Shown here: piece after piece, positions 1 through 64,000 of the stretch | How positions within the stretch are numbered: the first letter of the stretch is position 1 | How the letters are laid out: each line of letters begins with the position of its first letter | From: Selaginella tamariscina | Lineage: Eukaryota > Streptophyta > Lycopodiopsida > Selaginellales > Selaginellaceae | Assembly: GCA_003024785.1 (NCBI GenBank) | Contig: PUQB01000057.1 | Location: 596,127-660,126 of the forward strand | Direction: 5' to 3' | Length of the DNA: 64,000 bases | Notes under the pieces: generated by a model | What the model saw: only the letters and a program-made list of their open reading frames with translations | The model's database searches: none | What the model was told of the DNA's origin: nothing | Made by a program: the position numbers and the translations under genes

Positions 1-350
1 AATATGTTGAGAAGTGAGAGAGGATGTCGAAGCTCATAACTTGGCTATGGAGATGGAGGAGATACTTTTGATGTGTCGAAAGAATTTGCTTAATGCAAAA
101 GACTAAGCTAAAAGGCTAGTCGTACTTACAAATAATTCAATTTAAGAGACAAAGTGTTTGTGCGAGTCATTTTTGCTTCTCATTGGAGCATAGTTCTCTA
201 CAACCATTGCGGACTAGAAGTGTGAGAAGTTAAGTCTTCGGTATGCTAGTCCATACAAGATCATTAAAAAGATTAATATTGTGGCTTACAAGTTGAGGTT
301 GTCTAAGGGAGTGCAACTACATCTTGTGTTCATGTGTGTCGATTAAAGAG
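1..350 (+). mobile_element. Ty3/gypsy pol 3' relic
   Basis: A degenerate stretch whose plus-strand translation recalls the C-terminal part of a Ty3/gypsy integrase: a run like SPYKIIKKINIVAYKL followed by L-S-K-G-V-Q-L-H, which matches the family's usual 'GPY/F...YRL.LP...iHpVFHVS' end. The frame is broken at several places and nothing of the upstream polyprotein is in the window. I treat it as an old, truncated fossil. Confidence 0.45.
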
Positions 351-2680
351 TGCCCTTATGAGAATCATTACCCATTATGTTTGGATGTGTTTTATTGCTG
401 ATGCAATAAGACCTCCCATTTTCATAAAAAAGTCTATTACAAAATCACATGGCCATGTCAATCGCTTTATGATGCAAAGAGGCTAGCAAACCTTCCAATG
501 ATGATGCAACATAACATTGAAGGACTGTATATTTTGAAGATGAACTTCTCCTATTCTCCAATTAGGAGTCGAAAGAAGAGCTTTGTGCCATAAGCTTGTT
601 GTCCTACGACATCACCAACCTTGGAGCCTTGCTTCTTGGTTTGAGATTTGAGGATCACTTGGCATTGGATAGATTTATGCTTTTTTACAATGCAAATAAA
701 ACAAATAATGAGCATGGTGCATCCACCTCTACATCACAGCAAGTTCGAACTATGGTGTACAAGTTAATTGTTGGTAATTTTCCAATCGATCTATAAAGAA
801 AGATGAATGGCAATTCATAATCGTAGAACCAAATAACAAATATTCCAACAATGAAAAAAGCCTTCTTTGCATTATGCAACTTATTTCTAGAAAAAGAAGG
901 TTATATTGTCATCATTGGTAGAATTGAAATGATGCAATTGGTGAGTCAACCAAGGTTAAAGCTACTGCAAAAGATTTGTTTGCTCAATGCATACAAAACA
1001 AGTTGGGGAATTAACTATGATATAAAGGTATATTTCATCCTCGTATTAGATAATATATCCAAATATTATACATGAATCCTATCCCCACATCAGTTCGATG
1101 AGGTGGAAGATCCATATTCCGAACTAAAACTTTGTCACATTCCATCCTCGAAATGCGATTGGTATATGTCCCCATGCATGTCCTTGGCACTGATAACCAT
1201 TGGGATCTCGACCCATCATCCATTATTATCCAACTTTTCATGTTTCTTTTACAATTATATAAAGTAACATAACTTTGTATCTTCCAAAATCTCAAATTTG
1301 TCCAAATTATGAATTTGGTCACAATGGTGCTCATCAAAAGAGAAGAAAAAAAGTGAATGGAATGCATTTCAAATATGTTTTAGTGTATTATGAATAAACC
1401 ACATTAAAAATCAAAAGATCTCATGAACTTACTTAGCTAAACTTCCTTTTATTCCTCGCAAAAATTCATACAATATCAATAAACGTGTAATTCTTGTAAC
1501 TTATACACCAGTTTACTACATATGTGGATGATATAAGGATATGCACAATAGAATACGTGATAATGGTGTGTTTATGCATACAGAGTACTCAGTTAACACC
1601 TCAACAACAGCAACATTGCCAACAACAGTATAGAGCAGGACATATTTAAGTCTCTTGAGGTAGAATCTTAAAGTTAATTCAGATTATTCAGGGGATAGTT
1701 ATTCTAGGGACTTAGGTTAGGACATATTTAACTTAGGACACATACACACATCAATAGCAGCCATATACATCAGTGTGGCTGTCATATGTACCTGAGCGTT
1801 GTCATTGGTAGCCATTAGGATCGCAGTAGAACCTACAAGCCTTATGTTAATCCATAACATTAATTGAAAACTATTTATATGCATAATAGAATATTAATAT
1901 AAATTAGTAATGTTATAAAAAAAATAAGATAAATAATGGAGAGAAAGAAGAACTCTACCAACCTAAAGATAATTGCAGCAATTCACCTTTTAACTTACAG
2001 CCTAGGCACCACTTTACTGTAAAGCCCTAGGAAAAACCATGCTTATTACATCCATAGGATCTCATGCACCTGCTGTGCATGTGCGTGCACGTGGTTAAGG
2101 CGTGTGATCCACCGACATGTGTACCCTTGGATTGTTATTTAATATAATAAATGTATAACACCCCAGATTTTCCTTAAATTTTGTATTTAGGAAACTATAT
2201 TAACTACATATTAAAGGATTCTTTAAAGTTATCTTATTATACAATAAAATTCTTCATTATTATATTATCAAAATTTATAATTAAAAATTTATTTATTTAT
2301 TAATAAAGAATTAATTTAAAACTTATTAAGAATTACTAAGATAGAATTTGAATAATTCGATATATTTCTAGTTTTTATAGATTTTCTAAAGAAAAAATCA
2401 AGATTGAGTCTTTTATTATACTAATTTGATGAATAATTTTATTCATAATAAATAAAAATACTTCATTCTGATATGGATAATAGACAAATTAAGACAAGTC
2501 CCAAAAGTACCATAATCATGTTGTAGCATACCCCAATTGTAAAATTTTAAGTTTATATATATATCAATCATAAAAATTATCTTTTATATATGAGATATAA
2601 TATATAAGGTGACTCTATATAGATTTAGAAACAAGAGTTAAAATTTTGGTTTCATAAAACTTTTTTATAAAGATTAATTC
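351..2680. other. Gene-free AT-rich stretch
   Basis: No convincing coding exon, RNA gene or complete element seen. From about 2,150 to 2,680 the sequence is very AT-rich with short A/T runs. Open frames here are short and lack recognisable motifs. Confidence 0.5.
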
Positions 2681-3500
2681 ATTTAAATAAAATTTTAAGA
2701 ATATAGATTTTAATTACCCCAACATGTGAACCATGTATTTGTCGAATCAACTCTCTTATTTTCTGTTTTAAGTTAGTTAACTTATGGATTACTTTTTTCT
2801 CACTCTTTTTCTCCCAGAAAGTGTCCAAGAACACCCTCTGCGTGGTGTCTTGACGAGCTTCTTCATTTGTCTCATGTAATTGCATCCACCAAGCTTTCTT
2901 GTCTAAGGTGCATGCGAATATGCTTAGCTTCTTACAGTTGTTGCTTATGCTCCTCAGTTCACACACTTGTTCGAAATTATGTACATGTTGGCCGGCGTCT
3001 TCACCCTCGCTCCTCAGAACACGGGTAAAGGCACTGTCACTATGGTCTTCTACGATTGAGTGCATAGGCTGTAAGGTTGCTCATGGGAAGTAGGCTAGTA
3101 AGGTTGCTCATGGGAAGTATTTCGATTCAGTCCCTCAGCTTTAGACGTGTTGAGGTCTTCTTCTTCCCTTGCATACCCACCCTTCCATTTAGGGTTGGTG
3201 ACGAGGATGGGCTCCTCCCGGCTATCCCTCGGGGCCCTCTTTGCAAGACTAGCATGATTGCTAGTGGTGTGGTATACCTCGATTGGACAATATCTCCTCG
3301 TCAGCTGGTGACTTGGTAGGATCGTGTGACTTTGCAGAATCCCCTCCCAATGTTGGGATGGTTGTGGTTGTTGAGGAAGATTCTCCTCGCCTTGAGACAG
3401 TATCCCTCGTCTCTTGATTGTCACAGCTCTACTGTACACCTTTGTAGAATCCCTCGCATGGTCGATATAGTCCTGCTCGCTCAAGTGAATTCCTCTCACC
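2681..3500 (-). mobile_element. Retrotransposon gag-like relic
   Basis: On the minus strand two neighbouring frames look like a plant Ty3/gypsy gag. One has the pattern KKLSIFACTLDKKAWWMQL followed by a W/F-rich, charged stretch (FLDTFWEKKSEKK), as in the retrotransposon gag domain; the next is basic and proline- and arginine-rich. No LTR, primer site or protease was found next to it. It is a broken, isolated fossil. The 3.1-4.1 kb stretch beside it is GC-richer than its surroundings and is probably part of the same debris. Confidence 0.4.
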
Positions 3501-4245
3501 CTGAGACAAAATCCCCTTGTCCCTAGCCCATAGTGACACTATGTGGTCCCCCTCACTGACACCTCTTTTCAATTTGTCAGCTCATCGACATCCATTCACC
3601 TTTATGCGGGTGGTCTTCCCATGTGTTGCCTAGAGAGCCTTGGGCCGCCATCTTAATACTCACCCTAGCCTACTGCATTCTTGATTTACTAAACTCATAG
3701 TACAAAGCTTTCTTCGTCAGTGGTTGGTGCCCCTCCCTACATGGGCCTTCTACTCTTTCCTGGCATCCATGACCGACTTGTCTTGCCCTGTTGGGTGATG
3801 GCAGCCCTAGGTTTACTACCTTCTGTCCTTGTAGCATTGGTCATGCGAAACCTCTAGCTCTCATCCACCATAACTACCTGCGTTGTCGTCATTGCTTTGA
3901 GTTTCCTACCTCTAGTGTAGGCCTTTTGCGTGAGGTCTCCTTGCTTGGGGATACTCATCGAATATGGGTTCAACTCTGTGGTGTGGGGGTTCATTATAGC
4001 CGTCACTTTCACCTACACGAGAGGGGGTGAAGGGCTTCCTTTGTCCTGTCATCCATCCCACTTTGTGTAGTAAGTTGTCACCGGGTAGTCTCGCTCATCT
4101 AGGTGTTGCTCATTCCTGCACATTCCTACACCTGAGATTTGACTATGGTTCCTACTTCTAGATGGTCCAATTGGTGGTTTGATCTAGGTTGACTATTGCT
4201 ACTAGAAGTGGTTTGCCACCTAACAGTTGTTACTATTGGTCTGCA
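3501..4245. other. Gene-free, probable retroelement debris
   Basis: Relatively GC-rich sequence without a recognisable domain in any frame. It continues the character of the gag-like relic to its left and ends where the duplicated segment starts. Confidence 0.35.
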
Positions 4246-4351
4246 CTCGTCAACCATTTGTCTTTTCTCTCTTCTTTCTTGAACGAATAAGCTTTTCAAC
4301 ATTGTTTATACGTGAATACAATCTAACAATTCCATCTCTTGTGAAATTTCA

Positions 4352-4618
4352 TCAGTTTTTGCTCTTTTTCTCTTCTTTCTTGGATGGCCTCTTCCAATAC
4401 AGCAGTAAGCCTTGACACAACATCTTTTTTATGCATGTTAAGATTAACTTCGACAAACGGGTGCACCATGGCCAGCTTTCTAACAACAACACCTTTGTCA
4501 TGTATACTTTTACCCGATGCCCTAAGTTTGCCTTGAGAACCTCCACCTTCACATCTAGATTTGACATTTCGTCTTCATATTTGAATAACATTTTCTGATA
4601 TGCACTCTTATGTCTCAT
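4352..4618 (-). pseudogene. Broken copy of coiled-coil ORF
   Basis: The minus strand encodes a stretch starting MRHKSAYQKMLFKYEDEMSN that matches residues of the 160-codon frame at 9,619-10,101. The left copy lacks the segment equivalent to 'GVISKLR', changes frame there and continues out of frame, so it cannot make the same protein. It is part of the left duplicate. Confidence 0.6.
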
Positions 4619-5342
4619 GGGGTCACATTAATCATACAACTTTATGTCACAAACGAGCTGTGTATTGAGAATTCCATTTGGATCAGCATGTTGTGCATCC
4701 TCTTTCTCCTTATAACTGGGTCCAAATTGATATTTAGGCCCACACATATAACAAAAAAAAAACTTCATGCAGTTCCAGAGATGATTGTAAACACTTTGAT
4801 ATCTGACTCACAATTTCTCTTTTGTGTTCCTTGTCGTGCAAGGCGCACATGAGATTTAAAATCTTTTGGCTATCTTGTGGGTTTTTCTATTTCTGAACTT
4901 CCATGATTAGATTGAGGCATCTCTGCAGATGGGTTGGATCCATCTATGCTAATTCTTCTGCTTGTGAAGCCCTAAACCCTTTCTTAATCTCTAGATTTTG
5001 TAGATAGAAAAAATTTGAATAGACTTATACTCACATGTATTGATCCTCACTAATGATGTCGTTGGCTCCCACTCAGAACTGATTCAATTTAGGTTAGGAG
5101 CTTTCATAGGATCTAGGGTTTTAAATGGTTTTGGCGCTCAAATGGACAACTGGATTTGGTTATAGGGATTTGCGACCGTCGATTTTAGTTTAGGGTAGGA
5201 TCTTGGGTTTTAAATGGCTTTGGCACTCAAATAGACGATTGGATTTGCTTACAGGGATCTGCAACCGTCGGTTTTAGAGCTAACATTGCTTGATTAAGTG
5301 TTTAAATGGTAGGTTCATGATTAAATTGATTGTTAGTATGTG

Positions 5343-7900
5343 TGTTATTACCCATATAACAAATCAAAGAATATTCAGGTACTTATGTCATTCACTAATG
5401 TAATATATATTAATGATTTTCTTTCCTTAAAAGGTATAAACCATAATATTCCCTAAAGATTATGTATATAGATTTAAAAGAATCCAAAAAGGATATAGAT
5501 CTAGAATAAAAGGGAAATAAAAGAATTAAGGAGGGGACCTAGCCTTTTTGGAGAACAACGTGTGGAGACTAGAGACAACTGGGGGAGGTTAAATGGTCTT
5601 GTGAGGGTTTCTAGTTTGTATGTATTAGTGACTAACAAATTGGTATCGAAGCGAGATTTGATCAGTGAAAAGGAGAGGATAATACCACTTATGTGGAGAT
5701 GTTGGACATAAAGGGTAAATTGTCCAAGGATGAGCATGCCCAAGGGCAAAAGTTTTAATGGCAACAAGGACAAGATGTCTAAGCAGCTTCAGAAGATGGG
5801 GCATGGAGAGGAGTACAAGGGAGACTTCTCTAAATCATGAAGTAAATTTCTATTTGTTCTTGCTTAACAAGTAAACTGCATTGCATTAGAGGAGCCACAT
5901 ACACGTGCTATTGTGGTGAAAGGACAACTTGTTGAGCGTCCAATGTAAATCCTCATAGATAGCAAGATAGCGATAACTTTGTGTTAACAAAGTTAGTTCA
6001 GGAATATAGCTTGACTATGAAGATTGTGCTTTAATATAAAATTGAGGACTCAACTGTCACATATAGCTAAAGTGCTTATGTGGAGGAGTTATAATTGGAG
6101 GGAGGCCTATTGCTTATGAGAGTCGTACTTTGAATCCTGTAGAGTAAATACTCGATGTGTGAGGAAGAGTTATTGGCTATTGTTAATGCATTATGAGTTT
6201 GGAGGCACTATCTTTATAGTGTAAGTTTTAAGGTGTTTATAAATCATAAGCCTTTCGTGTATTTATTTACATAAAAAGAGTTAAACTCTCAGCAAGCTTG
6301 TTGGATAGTTAAGCTCATGGAATTTCTTATTGAGCATCACACGGGGAAGGCTAATGTAGTGGTGAATGCTTTGTCACGCGTTAGGAGAGCCATGGTGGTT
6401 GGAGAATTCCAAACATGCTTATAACGAAGATAGTCAGTGAGTTTAGCCATGTAGTTCAACATGCTCAAGCATAAGACGCTAACTCAAAGGACAGTTAGAG
6501 CCACCATTCTCATTTCAGAGTGGAGTTATGTACTACAATGCGTGTGAACCATTTGATCAACTAGGTACTATATTTTTATCATAATTGCCCATAGGCTTGG
6601 AGGGAGGAAAACATATGAGTTGATCAAAGGAGGTTCTATTACAAGAATATGAAAGTTGATATTATAGAGTACTATAGGACTTGTAACAAGTGTCAACAAG
6701 TAAATGTGCTCAGGGATAAACTAAGTGGGCTATTAATACCATTGCCTATTCCAAATAGGTGATGGGGCAATATCTCTATGGACTTTATCACTCATTTGCT
6801 AAGGACACAGAGGCAAAATGAATATGTGGGTCATTGTTGATAAATTAACAAAGTTTGTCAAGTTAATACCCTTAAGAAAAAATGTGAATGCATCAAGGCT
6901 AGCTATGATGTATTTACAACATGTATTTCCAAATTTTCAAATAATATTGTAAGTGATCGGGACTCCAAGTTCACTTCTAGCTTTTGAAGAGGTTTTTTTA
7001 AGTGTATTGAAGTGAAGTTTAAGCTATGTAGTAGAGATCATCTTGAAATAGATGGGCAAATATAAAGGGTAAATCAAGTTCTTGAAGATATGTTGAAGCA
7101 CACCATTAAATATAAGAAAGAAAGGCCAATAAGATAAATATATTCCATTACTTAAGTTTGCCTATAATAACAGCTAGCACATTATGCTATGTTTAGATGG
7201 CATCCCAAGATAGCTTTTGAGCTAGGGTTAATAAGTAAGAAAGTACAGGGCAACATGGATGAGAAAGATAAAGAGTTGAGTGTTGAACTTGAGAATATTC
7301 AGAGTTTGTACAAGAAGAATTTATAAGTGACTCAGAACTGAGTTATTAAGTTTGTCAATGAGCACAGAAGCTTTCAAGAGTTCTAGGTGGGAAATTATGT
7401 ATATCTCCAAGTGATATTTACCACACATGTAAAGCGGAATACTATTGTAGCCTTGTAAAAGGGACATAATAATAAATTATCTCCCAAGTACTCAGGTCCT
7501 TATGAGATTCTGGAGCATATTAGTAAGGTGGTACATCGACTATGGCTCACCCAATGTTTTATGTTAGCCAGTTAAAAGAAAGTACTCAGAAAGAATAAGT
7601 CCCGGGTAGATTTTTTATGGATGTACAAGGCTAAAGATACATGACCAATTAAGTAAATTATATTGTCCTTGATGAAGGATCACTAATAAATCAAAATTAT
7701 TCCCTAAAAAGGTATAAATTAAAATATTCCATAAAGGTATAAAAAGACACATGTACATAGATCTAAAAGAATCTAAAAGAAAATAGATTTAGACCTTAAT
7801 TTGGAAGCATTTTTGGAGAACATGTGGAGACTAGGGACAACTTAGGGTAGGTCGGGTGATCTTGTGAGGGTTTTTAGTTTGTACATGTTGGTGCTTAACA
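5343..7900 (+). mobile_element. Old Ty3/gypsy LTR element, degenerate
   Basis: LTRs: left about 5,343-5,637, right about 7,688-7,900 (its first bases lost). Both share 'TTTTTGGAGAACA..GTGGAGACTAG' and 'TTGTGAGGGTTT' blocks with the LTRs of the element at 29,464-32,740, so they belong to one family. A primer site resembling the plant initiator-tRNA-Met type (TGGTATCGAAGC) follows the left LTR. Inside are weak traces of gag, reverse transcriptase/RNase H and integrase in the usual gypsy order. The coding part is heavily broken and far shorter than a full element. ATGTG occurs at both flanks and may be the target duplication. The other duplicate (about 10,480) lacks the element. LTR divergence suggests an old insertion, younger than the segmental duplication. 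Confidence 0.8.
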
Positions 7901-8540
7901 TGTGAATGTAAGTATTCAATTGCAACGTAGTATAAATTTATAAAATGTGTGAATATCACGAAAAAATTTCCTGACAAATGTGTTAATAAGTGTGTGAACA
8001 TAATTCATTATGAGGCATTTTTAAGAAAACAATTAATTTATGGAGTCATTTTTAAATTCATGTTATCCTCAATAATAGTCCCTTTTTAATTATATATTAA
8101 TGAATTATCCTTTCCAAAGTATATATGTACTTTATCTTTATTTAAATAAACTAATTTATATATATATGTTAAAATTTTATTATACACACACATTATATAT
8201 ATGTTATAGATTTTGTAAATGCAATTAAGTTGCACATGCATGCATATGTGATATAGTTGTACTCATGCGCATGTCAAATCCTTGAGAGTTATTGTCTATG
8301 AAGATTCTAACCAATATTATATATGTTTGATATATATTACTACGATATCATGATATTTAATATTGAATATATATTATATATTTAAATATTATATTACTGC
8401 TCTTTATATATTACACAAAGAATTGGTCTAATGCATAATTTGAAAATGTTATCGAATAATTTACGCGAGGACAAAATTTTGGTCGGATAGTCTATGCATG
8501 CCTGCATGTGTGTGCAGTGTTTCCCCATTGACATGAACAA

Positions 8541-9000
8541 ATATTCCAAATATCATCCTGATAATACAATGTATCTAGTCTATATAGTATAATTATACCA
8601 TATGTAATTTATTTGTATTTGCATCTATATATGTATACTTACGCTGTGCTGAGCAGATCAGGTTGGACATTATACTCATTCGTGACAATTCCTTGTGGTA
8701 GTGCAGCCTAAGAATATATACATGTATTTAATGAACTGACATAAACATTGTGTACACACTCTCTCACATGTGTGTGTGTGTGTATATACATATTAACAAT
8801 TACCTGAATGAATGAAACTCTCAACTGCATGTTACGAAGGCCTGTAGCAGTGGAGGTGGCTGACGTAATAGCAAGAGCGGTGACGAAGCAAACAATCATC
8901 ACAACAACGGCCATGGTAGTACCGCAAGCGATTATACTTGACTGGAGTGCCATGAAAAGACCTAAACCCTTGTTATACAGTAACCTGCCAGCCCCATCTT
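8541..9000 (-). pseudogene. Truncated PIN 3' exon copy
   Basis: The minus strand carries a second version of the last three PIN exons. The transmembrane exon reads [20 protein letters not shown] and continues with VCFVTALAITSATSTATGL. A second exon at about 8,705-8,640 reads AALPQGIV before diverging, and a remnant of the last exon near 8,550 reads MIFGIF and then loses the frame. Compared with the right copy, conserved residues are replaced (RFVTGPAIM becomes CFVTALAIT). No 5' exons exist on this side, so it is a duplication-born fragment and not a gene. Confidence 0.75.
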
Positions 9001-9477
9001 GTTTAGAGAGAGGGAAATGCGCCATGTTTTTCCCGCCTATAGAATAAAATCAGGTAATTATTATGACAAAATCACTATATACAAGTCTATACATACGTAC
9101 GGATTTTGTATTTGTCGTGCAAAAATAGTACTTAAATATTTGATGGCTTTCGATGCTTGTAAAGAAAAGGAAATCTCTATATATGCGGTACGTCTACAAA
9201 GTCCAAAAGGTCATTTCGTGGTTACTGTTGCAATCAAAGTTAGCATTAAGTTAAGATACGCACCGATAAACTCTTTTACTTTCACAATCACATAACGTTG
9301 GTCTGTCATGTGATACAGGCCCTGAGGCTTTAACTTTGTTTTGACCGGTATTTTTATGTGAATTCCTTCCATTTGACAAGTGAAAAACAACATTTTAACT
9401 TGTTTCAATTTTATTTGGTCATCTACCTCCAAATTCACTACTTTAGGATAAACGTTTGACGGTGGTCAAACCACCGT
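8986..9477. other. Spacer between the duplicates
   Basis: About 490 bases that belong to neither duplicate. Frames are open in several directions but none has a recognisable domain. It may be unduplicated ancestral sequence or filler at the breakpoint. Confidence 0.4.
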
Positions 9478-11740
9478 CAACCATTTGTCTTTTCTTTCTT
9501 ATTTTCTAAACGATAAGTTTTATACATTTAACAAGCAGATTTGTGTTGTGTACACGAGTGTGTAGTAATATATATGAATATATTGGGTAATTCAGCATTT
9601 TTTATACATGAATATAATCTAACAATTCCACCTCTTGTGAAATTTCATCAGTTTTTGCTCTTTTTCTCTTCTTTCTTGGATGGCCTCTTCCAATACAGCA
9701 GTAAGCCTTGACACAACATCTCTTTTATGCATGTTAAGATTAACTTCGACAGACTGGTGCACCATGGCCAGCTTTCTAACAAGAACACCTTTGTCATGTA
9801 TACTTTTACCCGATGCCCTAAGTTTGCTGATGACACCCTTGAGAACCTCCATCTTCACATCTAGATTTGACATTTTGTCTTCATATTCTAATAGCATTTT
9901 CTGATATGCAGTCTTATGTCTCATGGGGTCACAGTAATCATACAACTTTACGTCACAAACGAGCTGTGTATTGAGAATTCCATTTGGATCAGCCTCTTTC
10001 TCCTTGTAATTGGGTCCAAATTGATATTTAGGCTCACATATAACAAAAAAAACTTCATGCAGTTCCAGAGATGATTGTAAACACTTTGATATCTGACTCA
10101 CTTTCCCTTCTGTGTTCCTTGTCGTGCAAGGCGCACATGAGATTTAAAATCTTTTGGCTATCTTGTGGGTTTTTCTATTTCTGAACTGATTGAGGCTGGA
10201 TCCATCTTTGCTAATTCTTGTTCTTGTGCAGCCCTAAACCCTTTCTCAATCTCCGGATTTCGTGGATAGAAAAAATTTGAACACATGTATTTATCCTCAC
10301 TGATGATGTCGCTCGCTCCCAGCTCAGAACTGATTCAATTTAGGGTAGGAGCTTTTTGGGTTTTAAACGGCTTTGGCGCTCAAATGGACGATTGGATTTG
10401 CTTACAGGGATCTGCGATCCAAGCCGTCGGTTTTAGAGCTGACGTGTATAATCTTATACTTGATTAAATGTTTAAATGGTCGTTACTTAGAACAAAATGT
10501 AAATATTCGACTGCAACATAATATAAATTTATAAAACATGTGGGTAAATATCACGCAAAAAATTCCCTGACGGATGTATTAATAAGTGTCGTGTGAACAT
10601 AATATTTTAAAGTCATTACGAAGCATTGTAAAATAAAATTTAATATATGGAATCATTTTTAAATTCATGTTATCCTCAATAATAGCCCCCTTTTTAATAA
10701 TTTATGTGATATATATTAATTAATTAACCTTTCCAATGTATATATGTTCTTTATTTTTATTTAAATTAGCTAATTTATATATATTTTAAAAATTTTATTA
10801 TACACACATTATATATATGTTAAGAACGAATCTGATTAGATTTTGTAAATGCAATGAAGTTGCACATGCATGCATATATGATATAGTTGTACTCATGTGC
10901 GTGTCAAATCCTTGAGAGTTATTGTCTATGAAGATTATAACCAGTTATATATGTTTGATATAGATTATACGATATCATGATATTTAATATTGAATATATA
11001 ATATATTTAAATATTATATTATTACTCTTTATATATTACACAAAGAATGGGTCTAATGCATAATTTTAAAATGTTATCGAATAATTTACACGAGGACAAA
11101 ATTTTGGTCGGATAGTCCTTGAATGCCTGCCTGTGTGTGCAGTGTACTCTCCCCATTTACATGAACAAAATGCTGTCATACTTAAGAGCTTTCTCCTCAA
11201 GTGTGTAAGCTGAATAATTGTTTAAAGGCCGAGTAACACATAGTATAGAAGATTAATTGGTAATGAGATAAGCATTCCAAATATCACCCTGGCAATACAA
11301 TGTATTAAATACAATATATAGATAAGTATTATTATTATTTGTATAAATATATGTATACTTACGCTGTGCTGAGCACATCAGGGTGAACATTATACTCCTT
11401 CGCAAACACAAAAGGGACAATTCCTTGTGGTAGTGCAGCCTATAAGAATGTATACATGTATATAATGAACTGACACATATATAAACATTGTATACACACT
11501 CTCTAACACGCACACAATATGTGTGTGTGTACATACATATTAACAATTTACCTGAATGATTGAAGCTCTCAACTGCACGTTACGAAGGCCTACAGCAATG
11601 GAGGTGGCTGACATAATAGCAGGACCGGTGACGAAGCGAACAATCATCACAACAACGGCCATGGTAGTACCGCAAGCGATTATACTTGACTGGAGTGCCA
11701 TGAAAAGACCTAAAAAAAAAACCTTATTACACAGTAACCT
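9478..11740. repeat. Segmental duplication, right copy
   Basis: The right partner of 4,246-8,985. It holds the fuller coiled-coil ORF and the functional-looking last three exons of PIN, and has no retroelement at the site where the left copy carries one. The PIN gene reads through this copy, so this is the ancestral arrangement and the left copy is the extra one. Confidence 0.85.
9619..10101 (-). CDS. Unknown coiled-coil protein (partial gene)
   Basis: A 160-codon open frame, the longest intact frame in the duplicated segment. I do not recognise the family. After a hydrophobic start (ELHEVFFVICEPKYQF) it is strongly charged and helical: about residues 60-110 (AYQKMLLEYEDKMSNLDVKM) and 120-155 (SRLTAVLEEAIQERREKEQK) look like coiled coil. 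Frames remain open upstream of the first Met with plausible codons, so this is probably the terminal exon of a larger gene whose 5' part is missing or unrecognised. It lies downstream of PIN on the same strand. A broken copy exists at 4,352-4,618. No function is proposed. Confidence 0.4.
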   Translation of the reverse strand: MSQISKCLQSSLELHEVFFVICEPKYQFGPNYKEKEADPNGILNTQLVCDVKLYDYCDPMRHKTAYQKMLLEYEDKMSNLDVKMEVLKGVISKLRASGKSIHDKGVLVRKLAMVHQSVEVNLNMHKRDVVSRLTAVLEEAIQERREKEQKLMKFHKRWNC

Positions 11741-13492
11741 TTGGAGGGTTATGCAGTACCTAGACTGAACATTGCCATCCCCAAGCCAGCATCTGACAAA
11801 ATAGTTATTGAGTGTTCTATGATCTTGGGCATTTCTACTTTGTACCTGTAAGGCAATGTATATTATCAATGTACACGCACGCACACACACACGTACTTAA
11901 ATGATACGAGTGCCCATGCAAGGCCAAGTAAGCTAGCATATGTGTTTGGATTCCGCACAAGCTTTCTCCACATCATCATGAGTATCAACTTCGTCATTAC
12001 GCTCGGAGGTGGCATCTGCGTGGGCTCGTTATCAACTACTTTCTGAGGAGTGAAGGGTATTTTTGAAGGTTTAGGCGACTCTAGCTTGCTCTTAAGCTTC
12101 TTCTTACACATTGGTGTATTTCCATCTTGTTGAAACAATATGTTGTCTACGGTGTTAAAGTCTTGTTGCATGCATGGGTGTAATGGTGTTGAATCCAAGG
12201 TGCCTGATGGAACTGCAATAGCAAAATATGTCACTCTCTGCACGCGCGCACACACACACCAGCAGACGTGCTTACTTCGAATAGATAGGTGCTTATGTCC
12301 AGTTGAAGTCAATTTGCTGGTTTCATTGTCAGAAAGTGGCGAGGTACTTGAGCTCCATACAAGCATCTGGTGCTCCATCTTCTTAGTGGCCTCTGCCAAT
12401 TTCATTGCTGGAAACACCTGGTTACCTGAGAAGAGCCTCTCCGCTGGACTCCTTGCAGCCGCAATAGCCCTGGAGAAATCTTCTGGAGCTGGGGGAGAGT
12501 AGTAATGCCTCGGGGTGTGCATGCTTGAAGAGTGATTAGAGTAGTGTGGCATTTCGTTTGAGGAAATCGTTGTAGTGCTCTGCACAATGTTGTTGTTGTT
12601 GTTGTTTACAATTGTGTTTGTGTTGCTTATAGCGCGTATGAGACTAGCATGATATGGACTTGAATTGTGTGTTCCTGCACCAAGACCAAGTGTTAAACAT
12701 GCAAATTTCATGCACATTGACAAAGAACCTGTTGGAGTCATGTTCCGGGAAGACTGCAATGAGTATATCTCCACACCGGTGAGATCTGAAGCTCTGGGAG
12801 TGATAGGCTTTGAGGAAGCCAAAGGGGGAGACAGGCGACCCTTCACTGCACTTGCAATGGATCTTTCCGTCCTGTGTTATCTCGGCGTCCGTCTTTTGAT
12901 TCCCTGCACTGCACCGTCTAACGACACAACATCAGGATCAATCCTGAAGACACAATGTTTGCAGCTGCCGACCCCGGAAACTGAGAAAGAATTAGAGCTT
13001 TTGCACTCCGAAACTCATACATGAACAACAGGAGAGTGTACCACACATGCACTGAAGAACCACTGCCTGAACTACGAGCTCCGCAGGCTGTTCACCGTAC
13101 ATCGCAACCTCGAGAGGGATACCAAGGACCAGAGTATTGGGTAGAGTCGAGACCATGAACAAGGTAATGGTCCAGTCTAAGCCACTACATTTCGATACTG
13201 ATTCCTTCGTGTTCCTGATCTTCGACCATGATACCAAAGCTACCAGAACTATGATTTTCTGCAGGACATCTGCTGCTACAAACCTGGAATTCATTTGATA
13301 GGGATTGTTGTGTGAAATAATCTGGAAAGACAGCAATGGAACCGCGAATATGGCAACAAATCTGTTAATCCCGGAGCATTGTGCAGGCGTGAGAAGCTTC
13401 CACCACCGGACAGATCCATACGCGAGTATCATCGCGACATACAAAGGAACCACGGCTGTCATCACTGTGTAGAACTCGTGCGTGGTAATCAT
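11222..13492 (-). CDS. PIN: PIN-type auxin efflux carrier
   Basis: A plasma-membrane auxin exporter of the PIN family, with membrane helices at both ends and a long hydrophilic loop. Six exons with GT-AG junctions: 13,492-12,276; 12,212-11,897; 11,845-11,760; 11,709-11,552; 11,439-11,363; 11,288-11,222. The first exon begins [19 protein letters not shown] and contains [18 protein letters not shown] and [13 protein letters not shown]. The loop holds [18 protein letters not shown], a PIN hallmark. The later exons give [20 protein letters not shown], a [10 protein letters not shown]-type join, [20 protein letters not shown] and [10 protein letters not shown] ending in YYVLLGL and a stop. Exon 1 is not in one frame: at least three single-base shifts lie around the end of the first membrane block and the start of the loop (about 13,045, 12,940 and 12,860). 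It is either recently broken or carries assembly errors; splice sites and the C-terminus are perfect. Confidence 0.9.
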
Positions 13493-14813
13493 AGTGTTTC
13501 ATACACAGGCAGTGAGCTCTAACGATTCAAATTTGCACACAGCTTAAATTGACAATCCCAACAGCAGTGGGAGGGAACTGTTTGTCACATTTTTGTCATA
13601 TGTATTCTGCCAACTTACACACATACACATATATACATATTATATGTGTATATGCATGCAACATGCACTTACACTAGTACTTTATACATGGAAAGATATC
13701 TGGCAGCTAACCTGCTCTGTACGTACTCTACCAACAGATATCGGATACATGCATGTGGGTGCTGGCACGCATCTTATTAATATAAATACACATAATTATT
13801 AATACATACAATTATATTTATCTATGTATACATATATATAATGTGTAAAACCTGGGTAACTGTGAAGAAAATGACTGTAAAATTTAAGTAAAAAGTCTCT
13901 GTAGAATGGAAAATGAGAAGTTTCGGAGGTCCCATAGGCATGTGGAATGTGGTGTGTTTTCTTTGACGTAAACAGCAGAATAATCTTTAATTAATTTTTT
14001 TTGTTTTATTAACTTTAAGTACTATATCATTGTCTTTGATTAAGTCTTAAGTAAGTTTATATTATATAAAGATTAATAGTTAAATGTTTTAAAGGCAGGT
14101 GGGGAACAATCCCATAAGGGGATATTTGACGAATCTCTATACTCCTATTTTGTCATGGCTTATCAGAACACATCATTTATTATGCCACTCAGGTTGGTGA
14201 TTGCCTAATTATTTTAACACATAACAAATATTAATTTTATAATTAAAATAGTAAAAAAATAACTAGTTTAACATAGATAAACTAATTTAACACATGAATA
14301 TCTTTCCTGTGTAATGTCGGTAGAAAGTTATATTCTATATAGTTACCAACCATGTGGATGATGAATCAAGGCAGCATATTATAAATGTAGCTTGTTAATT
14401 TATATATATAATCATTTATGTACTGTTGACGTTTGTACAAAATAATTTTTTTATATATCGACAAATTTAGGTTCGATTCTCATTAGTTGACCTTATAATT
14501 TGTACAATAAATCACATATAGTGCGATCTCAAGGGCAAAGGTCAATGTTCAACTAGTGCAGTCAATACTCATACGTATGTGTGTGTGCTGTATATATACA
14601 TATACACCTTTTCGATTATACGTATCCATGTGATATATATATATATATATACACACGTCAGAATATATCTGCATTGGGATCTACTTGTTCGCAACTCAGA
14701 GACACCAAAACTCCTTACAGTCCTTTGGGATCTATGTGTTCACACTCACACCTATGGCACACACACACGCACACAGTACAACATTAGGTGGAGTAGCTCA
14801 AATAGTAAACAGC

Positions 14814-14853
<40 letters not shown>

Positions 14854-15358
14854 GACTATATGTATGACACACTACAAATAAGAACAGTTTAGTCAAGAGG
14901 GATATAGAGTTTATTTGGTGGCCTATAATCTATACACCTTGCTAGCTAAGAAAGAAAAACATATACACGTAATATAATATAAAATAAAAGAGACATCTAT
15001 ATATACACATACAACTAACAAAACTTAAGAAAAAAAAAACCGCTGACATTTCATACATACCCAAAACAGCTGGCTCAAGGTTGGGAGAATCTTCAAGTCA
15101 AAACCACAAAGCCGTCCTTCGAAGGCAAGCATTGTACAAATCCCCAAGTGTATATTCTGAGAAGAAATCGTTACACACACATACACATACTCCTTAGCTA
15201 TGTTCAAGTATTACTACACCTACAATAACAATGTATATATGCGCATATATACATGTATATTCTGAGAAGACCACTACATAGACACATACTCCTTAGCTAT
15301 GTAAGTATTTACAATAACAATGTATTTATACACATATACGCGTACTTACCCAGAGGAA
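13493..15358. other. PIN upstream / intergenic region
   Basis: Probable promoter and 5' leader of PIN, then the 3' side of the MFS gene. It contains several microsatellites: CA/TA runs near 13,610-13,650, (TA)n at about 14,636-14,652 and 14,818-14,844, and CA-rich stretches at 14,750-14,780. TATATTCTGAGAAGA occurs twice (about 15,151 and 15,256) with similar flanks, a short local direct duplication. No coding exon seen. Confidence 0.5.
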
Positions 15359-18230
15359 CTAGCATTCTTCTTCATCAGCAACCAGCTGAGAGTACTCTTT
15401 CTTCTGTTGCTTTACTCGAGCGGCATCTCTATCTTTTGGATATGTCACGTACAAAGCTGAGATTATCATAATGCATACGGAAAAGGGTAAAGATATGCAA
15501 AGAAACAATCCCTTAGCAAGTGCGCGTCCGTTTATTAAGTCAGGCTCCCTAGCTGCCTGGTAACGTACCGAAATTAATAATGTACATGTGTGTGTGAGAG
15601 AGAGAGACCTTGTTGAATCCGAAGACTTCCGAGAGTATTCCAACGAGTGGTGATGCAACTGCTGCTAAGGATTTTTCCAATGCCATATCTACTGCATAAA
15701 CTGTTGTACGCAACTCAGTTGGTACCTGTGAAGTCATGCATAAGTTGTATAACAGACACACACGCACACACACAATACTTGTGTAATCCTTTTGGTTGTT
15801 AGATTATCAAAAAGTTAATGATATAGTATTATATTAGTTTACCTCTAGACCTCCAAAACACACATACACATACACACACACAACACACAACACACACACA
15901 CCCACACACACAACACACTATTTCTGCAAAGATTGGCCAGTTCGTAGCAGGAGAGTTCCAAGACATGAGAAATCCATAGAATACAGGACTATACCGTACA
16001 ACCAAGCGTAACTAGTCCGAGCTGGGAGTCCCAGTAGGAGAATTGCCGACAAAGGAATACCAACTCCAGCACTGAACTAACAAATACAATGTGAGGAAAA
16101 GAGTATATACACAAGTTATATGTGTGTATATTTAATCAGGTATCTATTAACTAACGTATCCATATGTATATGTATGTAGTGAAATTGTATAACTCCCCAT
16201 CTATGTACACACACATATATATACCCATCAACATATACATGTATGTGTACAATCTTTATGAACACACAACCTGAACTGGGAGCAGAGAATACGTCCTGCA
16301 TTTGGTAAGTATATGGCTGCTTTGTCACCAATAAATCCACCAAACACGGAACCAAATGCATTGCCAATTGATAGCATTGCAACACAAAGTGCTGCTCTAC
16401 TGTGTCCAAATCCCATAACTTCCATCCACAGTGTGAAAAACACCATTGCATTCCATGGCATTTGACCCACCACTCCTATATAATATATATACTTACAAAA
16501 AGTGTAATAAATAGATATAAACAATATAATAAATAATGTGTATGTATACCCTGTGCTACTATGACTTGGAAGGTCCTCACATTCAATACAGACCGTATTC
16601 CTTTGACAACCTCTTTGGTTCTTTCTTCTGTTGACCTATGAGAATTTTAACTAAGTTCAGTCTTAAGTAAACAGAGGTTTATACAAGAAGACGTGCCTAC
16701 ACTCGCAAGGATATACATATATACATAAGCACGAGTGAGTGGGCCTGTATTCATATTTATGTATGATCTATGTTATCTACACAGACATGTAATTTATATA
16801 TATAACTCTACAAAAACATAGGCTCCAGACACATAACCTACACCTTGAGTTTTACATCATATTCTTACTTGGTGTCTGTCAACTTGTCTGAGCATAGGTC
16901 CTCCACGAACGCATATACAACAAGGCCTACACATACAAAAACATTATGAATGAGCTTTCACACACACACACACCGCACGCACGCAGACAGTCGAGAGAGA
17001 GAGGTGCACACATACCAAGGGCAAGACTGAGGAGAGCTATAATTTGGAAAGTCTCCAGCCAGGAACTCTATAAACATATGTACCACCTAAGAGTAGCAAA
17101 CACACCACCAAAGACGGTCCCCAGTTGGCCAAACGCATGCAACCATCCAAAAGCAAGGCCTCTTCTATCCTCCTTGTGTGTGTCGGCCACTAAAGATTGT
17201 ATAGCTGGAACGACCACAGCAAGACCAACACCATTTATAGCTCTTGCAATTACTGCCTGTTTAAATCATATATGCACTAGTTAATTATCTCATTATTATA
17301 TAAATTACACCACTCATTTACAAATAATTGTATGTGTATATTATATATACACCCATATACACTACCTGTGTGTTTATTACATACATATAGTCATGACATA
17401 TGCATCATCATAATAATTCATATTAGTAATAGTTTACAAATATTATCAATAATAGTAGAGCACATTATATCCACAAATCATGTAAATTTAGGATTGAAAT
17501 ATACACTACACTTATATTCGCGTTTAAAAACAGACATATAATAGTAAAGCACATACACTTTTTCATATGCCATACATCTATGTAATATGATTAGTAATAG
17601 TAAAGCTGAAAGGTAATGAAATACAATCACATACACATGTATGCACACATCACATACCACATGTATGATGGTCTGTTATTTATAAACACATTATGTATAA
17701 AAAATGTGTGTGTGTGTGTGTGTGTGTGTGTGAGTGTGTGTGTGAGAGAGAGAGAGAGAATTACCTGCAGCTCGTACAAGTATAATAGCTTACAAATATT
17801 TGAATTCTTATTAGTAACATTAATGTGCAGCTCTGTGCGTGGGAGAAAAACACACAAGTAAATAGGAACATTGACATATTTATTCTATTTCTACTTATAC
17901 ACTTCACGCACAAGTATTTCCACGTATATAAACGCACGCGTGCGTAGGTGTGCTTACTTGCCAGTAATTGGAGGATAATCCAACCAAGGAAGTAGCAACC
18001 GCCCAGAGAAGAGCACCATACCCAATAACATGAGCGCGATTATATGTAGCAGCGAGATAAGCAGCAAGAGGGGAGGCCAGAGCCTGAACAAGAGCTCGGA
18101 CAAATGTAAGCCATCCGAGCGCAGAAGGTCCGACTCCAAAACTGGCGCCGATCTCGGAATATACCGCCGGCACTAGAGTCTCGTCCGCTCGCTCCATCAT
18201 AGCTGCCGCATTCAGCAGAATCGTATCCAT
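15359..18230 (-). CDS. MFS transporter, plant UNE2-like family
   Basis: A major facilitator superfamily carrier resembling the plant group that includes Arabidopsis UNE2; the substrate is not known to me. Eight exons: 18,230-17,958; 17,256-17,016; 16,926-16,869; 16,637-16,550; 16,475-16,271; 16,071-15,919; 15,725-15,609; 15,556-15,359. The start is MDTILLN..MMERADETLVPAVYSEIGA, the family's usual N-terminus; an in-frame Met 21 bases upstream lies across a possible splice acceptor, so I prefer 18,230. Further signatures are EDRRGLAFGWLHAFGQLGTV, VVGQMPWNAMVFFTLWME, VPTELRTTVYAVDMALE and YPKDRDAARVKQQ near the C-terminus, which ends VADEEEC. Small frame changes occur in exon 2 (after VFGGVFATL and in the GWR segment) and in exon 6. 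The first intron holds a long (TG)n/(AG)n microsatellite. Confidence 0.88.
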
Positions 18231-18251
18231 AACGAGAAAACCCTGTTGCAC

Positions 18252-19002
18252 AGATTAGGGCTCTCTGTTTTATTTTACTTAAAACTTCATTGTATTGTTT
18301 GATGGAATATAATTAGTAAATTATCATAACTATTATAAATTAATAAATGCTATATTATGGATTTCAGGGCAAATATAAATATAAATACTTACCATGCATT
18401 TCACAAATTAAACTTCTATTGAATTGTAATAGCATTTTCATAAAATTTAAAACTTGTTTTAGAAATGAATATCACAAAAGCTCTATAAAATTTGTTAAAT
18501 TTAATATTTATAGTTAAAAAAAGCAGAAAATTTCTTTATGACCATATTACAACCCAGTCATTTGATATGTATATTGTTGTATATTAAATTAATTCCTTCA
18601 TGCTTCAGTTATTAAATTTACTTGTAAGGACCTCACATTAATAAACATGGAAAATTTTATATAGCATATAAATATCTCTTCAGATTAAATTATAAGTCCT
18701 ACTTTTCTGGTATTATAGGATATAAATAGATTACTTTTTATGGAATATATGAAATAAAATGTATATTTTAAATTACATTTGTTATAAATATTTTAAATTT
18801 TGAAAAAGAAAATAAAAAAAGAAAAATGGTTTATTTATTTTTAATTTTTATACCAATGTTTTAAGTAGTGTTTTTAAGTGAAAGACTATTAAATATGATG
18901 GTATAATTAAACTTAATTAATTACAGGCAATTTAGGGTTACATATTCTCTAAATATTATAAATTTTAAGATAAAACATTGTTTAAACACATCTTACATCA
19001 GG
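18252..19002. other. AT-rich intergenic spacer
   Basis: Divergent spacer between the MFS gene (-) and chitinase 1 (+). It is very AT-rich, with no exon or element recognised. Confidence 0.5.
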
Positions 19003-19108
19003 ATTGCATTTTGTTAATACATATGACCACACGAGTTGCGTTGAACACTCAAGTATTGCATTTTGTTAATACATATGACCACACGAGTTGTTTGAACACT
19101 CAAGTATT
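19003..19108 (+). repeat. Tandem 52-bp repeat in chitinase promoter
   Basis: Two direct copies (19,003-19,054 and 19,055 to about 19,105), each with ATTGCATTTTGTTAATACAT, then ATGACCACACGAGTTG and GAACACTCAAGT. A third copy starts but stops after ATTGCATA. They lie about 200 bases upstream of the chitinase 1 start codon. Confidence 0.75.
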
Positions 19109-19277
19109 GCATACAAAACTAAACGCCTTGAGAATCTTGTTGTACCAAAACACGTAACCCACGCAATCTAGTGATGTTTAAACGACGATTGCTTGAAGAG
19201 CTCATTCTGCTCAAGTTGATAGTTAAGTACTGTTTATATTGGATAAGTGCGTGCCACGTACCCTTTTCTTAAGTATG

Positions 19278-19284
19278 TATAAAG
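19278..19284 (+). promoter_or_regulatory. TATA box of chitinase 1
   Basis: TATAAAG lies 29 bases before the start codon. The stretch from here to the ATG (ending GTTTTAATCAAGCATGG) is nearly the same in front of chitinase 2, so promoter and short leader are shared ancestry. The spacing makes the 5' leader very short. Confidence 0.5.
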
Positions 19285-19312
19285 AGGGATCGTTTTCACG
19301 TTTTAATCAAGC

Positions 19313-20234
19313 ATGGCTTATATACTATTCCTATGCATCTTGCAAGCAAGCCCTTTAATATTGGCATCTCCATTTAGCATAATATCTTTAACATCTCCAT
19401 CTAGCATAATATCTGCTTCTCTATTCAACAAGTTCTTCCCCAATCGGAACTCATTCTATAAATACAGTGATTTCATAGCTGCAACACGAGCATATCCCCA
19501 GTTCGGCAACACTGGCAGCCTTGATGTCAAAAGAGAGAGATTGCAGCTTATTTTGCCAACGTCAAACAAGAAACTGGAAGTAAGTTGAGAGCACACATGG
19601 ACGTGCGTGTGTGCGTGTGTGTGTGTGAGAGAGAGAGAGAATGGTTATACTCTATCTGCTTGTAGGCTTGATATATATCCGGGAAATCAACAAGAACAAT
19701 GTTTACTGTGACACCAGTAAAGGAGTACCATGTCCTGCAGGACTAAAGGCTTACTATGGAAGAGGTCCTTTGCAACTCACTTGGTACTTATTTTATCAGT
19801 TTGATTTTTTATTATTTACTATGAACAAATTTATTACAGAAATTTTTGTTCTTCAAACATTTCAAATAAAAGTAAACGAAGTATTTATAAATTCTTGTGT
19901 AAAAAATCAAAATAATCTTAAGTTATTTTACTGCAGGAATTACAACTATAATGCAGCTGGGAAAGCACTGGGGATAAGCCTACTTCAAAACCCGGACTTG
20001 GCTGCGACAAATGGGCTGTGTCATGGAAGACATCACTGGTACTGGATGCAAAACTCTCAATGCCACACTGCAATCACAACCGGACGTGGCTTTGGAGCTA
20101 CTATAAGAGCCATCAACCCCGGAGAATGCGGCCATGGAACAGAGACACCGGCAGCTAAGAACCGCATAAGTTACTATAGAGACTTCTGCGGGCAGCTCGG
20201 TGTTTCACCTGGTTCAAACCTTGGTTGTGCTTAG
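19313..20234 (+). CDS. GH19 chitinase (class IV-like), copy 1
   Basis: A secreted endochitinase of glycoside hydrolase family 19, which cleaves chitin and usually serves defence. Exons 19,313-19,579, 19,666-19,783 and 19,937-20,234. The N-terminus MAYILFLCILQASPLILA looks like a signal peptide; there is no chitin-binding hevein module. The catalytic region would read FFANVKQETG, with the acid Glu in QETG, and the second catalytic Glu is in IREINKNN. YYGRGPLQLTW, QNSQCHTAI, GFGATIRAINPGECGHG and NRISYYRDFCGQLGVSPGSN are GH19 signatures. Exon 1 slips frame by one base at DVK(R)ER, so QETG is not read in the annotated frame. In exon 3 a lost base is compensated about ten codons later (LCHGRHHWYW against LVAWKTSLWYW in copy 2). 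It may be a pseudogene or carry sequence errors. Confidence 0.88.
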
Positions 20235-20468
20235 GCAAATGATCAAGAAATGTTTAACTAATTACATTAATAAGCAAATATCATTACATATTTACAGCAT
20301 GATTATAAATATATTTTAATTAAGAAAGTACATACAATTGACAAAGTTAAAATTTACAAAAATGCCACGTCCTGTACATTTATTTCCTAGTCAGCAGCCC
20401 ACGTAATACAAGGCTGCCACAAAGAATGGCTGCACGCTATATACACGCAATATTTACAAATATATATG

Positions 20469-21640
20469 TCAGTTTTGTCCCAATAGACCCGCACACAATT
20501 GTGCCCTCTCGTTCCTCAGCATTGCTATTTCCATGCGTATGCCCTCGTCACCTTGCCCTGCCCCTTCCGCAATTGTCTGCTCCAATGTTGCAATTATACG
20601 CTCTATGCTCTTTATCTGTGCGTGCATGCATGCGTGTGAGCCTGTGTGTGTGTGTATGTAAACACACATTTAAAAAATGCATACACACAGCCAATTGCAC
20701 TTTAGCACTGGATCCTTGGAGTCTATCCAAGTTCATCGCCCATTTGAGTTAGTGCAAGCAAGTACATTGGCTACGAGCGTTCTTCCTAGGGGTGTGTAAG
20801 TATCATTGTGTCTGACACAATGTGTATCTTCAAACCAAAATTTAAGACTAAAGATATCCCTGCATTATTCCTAGTATTTGCCCCACTATCTCATATGTAT
20901 ATGTATATGTATACACACATACACACATGTTACCTTGCGATGAGGCCACCGTCGCATTCCGTTCCTTCTGCAAATCTTTTTTAAAACAGTGGGGCATATT
21001 CCCAGCTCCTTAGCTGCTGCATTGATTGGCAGATGAAAATGCTGTGCCAAATCTGACATTTTTAACTTCCCTGTCCTCTCCCTCTGCAGCACACACGTCC
21101 ACATATATACATTATACATGCATATACGTCTATATATTAGCACATACGTGTGTATGCGATATACAGGTAGGCATTTATATGTATAAACCTGAGCAGCAGC
21201 ATTGCTTTTGGGTGGTTTCGCAGGAGCAGCTGAAGGTTCACCTTGGTCACTCCCATCAGCAGCACAATTCAGCTTCGTCTGCCCAGGCTTCCCATATGCA
21301 CCGCTACTTGCGAAATCTGATCCTGAATACCTTGTTTTAGTTAAACAAACAATCACTAATAATCAAATAAAACCCATAGTTAATACTCATTATATATTTA
21401 AAATAGAAAATTAATACGAATTTGCTTGGCACCAGTATTGAACCCTCGCTCGGGAACGAAATACCCAGTTCCTTGATCAACTCCTGCAGCTGACAATGAA
21501 TCGTGTCGAAGTACAAAACCCTCCTTTCTTCGTAGTAGACTGTACTGTAGCAAGAACTGTCTCACGTACTCTGCATTTCCCACCGGAAATCTATCAAACA
21601 AGAACACATACACATATGCTTGTATATGTCAATGTGTGTG

Positions 21641-21681
<41 letters not shown>

Positions 21682-22618
21682 ACTCAACGATTTGCTGCTC
21701 TAGAGAAGTGGGAAATCCGTCATCAATGCAGAACCTGGTGTGCAAAACTGCATGGTAGCTTATGTTATCACAACCATGGATCTCAAGCTTTGTGTCTTGA
21801 ACCCCTGGGGTTCAAAACTCTTGTTAGAGGGGGGGGATTCACATTGAGCTCTGCGCAGATACGGCTGCGCGTCTCTATAACTCTCACACAAAAGCATGCA
21901 AAAGAAGGCTTACCACAAGCAGAAAACAAGAGAGAGCGAGCTCTGCGCGGTTGTCACCTGCGCGTCTCGGGGAGGAGACAGAAAGAAAACTTGCAAAGGC
22001 AACACCATGAGAAAGAAAATGGAATGCACAGAGACCATATATGTAAAGGGAGAGGGCGAAGCACACCATTCGAATGGATGCATCGCAAAATCTGACAGGA
22101 CTCGCACTGGAGGGAGCTGTGGGGAGTGCTGGATGCGTGGTGTGCAGCTGCACCCGGATCACATAACATGCCCCACTCGCAAGAGGGGTTAAGAGGAACA
22201 AAGGAGTCTCCTCCTTGAAGTTCCTCCCCACACATGTCACCACTGGCAAGGAACGACCCGTGCTGGCCAAACATGTTGGCAGAGGGTGGGAGTGGGTAAG
22301 GCTGAACAGGAGTGTTATTTACCAATACGTCATCCGAAGTGCAGCAGCCGAAGAGTGCAAAGTCACCGTTCTGCTGGCTCTCGTCTGCTTCCCCCCTCGT
22401 CTGGTGGTACAGCAACAAAGTACTGAAATCCGTATCATGCTGCTCCATACAGTACGAGGACGGCGAGATATTCAAACCGGACAGATTGGAGAAGACCTCG
22501 TCCTTCTTAGGGGTGCCCAGGAACTCTGATATGTCAAAGCACGGGCTGCCTCCCGGAGGGGGACAGGGTTTGTCGTGGTGGTCGGGATTTCTTCAGCAGA
22601 CGAAGATTCACCCGCCAT
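20469..22618 (-). CDS. RWP-RK transcription factor, RKD-type
   Basis: A DNA-binding regulator of the RWP-RK family. Exon 21,083-20,934 encodes the motif: MSDLAQHFHLPINAAAKELG, ICPTVLKKICRRNG and the signature RWPHRK. The last exon (20,615-20,469) gives IKSIERIIATLEQ and a coiled-coil tail ending AQLCAGLLGQN. No PB1 domain follows, so it is RKD-like and not NIN-like; RKD proteins act in egg and germ-cell identity. Upstream exons I support are 21,330-21,189, 21,590-21,418 (FPVGNAEYVRQFLLQYSLL) and about 21,806-21,684 (FCIDDGFPTSLEQQIVE, whose phase fits the next exon). The first exon starts at MAGESSSAEE (22,618) or an in-frame Met at 22,723, is acidic, and includes CFDISEFLGTPKKDEVF after a one-base shift. 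Its donor is uncertain. Confidence 0.85.
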
Positions 22619-23209
22619 TTTTTTGTCCCCTGCTGTGCCTACATTAGATTGCCAAAGGCGCCCTAAATCTGACGTACGGAGTATAATGTTACCAGTGTGT
22701 ACGGGAGAGATGTTGTTAGCCACGTCTTTTGGGAGCCCAGTATTATGTTGTGTAATTCTCCGCGTTTACTCATCATCCTGCCCACATGATCTAGGTAAAT
22801 CACTCAAGGATATACATATATATTCAAAACATCTAATTAAATAATAATAATTAAAATTTTACCTTCTAAGATAATTGCGAACACGTTTACAAACCACCTG
22901 CCAAATACCAGTGAGAATCCAAAGGAGATAAATAGAAATTAAATAAAACTTACCTCTGCAGATAATCCTGCCAGATAATAGCACCAGCCTCCCTCCCTCC
23001 CTCCCTCTCTCTCTAACGCACACACACACACACACACAATGCATGTGTATTCATACAAGTATAGAGAGAGATTGCACCTTGTGTATGTATACATGTATAT
23101 ACATTCACGCGCACATAGATATCCACGTGCACAGGAGAGAGAGAGAGGTGTTACACACATAAATACGACCTTGTCGATTATAATGAACGCAAAAGCTACA
23201 CGTGTACCA

Positions 23210-25469
23210 TTAATCAAATTTCAGCCCGTCTGCTGTCTTGAGCAATTGATGAATGTCGCAACGAGGAAAATGTTGAAGAAGCTTCAAGTTTGATGTAAAA
23301 TCTCCAGCTAGTAATCTGTTCCCATCACCAACAATAACATAGCATATCCATACACACATGCGTGTATGTATATATATATGTGTGTGTGTGTGTGTGTACA
23401 GATGCATGTGTAACAGTATACACACACGTAAAATACCTGTTTCTGACAGAAATTAGCATTGCACAACAAACTCGCAGCAAAATCTCCTACAAAGTTGCAA
23501 ATATGTTATATGGAAGTGAAAGAGAAAAAAATTAAATATATGCATGTGTATCTATGTATATATATGCAATCTATACATACGTATGCGCTATAGTATTGCT
23601 TACTAGAGGGCCGTCGGGATTGCTGAGAAGGGAATCCCATAGTCGAAGAGTATCACGAAAATCAAATTCTTGTGTAAGCAGCAGCGTTATCCATCTAAAC
23701 GCATAGAATTGTGGATTGACCTGCAAGAGTAACAAAGTATACATGTGGAGAGAGAGATGCATCCAATATACAAAATTACATATAAAATATGATAATGTGA
23801 ACACGTACCTTGGAAATGAACTCTAGGTGCCTCCAAAGTTCTTCGTCATGTATTTTTAGACGGTTCATTAGCCGGCTAATTGTTGATCTAATCCCCACTG
23901 CACTGTTATCTAACTGCTGACAGGAAATGGTCCCTGAAATCACTAAGCAGGTCCACAAAGCAGAAGAATGCATCTGGCTCCGCATGTACCTGTAAGAAAA
24001 TACACATTAAACAGGTAAGTGTGTGATAACAAATATTACTTACAGAGTTTGATTCTTCTGGATCTGTCTTAAACACATAATAAAGTGGTGCAAAAACCTC
24101 ATTCATTCCCTGTACATATCTTATTCCAGGATTTAGCTTCGCAAATACAAACAATGCCCTCTTTAAGGCTTCCTGTAATTCAAATGATATATACATACAC
24201 ACACAGATATATAGAAACATACGAACCTGATTTTCTTGTGCACTTTCAGTATCTCCACAAAAGAACTCCATATCTGGATGGGTTCGTTTAACATCTCGGT
24301 CAATTTGTTCAAAGAGTTCTGTATCCTGGCATTTAACAAAATATTTAGATAGCATGGATACATTAACATGATATATTACATTAGCATTATTTTACCTTGA
24401 AAAACTGGTGCCATACACTAGTGCTTCCAACACTCAATGGATGATCTCCGGACACTTGATGTCTTTCTAAAAATTCCTTTATTACTGCCTAAGGCGTCCT
24501 CTTCGTCATCTATTTTCCTTCTTGTTACCTCCGACTATAAGTGATATTATATTAGTAAATATTTATTATAATATCCTCAGATTATAGTATTAATCTAATT
24601 AATAAAGATTAACAACAGTTAAAACCTTACCGGGTTTATTAGAAACTCCTCTTTAAAAGCTGAATATTGTGCACGCTTCTTAGACACCTCTGCATCCCAT
24701 TCATCCCGATTCCTAGGTAAGTAGCCAAGAAGAAGCTGTGCCAATCATATGTTATGGGTACCAAACAAAGGACCTCTCTCTCCTCTCTCTCTATATATAC
24801 ACACAAACACACACACATCTAATTATTTAACTACAAATACAGACAGCAAAGTATACTTGCCCTCTACATATATAACGCGATTGTATCTTTGTGTCTGTTG
24901 TACATATAATTGAAGTACAAATATCCCAGCACAGAGACAACACATAAAAAACAAACAAGATTCACACACACATATACAAACATATCTATCTATCAATACC
25001 TTCCATGTAGTAGCCCGTATACCCGCGACATCTGGAATCCCCTGAGACGCAAGACGTTGTAACTCCGCTACATGAATCCTGTTGCGAGATAGCTACCACC
25101 AAAGCATAGGACAAATTCAAAACTTAGTATATACTACGATGTGTATGTATATGTGTGTTACATTACCTCAAGAATAAAGAGGCCAACACGAGCATCAAGA
25201 GATAAACTCCGCTTGAAAGACCTGTCCTGGATGCTCGGAGAAGATGGTTTGATGTCATCAGACTTCTCTTGTACAGCCGTTTCCTGTTCCTTAGTAGACT
25301 CACTCTCAGTGGTGACTATCTCCGACTTGTTTTCAGTAGATGCATTTCCTTGTTCAGGGATATCCTCTTGTTTCTCAGTCAGTACATGCGAGGGTTGGGT
25401 ATACCACGCAGGGCTGTTTAGCCACTCCGGAACTCGCTTTACTGTCTTATCCGTGCTAGTTTCTCCCAT
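23210..25469 (-). CDS. TBC-domain Rab GAP, TBC1D13-like
   Basis: A GTPase-activating protein for a Rab GTPase in vesicle traffic. Ten exons: 25,469-25,167; 25,092-25,000; 24,735-24,631; 24,534-24,396; 24,325-24,227; 24,172-24,044; 23,989-23,809; 23,720-23,604; 23,486-23,437; 23,315-23,210. Exon 1 is an acidic, low-complexity N-terminus starting MGETSTDKTVKRVPEWL. The TBC domain follows: GIPDVAGIRATTWK, LLLGYLPRNRDEWD, the arginine finger in FEQIDRDVKRTHPDM, the glutamine finger in NPGIRYVQGMNEVFAPLYY, AFFCFVDLLSDFRDHF, NPQFYAFRWITLLLTQEF and LRVCCAMLISV. Both catalytic fingers are present and order and spacing match TBC1D13. One-base shifts occur in exon 4 (before RHQVSGDHPL) and exon 7 (after FRDHF). 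The protein looks otherwise complete. Confidence 0.92.
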
Positions 25470-25555
25470 CTACTTATGTAAAATTATACCTGAGAAGAAG
25501 ACCAAATGTCTAGAAATGTAGAGATTTTCTATGATTATTGCCTTGATTTTACCTG

Positions 25556-25785
25556 GTTATGCTCAAATCTGGCGGATCAAATGCTGCACGGCATTGAATG
25601 GATTGAATCTGCTGCAGGAGGTAGAACCCTGTATATCCAGATCCAGAAATACATCTCTATAAGCATTGCGCCTTCAGACTATGCTGATCATCCTGCTATT
25701 GGCCGCTACAGTAGAAAATTAGGTCATTACAAACGCACTGGACCTGCCAAGATGAACCCTAAAACCAGAGTACCTTGAATTAAGA
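25556..25785 (-). other. Probable 5' UTR exon of the TBC gene
   Basis: Upstream of the TBC start codon the minus strand has a clear acceptor (TCTTCTTCTCAG at about 25,493-25,504) directly before the 20-base leader. A good donor (CATAACCAGGTAAAATC, about 25,556) ends a GC-normal stretch inside AT-rich DNA. This fits a non-coding first exon followed by a ~50-base intron. I found no coding domain in it. Confidence 0.45.
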
Positions 25786-25789
25786 AAAA

Positions 25790-26558
25790 ACATATTTACG
25801 AAAAAATTAAACGTTTATATAGAATCTAAAGTATCTTTAAATAAACAATAACTTAAATAAGCCTATTTTTTTAGAACAATGTTCAACTAAATTGTAATTA
25901 CATTGCAAACATGTAAAACAATATACATAGATTATTATAAATTGGAGTTTAATATCAATATATTTTGATCATATGATTATTATTTACTCATGCAGTTTTA
26001 AACTTAAAAAAACACTATATATATATATATATATATAATATATATAGAAAGAGAATGTATCTTCTTATTTTTAAATTGTATATTAATTTTAAATATTACA
26101 TTGTATTAAAAATATATTGTTAATTTTAAATGTAAATTTATAAATTATTAAAGATTTTTATTTTCAAACTAAATCATATTACTAATTTAAAAAACTGAAA
26201 AATTATGAAAATCTATAAACTTACATTTTAAACTTAAAATTGATAATATTAAGATGAATTCATTACTTTTGTTTTTTACCTAATTATTTAATTTATACTC
26301 TCTTTTTATTTAATTATTTTTAATCTTTTTATAAAGATATTGTATATAAACTATTAATAAATTTTTAACTGCAGAATTTTGAATATATAAATATTGATTT
26401 ATAAACCTTATAACAAGATCATTTTTAAATGAATCAAAAGCAACTTATTCAGAATTTTTTGCATAAACTCGATCAAGTTATATAACTTAAAAGTTGATAT
26501 TGATATTGAATGTTCAAACGTGGAATTAATCAACATTATTAAGCGTCCCCAAGTGAAA
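25790..26558. other. AT-rich spacer
   Basis: Very AT-rich, with a (TA)n run at about 26,016-26,040. No exon or element recognised. It separates the TBC leader from the 3' end of chitinase 2. Confidence 0.5.
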
Positions 26559-27368
26559 TTAAGCACAGCCAAGCTTTGAACCAGGTGAAACACCCAGTCG
26601 CTTAGAGAAGTCCTTATAGTAACTTATGCGGTTCTTAGCTGCCTGTGTCTCTGTTCCATGACCGCATTCTCCAGGGTTGATGGCTCTTATAGTGGCTCCA
26701 AATCCACGCCCCGTTGTGATTGCAGTGTGGCATTGAGAGTTTTGCATCCAGTACCACAGTGAAGTCTTCCATGCAACGAGCCCATTTCTCGCAACCAAGT
26801 CTGGATTTCGGAGCAGGTCAAGCCTCAACGCTTTCCCAGCCGCATTGTATTGTAGTTCCTGAAGTTAACATGCATATATCAATACTGAATCTGTCTTGAC
26901 ATCATTTTAATAGCTACCAGGTGAGCTGCAGAGGACCTCTTCCATAGTAAGCCTTCCGTCCGGCAGGGCAACCGACTCCTGAGCTTGTGCTACAGTAATC
27001 ATGGGTTCTAATGATTTCCCGGATTAAAACAGGCCTAGAAGCAGATTGTATGAGTTTTATATGTATATTACACACACACATGCGCGTGTGTGTGTAGAGA
27101 GAGACTCTCAACTTACTTCCAGTCTCTTGTTTGACGTTGGCAAAAAAAGCTGCAATCTCTCTCTTTTGCACAGCAAGGCTGCCAGTGCTGCCAAACTGTG
27201 GATATGCTCGTGTTGCAGCTATGAAATCACTGTATTTATAGAATGAGTTCCGATTGGGAAAAACCTGTTGAACAGAGAAGCAGATATTATGCTAGATGGA
27301 GATGCTAATATTAAAGGGCTCGCCTGCAAGATGCTTAACACTACTATAACTACAAATGTGGAAGCCAT
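26559..27368 (-). CDS. GH19 chitinase (class IV-like), copy 2
   Basis: The inverted paralogue of the chitinase at 19.3 kb. Exons 27,368-27,117, 27,034-26,918 and 26,858-26,559, with splice phases identical to copy 1. Signal peptide MASTFVVIVVLSILQASPL. Catalytic stretch KREIAAFFANVKQETGS (first Glu kept) and LIREIIRTHDYC (second Glu kept), then CPAGRKAYYGRGPLQLTW, LVAWKTSLWYWMQNSQCH, GFGATIRAINPGECGHG and KDFSKRLGVSPGSK. Frame shifts of a base occur in exon 1 before IGTHS, at the start of exon 2, and in exon 3 near NYNT. Copy 1 is intact at these sites and this copy is intact where copy 1 is not. The two may both be decaying or both suffer base-calling errors in short homopolymers. Confidence 0.85.
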
Positions 27369-27394
27369 GCTTGATTAAAACATGAGAATCGTCT

Positions 27395-27401
27395 CTTTAT
27401 A
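27395..27401 (-). promoter_or_regulatory. TATA box of chitinase 2
   Basis: TATAAAG on the minus strand, 26 bases before the start codon, in a context (TATATATAAAGAGACG) matching that of copy 1. Confidence 0.45.
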
Positions 27402-27419
27402 TATACTCCAAGTAGAAAT

Positions 27420-28284
27420 ATTTAGTTGAGTGAAAATTAAGAATGAGGTGTTTTAAGCAATCCCCATTTAGAAATAAAAATGCGGCGCCATGTTATAGCT
27501 ACGTGTGTTTTGAAATAAAAATGGCGCCATGTTATTATAGCTACGTGTGTTTTACTGCAACAAAGTTGTCAATCCATTTAGGACTTTATATTGAGTGTTT
27601 GAAGACGACTTGTCTGGTTATAATGTATATTAAAGGAAATGACATAGTTCTGATGAGTATTATTTTACCAAAATGTCACAACATTTGTTTTAGAATATAA
27701 ATTTTAATTCTCACTAAAATTTGTCATAAACACCGAATTCCTATCATAATTTGAATTATGAGTGTTTCAGAAAATGTATATATTAATAATAAACTGCCAC
27801 TTGACATGAAGAATGATCTTGTTCACTGAACCCCGATTATGTATACGAGTCTTCCTCCTACGTGTTACACATATGATTGACACGTGGCACTGATATATGT
27901 TACTTCACTCTTGCATACATGTGTACTGCATGAAATACATACACCCACATATATACTTACACTATGGTCTCCAATTGGTGTGAAACAAGTTGTCTTGTGT
28001 GTGTCCAACCGTTTCTAATCTCTTATTACAAACCGCTTTTTTTCAAAATCATTCTTGTGAGAGTCAATTATATTCGGTATACAGCAGGATTAACACCCAA
28101 CATACATAGTAAATTCATTATTAATTTAAATTTGGAAAACATATTAATATTAAATCAGTGTCCATATACTCATTATAGGAAATCTCTCCATGAATCTGAG
28201 GCCGACCAAAATATTAGACAGAGTTTACATATAAAAAGATAAAAGATAACATTTAAGTAGTGAGGTAATGATCCATCAACCATT
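27420..28284. other. Intergenic, no gene seen
   Basis: Upstream flank of chitinase 2. It holds a near-perfect local duplication: AAATAAAAATGCGGCGCCAT with TAGCTACGTGTGTTTT at about 27,470 recurs about 45 bases on. No exon recognised. Confidence 0.4.
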
Positions 28285-28510
28285 AAACCCTAACCTCATT
28301 TAGGGCGTGGGATAGGACAAACTAATTAAGACACTAAAAATGAGGGTATGAGTTATATGAGAATAAGTACTATCTTCACCTAGATTTTCAGAGGTATCTA
28401 GTGATAACTTAAACAGCTAAGTGAACTAGTGGGGTTACATGTAGGGCTTATCAACATAGTTAAATAAGTTAACATCCAAAGTAAAGAAGAGTTATAGTAA
28501 AAAATATGAT
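28285..28510 (-). mobile_element. Diverged LTR fragment
   Basis: Resembles, with many differences, the end region of the large LTR at 39,190-39,532: a CCCTAACC..TTAGGG block, ACATCCAAAGTAAAG and ATAGTAAAAAATATGA. An old solo or truncated LTR fragment of the same family lying just outside the element. Confidence 0.5.
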
Positions 28511-29463
28511 AATCTATGATTTTTTTAGGGTGATTAAAGAGATGAAACTATTTAAATGTTTGTTAATATTGTTGGTCCAATGAACATGCACTTAAGGAGT
28601 TTCCACATGTTTGAATGGAATAATACTCAAGTGGTACAATGGACTAACACTAAAGATATAATATAATAACACAACGTTTGTTTAATTATTTTAAAAAGGA
28701 CTGTTGAGAAATCAGTTAATGCATTTCAATAATTACATGTAAAACTATAACAAAATAGTAAGCTTATCATGTGATTAAATATTAAATTGAATGATCTAAA
28801 CATATCTAACATGTTAAAACTAATTAAACTTAATATGTTATACTTAACTTGAATTAATATGATTCATTTATGCTCTTTGTCCTAGACACTTTCACATTAA
28901 TATTGTTAGAGTTTTAACCCAAAGGGTTAACACATGACAACACGTGGCTGCCAAGTGACCTTCCGGTGTCAATTCCATGTGTAAGCAATGCTAAGTCTTC
29001 CAAGATGACCAAAAGAGTCTGAGTCAAATACCTAGTTAAACAAAAGACTTATAGTCCTACCCTAAATCCCCTTAGAATGACCATCCCTCTAAACCCTATG
29101 ACTCGACCCTTTATTTTGGATGTTGACTATTATTACCTATTGTACTATGTTAGATGTAGTAAGAAACATGCCCGCTTAGTGCACTTGGATATTTGGTGAG
29201 CATGTGTATGTTTATTGGGACATGATCTTAAAGTCTACTTGGGTTATCCTCTAGGGTTCAAAGGATGGTCATTCTAGGGGACTTTAGGGTAAGACTCGCC
29301 TAATTGGGCCTTTGAGTCAGGCTTTTAGGGTTACCTTGGAAGACTTAGCATTGCTCACACATGGTGATGATGCCGATGACCACTTGACAGCCACGTGTTG
29401 GCCCTTTGAGTTAAAACTCTGACACTCATGCCCTAATCCCACAAAGAAGATGTGTTTCACACA

Positions 29464-32400
29464 TGTTATGACCCATATAACGAAACAAAGAATATTCCCC
29501 AGAAAGGTATAAGCTAGAATATTCTAAGGAGCTATAAGATCTAAGAGAATTAAGGGCACACTAATATTGGAAGCCTTTTTGGAGAGCAACCTGTGGAGCT
29601 CGGGGAGGTCGGATGGTTTTGTGAGGGTCTCTAGTTTGTACGTAGTGGTGCCTAACAATTGGTATCGAAGCAAGGTTTGAGATGAGTGACCGGTGGGAAG
29701 GAGAGGATAATATCACTTGTGCAGAGATGTTGAACATTGAGAGGCAAATTGTCCAAGGAAAAGCAAGCCCAAGGGCAAAAGTTTCAATGGCAATAAGGAC
29801 AAGTAAATGCCTAAGAAGCTTTAGGAGATGGAGCGTGGAGAGGAGCACAAAGGAGACTTCTCTAAACCACAAGGTAAATTTCTATTTGTTCTTACTCAAC
29901 ATGTAAACTGCATGGCACAAGAGGAGCCACACACACGTGCTATTGTGGTGGAAGGATGACTTGGTGAGCGTCTAATGAGAGTCCTTGTGGATAGTAAGAG
30001 TAGTGATAACTTTGTGTCAACAAAGTTAGTGGAGTGCAACTTGCCCACAAAGACTGTGCCTCAATACGAGATTGAGGGCTCAACTATCACACAAAGCTAC
30101 AATGCTTGTGTGGAGGAGTTACAGCTGGAGGTTGGCAAAACCTAACTGGTGGAGTTGCATGAAGACTGTGCCTCAATACGAGATTAAGGGCTCAGCTATC
30201 ACATAGAGCTACAGTGCTTATGGGGAGTTACAGCTGGAGGTTGGCAAACCCAGCTAGTGGAGTTGCACGAAGAATGTGCCTTAATATGAGATTGAGGGCT
30301 TAGCTATCACACAGAGCTACAGTGCTTGTGTGGAGGAGTTACAGTTGTAGGTTGGCAAAACCTAGCTAGTGGAGCTGCATGAAGACTGTGCCTCAATACG
30401 ATATTGAGGGCTTAGATGTCACACAGAGCTATAGTGCTTGTGTGGAGGAGTTACAGCTAGAGGTTGGCAAAACCCAACTGGTGGAGATGCGAAGACTGTG
30501 CCTCAATACGAGATTGAGGGCTTAGTTGTCACACAAAGCTAAATTGCTTGTGTGGAGGAGTTGCAGCTAGAGGTTGGCAAAACCCAGCTTGTGGAGACTT
30601 TCTTTCTTGCGGAGCTAGTGCGTGTGGACCTCATCCTTGGGATGAGTTGAGTGGAGTAATGGCCAATTCATAGCAATGCACAAGAGTTACAGAGTTTCTT
30701 GGGCATGGCTGGTTATTACCGCGGTATGTCAAGGATTATGCCAAGAAGCTTCTCCGTTAATTAGGTTGCTGAAGAAGGACGTTCCCTTTGCATGGAGTGC
30801 TTTAGAGGAGAGCAGTTTCCAAGCTTTGAAATAAGCTTTGGTACGTGCATCAATTTTATGTATTGTAAATCCCTTAAGCCTTATGAGGTATCGTGTGATG
30901 CAAGTGGAGTGGCCATTGAGCTGTACTTATGCAAGAGGGAAGGCATATTGCTTATGAAGTCGTACTTTGAATCCTGTAGAGCAACAGTACTCAACGTATG
31001 AGCAAGAACTACTTGGCTATTGTTACTGCATTACAAGTCACTATCTTTATGGTGCAAGTTTCAAGGTGTTTACAAACCACAAGCCTTTGGTATATCTGTT
31101 CACATAGAAAGAGTTAAACTCTTGGCAAGCTCGCTGATGGTTAAGCTTATGGAGTTTGGCAAATTTTATTGAGCATTGCACAGGAAAGGCTAACGTGGTG
31201 GCAGATGCTTTGTCACACGTTAGAAAGCCACATAGTGGGAGAATTCCAAACAAGCTTATGTAATGCATTAACAAGGACGGTCAGTGAGTTTAGCCAGGTA
31301 GTTCAACATGCTCAAGCACAAGACGCCGAGGTGCAGGAGCTCAGAGAACAGCTTGAGCACCATTCTCATTTCAGGATGGAGTTTTGTACTACAATGGCCG
31401 TGTGTATCTTTCTCGTGTGGACCATTTGATCAACCAAGTACTATATTTTTATCATGATCGCCCGGAGGTTGGTCATTTTGGGGGGAGGAAAACGTATGAG
31501 TTGATCAAGAGGAGGTTCTACTGGAGGAATATGAAAGCTGATATCATAGAGTACTACAGGACTTATGACAAGTGTCAACAAGTAAAGGTGCCCAGGGAGA
31601 AACCAGGTGGCCTATTAGTACCATTGCCTATTCTAGACAGGCGATAGGGCAGTATCTCTATGGACTTTGTCACCCATTTGCCAAGGACATAGAGGCAGAA
31701 TGAACAGTGTGGGTCATTGTAGACAGGTTGACAAAGTTTTCAAGTTAGTTCCCTTGGGGAAGAATGTGAAGCATCCGGCTGGCTACGATGTATTTACAAC
31801 ATGTATTTCCTATCCATGAATTAAGCTGTAGTGGAGATCATCCCGAAACAGATAGGCAAATAGAGAGGGTGAACCAAGTTCTGGAAGATATGCTAAGGTG
31901 CACTATTAACCAGAAGGAAGGCTAGTGGGATAAGTATATTCCATTACTCGAGTTTGCTTGTAATAACAACTAGCACAGTGGCATTGGAATGAGTCCATAC
32001 TATGCTATGTTGGACGACATCCCAAGATAGCTTTTGAGCTTGGTTTAGCAAGTAAGAAGGCTCAAGGCAACATGGATGAGAAAGCTAAATATCTGAGTGT
32101 TGAACTTGGAAACATTCAAAGTTTGTGGTAAAAAGAATTACAAGCAGCTAGAGCCGAGCTATCAAGTTTGCTAATGAGCATAGAAGCTTCTGAGAGTTCC
32201 ATGTGGGGATTATGTATATCTCCGAGTGGTATTTGCCACACATGTAAGGCGGAACATAGTTGTGGCCTTATGGAAGGGACACAATGATAAGTTGTCTCCC
32301 AGGTACTCAGGTCCTTATGAAATTTTGGAGCGTATTGGTAAGGTGGCATATCGACTACGGTTGCTAGAAGGAGTGAGGGTGCACCCAATGTTTCACATTA

Positions 32401-32740
32401 GCTAGTTAAAGAGAGTACTCACAAGGAACGAGTCCTGGGTAGATTTTTTGTGGATGTACAAGGCTAATGATACAGGACCAATTGAGTAAATTATACTGCC
32501 CTTGAGGACAAGGACTTGCTAATGGGGGAGGATTGTTATGACCCATATAACGAATCAAAGAATATTCCCCCAAAAGGTATAAGCTAGAATATTCCTAAGG
32601 AGCTATATCTAGATTAAGAGAATTAAGGGCACACTAATATTGGAAGCCTTTTTGGAGAGCATCTTGTGGAGACTAGAGACAGTTCGAGGGAGGTCAGGTG
32701 GTTTTATGAGGGTCTCTAGTTTACGTAGTGGTGCATAACA
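29464..32740 (+). mobile_element. Ty3/gypsy element, short, broken, with 5-bp target duplication
   Basis: Left LTR 29,464-29,657, right LTR 32,534-32,740, both starting TGTTATGACCCATATAACGA and ending TAACA. A primer site (TGGTATCGAAGC) follows the left LTR and a polypurine tract (AATGGGGGAGGAT, 32,521-32,533) precedes the right. ACACA flanks both ends (29,459-29,463 and 32,741-32,745). The matching empty site lies in the partner LTR at 38,084-38,088. The interior keeps gypsy reverse transcriptase/RNase H and integrase traces (for example GGRKTYELIKRRFYWRNMKA near 31,480) but gag and protease are mostly gone. It is broken in many places. Same family as 5,343-7,900 but better kept, hence probably younger. 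Confidence 0.9.
30040..30610 (+). repeat. Five tandem ~110-bp units inside the gypsy element
   Basis: Units start near 30,043, 30,163, 30,272, 30,381 and 30,490. Each contains GACTGTGCCTCAATACGA, a TGAGGGCT block, GTGTGGAGGAGTTACAG and GGTTGGCAAAACC. They are alike but not identical. They lie where the protease to reverse transcriptase part would be expected. Confidence 0.85.
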
Positions 32741-34193
32741 ACACATGCCCTTGTGATAGAGCTAAGGCATCGTCACTTACCCCTTGAGGAATCACCCTCA
32801 TCTGGGAGTACAACCCCTTTAGTGTGACAAGGGGTATCTTGAACCATGACTAACCCCTAAGGGTTTGGTGGCCAAGTAATATCCGAGACCTAGGTTAGTA
32901 CTTAGTGAGGACATGAGTGTGCGTCATAGATAAACACGAGTGTTCTGCTAAGTAAACTCCCTAAGGTTAGGTTTGGATAATCCTAAGTACATGACCTTGC
33001 AAGTGCCTTACAAAAGGGCTCATGTTAACAAGCTTAGGTTGTTCAACCCCTAATTTCTAAGGAGAACACTCCCCTAACCAAGTGTGCCAAAGCACACCTA
33101 GTTACGAGACCTAACCTCCCTTAAGTAAATGCCCAAGGCTTAACACCCTAGTGCAAGCACAAACATGCATGTTTGCTAGAGTATCCATCCCCTAGGACAA
33201 ACCCATAACACAACCCCAAAGAGCGTGCCTTGGGTGATGTATTGTGTGATGTCTAACCCAGTGTCACATCTCCATGTGTCACTGCCTTCACAATGTGGGC
33301 TATCATGCCATAACCCTTAGATTCAAGAATTGCACCAAGTGCCACAAATGTGGCTACTAATGTCAACTCTAGAACCCCTTAGTGAACCCTTAGGAATTGG
33401 GTAATGCGAACTTGTCAAACAAAATTTCACGCATATAGTTGGACAAGGACATGAATGTGCCCTACTTGGTCATGAGTGATACACCTAGCTTGACATGGAA
33501 GGAGAGGCTGGAGACAAGCCTCAACCTCTGCCTCTTGGAACATGCATTTCGACAAGACCTTCCAAGCATGGATTGGCAACGTTAAGGGTGAGCTACCCCG
33601 AAGGTGGGACATACCCTGTCATTTGAAAGTTAGGGCGGCACAACAGAGGGTTGTGCCTTGATGACACAAGTGAGCTTGCATCGGGAGAAGAGTAACGGAC
33701 TCAGTCATGAACCCAAGAACCCTTCCTACATACTTACCTTATTTATGTGATGGACCCCCCATCCTCTTTTCTACATGTGTAAGTGGGCTGGCACGGAATT
33801 TCAACCCCTTAGATAAATTAATGATATGAGCCTATAACTCACCCTTACTCCTATCCCTAAATCCTACTGAGGGTTTTTAGGGTGTGGGTTAGGGCAGCCC
33901 TAGGGTTAGGTCAATCCTAGGGGTGTTCCTAACCCTACTTAACATGCCAAACTCATCTGCATTAACCAATCAACCTAATTGGGACGTCAAAATTGGGGTA
34001 GGCTTTCTATAAGGTAAGTTCTAGTTTCGTTTAAGTTTCCTACAAATATCTAATGACACCTAACCAGACCATCACCAATACCCAAGTGCACTAAGCGGGT
34101 TGTTTCCTATACATCTAGGGTCCATCATAGTACAGTAGGTAACAATAGTCAACGTCCAAAGTAAAGGTCGAGTCATAGTAAAAACTATGACAC

Positions 34194-37100
34194 ACTCCCC
34201 GCCTTTGAAAATGTCAACGTCCTCGTTGACGTCCAACTCCAAGACTAGATAATGTTAGAAAATTAACTAAAACTAACATATCACTCTATGTGAGTCAGCC
34301 AAAAGTTCACATAATTTTATTACCCCCTTGCATTACGAAGCCAAGTACTTCAAACTGTTGTCACTAAGTCGTAAACCCAGTGTAGGCACCACCTGCGACA
34401 TGAAGTCACTTGGAGACCTTTTACATGTCTAAAATTGTCACCCGATGCACACAACACAATAATTAATTTCTTTACTTAACTAGAATTTATATTGGAGGTC
34501 TAGTTAGTGTTGTTGCGCCCCTTGGTTAACAAGAAATAAAGGCTTGCTTTATTCCTTAATATTAAAGGTTATTGACGACCTCTGTCATCTAGCACACAAC
34601 AAGCAGTTTGAGTTAATCTCAAATGCTTGACCAAACGCCTTTGCATTTCTTTGATTTTCCAATGGTTTACATTTGCACATGTTATAGTATTATAACCTTA
34701 TATTTTGCATTTCTCAATGTTTTTCATTACCCCTTTATATAAGGGTATGCTACTATACCTATCCCTCATTTATATAGCTAGCCAGACTAAGTATGGATTT
34801 TTATTAGAATTAAGCTCTTTTCCGATACAAGAGTATTATTCGTAAAACTTTGTTCTTTATAAACATGTCAATCTGGCTAAAGGCGATCACAAAGGCACAA
34901 TGGCTGTACACATGTATATAACAAGTCCATGTTAACCTACCAATTGTCATCCACTTAGTGTGTTATTAACATAAATTTATTCCTGATAAGAATCAAATTT
35001 AATTAAATCTGCGACCAAGTGTGATAACTACCATTTGTCTTTCGCAACCAACTTGTACTCTTTAATAACACCAACCAGTTTAGGGAACAGATAAGCTAAT
35101 ATACCTTTTGTATAAACCAATGTGAAAGCCAAGAAATTCAATCTATCTCTAGTGCCTCAATCGATAACCTTTAGATAGTACGTGTCTCAACTGACACATT
35201 TATATATCATTTTCGAAAGAGCACAACATACTAGATGCCATTCAATAATTTCTAACTTCCATCTCATTAAGTTCAAAATTAACATACTAAAGTATAGCAT
35301 TTTTACTAATTCGAGCAATTAGTGTTTTTGACAAGTAACTTCAAACTAATCCTTAATCCATAAACATTTGCAATTTCGATATTAATACTTCGAATGAATA
35401 ATGATTATTTTAATGTTCAAATCCTAAGTTTACTAATTAGTTGTTATACTAGTGGATATAACCTTACAATCATATTAATTTGTTGAAATGCTACAACTAT
35501 AATATAAACATGGTCTTAGTTTATATGAATCGAACTTCAGTTTTAAGATGGAAATATAATGGTACTTGAATATTTCGAAGAATCGTTCAGAGACTAAGAG
35601 GAATCATGAATGAGTGTTTAGTTCATCTAACTTAATTAGTAAGATATTATTTTCCACACTAATATTATCATGACACCAAAGTGCCACACTAACTTCATGT
35701 TTTAGTTATATCCCATAATTCAGTAAATTTCCCAAACATGAATAAGATATCTAGTTCAGTACGTTGAATTAAGATATATATTATCCATTTAAACACTTAG
35801 CAATCCACAAAGTATCACATTGCTTAAGCAATGTTTGAGAAATGCCTTATTTCTCAACTAATTTGAAAACACGTTTCAAATTATCACACTAAGGTATTGC
35901 TTTACCAAAGTGTCAAACTCAAATCCGCTTGAGTTTTTATATTTCATGATTATGGTCAACTCATGTGATGATAACTAAGTCTTAATATTGAGAGCTCCAA
36001 ATTCAATATTTAAGAGATATTATACCATATTTTAACAAGTCATTTATAACCAATCTTAAGAAGATTATCACAAATTCTTCCATAGTCTAGATCTCAACAA
36101 ATGAGGTGATAGGAAACCTCATATTCTTGAACGGATACTAAACCATACGTTAGGAACCTTGAATCATGATCATCAAGAAGGAACATCAACTTCTTGAGCT
36201 AATCATAAAAACTCAATATCGTACTTTCACGAATGTTGAACTAAACTCAAGGACAACCATCAGATCTTGAGATAGAACTTGTAATGAACCCAAGGAACAC
36301 CATCAACCTTGAGACAAGAAAAGTTCTACTTTTCAATATTTTGAAGGATTGAAGATACATGCTTTATTTGTTCTTTAAGTGCCCACATTTGCAACCATGA
36401 TGAAGAGTTAAGAAACCATATTTTGAATAATCATAATCGACTCTAAAATGAAATTAATATTGAAAACTAATACCAACTTCTAATTCTCACCGAATACCAA
36501 CTCCCTGACAAGGTACATGCAGTTAAACCTCTAATGAAAATCCGATTGTTATTACCTCGTCGGTAGTTCTCAACATAAGTTATCAAACTTAGCAAGTTTT
36601 CTTACTTAGTCGATAAACAAAGTGGAGAATCCCAAATCATGCTCTTCTTAACTAAGGAATCACTCTTTTGTTCAAAGCTTATCTCCATATTTGGAACAAC
36701 ATTGCAAATTTTAAGCTTAAAGAGTTAATAATGAAAATGTGCAAGTGTGCGCCGAACACCTTCACTATGCAAGTCTTTCAACACTTAATAAATTGAAAAA
36801 TGTATACGTATGTTTCCAACATTTTCATTTTTGGTAAACCATGCCATCTACCCTAAAACTCTATCAATAAGAAAACGAAATCCTCAAGCTATTATCCCAA
36901 GTCTTTTTCATGATCTCATATGAAACAACTTCATAATCAAATTAGTCAAGCTAGCTAACTTGAATACAAAGTGCGCGCTTACAAATAACTTAGGTTTCAA
37001 ATTATACATGTTCAAATTAGGTAACTTGAACTTAGTAAATTATTCCGCATAATGGTACTTATAGTTAGCGTCATCAAATATTGCGAACATCGGATAATAC

Positions 37101-37837
37101 TTTGATTATATTGGATCCTTAAACCAAATGCTTAACATATTTATCATATGTTAATATTCAACATTCTGTTGTATTATAAGTTCATCACCATAGTATGCTT
37201 CTAAAGTTACACTCTCGAAAACATGCACTATAATGAGAGTTCATTCTACTATTTCTGTCAAAATGTAGTGTTCACTCTTATGTTTGAATATGCCCTTTTT
37301 CCGAAGTCAAAGACACACATTTGAACATAAGTCTTTCCTCGGTTGAACACTATTGTTAAATTATATTGAATCTTGACCTAAGCCAAAACTCAACGGACAT
37401 TATCTGTTTTCAAATCATGTGTTATCCCAAATACAAACACTTTAAAATGAAAAATTTCCAATAATGTGTATACTCAGGATATCCCAAGACCCACTCCACA
37501 AGACTTAGTTTGTAAGCCAGAACAAACTCACATGTCATGTCTTGTGAAAGTATATGGTAAAGTAACATAGACAACCATAAAGTAAATAACCTGGTATACA
37601 ACTTGGAAGTTAATATCCAAGTGTTACCTTCAACATTCGAGTCCATAACCCACACCCACTTACCAAGCAGGTGTTCTCTAAAGAGTTATATATCTCAAGA
37701 CCAACTCTCCATGCAGAATTCAGACATTAACCGAAAGTAATAGAGTACTTTAAAGATTTAGAATTAACTAGACCCTAAAACACCCTACAACTTTAGGTAG
37801 TCTTATTGACCATAGAGAACATGGCTCCGATACCAAT
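34194..37837 (-). mobile_element. Internal region of the LARD-like element
   Basis: 3.6 kb without any domain I recognise in either direction; open frames are short. Near the left LTR it contains the phrase GTCAACGTCCTCGTTGACG, a perfect 8-base inverted repeat around a short loop. Base composition is even and moderately AT-rich, unlike the host genes. Confidence 0.6.
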
Positions 37838-39532
37838 TGTCAGAGTTTTAACTTGAAGGGTTAAACGTGGCCACCAAGTGGCCTTTCAACGTCAATTGTG
37901 AGCAATGCTAAGTCTTCCAAGATGACCCAAAGAGTCTAACTAAGATGCCTAGTTAAATAGAAGACTTATCCCTAGAATGACCATCCCCCCAAACCCTAGA
38001 GGATATCCCGAGTAGACTTTAGGATCCTATCCCAATAGACCTAGACAGGCTCATGTTCTAACCCCACAAAGAAGATGTGTTTCACACATGCCCTTGTGAC
38101 AGAGCTAAGGCATCGTCACTTACCCTTTAAGGAATCACCCTCATTTGGGAGTACAACCCCTTTAAGGTGATAAGGGGTACTTTGAACCATGACTAACCCT
38201 TAAGGGTTTGGGTGGCCAAGTAATACCCGAGACCTAGGGCTAGTACTTAGTAAGGACATGAGTGTGCGTCGTAGATAGACACAAGTGTTCTGCTAAGTAA
38301 ACTCCCTAAGGTTAGGTTTGGATAATTCTAAGTACATGACCTTGCGAGTGCCTCACAAAAGGGCTCATGTTAACAAGCTTAGGTTGTTCAACCCCTAGTC
38401 TTTAAGGAGAACACTCCCCTAACCAAGTGTGCCAAAGCACACCTAGTTACGAGACCTAACCTCCTTTGAGCGGATGCTCAAGGCTTAACACTCTAGTGCA
38501 AGCACAAACATGTCTGTTTGCTAGAGTATCCATCCCATAGGAGACAAACCCATAACACAACCCCAAAGGCCGTGCATCGGGTGTTGTATCGTGTGACGTC
38601 TAGCCTAGTGTCACATCTCCATGTGACATTGCCTTCCACAATGTGGGTTATCATGCCATAGCCCTTAGATTCAAGAGTTGCACCAAGTGCCACAAACATG
38701 GCTTTTAAATGCCAACTCTAGAACCCTTAGTGAACCCTCAGGAATTAGGTAATGTGAATTTGTCAAACAATATCCACGCACATAGTTGAACAAAGACACG
38801 AATGTGCCCTGCTTGGTCATGAGTGCTACACCTAGCTTGACATGGAGGGAGAGGCTGGAGACAAGCCTCAACCTCTACCTCTTGGAACGTGCATTCCAAC
38901 AAGACTTTCTAGGCATGGATTCGCCAATGTTAAGGGTGAGTTACCCTGAAGGTGGAACAAATCCCTGTCATTTGGAAGTTAACAGAGGGTTGTGCCTTGA
39001 TGACACAAGCGAGCTTGCACCGGGAAAAGAGTAACGAACTCAGTCATGAACCCAAGAACCCTCACTCCTACATACTCTACCTTATTTATATGATGGATCC
39101 CCTCATCCTCTTTTCTACATGTGTAAGTGAGCTGGCACGGAATCTCAGCCCCTTAGATAAATTAATGGTATGAGCCTATAACTCACCCTTACTCCTACCC
39201 TAAACCCTACCCAAGGGGGTGGGGTTTTTAAAGTGTGGGTTAGGGAAACCCTAGGGTTAGGTCAACCCTAGGGTGTTCCTAAACCTACTTAACACGTTGA
39301 ACTCATCTACATTAACCAATCAACCTAACTAGGACATCAACATCAGAGGTGGATTTTCTAGAAGGTAAGTTCTAGCTTCTTCCTGTAAATACCTTAGTCA
39401 GACCATCACCAAATACTCAAGTGCACTAAACGGGCATGTTTCCTATTACATTTAAGGTCCATCAACATAATATAGTAAGTAACAACAGTCAACGTTCAAA
39501 GTAAAGGGTCGAGTCATAGTAAAAACTATGAC

Positions 39533-41059
39533 GTTTTAAGTTAGTACAATAGTGGCAAATGAGGTCCACTTAGGTTTCTCACCAACTTCACTAGTTACAA
39601 CTTTGGTAGCATTCCCATCCAATATAAATTCTTGATTGTGCTTCCTTGCTTGGCTAACTGTTAACGTATAATTCTTTAGTTTTTACTCATGTTCCTACTT
39701 GTGAGGTAAAAATGAGAAAATTGTGATAAAATCAATTAGAACAATGTTGATAGCCTTCATCAACTTCACTATTAGGCATGTTGGGCCCCATGACATATAT
39801 GACATACCTATAATGTTTACCCAAATTTTTAGTCACCAAATTTATGTTAATATCCATATCTGTTAGAAGCTATGTTTATGGTTGTCATGGTTTTCAATGA
39901 TGAAGAAGTTAGCAATAACACCTTAATTTCAAAAGGATCTATTATAAAAATGAGTAATCATAAAAAAGAAGACATCTTGTCTTTAATAATTAAATCCTTA
40001 ATTAATCTATTTCATTGTTAAATCTTACACATTTTATATAATAATGAAAATCTCGTGCAATGTTTCAATATAGAATATCAACAACATTGATCATGAATGA
40101 CAATCTTAAATATTTGTTTGGCCCTCTCAAGTAATCCTCTTACATGTTTCTAACATTGTTTGGGTTAAGATTAACATATATTGCTCTTATATCAGGAAGT
40201 CCTTTTGATGTCAAAACTAATAAGTCTTTATAATTTGCGTAGATTATTGACTTTACAATGATGTTATCCTCAAGGATGTTTATCCACTTTGCAAGACTAT
40301 TAATTTGTTAGATTGTTTAGGTTAGAGTTATGGTTTATTAAGTTAAGTTGTATTTAACTTCTAAATATTGATAAGTTTGAACGGCTAATGAAGATATTTT
40401 GGAGACTGTTTTGAACACTATAAATTTCTGGTCATGTCATTTAAGCTGACTTTGACTTCAACTAGTTTTCAATGCATAATCAATGAACTTTTTATTGATA
40501 TGTCAAATATTATTATGTATGATGTTTTGATCCATGGAGTTAGTTCATGAGAGGATCATCTATGTGATACATAATAAGTTTTGTTATTGAAAGTTGAAAA
40601 TTTTGTGTTTGGTTCAATAAATATCACTTATTAAGGTATTGCATTTTTCACAAGGGTTTGTAAGTAGATCTAGCAAAGTTACATGTAGTACGAAGTTTCA
40701 TTACTCTTGTGTGATTCAAGAGGGGTTCATGTTTCTTGATAAGATGCATTATTTAGGACGTTTATTAATCTTTTGTTAAATCATATTATTTCTCTTTGAG
40801 AGTTAATTCAATCACATTTACCTTTTTGGTGAATGTGGAAGTGTCACCATGCATTTGATCAGTTAAAAGAGTTAGTAATAACTTCATTTATGCTTTAATA
40901 CTTAGATTTTATTTAGCTTTTATTTATAAGTGGACACATCACATATCGGCCTTAGAAATGTGTTTATACAAACAATACTCATGGCAAAACAGAGCATGCT
41001 CGTGTTTTTATCCAACTGTGGGCGTGGGATCTTGGCTGAGAAGTTCTCTTTACTAGGTT
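39533..41059 (+). mobile_element. Very degenerate retroelement-like stretch
   Basis: Weak similarity to a gypsy reverse transcriptase around 40,480-40,760, from the order of hydrophobic and D/H-rich fragments only. Many breaks; no ends found. The rest is AT-rich sequence without features. Low confidence. Confidence 0.25.
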
Positions 41060-41251
41060 CTTGAAAGTTCACAAAAGGGTTCTAGAGTTGTCATCTGCAA
41101 GTCACGTTTGTGACACTAGGTGTAACACACGGTACAACATTGAGGGACACCCTTTAGGGTTGTGTCATGGATTTAACACCGAGGGGTTGGATATTTTAAT
41201 AAGCATGCTTGCTTGTGCTTGCATCATAATGCTAAACTTTGGGCATTTGCT
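41060..41251 (+). mobile_element. LTR fragment of the LARD family
   Basis: GGTTCTAGAGTTG, the CACGTTTGTGACACT block and TGTGCTTGCA appear in the order of the complement of 38,490-38,730. It is a piece of the same LTR in the opposite orientation, cut off at the junction with the transposon fragment that follows. Confidence 0.6.
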
Positions 41252-43671
41252 CAAAGAAGATTAAATTAACAAATATTTGCAGGTGACAAATGATGATATA
41301 TTTGTCCAATGGGTAAACTAATTTAAAAGATCTAGGCAAGAATCTATTGCATGTCAACGCGAGAAAGAAGAATATTGCCATAACGCCTTCTCTTATGGCA
41401 ATCCTTTAGCAGTGGAAAACCAAGTTGAACTTGATAAAGGAGGACGCTACAAATCATGATAAGCCTTACAAATGTTTATTGTCAAATTCGGAGACTTTAT
41501 AGGGTAACATCATTGACTATAGAAAACCATTTCAAATGTTTGTGATAGATTGGTAGGTGTCAAAAATTCCTTCTTTATAAAAGGTGCTAGAAGATTTCGT
41601 CAAGAAGCTTAGTTGTGCAAGCATGTACAAAGAAGGTATTTATTATTTAATTCTTACACACTTACCTAATACCTTTGTCTTTATGTATTTATTTCTTGAT
41701 TTTTGCTCATGTCACTGATACTTTGCCTTCATCTTCGCCAAGAAGAACAAACATGCTGGACAATGATGCATCACCCAAGTATATTGATACAGTTATTCAC
41801 TTGGTTGTTAAGAATGCGCCAAATAATTTTAAATTTCTAAATGACTGGTCATGCATTTGTTTTCGCTCCAACAGGCCTGAACCCTCATCCGATATATTGA
41901 TAGCTGAGAGGGATGTATTCGGCAATGTACATTATCTAGCAATTACAAGTTAAGTTGCATGCAGCATCGTCAACTTAATCAGGGGTCCTCACAGTGATGC
42001 ATGGGTTTTTGACTACTGCACTAAGGATTCTATCTTGAAGGAGTGTTAACTTCAGGATACATGTGTGTTTGCTATTGGAAAGGATAAGAACTTGAACAAA
42101 TGGATAGAGAGGTTCTTAACTGACTACCCTAACAAACCCATATAGAAGTATTTGGGAAAGTTCCCTCTCGAGAAGTGCAACAGCTTTGAAGAGAAATACG
42201 ATTCAATATTGGAGTTTAAAGACGATCTTGAACTAGATATCACACCAGAAGTTACCTCAAGGAGCATAGAACATTTAATTACTCCACTGAACATGGAAAC
42301 ACAATAGAAAAAACATAAGATGTTGAATGATCTTCCAAGTGGCTAAAACCTTCTTCGCCTAGCCAGAAGGTAATAGTGAAAATAAATTGTTAATGAATTA
42401 TTAAAGTAACAAATAGTTGTAAATGAGTATAACATAAGGCACTTTTGTATATTTTGTGTATATTTGTACATAAAATAAATTCTCAAGAACTAATGAAGCT
42501 TTTAATTCAAACATGGGTCACACATTAACAAAGTAAATAATATACCTTGGTAATTATAAGGCTAGCTAATAATCATTTTACAAATGTAATAAGGCGATTG
42601 GTTACTTAGATATTATAAGCATGTGGTCGACTATTGAGAGATTGTTGTTCGAGAATTAGAAGGGCATGTTATCCCAAGTACAAAATTACAACACCCTTTT
42701 TGGCTTAAAATAAGGTGGTGAGAGGAGATTGAAATGATATAAATGAGCACAAACGACATAAAAGCTAGTAATGATGTGGAAGTGCAAACCCCACACTTTG
42801 TTAAACAAAAAAACCAGAAACCTAAATCATACTTTGGCTACTACAAGAATCTTTAAAAATTAATTATCGTCCTCATTACTTCAGGTATGTCATATAACCA
42901 ACTTATTTGGATGGATCAATTATCAATATATATGAAATCATCATAAAAAATAGTATAGTGAAGGTTGCATGGTTCAAATGCAAAAAAGACAACATGAGAA
43001 GAAAAGTGAAAGGTATAATAAATACCTAGACAAAACATGATCTTCTAATCATAAAGACCCAACATGTTTTGTAAATGTTAAATCCATTCAATATAGGTGA
43101 TGTTAAGAAGCGTTGATAAAGTCACATTAACAAAACTATAAAAGAATGAATGTCTTTTGAAGCTTAAAGTAATTACAAAATATAATATATTTAATATTCA
43201 TAATTATAATAAATTGTTTAATAATAATACCAAATTGTTTACTTAACTATATAAATTTATAAAAAGATATGGAAAATTGATTTTGTATATATATATATTA
43301 TTACTAGTACCAATTTTTAATTAATGTTATATTTAAATATTAATATTTAATAACAACATAAATATTTATATAATGTACCTCTCATGCTCTTTAATAAATT
43401 TTATATTAGGCCCATATAATCTTAAATATAATATATTATATAACTTAATTCTTTCTACTTTTATAATGTTATGAATTTTTGATTCACAAATGCTATAATT
43501 TATTAAGGGTCAATTATAAAAATAGAATGTTATAAAGAATATTCTGTCTTTAAACATATATTATTTTAAAGAATATACCTTTAATATTAAAAATTGCTAA
43601 TTAAATCACTAAAATTATTAATTATATAGAAATGGGACTATAAACATGCCCATTTTTAGTTACAACATGCA
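41252..43671 (+). mobile_element. Rearranged fragment of the 13.8-kb transposon (copy B)
   Basis: 41,252 to about 42,592 matches the complement of about 51,255-49,905 (the methyltransferase-like gene and the spacer after it). It includes VFDYCT, the same motif as in the full copy. At about 42,592 it jumps to sequence matching 61,102-62,157 (the end of the transposase gene and the right terminal repeat). It ends TGCA followed by TA at 43,672, exactly like the full element. The order differs from the full copy, where the two parts lie about 11 kb apart and on opposite strands. Coding frames are broken, so it is a non-autonomous derivative. The left end is lost in LTR sequence. Confidence 0.8.
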
Positions 43672-44695
43672 TATATATAGAACCTTACAACATGTTTCAT
43701 TAATAAAAAATAATAATTAAAATGAAACAAATTTAATATAAGAGACAAAGGAACAAATGACTCCGAATTTAATAAATTCAAGATATAGTAATAAATTTGA
43801 TTAATAAATAAAATATAAATACATTATATCTATATATATTGAAGGAGATATGCATACATGCATCATTATCATGAGATAAAACTAGGAGATATACACTTGC
43901 TTGTGTGTGAGAGAGATAGAAATATAAAGAATTCTTGACATAGCCTATAATGCAGCATATTCCTTAGCACACATGGCATATGTATCACACATGCCAACAC
44001 AATAGCTTAAAATGAATATACTAGAATCATTTATGCACGTTGTAACTAAAATGGACATGTCTATAGTCCCATTTCTTAATAATTAGCAATTATAGTTATT
44101 TAATTAGCATTTTTTAATATTAAAGGAATATTCTTTAGAATAATATATGTTTAAAGAAAGAATATTTTTTAGAATATATGTTTAAAGACAGAATATTTTT
44201 ATAACATTTTATTTTTATAATTGACCCTTTAATAAATTATAACATTTGTGAATAAAAAATTCATAATATTATAAAAATAGAAGGTATTAAGTTATATAAT
44301 ATATTATATTTAAGATTGTATGAGCCTAATATAAAATTTATTAAAGAGCATTAGAGGTACATTATATAAATATTTATGTTGTTATTAAATATTATTATTT
44401 AAATATAACATTAATTAAAAATTTGTACTAGTAATAATATATATATACAAAATCCTATATAGTCAATTTTCCATATCTTTTTATAAATTTATATAGTTAA
44501 GTAAACAATTTGGTACTATTATTAAACAATTTATTATAATTATGAATATTAAATATACTATATTTTTATAATTTTGTAATTGCTTTAAGTTTTAGAAAAC
44601 ATACATTCTCTTATAGTTTTGTTAATCATGATTTTATCGACATTCACCAATATCAAAATGGATTTAACATTTATAAAACATGTTGGGTCTAAGTT
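43010..44695. repeat. ~650-bp inverted repeat formed by two transposon ends
   Basis: The right end of copy B (about 43,010-43,671) and the start of copy C (44,034 to about 44,695) are inverted copies of each other, 362 bases apart. Both derive from the right terminal region of the transposon. As RNA or single-stranded DNA the pair could fold into a long stem. Confidence 0.75.
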
Positions 44696-45965
44696 TTGTT
44701 ATTTATGTTGTTATTAAATATTAATTAACAAAACTTTCTAAGCATACCTATGAGAAGCTGATAAAAAGATTGGCATTTTTAGCTAAGCCAAATCTCACAA
44801 CCAAGCAATACCATAAGTTATCGTCAGAATGTAAAGTTGCCGACACTAACCACTACAACAACAAAATATGGGAGAAGTTCAAACACACATGATTCATGTG
44901 AGAAACTCTTGGCCAATCACAAAGAGCTACTACAGGAAGAGAACAAAGTGCAGAATACTGGGTAAGTAAATTGTTTTCATAGGATTTATCTCGCCAATAT
45001 ATCAATATGTCTCTTTTTTAATTTGTAAAGAGCCAAAGAAATTATAGCAATTGATTTTGCCCAGGTTGATTTCTTGCCTTAAGGACAAGGTCTTCGCCAA
45101 ATGGGTGGGAATTATGGAATCATGCATGAAAGGAACACTAAAGAAGAAGCAGACAAGTGAAGGGAGCCTTTGGAAAAGTCTACAAAAAAAACCTAATAAG
45201 ACTCCCAAGGCTAAGTCTGTTCAAGTTGTAAAGGATGTAAACAATAACTTCAAGCTCACATGGTTGAAGCCTTTGAAAGGAACAACGGTGAAGGAGATGA
45301 ATGTGTTAGCTAATTTGGTGGCTAATAACAAATTACAGATTAACAACAATAGCCACACCTCTCCTTTTCATCTCAAATAATAGAGCTGAAGACGATTAGG
45401 CACTTCAAGGAGTGGTTGGGAATATATTGTCATAAACTGGGTTGGACCTTGGCTTCAACATATGAAGAGGTCAACAAATATCTATATGTGACAAACGATG
45501 ATATACTTGTCCAATGGGTGAACTAATCCGAAGATCTTGGCAAGAATCTATTGCATGCCAATGCTAAAAAGGAGAACATTGCAATGACACCTTCTCTTAT
45601 GGTAGTCCTTCAGCAGCGGAGAATGAGTTGAACCTTATAAAGAAGAATGCTATGAATCATGACAAGCCTTAAGATGTTTGTTGTCGGATTCATAGACTTT
45701 ATGGGGTAGCATCATTGCCTGCAAGAACTCGTTTTAAATGTTTGTGATGGATTGGCATGTGTCAAAAATCCTTCTTCAAATAAGGCACTAGAAGATTTAG
45801 TGGAGAAGCATTGCGGTGCAAGCATGTATAGAAAAGGTATTTATTATTAAAATTTGGCACACTTAGCTGATACCTACGTTTCAGGTATTTATTTCTTTTT
45901 ATTTTTGCTCATGTCACCCCGGTACCTTCGCCTTCGTCTTGTCAAGAAGAACAAACATTATTAAA
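44034..45965 (+). mobile_element. Rearranged fragment of the 13.8-kb transposon (copy C)
   Basis: Begins with TA then TGCACGTTGTAACTAAA, the terminal repeat in inward orientation. 44,034 to about 44,690 is the complement of the right end of the full element. After about 44,735 it matches the complement of about 51,985-50,690, the middle of the ParB/methyltransferase-like gene, including frames like FKLTWLKPLKGTT (near 45,245). It stops abruptly at about 45,965. No second terminal repeat was found. Confidence 0.75.
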
Positions 45966-48355
45966 CTGAATTTTATATGAAACGATGTTGATTCCAGGTG
46001 TATTAATAAGGTTATTCACTTTGGAATCTATGCTTCTGTGGCTTCCCCCCGACCTCCAGTTGGTCACTTGGTATGCCGTGGCAATTTCTTGGACCTCCTA
46101 TTAGAGGTCTACTTCTCCTATAATGAATACGTCCAATAGGTAGGCCAGGGATGGCTGCTTCTTCGTCATCATCTAGTCCCCCACCCTAGTCCGAGAGGTG
46201 GTACTCGTGGGTCAAAACTCCGATGATGGTGCCCAGACTTGTTCTGCAGAGACAGATATCAGTCCTCCTTTAGTGGGGAACTGGACCCGCTGGTGCTCCT
46301 AGTCATGCTACACCTTCGTGCCCCAAAGCCAAGGGCAATCGAGGAGTAAGTCAAACCCCCCTTTTGTGTGCATGTCGAGGATGACAATGTTTACCATTGA
46401 TTTATACCCTCCTCATGATGCCCTTGGGCGCCACCTTGGTTTGATTTGCCATCCGTATGAGTACGGGTGAGGGCTCCGGAGGTGGCATCCTCAGCTTTTG
46501 GTGGAGTTCTGTTGACATGATGTTCACACCTGATCTTGATATCTTTCTCATTTTTAACAGCATTCTCTCCTATCTAATCAATAACTTTTATAAGAGCTTC
46601 ATGCTTATTAGTAATGTTTATTTAATCTACATGGGCAACCTCTCTCTTGGCTTGCCTATTATCTCTTTCTTTTCTAGAGATGAGTTTCATTTCATGATCA
46701 AACTTCACTCAAATCCCTTCTTTAATTGAGAATTCCAATGAGATCTAACACAATAATGGTGAAATTTCTCTGTGGTCTCCAATTTGTCTCACAGAATTTC
46801 TTTCGAGAAACAATGTCAAGATAGCCTTCTTGAGTACAAGATATATCCCTACACTTATAGTTCTATTCATATTCAAACCTCTTAGCCAAACTCCAAAGTT
46901 AAAGGCACAAATTTACTCTGACCGCATGCCATGTTAGATTTCTTATTGATAACTCACACACATTATTACATATATAAAGGATTTCATATAACATGCCTCA
47001 CATTACTAAGATGAATACATGAGAAGCAAGCTTGGAGATTCCCTACCTACTTCCATTCATGCCTTTTCACTTCCATATTCCTTTTTGCCACTGTCATAAC
47101 CATCATAACCATTTACCATTCTATCACTATAAGATTTTCTTTTATTAAGGACTTCCTCTCCTAAAGATTTTTACCATTATCAAGAATTTTTTACTTCGTA
47201 GGTTTTCCAATGGCTTGCCTACCTCTTATTTCTCCATGGTAGGCTATCTTATGAATGCATTTCTTATATGCCCTTTCTGACCTTCAACAATATTTGATCA
47301 AAACAATTATTGAAACACGGCAATGGTGAATTGTAATGGTAGGGATTTATGCAGCAGCAATATATGGAGTTGTGTGTTCCTTACCATAAAGGTATGTTCT
47401 CCATGTTAGCAATCACACACATGTATATACATAAACACACTTATTTTGGAAGTATTCACAATTCTTGCAGAACTAGCATGATGATAATGGTTGCAATTGA
47501 TTCATTTGCCGTTGTGCAATATCGTTGCTTAATCTAGGTGAGAAGGTCAATGCACTAGTTAACAGACTAAATATTTTTTAAAGATTAAAGTCCTTTTCTT
47601 AAACCCTAACAAAAAGGCAAGTATATTTTGTAAAATCGTGACCTTAAAATATATACCACTATAAACCTCAAGACTTAAGCTAAAAAAATATTTTAAGTGA
47701 AAAACTTGTAAACTATTGTTTTAGCAAGACAATATGAACAATGTACATGTGTCGATGAACCTTATAACAGAGATTTTTGTTGGTTAAATTTTTTACCAAA
47801 TCTAAAGATTGTTGAAGAGTGAATAGAGGTTTGCAAACACAGACCATGCAATGGTACTATTTCTTGTTAAGTCTATAATTTGCCTTTTCATTTTATTATG
47901 ATTAGGCATGTGGGTGCTAAACAATGTTAGGTATATAGCACAATGGAATGTTTGCATTAAAAATGCTAGATAATTTGAGATATGGTGTACAAAGAGTTTC
48001 AAGTTCTTCATGGAACTCAACTTTGAGAGAAAGTGATTATAAATGACATTTTCTAACCATTTTTACTTATTTTCTTTTGTTTTATAAAATATTTGGAATA
48101 ACTTGGTTTTTCATGTTTGTTTCTTTATTTTATTTTTTTTTAAGTTAATGTGGTAGATAAGCATATTTATTGTTGAGGGTGAAGTGAAGTTTATCCTATA
48201 GGAAGTTGGGAAGATAAGAATACCTTACATATCAACCTTCTCAAAGAGGGTGTAAGAAACATTATCAACCTTCTCCAAAAAGGATGATGTCCAATTTCAG
48301 ATAAACATACCTACAAAAGGCAATCAAATGTCATTTTTTCAGGTGGTGTTGCACA
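45966..48355. other. Gene-free stretch
   Basis: 46,020-46,460 is GC-richer and may be old retroelement sequence; the rest is AT-rich. No domain recognised in any frame. It ends at the TA preceding the left terminal repeat of the transposon. Confidence 0.4.
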
Positions 48356-48357
48356 TA

Positions 48358-48383
48358 TGCACGTTGTAACTAAAGTGGGCATG
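48358..48383 (+). repeat. Left terminal inverted repeat
   Basis: Starts TGCACGTTGTAACTAAA and ends TGGGCATG; it differs from the complement of the right repeat at four positions. Preceded by TA (48,356-48,357). Confidence 0.85.
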
Positions 48384-48894
48384 ATACGTGAAAATGGGAA
48401 TATAAAATAAATTACTAATTAATACTTAAGTTTTAATTATTAATTAATCATTTAATTAATATGTAATTAAGCCTTAAATATTAATTAATTAATTAATTAA
48501 TCCTTCAATAACCTTACTTAGTAAGGAATATTCCTAAAATATCTTAGAATATTCATATTATTCTAAAAATAGTTTACAATAATGAAGAAATACTATCAAA
48601 CATAATTACAAATGAAATCATTTCTTATCAACATGTTTTTTTTTAAATATTTACTTTCTTCCTAACCATAAGAGAAATTTCTTCATTTTGTCTAAATCAT
48701 CACTCTCCGGATTAATCAAATCATTTTGGTCAATATCTTGATGTTGTTGCCACCACCTTAACACTCTCACGAATGCAATTGGGAGTTGCCATCCTTGTTA
48801 ATACATAAGATGTAATAAGAAGGTCTGCATAAAGGCTCATCTAAAAATGACGTTCCTTAAGAATAATATTATAAAGCGCCCGGTTGCTATCCTT

Positions 48895-49910
48895 CATTTT
48901 ATAAAATTCAAAATCACGAGAAAGAAAAGCTTCAGGAAATGTTGATACGGTGGATACTGCTCACAAAAATTTTCGAGATTCTTCTTTCTGAGGCACGTAT
49001 CCAAGTAGTTCACTAGCTCATCCATGATATCGTATCAGAATATGGATCGAAAGTGATTGGATGAATACAAGCAATGTTTTGGTTGAGCATAGCCTTCTGA
49101 GGAGAGTCGTCTACACTAAGATATGTGCATTCTTCATTATCCTTAAGCGACTGATCTCCCCATGAGTCCCAATTATTCTTTCATTCTTGAAGAAGTATGG
49201 CTTGCTTTCCTTTCTTATATTGTGAAATTCGAGAGGTTTATAACACATTCGCTGGTCAAAAATCCAATCTTTACGAATCACCTCTTCTGCAACACTACAA
49301 TGTTTCTTAAGCAAATTCAACAGCGGTGTTAAGTTATGAATCTGCATGCATGACCAAATCCCCACAAGCGCACCCATCTCCTTAAGCTTTTGAAAGAGAC
49401 GATCCAACCCTGGACGAAAAATAATATCATATCGAAATTTACCATGACAAGGAATGAAATCTCCTTGTTTGATTTTTTTTTCCTATCCTCGGGCCTTTGT
49501 CGATGAAGCAGAACACCATTGACATCCAACAACACAATATGGCCATGAGTAACATGAGATAGCGTTGCCTCTTGAATACTTTGCAAATCACTTGTTTGCT
49601 CCCTTTCACATTTATCCGTTGCCACTATCTCGTTGCCTATCCCTTCATCATTTAATTGTACATCATCCTTACAAGATTCAGATATTGCATGCGCTGAAGA
49701 AATTGATTTCGGAACTGAAGCCAATAAAAATGATGATGAAAAAACTGAAGTGGCCCCCATGGTAACGATGTTTTGAGCTGCATTATTATCCATTTCCTGC
49801 ATGAACTCTGTCATTCTGACATGTGGCACAAGAAATTGTCGCCAAACCCCTCTCTTACCTCATGCCAATGCTGAAAATCCATGTTCTCAATTGTTTCATT
49901 ACATCTGCAA
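48895..49910 (-). CDS. FCP1/HAD-like phosphatase inside the transposon
   Basis: A haloacid-dehalogenase fold protein of the FCP1/NIF type; members dephosphorylate proteins such as the RNA polymerase II tail. Seen in order: a variable, acidic N-terminal part (MTEFMQEMDNNAAQN), motif I HIVLLDVNGVLLHR (D-x-N-G-V-L, the plant variant of DxDxT), RPGLDRLFQKLKEMG with GIWSCM (motif II region), KPLEF and ESKPYFFKNERIIG, then HILV followed out of frame by DDSPQKAMLNQN (motif IV acid pair), and a helical tail NYLDTCLRKKNLENFCEQY. At least three frame changes: in the N-terminal part, before DDSPQ and before the tail. It lies downstream of the ParB/methyltransferase gene on the same strand, about 260 bases away. 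It could be a captured host gene or a true element gene. Confidence 0.7.
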
Positions 49911-50172
49911 AATGATAATTAGCTGACCTTAAAATTATCAAGGTATATTATTTACCTTGTTAATGTGTGACCCATGTTTGAACTAAAAGCTTCATTAATC
50001 CTTGAGAATTTATTTTCTGTACAAATATAAACGAAATATACAAAAATGCCTTATGTTACACTCATTTACAACTATTCGTCACTCTAAGAATTCATTAACA
50101 ATTCTTCTTCGCTATTACCTTCTGAGTGAGGCGAAGAAGGTCTAAGCCGCTTGTGAGATGGTTCAAGATCTT

Positions 50173-53154
50173 CTATCTTCTATTGATGTTTCCATGGGTA
50201 ATGGAGTGTGAATGTTCTGTACTCCTCGAGATAACTTCCGGTCTAATATCTGATTGAAGTTCGTCCTCAGACTCCGACATTGAACCAGATTCGTCTTCAG
50301 AGCTATCGCACTTATCTGGAGGGAACTTTCTCAAATACTCCTTTATGGATTCGTTGGGGTAGTCAGTTGAGAACCTATCTATCCACTTGTTCAGGTCCTC
50401 AACCATGGTCTTATCCTTTTCAACGGCAAATACACATGTATGCCGAAGGTAACACTCCTTCAAGACGGACCCCCTAGTGCAGTAGTCAAAAACCCACGCA
50501 TCACTGTGAGGACCCCTGATCAAGTTGACGATGCTCCGTGCCGCTTGACTTGTGATGTTTGGATAACGTACATTGCCGAATACGTCACTCTCAGCTATCG
50601 GTGTATCGGATGGAGGTTCAGGGCCGTTGGAGTGCAAACAGATGCCTGGCCAGTCATTTGGAAGTTTGAACATTGTTGGCGCAACCTGAACAACCGAATC
50701 AATTTCATCAGCATCATTCATATAAAATCCTGTCCAACGATGTTTATTCCTCTTGGCAAAGGAGAAGGCAAAGGTATCGGTGACATGAGCAAGAATCAAG
50801 AAATAAATACCTGAAAACGTAGATATCAGTCAAGAGTGCAAGTATGAATTCAATAATAAATACCTTCTTTGTACATGCTTGCACGGCTAAGTTTCTCCAC
50901 CAAATCCTCTAGTGTCCTGTCTGTCGAAGGATTTTTTGACACCCGCCGATCCATCACGAACAATTGAAACGGTTTCCTACAAGCAGTGATGGTACCCCAT
51001 AAAGTCTCCGAATCCAACAACAAACATCTGTAGGGCTTGTCGTGATTCGTAGCATCCTCCTTTATAAGGTTCAACTCGGTTCTCCGCTGCTGAAGGACTG
51101 CCATAAGAGAAGGCGTCATCGCAATGTTCTCCTTTTGGCGTTGGCGTGCAATAGATTCTTGCCCAGATCTTCCGATTGATTCACCCATTCGACAAGCATA
51201 TCATCATTTGTCACATGCAAATATTTGCTGACCTCTTCGTATGTTGAAGCCGAAATCCAACCCAGTTTGTGGCAGTGTATTCCCAACCACTCCTTGAAGT
51301 GCCTGACCGTCTTCAACTCCATTGCCTTGAGATGAAAAGGAGAGGTGGGCTGCTGTTGTTAATCTGTAATTTGCCATCAATCACCAAATCAGCCAAGACT
51401 TCCATCTCCTCCATCGTTGTTCCATTTAAAGGCTTCAACCATGTGAGCTTGAAATCGTTGTCTACATCCTTTATAGATTGAACAGACTTAGCCTTCGGCG
51501 TCTTACTGGGTTTCTTTGCAGTTTCTTCTGCTCACTTTTTGCTTCTTCTTCAGTGTTCCTTTTGCAAAGGATTCCATAATCCCCAACCATTTCGCAAAGA
51601 TCCTATCCTCGGGACAAGAAATCAACATCATCAAAAAGGATGTTTCCTTCCCGCCCACCTGGGCAAAATCAACTGCTACAATTTCTTCAACTCTCTGAAA
51701 AAAAGACAGATTAATATACCGGCGAGATAAATCCCGCCCAAACAATTTGCTTACCCGGTAGTCCGCAGATTGTGTTTCCCTGCGGTAGCTCTTTGTGGTC
51801 GCTGAAGAGATTCCCACACGGCTCGCGTGTGTTTGAACTTCTCCCATATTTTGCTGTTGTAGTGGTTGGTGTCTGCAGCGTCCCATTCCGCCGATAACTT
51901 ATGGTACTGCTCGATTGTGAGATTCGGCTTCGCTAAAAACGCCGATCTTTTCGTCAGCTTCTCACGGGTATGCTCGGAAAGTTTTGTTGCCATCGTTCCT
52001 TTTTGTGTTCGTCGAGAAGTCGTTGGGCTGCCGTTATTGTGTGCTGGCCACTAATGATGTAGTACTTAACTGATTTTCTATTCTCCGTCTGAACCTTCCT
52101 CATTTGTTCCGGTGTTGTGATCCACACTTTGTCAGCGCCTTTGTTTCTTCGTAGTATGCGCACAAAACAGCATTATGTGGAACGGTGTAAGAATTGTCGT
52201 CCTTCATCTTCTCCATGAGCTCAGCTACACGTTCCTGATTGAGTGGCCTGTAATTGAAGTTTGGGTTGACGCTGCAATACTTAACCCTACACTCGTAAAT
52301 CCTATCATCCAACATCATTTCCTTGTGGCTTATTGCAGCATGGGATGCCACAGGTGCAGCTGACAAAACGACTAATGATTTTCTTTACGATCCGAATCAA
52401 CATGTGTGATCCCCGATTGATGCTGTTCTAATGTTCTCGGCACACTCTTCCAGCTCCCGAAATTTCTAAGCAAATTGAACGTGATCTGTAAAGAACCTGA
52501 GACCAAGCCACCCTCTCAATCTCCTTTATGATGTCGCTGTGTTCTTCTTCAATGTGAAGAGGGACGATTGCTCCACTTGTGGATTTTCTGTATTGTGAAG
52601 CAATATCTCCTGAGAATACACCTACTCGATGAGTCTGAAGATCTTCGAAGTAGACATCCAGTTGGATCCCCTCCATAGATGGGCTTTCGTTGAGTTGAAG
52701 AAGAACTCACAAGGTCAACATCATTAGTGAACACGTGAACGTCATTATCCACAAGTCGACAAAACCACCCGAAATTAATGTTGTAACTGGCGACCTCTGG
52801 ATCCGAGAACGTGACATTGGATGGAACAAGGCATATGTGTCGAGCATCGTTCAATCTGGGTTCACAGCATGCTTTCGGATGCTTGACTAGCACACCCACT
52901 TTCCATTGTTTTGCTTGTCCATGCGATGTGACAGAGGTTAGTTTGACAGCAACCATGGTTGTTCCAATGCGCTTCCCGTTTAGTTTGAAATATGGCCAAG
53001 TTGATTCCAGAATCCCCCTGCCCATCTCTTCTCCTGCTCTCGTCTTAATGTCACCTCAATTCCACATCTGAATACAAAAATGATTATTCAAGCACATATC
53101 CGAGTATAACAGATTTTATTTTAATTCTTACCCAGAATTTGACGACGACTCCAT
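50173..53154 (-). CDS. ParB/sulfiredoxin-like plus DNA methyltransferase-like protein
   Basis: One long gene in pieces. N-terminal block (53,154-52,550): IKQGDRVISMESSSNSG, an intron (about 53,140-53,070), then MGRGILESTWPYFKLNGKRI and a chromatin-reader-like region of unknown family. Middle block (about 52,370-51,960): NPNFNYRPLNQERVAELM and YYIISGQHTITAAQ, the two halves of a ParB/Srx-like domain (the second corresponds to the G-x-H-R/T..A motif). Then KLSAEWDAADTNHYN and FKLTWLKPLNGTTMEEM, no known domain. C-terminal block: SDAWVFDYCTRGSVLKECYL with CVFAVEKDKTMVEDL (about 50,500-50,400), like the SAM-binding motif I (D-x-C/F-x-G-x-G and acidic end) at the C-terminus of beta-type adenine methyltransferases. 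No clear DPPY/W is seen; LLLDSETLWG sits where it might be. The tail is acidic. Several one-base shifts. A second intron spans about 51,754-51,697. Start uncertain because an acceptor (TTTTGCAG) precedes the first block. Confidence 0.6.
51720..51739 (-). repeat. Single palindrome unit inside an intron
   Basis: GGCGAGATAAATCCCGCC within the second intron of the ParB/methyltransferase-like gene is a variant of the array unit, nearly equal to the one at about 54,138. A trace survives at the matching place in copy C (GATTTATCTCGCC, about 44,981-44,993). Confidence 0.65.
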
Positions 53155-53296
53155 ACTAATGACTCGATCTCCTTGTTTAATTAAATCGTCCTTCTGCAAA
53201 ATAATACACTATGAATACAAATCATATAAAAACGCACACACACTTGTATAAACCCGAATATACAAAAATAATACACAGAGAGAAGTGGACGGAATT

Positions 53297-53382
53297 AACT
53301 GTCCAAAGCTCACATTTGTGCTAGTGCAAAAAAAGATAACATTTCGTTTTAGAACCACCACAAATGTGAGCTCTGGACAGTT
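53297..53382. repeat. 24-bp inverted repeat with 38-base loop
   Basis: Arms 53,297-53,320 and 53,359-53,382 are complementary apart from one position; the core is GCTCACATTTGTG / CACAAATGTGAGC. It lies between the first exon of the ParB/methyltransferase gene and the left palindrome array. It could be an operator or an RNA hairpin. Confidence 0.75.
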
Positions 53383-53464
53383 TTACATAGATTCCTAGCT
53401 TTTACTCGAAATATTATGATATAGCAACTTATATATACTAATACACATATATATTCACATGGAA

Positions 53465-54340
53465 GGTGCGGCGGGATTAATCTCGCCACCTTTTTGGAGG
53501 CCTTGAACGGGAGTGCAGGATTAATCCTGCCACCCTTCTTGATCTCAGAGAGAACTTGGCAGGATTTATTTGCACACCCCTTCAGTGACTCCTAAAAAGG
53601 CGGCGGGATTAATCTCGCCCACCATGTAAGGGATGGTGAAATAAATTCGCCACCCTTCCCAATCCCTCCATTGGTATGTTGTAAACCTTCTACGTCTAGA
53701 CAGAAAACGTTTGGGATTGGTCCGACTCACCAATGAAGAAAAAGGGAAGGGTGGTGGATTCATCCTCCAATAGGCATTGAAGGCTCGGCGGGATTAATCC
53801 CGCTGCCCAGGCCCTTCACTCGAGCCCTAGGCGGCGGGATTAATCCCCGGACGCCAATGCCCTGCGCAGAATCGGGCGGGATTAATCCCGCTACAGGCCC
53901 TTCAGGCAAGCCTTTGGCGGCGGGATAATCCCGCCCGATTCCATGCAGGACATGCGTACGCGGGATTAATCCCGCCGCCTAGGCCCTTCACTCGGGCCCT
54001 AGGCGGCGGGATTAATCCGCCGGATGCCAATGCCCTTGCACAAAATCAGGCGGGATTAATCCCGCTGCCTAGGCCCTTCAGGCAGGCCTTTGGCGGCGGG
54101 ATTAATCCGCCGCCTAGGCCCTTCAAATAGGTCAATGGTGGCGAGATAAATCCCGCCAGATTTCGCGCAAGGCATCCATAGGCGGGGGATTAATCCCGCC
54201 GCTATTCGGTTAGCCTCAATCTCGCCGCTCATGAGGCTAACCAATAACCTGCCTGAAATGGCGGTGGAATTAATCCCGTTGCTCATGAGGCTAACCGAAT
54301 AGCCTGCCTAAAGGGCGGCGGGATTAATCCCGCCGCTACA
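53465..54340. repeat. Left array of GGCGGGATTAATCCCGCC palindromes
   Basis: About 17 units spaced roughly 40-45 bases, most of the form GGCGGGATTAATCCCGCC with decayed variants. Spacers between units are themselves repetitive (blocks such as CCTAGGCCCTTCA and GGCAGGCCTTTGG). The sequence is far more GC-rich than its surroundings. It lies 5' of the minus-strand ParB/methyltransferase gene. Units near the outer edge (53.46-53.75 kb) are the most diverged. Confidence 0.92.
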
Positions 54341-54602
54341 CACACACACACACACATATATTAATATATGTATATGTGTGTGTAGGAGAGTGCGTGTGTG
54401 TGCCAGAGATAGACAAATCAGATAAAATTATAAATACACACACACATATGTATTGTATATGTATATCGTATGTGTGGTGTTAAATTATACAGATACACAC
54501 ACACACACACATATATATACAGGAGAGTGTGTGTGTGTGCGAGAGATACAATTAAAAATCAATAAAATTATACAGACACACACACACACACATATATATA
54601 TG

Positions 54603-54634
<32 letters not shown>

Positions 54635-55080
54635 GTATAGGAGTGTGCGTGTGTGTGCGAAAATAGATAATAAATATAATATACAGATACTGGTACACAT
54701 AATATATGTATGTATATTATATGTATATAGGTATATATGTGTGTGTGTGTGTGTGTATCGTGAGTATGCGTGTGTGAGCGAAACAAATAAAATCATACAG
54801 ATAAACAGGAGTGTGCGTGCGTGTGCAAGAGATAAATTAATAAATTAATAAAATTATACAGATACACAAACATAACACACACAGATATATATTATATATA
54901 TATTATTATATATTATATATATCTGTGTGTGTATATGTATACGAGTGTGCGTGTGTGTGCGAGAGATAGAGATCTAATAATATTATTTAAGATTACACAC
55001 ACATATAAATATATATGTGAATAAAAATAAATAAATAAAACTCAAGAGTGCGTGTGAGAGAGAGAGAGATCTCACCTGTG
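54341..55080. repeat. Microsatellite block
   Basis: Alternating (CA)n/(TG)n and (TA)n runs with a higher-order repeat of about 80-120 bases: 'GAGTGTGCGTGTGTGTGCGAGAGATA..AATAAAATTATACAGATACACACA' recurs about six times. Frames through it encode only Thr/His/Tyr/Val/Cys strings and are not genes. Confidence 0.85.
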
Positions 55081-55439
55081 TGTGAGAGAGAGATGGAGAT
55101 TTCACAGCCGCCGCCTTACTTCTTAAAACCTTAAATATACCAAACCCTAAAGGAATAGAATATATATTAACCCTAATTGAATATTCCTTTCTAAGAATAT
55201 ACTTAAACCCTAAAAAGAATAACTATAGATTCGCCTTAAACGAATATTCTTTCATTATTATTATCAGCGTGTGCGTGTGCGTGGGTGTATCACATACACT
55301 TCAAGAATAAAAATCATGCAGGGGTTTAACATGTGTGTGTCCATGAGAGTGTTAAAGTTTCACGTGCAGCGATACATATACACACATGTATTATACACAT
55401 AGTACATACATATTAGTACATATTAATATTAAAGAGACA

Positions 55440-55960
55440 AAGTACATAATCATGCATGGTGTGTATGTATGAGAAAGAGTGACAATACATGTTATGGATC
55501 CTGCATGGTGTGTATGTTTGAGAAAAGAGAAACAGTACATATTAATATGGATCATGCATGGTGTGTATGTATGAGAAAAGAGAAGAGTGTTAACAAATTA
55601 AATTCATACACATTGCATGTATTAGTACACACATATACATACACACATGTATACACACAGACATACATACATATTACATGTGTAAATTCAATGTGTTACA
55701 TAGGGTTTAGGGTTTAGGGTTAGGATGGATCATGCATGGTGTTTATGTATGAGAGGAGTGAGTGTTATACATAGATATACATTATACATATTACATAATT
55801 TGTAACATCAGTACATATTATGGATCATGCATGGTGTGTATGTATGAGAGAAGAGATAGGCTACATATTATGGATCATGATCATGCATGGTGTATATGTA
55901 TGAGAGAGGGATTATGCATGGTGACACTGTGTATCTATGAGAGAAGAGATAAAGTGTTAA
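55440..55960 (+). repeat. Tandem ATCATGCATGGTGTGTATGT units
   Basis: About eight irregular copies of ATGGATCATGCATGGTGTGT followed by ATGTATGAGA and AGAG-rich ends, mixed with longer repeats (ACACATTGCATG..ATATTACATGTG at 55,610-55,690 and again at 55,970-56,060). Confidence 0.8.
55701..55724 (+). repeat. Short telomere-like run
   Basis: Three consecutive units of the plant telomere repeat TTTAGGG, the last imperfect. Too short to mark a telomere; it supports a plant source. Confidence 0.7.
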
Positions 55961-56229
55961 CAAATGAAATCGTACACATTGCATATATTAATACACATAT
56001 ATACATACACACGTGTATACACACAAATATACATATATATTACATGTGTAAATTCAATGTGTTACATACACACAGACTGTACATATAGATCATAATGCGT
56101 TGAACATGATGTTTTTAATAAGAAGCAACATATAATTTCTCAAGTTTGGTTTAAGGCAATGTGCATGTGTGTGCATATGTGTCTCTATAAGTGCTTATAA
56201 TGCGTGTGCACGTGTATATATAAATTTAT

Positions 56230-56990
56230 GATTGTGTTTATATATGTGTGCAACAACATCGAATAATTAAGAAAATAATATTAATAACACACTATGAACA
56301 TATTTACATAATAATATATGATTTTATCTAATATATAGCCATATATAGTTTTAATATATATATTAATTTAATATTGATAATAAGGTTTAACACTGGAATA
56401 TTCTTGAAATAATAAGAATTTAATTGAGAAAAATCCATTAATATATACAAATGTAGATCAAGTACTGAAATAATTAACTAAATTAATTATGATAATCATG
56501 TTTAATATTGGAATATTCTTGGAATAATAAAAGAATATCCCATTAATATAAAGAAGATTAATTACTCAAGTATTTAAGAAAATGATATTAAATACACACT
56601 ATGAAATATTTTAAATTATACATATAATACATCATTTTATCTAATATATAGTCATATATAGTTTTATAATATATATTAATTTAATATTGATAATAAGGTT
56701 TAACATAGGATATTCTTGAATAATAACAAATTTAATTGAGAAAATCCCATTAATATATACAAATGTAGAATAATTACTAAAATATTTAAGAATAAGACTA
56801 ATTTACTTATGATAATCAGGTTTAATATTGAATATTCTTTGAATATTAAGAAAATAATAAAGAATATCCCGTTAATAGTAGGAAATGTAAATTAATTACT
56901 CGAGTAATTAAGAAAATAATAATTAATAAACAAACTATGAATATATTTTTAAATGATACATAATAATATATCAATTTATTTATTGTAATT
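56230..56990. repeat. AT-rich long-period repeats
   Basis: Blocks such as TAATAAGGTTTAACA..GGATATTCTTGAA, AATCCCATTAATATA and TTAATATTGATAA recur with a period of roughly 150-330 bases, three to four times. Confidence 0.7.
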
Positions 56991-56991
56991 A

Positions 56992-56995
<4 letters not shown>

Positions 56996-57041
<46 letters not shown>
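56996..57041. repeat. (TA)n microsatellite
   Basis: Uninterrupted TA run of about 46 bases in the AT-rich centre of the transposon. Confidence 0.9.
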
Positions 57042-57045
<4 letters not shown>

Positions 57046-57377
57046 AACTTAATAAATATATACTTGAATATTAAGAATGTAGAATAATTACAAAAATTTC
57101 GTAATATTAAACAGCTTGAAGCACTTAAATGACATTAAATACAATTTTAAAACACATTAAAATTGGAGAGTATATATGTCAGACTGTTTCAACTCATCTT
57201 AAAAATTTTTTTTTCTGTTATTTCAAAAATTTCAAATTTCTGACATAAGTATTGTCGGTCTAATATGTAAATTTAAAAATGCATTTAATTTCCCACTCAA
57301 ATTCAGATCTGGTTCTTTGTCCGGCAAGGGTTTCTTTATTTTTTTTATTTTTTCACTCTTCAGATTTTCTTTTTCTT

Positions 57378-57460
57378 CTTAGTGATCAGCTCAGAGCGAC
57401 ATTAAATTGGGTGCGCTATTGTTTATAGGAAAGCACGGCGCCTTCAGTGCTGTTTACAAG
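57378..57460 (+). other. Possible 5' exon of the transposase gene
   Basis: A GC-normal stretch in AT-rich DNA with CTTCTTAG before it and a strong donor (TTTACAAGTAAGTATT) at its end. A coding exon beginning at an acceptor (TTTATGTGCAG) lies at 58,574. If both sites are used, the right palindrome array is inside this gene's first intron. Confidence 0.4.
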
Positions 57461-57614
57461 TAAGTATTATAAACAAATTTAAATATATTTATAAAGATTC
57501 ACTCTCTTACATTCTCTCTTAAATTTTAGAATTTAGGATTTAGGAATGCATTAGGATTACAATATATTTGTTAGGGATTTATCCCGTTTAAATATACTTT
57601 AACTTAATATTCTC

Positions 57615-58430
57615 GGTTAGCCGGGGGCGATTAATCCGGCCATTTTTTTTTGCCTCTTTGAAGAGGTGGCGGGATTAATCCCGCCACCATCTCTTTATAG
57701 CTATGGCAGAATTAGTCCGGGCAATGCTTCTCCGCCTTTTAAAAAGAGCGCGATTAATCCCGCCGATAACTTCTCAACTGATAAAGAGTTACTTGAATTT
57801 ATTGAAAAGAGTTATCTACGGGATTAATCTTGCCAACCAGGGGTGGCGGGATTAATCTCGCCACCACTTCCTGTTTTAAATATTTGTGGGCAGGATTCAT
57901 CCGAATCTCTTTGAAATCATAGTTTCGGAGAGTTGTGGGGGGATTAATCCCCCCCGTCGTCAGAGTTGTGGCGGATTAATCCCGCCGCCTATTCTCCTCG
58001 TCAGTGTTGTGGGCGGATTAATCCCGCCCCTCTTCCTCGTCGGAGGATTTGCGGCGGGATTAATCCCGCCGACTTCTCCCGAGGAAGATCGGCGGGATTA
58101 ATCCCCCGGTACTTCCTCGTCGGAGGGAGTCCGCGGCGGATTAATCCCGCCACTCTCTCGAGAGGGAGCGGCGCGGATTAATCCCGCCGTTCCTCCGGAG
58201 GGAATCGCGCGGGATTAATCCCGCCGACTCTCTCGAGGGGTAGGTCACGGCGGGATTAATCCCGCCGACCTCTCGGGGAGAGTCGCGCGGGATTAATCCC
58301 GCCGACCTCCTCCGAAGGGTAGAGTCGCGCGGGATTAATCCCGCCGACTCTCCGAAGGGGTAGAGTCGCGGCGGGATTAATCCGCCATCGTTCCTCTCGA
58401 GGAGTTGTGGGCGGGATTAATCCCGCCCAT
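57615..58430. repeat. Right array of GGCGGGATTAATCCCGCC palindromes
   Basis: About 20 units spaced roughly 38-45 bases; most retain GGATTAATCCCGCC and many the full 18-base palindrome. Spacers are themselves inverted or direct repeats of CTCTCGAGGGAG / CTCCTCCGAAGGG type, different from those of the left array. It ends about 140 bases before the first transposase exon. Units nearer the gene are the least diverged. Confidence 0.92.
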
Positions 58431-58567
58431 CAGTTGTATTAATAAAGCATGAGATATTATCTTATACATAATTATGTATTATTGCACATGCATATTATTA
58501 AGCAACTGCAGTTATGATTTCTTAAAATATTGCATAAACAGATATCATAAATAACACAATTATTTAT

Positions 58568-61461
58568 GTGCAGGACAATATGTATAATACTGGAGATAAA
58601 GTATGTCTTCTTCGGAACAACGAGATAGTTGGCACTGGAACTGTGGAAGTTCGAGATGATAATGCATCATGTCACAATATTGCCCAAGGATCTTGTGTGT
58701 ACGTATGGGTGAACACCATTTTCAAGCATGTTGAGGTTCCGGAATGGAATTTGAGGAGGGTTCTCCTGTATTGTGGAATTTGGATGAAGTCAAGGCTGAC
58801 ACAGAATATACAGAGTCACAAACAAAGTAGCACGAGTTTTCCAGATGATGGCTTGCCTGCTGTGATGGATGAGGTGATTCTCTTTCTTCATGAGATTGAG
58901 GTTGGGAGGCATCATCACAGCTATAAATCCAATGGAAGCAGTGTCAGAAGAGAAACTAGGGTCCGACTTCGTGGGTGTAGTTGTGACAGAGGTTTCACCT
59001 AATGGCACTTTGCATCCTGGATCCCTCGTGAGGTGGCGAACATCTGAATTAAGACGGCAAGATGGTTCAACATATTCTGGGTTGGATTTCAATAATAACA
59101 ACCCGGAAGAACAACTCATATTTGAAGAGGTTCCTTGCATTGGTCCTATTGTAAGAAAAAGGCGATTCATGGGTTGCAGATCTTCCCCTGCAAGTTTCAG
59201 CAAGAGGGTGAAGATGGATCCTACATCTTCCGAAAGTGTTACGAGCATTTCCACGATTGACTGTGCAAGAAGAAGTGTTGTCAGATGGCAGACCGGAATG
59301 AAATTACCCAATGTAGACATGTCTTTCGTACGCTCACCCAAAAGCAAAGGCATGAGTTTGTATATGCTGCACTAACTGGGTGTATTGATGGAATGGCCTC
59401 GGACACAGGTTATCAGAGTACATCCATGGTATTTAATAAGGTGGCCATCTGCTTCAAAGCTTGGTACAGTATATACGGGATCCCAAAGACCACGTTCTAC
59501 CGTCGGAGGGATGAGTGGCTAGATGGAGCGCGAACCTCAGTACATGGGAACACTGCTTGGTCAAAACCCGCTCTCACATTATGGCAGCCATAGAGATACT
59601 CAAGGCTTTTGTGGAAGCAAATGCAGACAGGATGCCTCACAAATGCCGAACCACAAATGCAGGGGTCAGGGAAAATCTCAAGGTTTTGCCTTCAATCTAC
59701 ACTCAATTGAAGCTGTGTGAACATGTGAACAAGTGCCTCAGTTTGATGGGTGCAAGCAATCTGCACTGGTACCTTCAACAACATATGGAATACTCATTTT
59801 AAGGATGTGGAGATTGCAAAACACTCTAGCTTTTCCAAGTGTGACACTTGTACATCATTGAAGGCTGCAGAGGCTTGTGCAAAAACCTTGGTGGAGATCA
59901 CTGCCATTCAAAAGAAGATGGAGGCCCACATGATTGCACAACAAACTTGCCGGTCTCAGTACTATGCACACCGCATGCTTTCTGTGTCACATCAGAGTAC
60001 CTGTGCTTGATCCATGACAAGATGGATCATTCAAAGACCAGCATTCCAAAGCTCGTTGCAACACCAAAGTGCCTTGGAAATGTCATGAAACTTCCGATTT
60101 CATTGACAGTGTGCTAACACATGGACACGGTTGTGAGTCATATGGACACTTTTCACTTCCACATTGGTCTAGCGACTCCAATTTCACTATTGGGTCGTTG
60201 GCCATGTGTTTCAGAAACCTTGAAGCCCACTCACAGACAAGTCCTATCAGTGATCTCAAAGTGAAGAAACAACACCTTCAACCTTTACATAATGCTCTCA
60301 TGAACACGTCTGCACTTGAGGCTACTTGGGAATATGAGAGGCATTGTCAGCAGCCTGCACAAAAAACAGATGGCCCTGTTGAGAGTTCAGGTTCAGTGGA
60401 GGGATCTAGCTCAAATAGTGTACATGTGTCCTCAACATCAAATAAGCTTCCTCGTCATTTGCTTTTACAGATGGATAATTGTGCAGGCGAGAACAAAAAT
60501 AGGTAAATCATTTTACTTAAGGGTTTCTCAAGCTCATACTTACTTTTATTTTCTAGATATGTGCTAGCATACTTGTCAATGCTTGTTGCCAAAGGTGTGT
60601 TTGAAACAATCACGCTCAGTTTTTTATGGTTGGTCACACTCATGAAGATATTGATGCGTTCTTCAGCAAGGTCTCCAACTCTACAAAAAGGACAAGTGCA
60701 CTTACCTTACCGCATATGATGAATCTTTTTGAAAATTGCATCTCCAAAAAAAGTTGTGCTTTGCTTGTGACTGAGGTGCCAGACTTCAAAAAATTTCTCA
60801 AGGAGTATATAAAAGAGGGAGTGATTCTTTAGTTGGTCACCTTGTGCCGCTACAATTCTTTTTCTCCATACGAGATGGTATACCTATTATGCAGTACAAG
60901 TTACGGCCATCAGAGCAGGAGTGGTTACCGAAAGAGGGGTTAATGCTCTTCAAAAGTGGAGAGAATGGAAAGCCACTTCTCCCAGAAGGACAACCAGACC
61001 CTATTCCATTGAGTGCCCAGCTCAAGGAACAAGAGGTTATTATTGATGGCATCAAAAAATATGTGGCATGGGTTCAAAAATCGATGCCAAAGAATTCTGA
61101 TAAGGCAACTGGTTACTCAGAACTATATAAGCATGTGGTCGACTATTGGGAGACTGTTGTTCGAGAGTTGGAAGGGCCTACTGTCACAAGTACAGAATTG
61201 CAACACCCTTTTTGGCCTAAAACAAGGTGGCGAGAGGAGATTGAAATGACATCACTGAGCACAGACGACATAGAAGCCAGTAGTGATGTGGAAGTGCAAA
61301 CCCCACACTTTGTTGGACAAAGGAACCAAAAACCTAAAGCATACTTTGATTGCTGCCAGGATCTTCAAAAACTAATGATGGTTCTCATTACTCCAGATGC
61401 GTCATATAATCAGCCTATTTGGATGGGTCAAATTATCGACACACCTGAAGTAATCACATAA
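58568..61461 (+). CDS. Transposase-like protein, DUF7869-type
   Basis: Probable transposase with an RNase H-like catalytic core. N-terminal block NTGDKVCLLRNNEIVGTG (like the GD.V start of the minus-strand gene). Middle block: TLTQKQRHEFVYAAL and YGIPKTTFYRRRDEWLDG, a DNA-binding helix region. Then a zinc-like HSSFSKCDTCTS cluster, CRSQYYAHRM, CLIHDKMDHSKTSIPKL (first acid region), QMDNCAGENKNR followed after an intron (60,503-60,556, GT..AG, phase kept) by YVLAYLSMLVAKGVFETITL, and VGHTHEDIDAFFSKV (last acid region). The C-terminal block is charged, with ELQHPFWPKTRWREEIEM, and ends near 61,461. Order and spacing match DUF7869-type proteins. About six one-base frame changes lie along it. The first Met overlaps a splice acceptor, so the true start is either 58,580 or in an upstream exon. 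Confidence 0.75.
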
Positions 61462-62131
61462 AATACAAAAAAAGGCGACACGAGAAGGAGAGCGAAAGAT
61501 ATAATGGATGCCTAGAGAAAACATGGTCTCCCAATCAAAAAGACCCAGCATGTTTTATAAATGTTAAATCCATTCGATATGGGTGGATGTCAAGAAGCGT
61601 TGATAAAGTCACGATTAACAAAACTGCAAGGGAATGTATGTTTTCTGAAGCTTAAAGCAATTACAAAATTATAAAATATCATATATTTAATATTCATAAT
61701 TATTATAAACTCTTTAATAATAGTACCAAATTGTTTACTTAACTATATAAATTTAAAAAAGATATGGAAGATTGACTATATTATTATAGGATTTTATATA
61801 TATATATATTACTACTACAAATTTTTAATTAATAATGTTATATTTAAATATTAATATTTTAATAACAACATCAATATTTATATAATGTACCTCTTATGCT
61901 CTTCCTTAATTGTTATATTAGGCAATATATTATATAATTTAATACTTCTACTTTTATAATGTTATTAATTTTTGTTCAATGAATGCTATAATTTATTAAA
62001 GGGTGAATACAAAATAGAATATTCTAAAGAATATTCTTTTTCAAATATATATTCTAAAGAATATTCCTTTAATATTAGAAAATGCTAATTAAATAGCTAA
62101 AATTGCTAATTATTAAGAAATGGACTATAGC

Positions 62132-62157
62132 CATGCCCATTTTAGTTGTAACCTGCA
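62132..62157 (-). repeat. Right terminal inverted repeat
   Basis: On the minus strand TGCAGGTTACAACTAAAA then TGGGCATG. Followed on the plus strand by TA (62,158-62,159), as at the left end. Confidence 0.85.
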
Positions 62158-62159
62158 TA

Positions 62160-63206
62160 CATGAAGATGCTCTTGACAAAGACCTAGAGAGTGAGTCTTA
62201 TGTAATTTACTTGAGCTCAGATGTTTGTGCATGTGTTAGTGTGTGAGTGTGTCTGCATTTTGTGACTGTGTGTTTTCTTGTGTGGCTATCTGTGGGATAT
62301 AAGTTATGTTGTTTCGTAGGGAGAGGATGAGCGTACTAATAACAATAATAAAGTAAGGAGCACTCTCTCTCTTTCTCACACACACCCTGCATGTTTCATT
62401 GTGAAATTTGCTTTTCCTTTTTTATAGGAGACAGAGGTTGACAATGAAGAGGTCTGTAGTAAGCTTCGTTGACTTCTCAGGCCTAGTGAAAAGAGGTTAC
62501 TAATGATACACATGTAAGTGTTGATTTGGTTTTTAAATATTTGAAACTAATGTTGTATTTCATGTTATACAAGAGGAGTACAATGTTTTATAGCAAAGGA
62601 CAAGATTTTCCTACTATACACTATCTTGGGCAACATGCATGTTATTGGCCTTGGTGAAGTTCTACAAGTGTATCCTAAAGCCCTAGTACATGGTCAAAGA
62701 CTTACTACCTCGTGTGTTAGCATCATCATCGAGATTATTTTAAAGGTATACATATATGAATATCCTTATGGGTTATATACATATTACATAAGCACATTTG
62801 TGGTGTTCTTAGTATACATATTACATGATAAAAATGGGTGTTCGGACCTTTTCATTGAAAACTGACAGTCTAATAACTCAACCATACTTTCAAGTGCATG
62901 TTATATAAATATGTGAATCAACATCAAACTAATTGGGATCACTATATACCTTCTTCAATTTGTTTATATGTTTTTTGTTCATCCATTGGAGTCACCCCAT
63001 TTCATTTATGTATTGTTGTAACCATATGTTTCTCTTAGCTTTTTTTAGTCTCGTCTTAGCAAATGCACAAACGTGAAGTCAGTATTTAGATCAAAATCTT
63101 ATAGAGTTGTGCAAGGAGATGTTAACCAAGTTATATTATGCTCAAAAAGATAGAACAATGACACTATAATGCTTAACACTCTTCTATTCATGATCAGTGA
63201 TATATC
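62160..63206. other. No gene recognised
   Basis: A stretch at 62,436-62,515 has an acceptor-like TTTTTTATAG before it and a GTAAGT donor after it and could be a stray exon, but its translation matches nothing I know. Otherwise AT-rich. Confidence 0.3.
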
Positions 63207-63312
63207 CCGTAGTAAAAAAATGTTATAGATTAGTAATTAAACTAGATTAATAATTAGTAAATTAGTAATTAGATTAATAATTAAACATTTCTGTACCATT
63301 TTTTTACTACGG
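63207..63312. mobile_element. MITE-like palindromic element
   Basis: 106 bases with perfect 16-base terminal inverted repeats, CCGTAGTAAAAAAATG at 63,207-63,222 and its complement at 63,297-63,312. The interior is made of TTAGTAAT/ATTAATAATT repeats and could fold. No clear target duplication. No coding capacity. Confidence 0.6.
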
Positions 63313-63339
63313 ATTTAATCACTATTCATGATTATACTT

Positions 63340-63600
63340 GGGTTCTAAAGTTCTTAATTTGTACACAAAGTGGCATCCCAAAGGTTTGGCATCTGAATTG
63401 ACTTTGAAATGGCTTGGTTCATATTCTATTGTGTAAAGATTGGGTCTTCAAGTGTACACAATATGTAGTTAATCAAAATGTACATATTCAACATCTTTCT
63501 TTGCACCATTGACGAGGCAAGTAATGTGAGAATTCTAAAGAATATACTTTAGCATAGCCTCCTAGTATATAAGGAAGGGTTTTATAAGCTTTGCATGTAT
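63340..63600 (+). mobile_element. Faint LTR-retroelement remnant
   Basis: A short stretch whose translation recalls the end of a gypsy integrase (KWHPKGLASELTLKWLGSYS) is followed by a possible LTR start (TGTGAGAATTCTAAAG at about 63,527). Broken and truncated by the window end or earlier loss. Low confidence. Confidence 0.3.
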
Positions 63601-64000
63601 CCCTAAGATTAAATACACTTCTATTTCAGCTTTATCATTTTTATCTTTAATCATGTGGACCCTTTTGTAAATTAAGTTTTTTGAAATTGTAGGATACAAT
63701 GTTTCACTTGTGTAATTCGGTGAAGAACATATTTAATGATGTATGTACATATGTGTTAAGAAAGGTCATCGAGCATGCTCAACAAAAAAGAATCTACCCC
63801 CAATAATGAAGATAAAGATTATCAAGAAGAACAAACTAGAAGCACTTTGAGGACAAGTACAAAGATAAAGATCATTGCGAAGAACGAATTGGAAGCACTT
63901 CAAATGATGAATATGATGACTTTGTTAACGTTTTTGCTTCAGGTGCTCCAATGGAGAAAATAAGATGGTTTTGATATAATTCTCTCTGAAATATTGGAAT

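Follow-up and report, generated by a model that had tools for sequence, protein, structure and literature searches.

Two minus-strand genes, one ParB-like and one phosphatase-like, lie beside a plus-strand gene of the DUF7869 type between inverted repeats in a land-plant genome. This arrangement raises the question of whether the three genes form a single mobile element and what the two additional genes may do for it. We analyzed this locus in a window of 64,000 nt, the whole stretch of DNA under study, from Selaginella tamariscina (assembly GCA_003024785.1, contig PUQB01000057.1, positions 596,127-660,126, forward strand), where the transposon spans positions 48357-62158 (Table 1). Our best explanation is a land-plant DNA transposon of the cut-and-paste type, about 15 kb in size, with accessory genes and with self-regulation through palindrome arrays as the most likely mechanism; taken jointly, we place this account just short of an even chance.

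Table 1. Features of the transposon and of two decayed relatives, in window positions.
Feature	Position	Strand	Remark
Copy B, decayed rearranged relative	41268..43676	+	ParB-like gene end joined to transposase gene end and right terminus
Copy C, decayed rearranged relative	44027..45992	+	inverted right terminus joined to part of the ParB-like gene
Left target-site duplication ACAT	48353..48356	.	repeated at 62159-62162
Left terminal inverted repeat, 27 bp	48357..48383	+	ATGCACGTTGTAACTAAAGTGGGCATG
NIF/FCP1-like phosphatase-like gene	48640..49859	-	frameshifted here; motif I DVNGV
ParB-like / methyltransferase-like gene	50173..53154	-	frameshifted here
Segment resembling by eye motifs X and I of class-beta methyltransferases	50370..50560	-	SIVNLIR..VFDYCTRGS..VEKD
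ParB/Srx-like segment	52000..52320	-	NYRPLNQERV ... YYIISGQHTITAAQRLL
Palindrome array 1	53518..54330	.	GGCGGGATTAATCCCGCC; upstream of ParB-like gene
Palindrome array 2	57672..58423	.	upstream of transposase gene
DUF7869 transposase gene	58580..61655	+	DNCAGENKN and GHTHEDID motifs
Right terminal inverted repeat, 27 bp	62132..62158	-	ATGCAGGTTACAACTAAAATGGGCATG
Right target-site duplication ACAT	62159..62162	.	matches left copy

An earlier note on this DNA had described 26-bp terminal inverted repeats with TA on both outer sides. The repeats were found, at 27 bp, and agree with each other at 23 of 27 positions; the 27 bases of the left end were identical, with zero mismatches, in seven of eight sampled copies. 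TA does stand at both outer edges, as the last base of one unit and the first of the next, but TA as the target duplication was ruled out, since the flanks match over 4 bp. Among the nine elements compared (the window copy, six full copies and the two deletion copies C585 and C633), we observed a 4-bp target-site duplication in seven, in one case by reading beyond an end that is damaged, and none in C982 and C660. C660b, whose right edge is no element end, was left out of this count.

Copies were sought in the 300.7-Mb assembly from which the window comes. Six further copies align end to end with the window element, and a single gene order was observed in all seven: the NIF/FCP1-like gene (minus strand), the ParB-like gene (minus strand), a spacer and the DUF7869 transposase gene (plus strand). 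In 8/8 sampled copies, the NIF gene has the left end on one side and the ParB-like gene on the other, and order and spacing were constant, among the matches listed, where the match lists for separate genes meet (145 of the 150 listed methyltransferase-like places were used for spacing; five second pieces of already listed copies were omitted). Both deletion copies retain the two ends and have lost the ParB-like gene, yet the NIF gene is kept in each; no copy with the same ends but devoid of both minus-strand genes, the case that the note had named as contrary to its proposal, was present among the nine elements. These results agree with that proposal, namely that the three genes travel as one eukaryotic element. 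Genome searches reported 107-300 matches per gene. The composite C722 stood outside the judged copies, and C852, one of eight loci, was left unextended. The window copy has a frameshift in each of its three genes, with better copies elsewhere in the genome, and the ParB-like gene carries a frameshift in most full copies read.

As the note had stated, the plus-strand gene contains both DNCAGENKN and GHTHEDID. Its product is about 1020 aa in good copies, with a single intron placed by eye near 60503-60556. DUF7869 (PF25273) matched one open piece of the window copy (E 9.8e-11, 42 bits) and passed its curated cut-off in a protein that combines the reading of C649 with a piece from C869 (5.3e-47, 160.3 bits vs 26). 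It was the sole family match found, and PDB returned none. We infer that this protein acts as the transposase.

The minus-strand HAD/FCP1 gene was likewise confirmed between the ends, as a match to NIF (PF03031): reading through the window copy gave E 3.4e-11 and 43.5 bits, a single open piece gave 1.2e-5, and copy C869 reached 46.4 bits vs a curated cut-off of 21.8; PDB gave chance matches only. Good copies have the gene as a single open frame of ~403 codons, all 107 scored matches are 91-100% identical, and 84 of them are stop-free. Phosphatases of the NIF/FCP1/SCP group carry a DxDx[TV] motif with both Asp. Here, motif I reads DVNGV in 20 of the 21 frames with an anchor, Asn replacing the second catalytic Asp, and an active phosphatase is therefore doubtful.

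The three segments that the note had listed for the other minus-strand gene (NYRPLNQERV, IISGQHTITAAQ and VFDYCTRGS..VEKD) are all present; spliced by eye, with small introns inferred from GT..AG, the product measures ~980 aa. Its GERR/GQHR-type motif aligns at the expected place with phage ParB (E 0.0032, above 40/40 shuffles, tail FPSIPVRS excluded). With paralogues added and this tail taken in, E was 0.025 and 1/30 shuffles scored higher; FPSIPVRS as the last ParB strand was ruled out, its frame differing from that of the open 478-aa exon of C1365. Against three phage ParB-methyltransferases, 1/40 shuffles were as good for the segment and 4/40 for the whole protein, and the best PHROG was a ParB-like family at E 0.1. 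Profile searches gave less: no reading of the protein reached the curated cut-off of PF02195 (ParB/Srx N-terminal), Pfam ParB_N had zero matches in the whole genome at E 0.001, no DNA-binding HTH was recognised, and NCBIfam yielded chance matches only for the ParB part. Phage tblastn with the segment gave one chance match (E 8), and PDB had none for the ParB-like reading. In 5.8 billion proteins, no relative of the 640-aa reading was found at E 0.001 among the 8000 candidates sharing most words, and none of residues 250-950 of the spliced reading at E 10 among 5651 candidates. On these comparisons, ParB identity, as claimed in the note, is weakly to modestly supported.

The C-terminal part fared differently. 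It had been read as a DNA methyltransferase, an identity not supported by any search: no profile matched it, NCBIfam and phage tblastn gave zero matches, and in an alignment against three templates only, 24/40 shuffles were as good or better. The catalytic [DNS]PP[YFW] was absent in three frames in 10/10 copies checked. Upstream of the segment, LDSETLWG replaces DPPY, at the expected place in 8 of the 10 copies; C1365 has this string disrupted, and for C225 no anchor was found.

Each of the seven full copies contains 25-46 sites of an 18-bp palindrome, GGCGGGATTAATCCCGCC, mostly at ~45-bp steps and, outside the window copy, mostly 44-46 bp. Conservation was 0.70-1.0 over the 18 positions vs 0.3-0.7 just outside. 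Sites had been chosen by <=3 mismatches in the inner 16, a choice that raises the values of these positions and leaves the outer two unaffected. The 64-kb window contains 24 exact cores, every one of them inside the element. The seven full copies have 15-34 exact cores each, the arrays expanding and shrinking between copies, and six of the seven have arrays upstream of both genes. Among repeated 16-mers, with simple repeats filtered, the palindrome was top or tied top in five of six ranked copies and one place lower in the sixth. Neither array is near the element ends, and C633, in which no palindrome is present, retains both ends and is flanked by a 4-bp duplication. The arrays look like docking sites for an element protein. 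The spacer also contains microsatellites and other tandem repeats.

We compared dN/dS between copies, leaving out those with <60% coverage. Pooled values were 0.27-0.58 by gene part. They were highest for the second transposase exon (0.58), followed by the C-terminal part (0.52) and the NIF gene (0.47), and among the single comparisons for these parts several reached 0.8-1.0 or above. Between subfamilies, silent changes were favoured in most gene parts, with values of 0.15-0.31 in the N-terminal, ParB and middle parts. Constraint on at least one of the two accessory genes is clear.

In the mechanism that we propose, the DUF7869 protein would recognise the 27-bp ends and produce the 4-bp target duplications, and the ParB-like and NIF-like proteins would provide accessory functions retained by the element. 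The ParB-like protein, its C-terminus perhaps methyltransferase-like or SAM-binding only, would dock on the element's own arrays, which stand upstream of both divergent genes, and set either the expression of these genes or the state of their chromatin. The NIF-like protein is probably an FCP1/SCP relative that is inactive or non-canonical; it may target the transcription machinery or serve as a binding partner. An extended form, which we consider unlikely, resembles partition: the phased 18-bp palindrome arrays upstream of the ParB-like gene and of the transposase gene would be the counterpart of parS, the ParB-like protein would load on them and mark or insulate the element's DNA against host silencing, and the NIF-like protein would act on the transcription machinery.

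Several rival explanations bear on this proposal. That three unrelated host genes came by chance to lie between two inverted repeats is next to inconceivable and was ruled out by the end-to-end alignments and the sampled gene order, seven copies at different sites sharing both their ends and their genes, and most of them being flanked by a 4-bp duplication of their own. The two minus-strand genes could instead be passengers, caught once and amplified by the element's jumping without any role. Frameshifts in every gene of the window copy and in the ParB-like gene of most full copies read fit such a history, as do the missing catalytic Asp, the pooled NIF value of only 0.47 and C585, which has both ends and a duplication but no ParB-like gene, a loss that may postdate insertion. 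We nevertheless judge it improbable, in view of the low ratios between subfamilies and the recurrence of a ParB-methyltransferase gene in algal elements according to the accessible text of PMC12477816; stop-free frames in 84/107 scored NIF matches and, among the matches listed, 148/150 scored N-terminal matches of the ParB-like gene point the same way, but recent amplification could also account for them.

The arrays themselves admit two other readings. As a mere satellite, or an inserted hairpin element, spread in the spacer, they would share it with the other repeats and vary in size between copies, as observed, but the higher conservation over the 18 positions than just outside, the spacing of mostly 44-46 bp outside the window copy and the placement upstream of both genes in 6/7 full copies make this a poor prospect. 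Somewhat unlikely is that the transposase, not the ParB-like protein, binds the arrays, the ParB-like and NIF-like genes doing something else. TnpA of Spm/En binds repeated sites near its own promoter; by analogy, the transposase gene has an array directly upstream of it, and the ParB-like protein has no recognised HTH. Against it, the other array is upstream of the ParB-like gene and neither is near the ends. The palindrome-free C633 weighs little here and says little on the need for arrays, because the deletion in it may be younger than its insertion. What we infer as the preferred reading is a ParB-like protein docked on the arrays, with regulation of the two genes.

The finding bears on how the large DNA transposons of plants withstand silencing by their host: this element, whose gene copies number in the hundreds, retains two accessory genes, and its candidate binding site, at 25-46 per full copy, opens a short DNA probe and two proteins to direct testing. 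ParB-type accessory proteins of transposons would thereby extend from algae to a land plant.

No named family with the full three-gene set was found in the literature, as the note had supposed, but part of the set is in print. As described in the accessible text of PMC12477816, Sola1-1_Ec32 of the brown alga Ectocarpus is a giant DNA transposon with a 1104-aa ParB-like and DNA methyltransferase gene opposite the transposase strand, and green and red algal precedents for this gene are cited there. The novelty here is therefore limited to the land plant, the added phosphatase-like gene and the palindrome arrays. By that description, a ParB-like gene opposite the transposase is common to both elements, whereas the Selaginella element differs in its host, its extra NIF/FCP1-like gene, its weak or lost methyltransferase motifs and its promoter-side arrays, which the same text does not mention for Ectocarpus. 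The Sola superfamily, in the portion of PMC10741241 available, has 4-bp target duplications, variable inverted ends and some members >15 kb, and is known in a moss; the Selaginella element shares the 4-bp duplication (7/9 elements), its transposase matching DUF7869 alone. Homology to Sola1, with a DDD catalytic triad, is the mark of transposases in that superfamily. ParB-methyltransferase fusions of phages (Javan32 of Streptococcus and TPDSL_ph1 of Terrisporobacter) have the same order, ParB-like then methyltransferase-like, and one motif region in common with the plant protein, which in contrast has no DPPY, TRGS for GSG and several hundred extra residues, whole-protein similarity not being significant. 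DNA-modification genes are carried by other mobile elements too: going by the excerpts available, DIRS and LINE elements carry methyltransferases (PMC5890265), but these are retrotransposons with other enzyme families, and fungal DNA transposons are reported to carry TET/JBP genes (PMC12730594), a comparable accessory gene with a different enzyme and host.

Nine loci were retrieved from the genome's DUF7869 search matches (assembly of 300,702,823 bases, 1391 contigs) and compared with the window copy, the transposon within the window. Six of them (C1182, C225, C649, C869, C982 and C660) aligned with it end to end; all but C1182 measure 14.7-15.1 kb. The composite locus C722 was left out of the element counts. 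The inverted ends claimed in the earlier note were present, with 23 of 27 bases alike between them, but the TA noted at their outer edges was not the duplicated flank, which is 4 bp long in 7/9 elements (window copy and eight loci) and reads ACAT at the window copy. By eye, the seven duplications share no target sequence.

Features of the window and element copies elsewhere in the assembly (window numbering unless a locus is named; TSD, target duplication)
Feature	Position	Length	Content or state	TSD
Window copy	48357-62158		NIF gene (-), ParB-like gene (-), spacer, DUF7869 transposase gene (+)	ACAT
Array 1	53518..54330		palindrome sites 0.4-1.2 kb upstream of likely ATG (53154) of ParB-like gene	
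Spacer between arrays	54330-57660		many AC/AT microsatellites plus tandem repeats of longer units; partly common to other copies	
Array 2	57672..58423		palindrome sites 0.2-0.9 kb upstream of likely ATG (58580) of transposase gene	
Two decayed, rearranged relatives	41268-43676 and 44027-45992		further element ends at 43646 and 44032; ParB-like gene pieces joined to right terminus	
Direct repeat	32741-34191 and 38084-39532	1.45 kb	87% alike; related pieces near 40977-41263	
Host genes (by eye)	11866-24391		PIN-like auxin carrier, RWP-RK factor, class-19 chitinase, TBC-domain protein	
Further NIF-like gene copy	69810-70425		same contig, past the window's right end	
C1182		12.6 kb	first part of transposase gene deleted	TATG
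C225			right end damaged	ATAA (read beyond damaged end)
C649			small deletion at left end	ATAT
C869			small deletion at left end	AAGG
C982			includes 2602 N; abuts other element pieces	none found
C660			includes 1186 N; abuts other element pieces	none found
C585		9.7 kb	no ParB-like gene; both ends and NIF gene kept	CTCT
C633		3.4 kb	no ParB-like gene, much of transposase missing; both ends and NIF gene kept	AATT
Copies in C660	86517-109999 (C660)		several, nested or recombined with one another; one left end within ParB-like gene of another copy	

The two decayed relatives are about 80% alike, with right ends face to face about 350 bp apart, and supply inverted repeats within the window. Because a NIF-like gene copy lies past the window's right end, another element is probably present there.

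The linkage of the genes was analyzed where their match lists overlap, so all pair counts hold among the matches listed. In 8/8 pairs (145 places of the ParB-like C-terminal part against 107 NIF places), the NIF and ParB-like genes shared a strand, with NIF 506-510 bp downstream. The same arrangement was observed for all 16 pairs of the N-terminal part with NIF within 8 kb (150 against 107; 0.85 expected by chance), 15 of them spaced 2.69-2.90 kb. Thirteen pairs with the transposase gene fell within 15 kb (150 against 150; 2.2 expected by chance), and in 11 of these the transposase gene ran divergently at a distance of 9.0-9.6 kb. Eight NIF places, spread through the 107 listed matches, were also retrieved: each had the ParB-like gene upstream and the element's left end downstream, perfect over 27 bp in seven and with a 1-base insertion in one. 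The end-to-end alignment of six loci and these eight samples bear out the proposal that the genes travel together between the same ends.

Match counts, which are lower bounds since the best candidates were scored, reached at least 300 for DUF7869, at least 256 for the ParB-like C-terminal part, at least 150 for its N-terminal part (all listed at 96-100% identity) and at least 107 for NIF (all listed at 91-100%). Among the matches listed, 148/150 N-terminal and 84/107 NIF matches were stop-free. Silent and replacement changes pooled over pairs of copies gave dN/dS values of 0.29 for the N-terminal and ParB parts, 0.27 for the middle and 0.52 for the C-terminal part of the ParB-like gene, 0.47 for NIF, and 0.37 and 0.58 for transposase exons 1 and 2. 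Between C649-type and window-type copies, a grouping of our own, the corresponding values were 0.25-0.31, 0.15-0.22, 0.29-0.67, 0.30-0.56, 0.28 and 0.35. Single comparisons reached 0.77-1.03 in exon 2 and, once, 1.24 in NIF because of few changes or decayed copies, and the inclusion of dead copies pushes all values up. The strongest constraint in the element is on the N-terminal and middle parts of the ParB-like protein. Among the genes read by eye in the window, the PIN-like carrier, the RWP-RK factor and the class-19 chitinase are land-plant genes. Overall, the element is a genuine DNA transposon from a land plant, with three genes and a high copy number.

The ParB-like/methyltransferase protein of the earlier note fared differently in its two halves. 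By eye, RPL, a helix, a strand and YYIISGQHTITAAQ follow one another as they do in ParB. Pfam gave no match above cut-off for the gene and none for ParB across the whole genome at E 0.001; in PHROGs, the top match was a ParB-like family (E 0.1). With 14 ParB domains as templates, from Spo0J and 13 phage loci, HHalign gave E 0.0032, aligned the expected motif and beat 40/40 column shuffles. A profile with nine paralogues, its query carrying a wrong tail, gave E 0.025, and 1/30 shuffles scored higher. When three phage ParB-methyltransferases served as templates, the alignment again fell on the ParB motif and was equalled by 1/40 (segment) and 4/40 (whole protein) shuffles. These comparisons lend modest support to a ParB identity. 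The methyltransferase half was not upheld: SIVNLIRGPHSDAWVFDYCTRGSVLKECYLRHTCVFAVEKD looks by eye like class-beta motifs X and I, but no search, Pfam and PHROGs included, returned a methyltransferase match, and HHalign detected no signal against the three phage enzymes, 24/40 shuffles doing as well or better. The catalytic [DNS]PP[YFW] was absent from every frame of the gene in 10/10 copies; its expected place reads LDSETLWG in eight, is disrupted in C1365 and lacks its anchor in C225. Since algal ParB-methyltransferase proteins exist, an eroded or SAM-binding domain in the C-terminal part is possible.

Pfam recognises both DUF7869 and a NIF/FCP1 domain in the element. About 403 codons make up the single open frame of the NIF-like gene, which matches PF03031 at E 4.3e-12. 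The second Asp of motif I is the general acid-base in the NIF/FCP1 phosphatase family; here it is replaced by Asn (DVNGV in 20/21 frames). The proposed FCP1-like phosphatase retains its domain but not its second catalytic Asp, and may lack canonical phosphatase activity. Despite this Asn, the frame is still open in most scored copies.

Both arrays of palindrome sites, which are not close to the element ends, were found in 6/7 full copies; in C1182, array 2 is gone together with its deletion. All 24 occurrences of the 10-bp core GGATTAATCC in the window fall within the element. Locus-wide and element core counts are equal in C869, C982, C225, C1182, C585 and C633 (zero cores in C633), and the extra cores of C660, C649 and C722 appear to lie near other element pieces. 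Among repeated 16-mers of six copies, simple repeats filtered out, GCGGGATTAATCCCGC ranked first or tied first in five and one place lower in C649. Each full copy carries 25-46 sites (<=3 mismatches), mostly spaced 44-46 bp, about four helical turns (37-46 bp in the window copy). Conservation was 0.84-1.0 across 18 positions and 0.31-0.72 immediately outside in the six other copies, whereas the window copy gave 0.70-1.0 inside and 0.33-0.52 outside; the mismatch limit used to choose sites inflates conservation at the inner 16 positions but leaves the outer two unaffected. Such rows have the anatomy that an operator or docking array would show, and render the element's accessory protein testable.

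In the literature searched, DUF7869 was named in no paper found, and NLI interacting factor with DNA transposon returned only a plant-promoter paper. Neither a NIF gene nor comparable palindrome arrays were found in such elements in that literature, most subscription papers being beyond reach. The accessible portions of PMC12477816 describe a 21.5-kb Ectocarpus Sola1 element with a ParB-methyltransferase gene opposite the transposase, crediting similar proteins to a 2011 book chapter and a 2025 red-algal genome; those of PMC10741241 give 4-bp target duplications for Sola elements. As far as these portions go, the plant element likewise has its ParB-like gene on the strand opposite the transposase and makes 4-bp duplications; by analogy, it would work like these elements and may be a Sola1 relative. 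Elements of this kind are already described in algae; the variant in a land plant is new.
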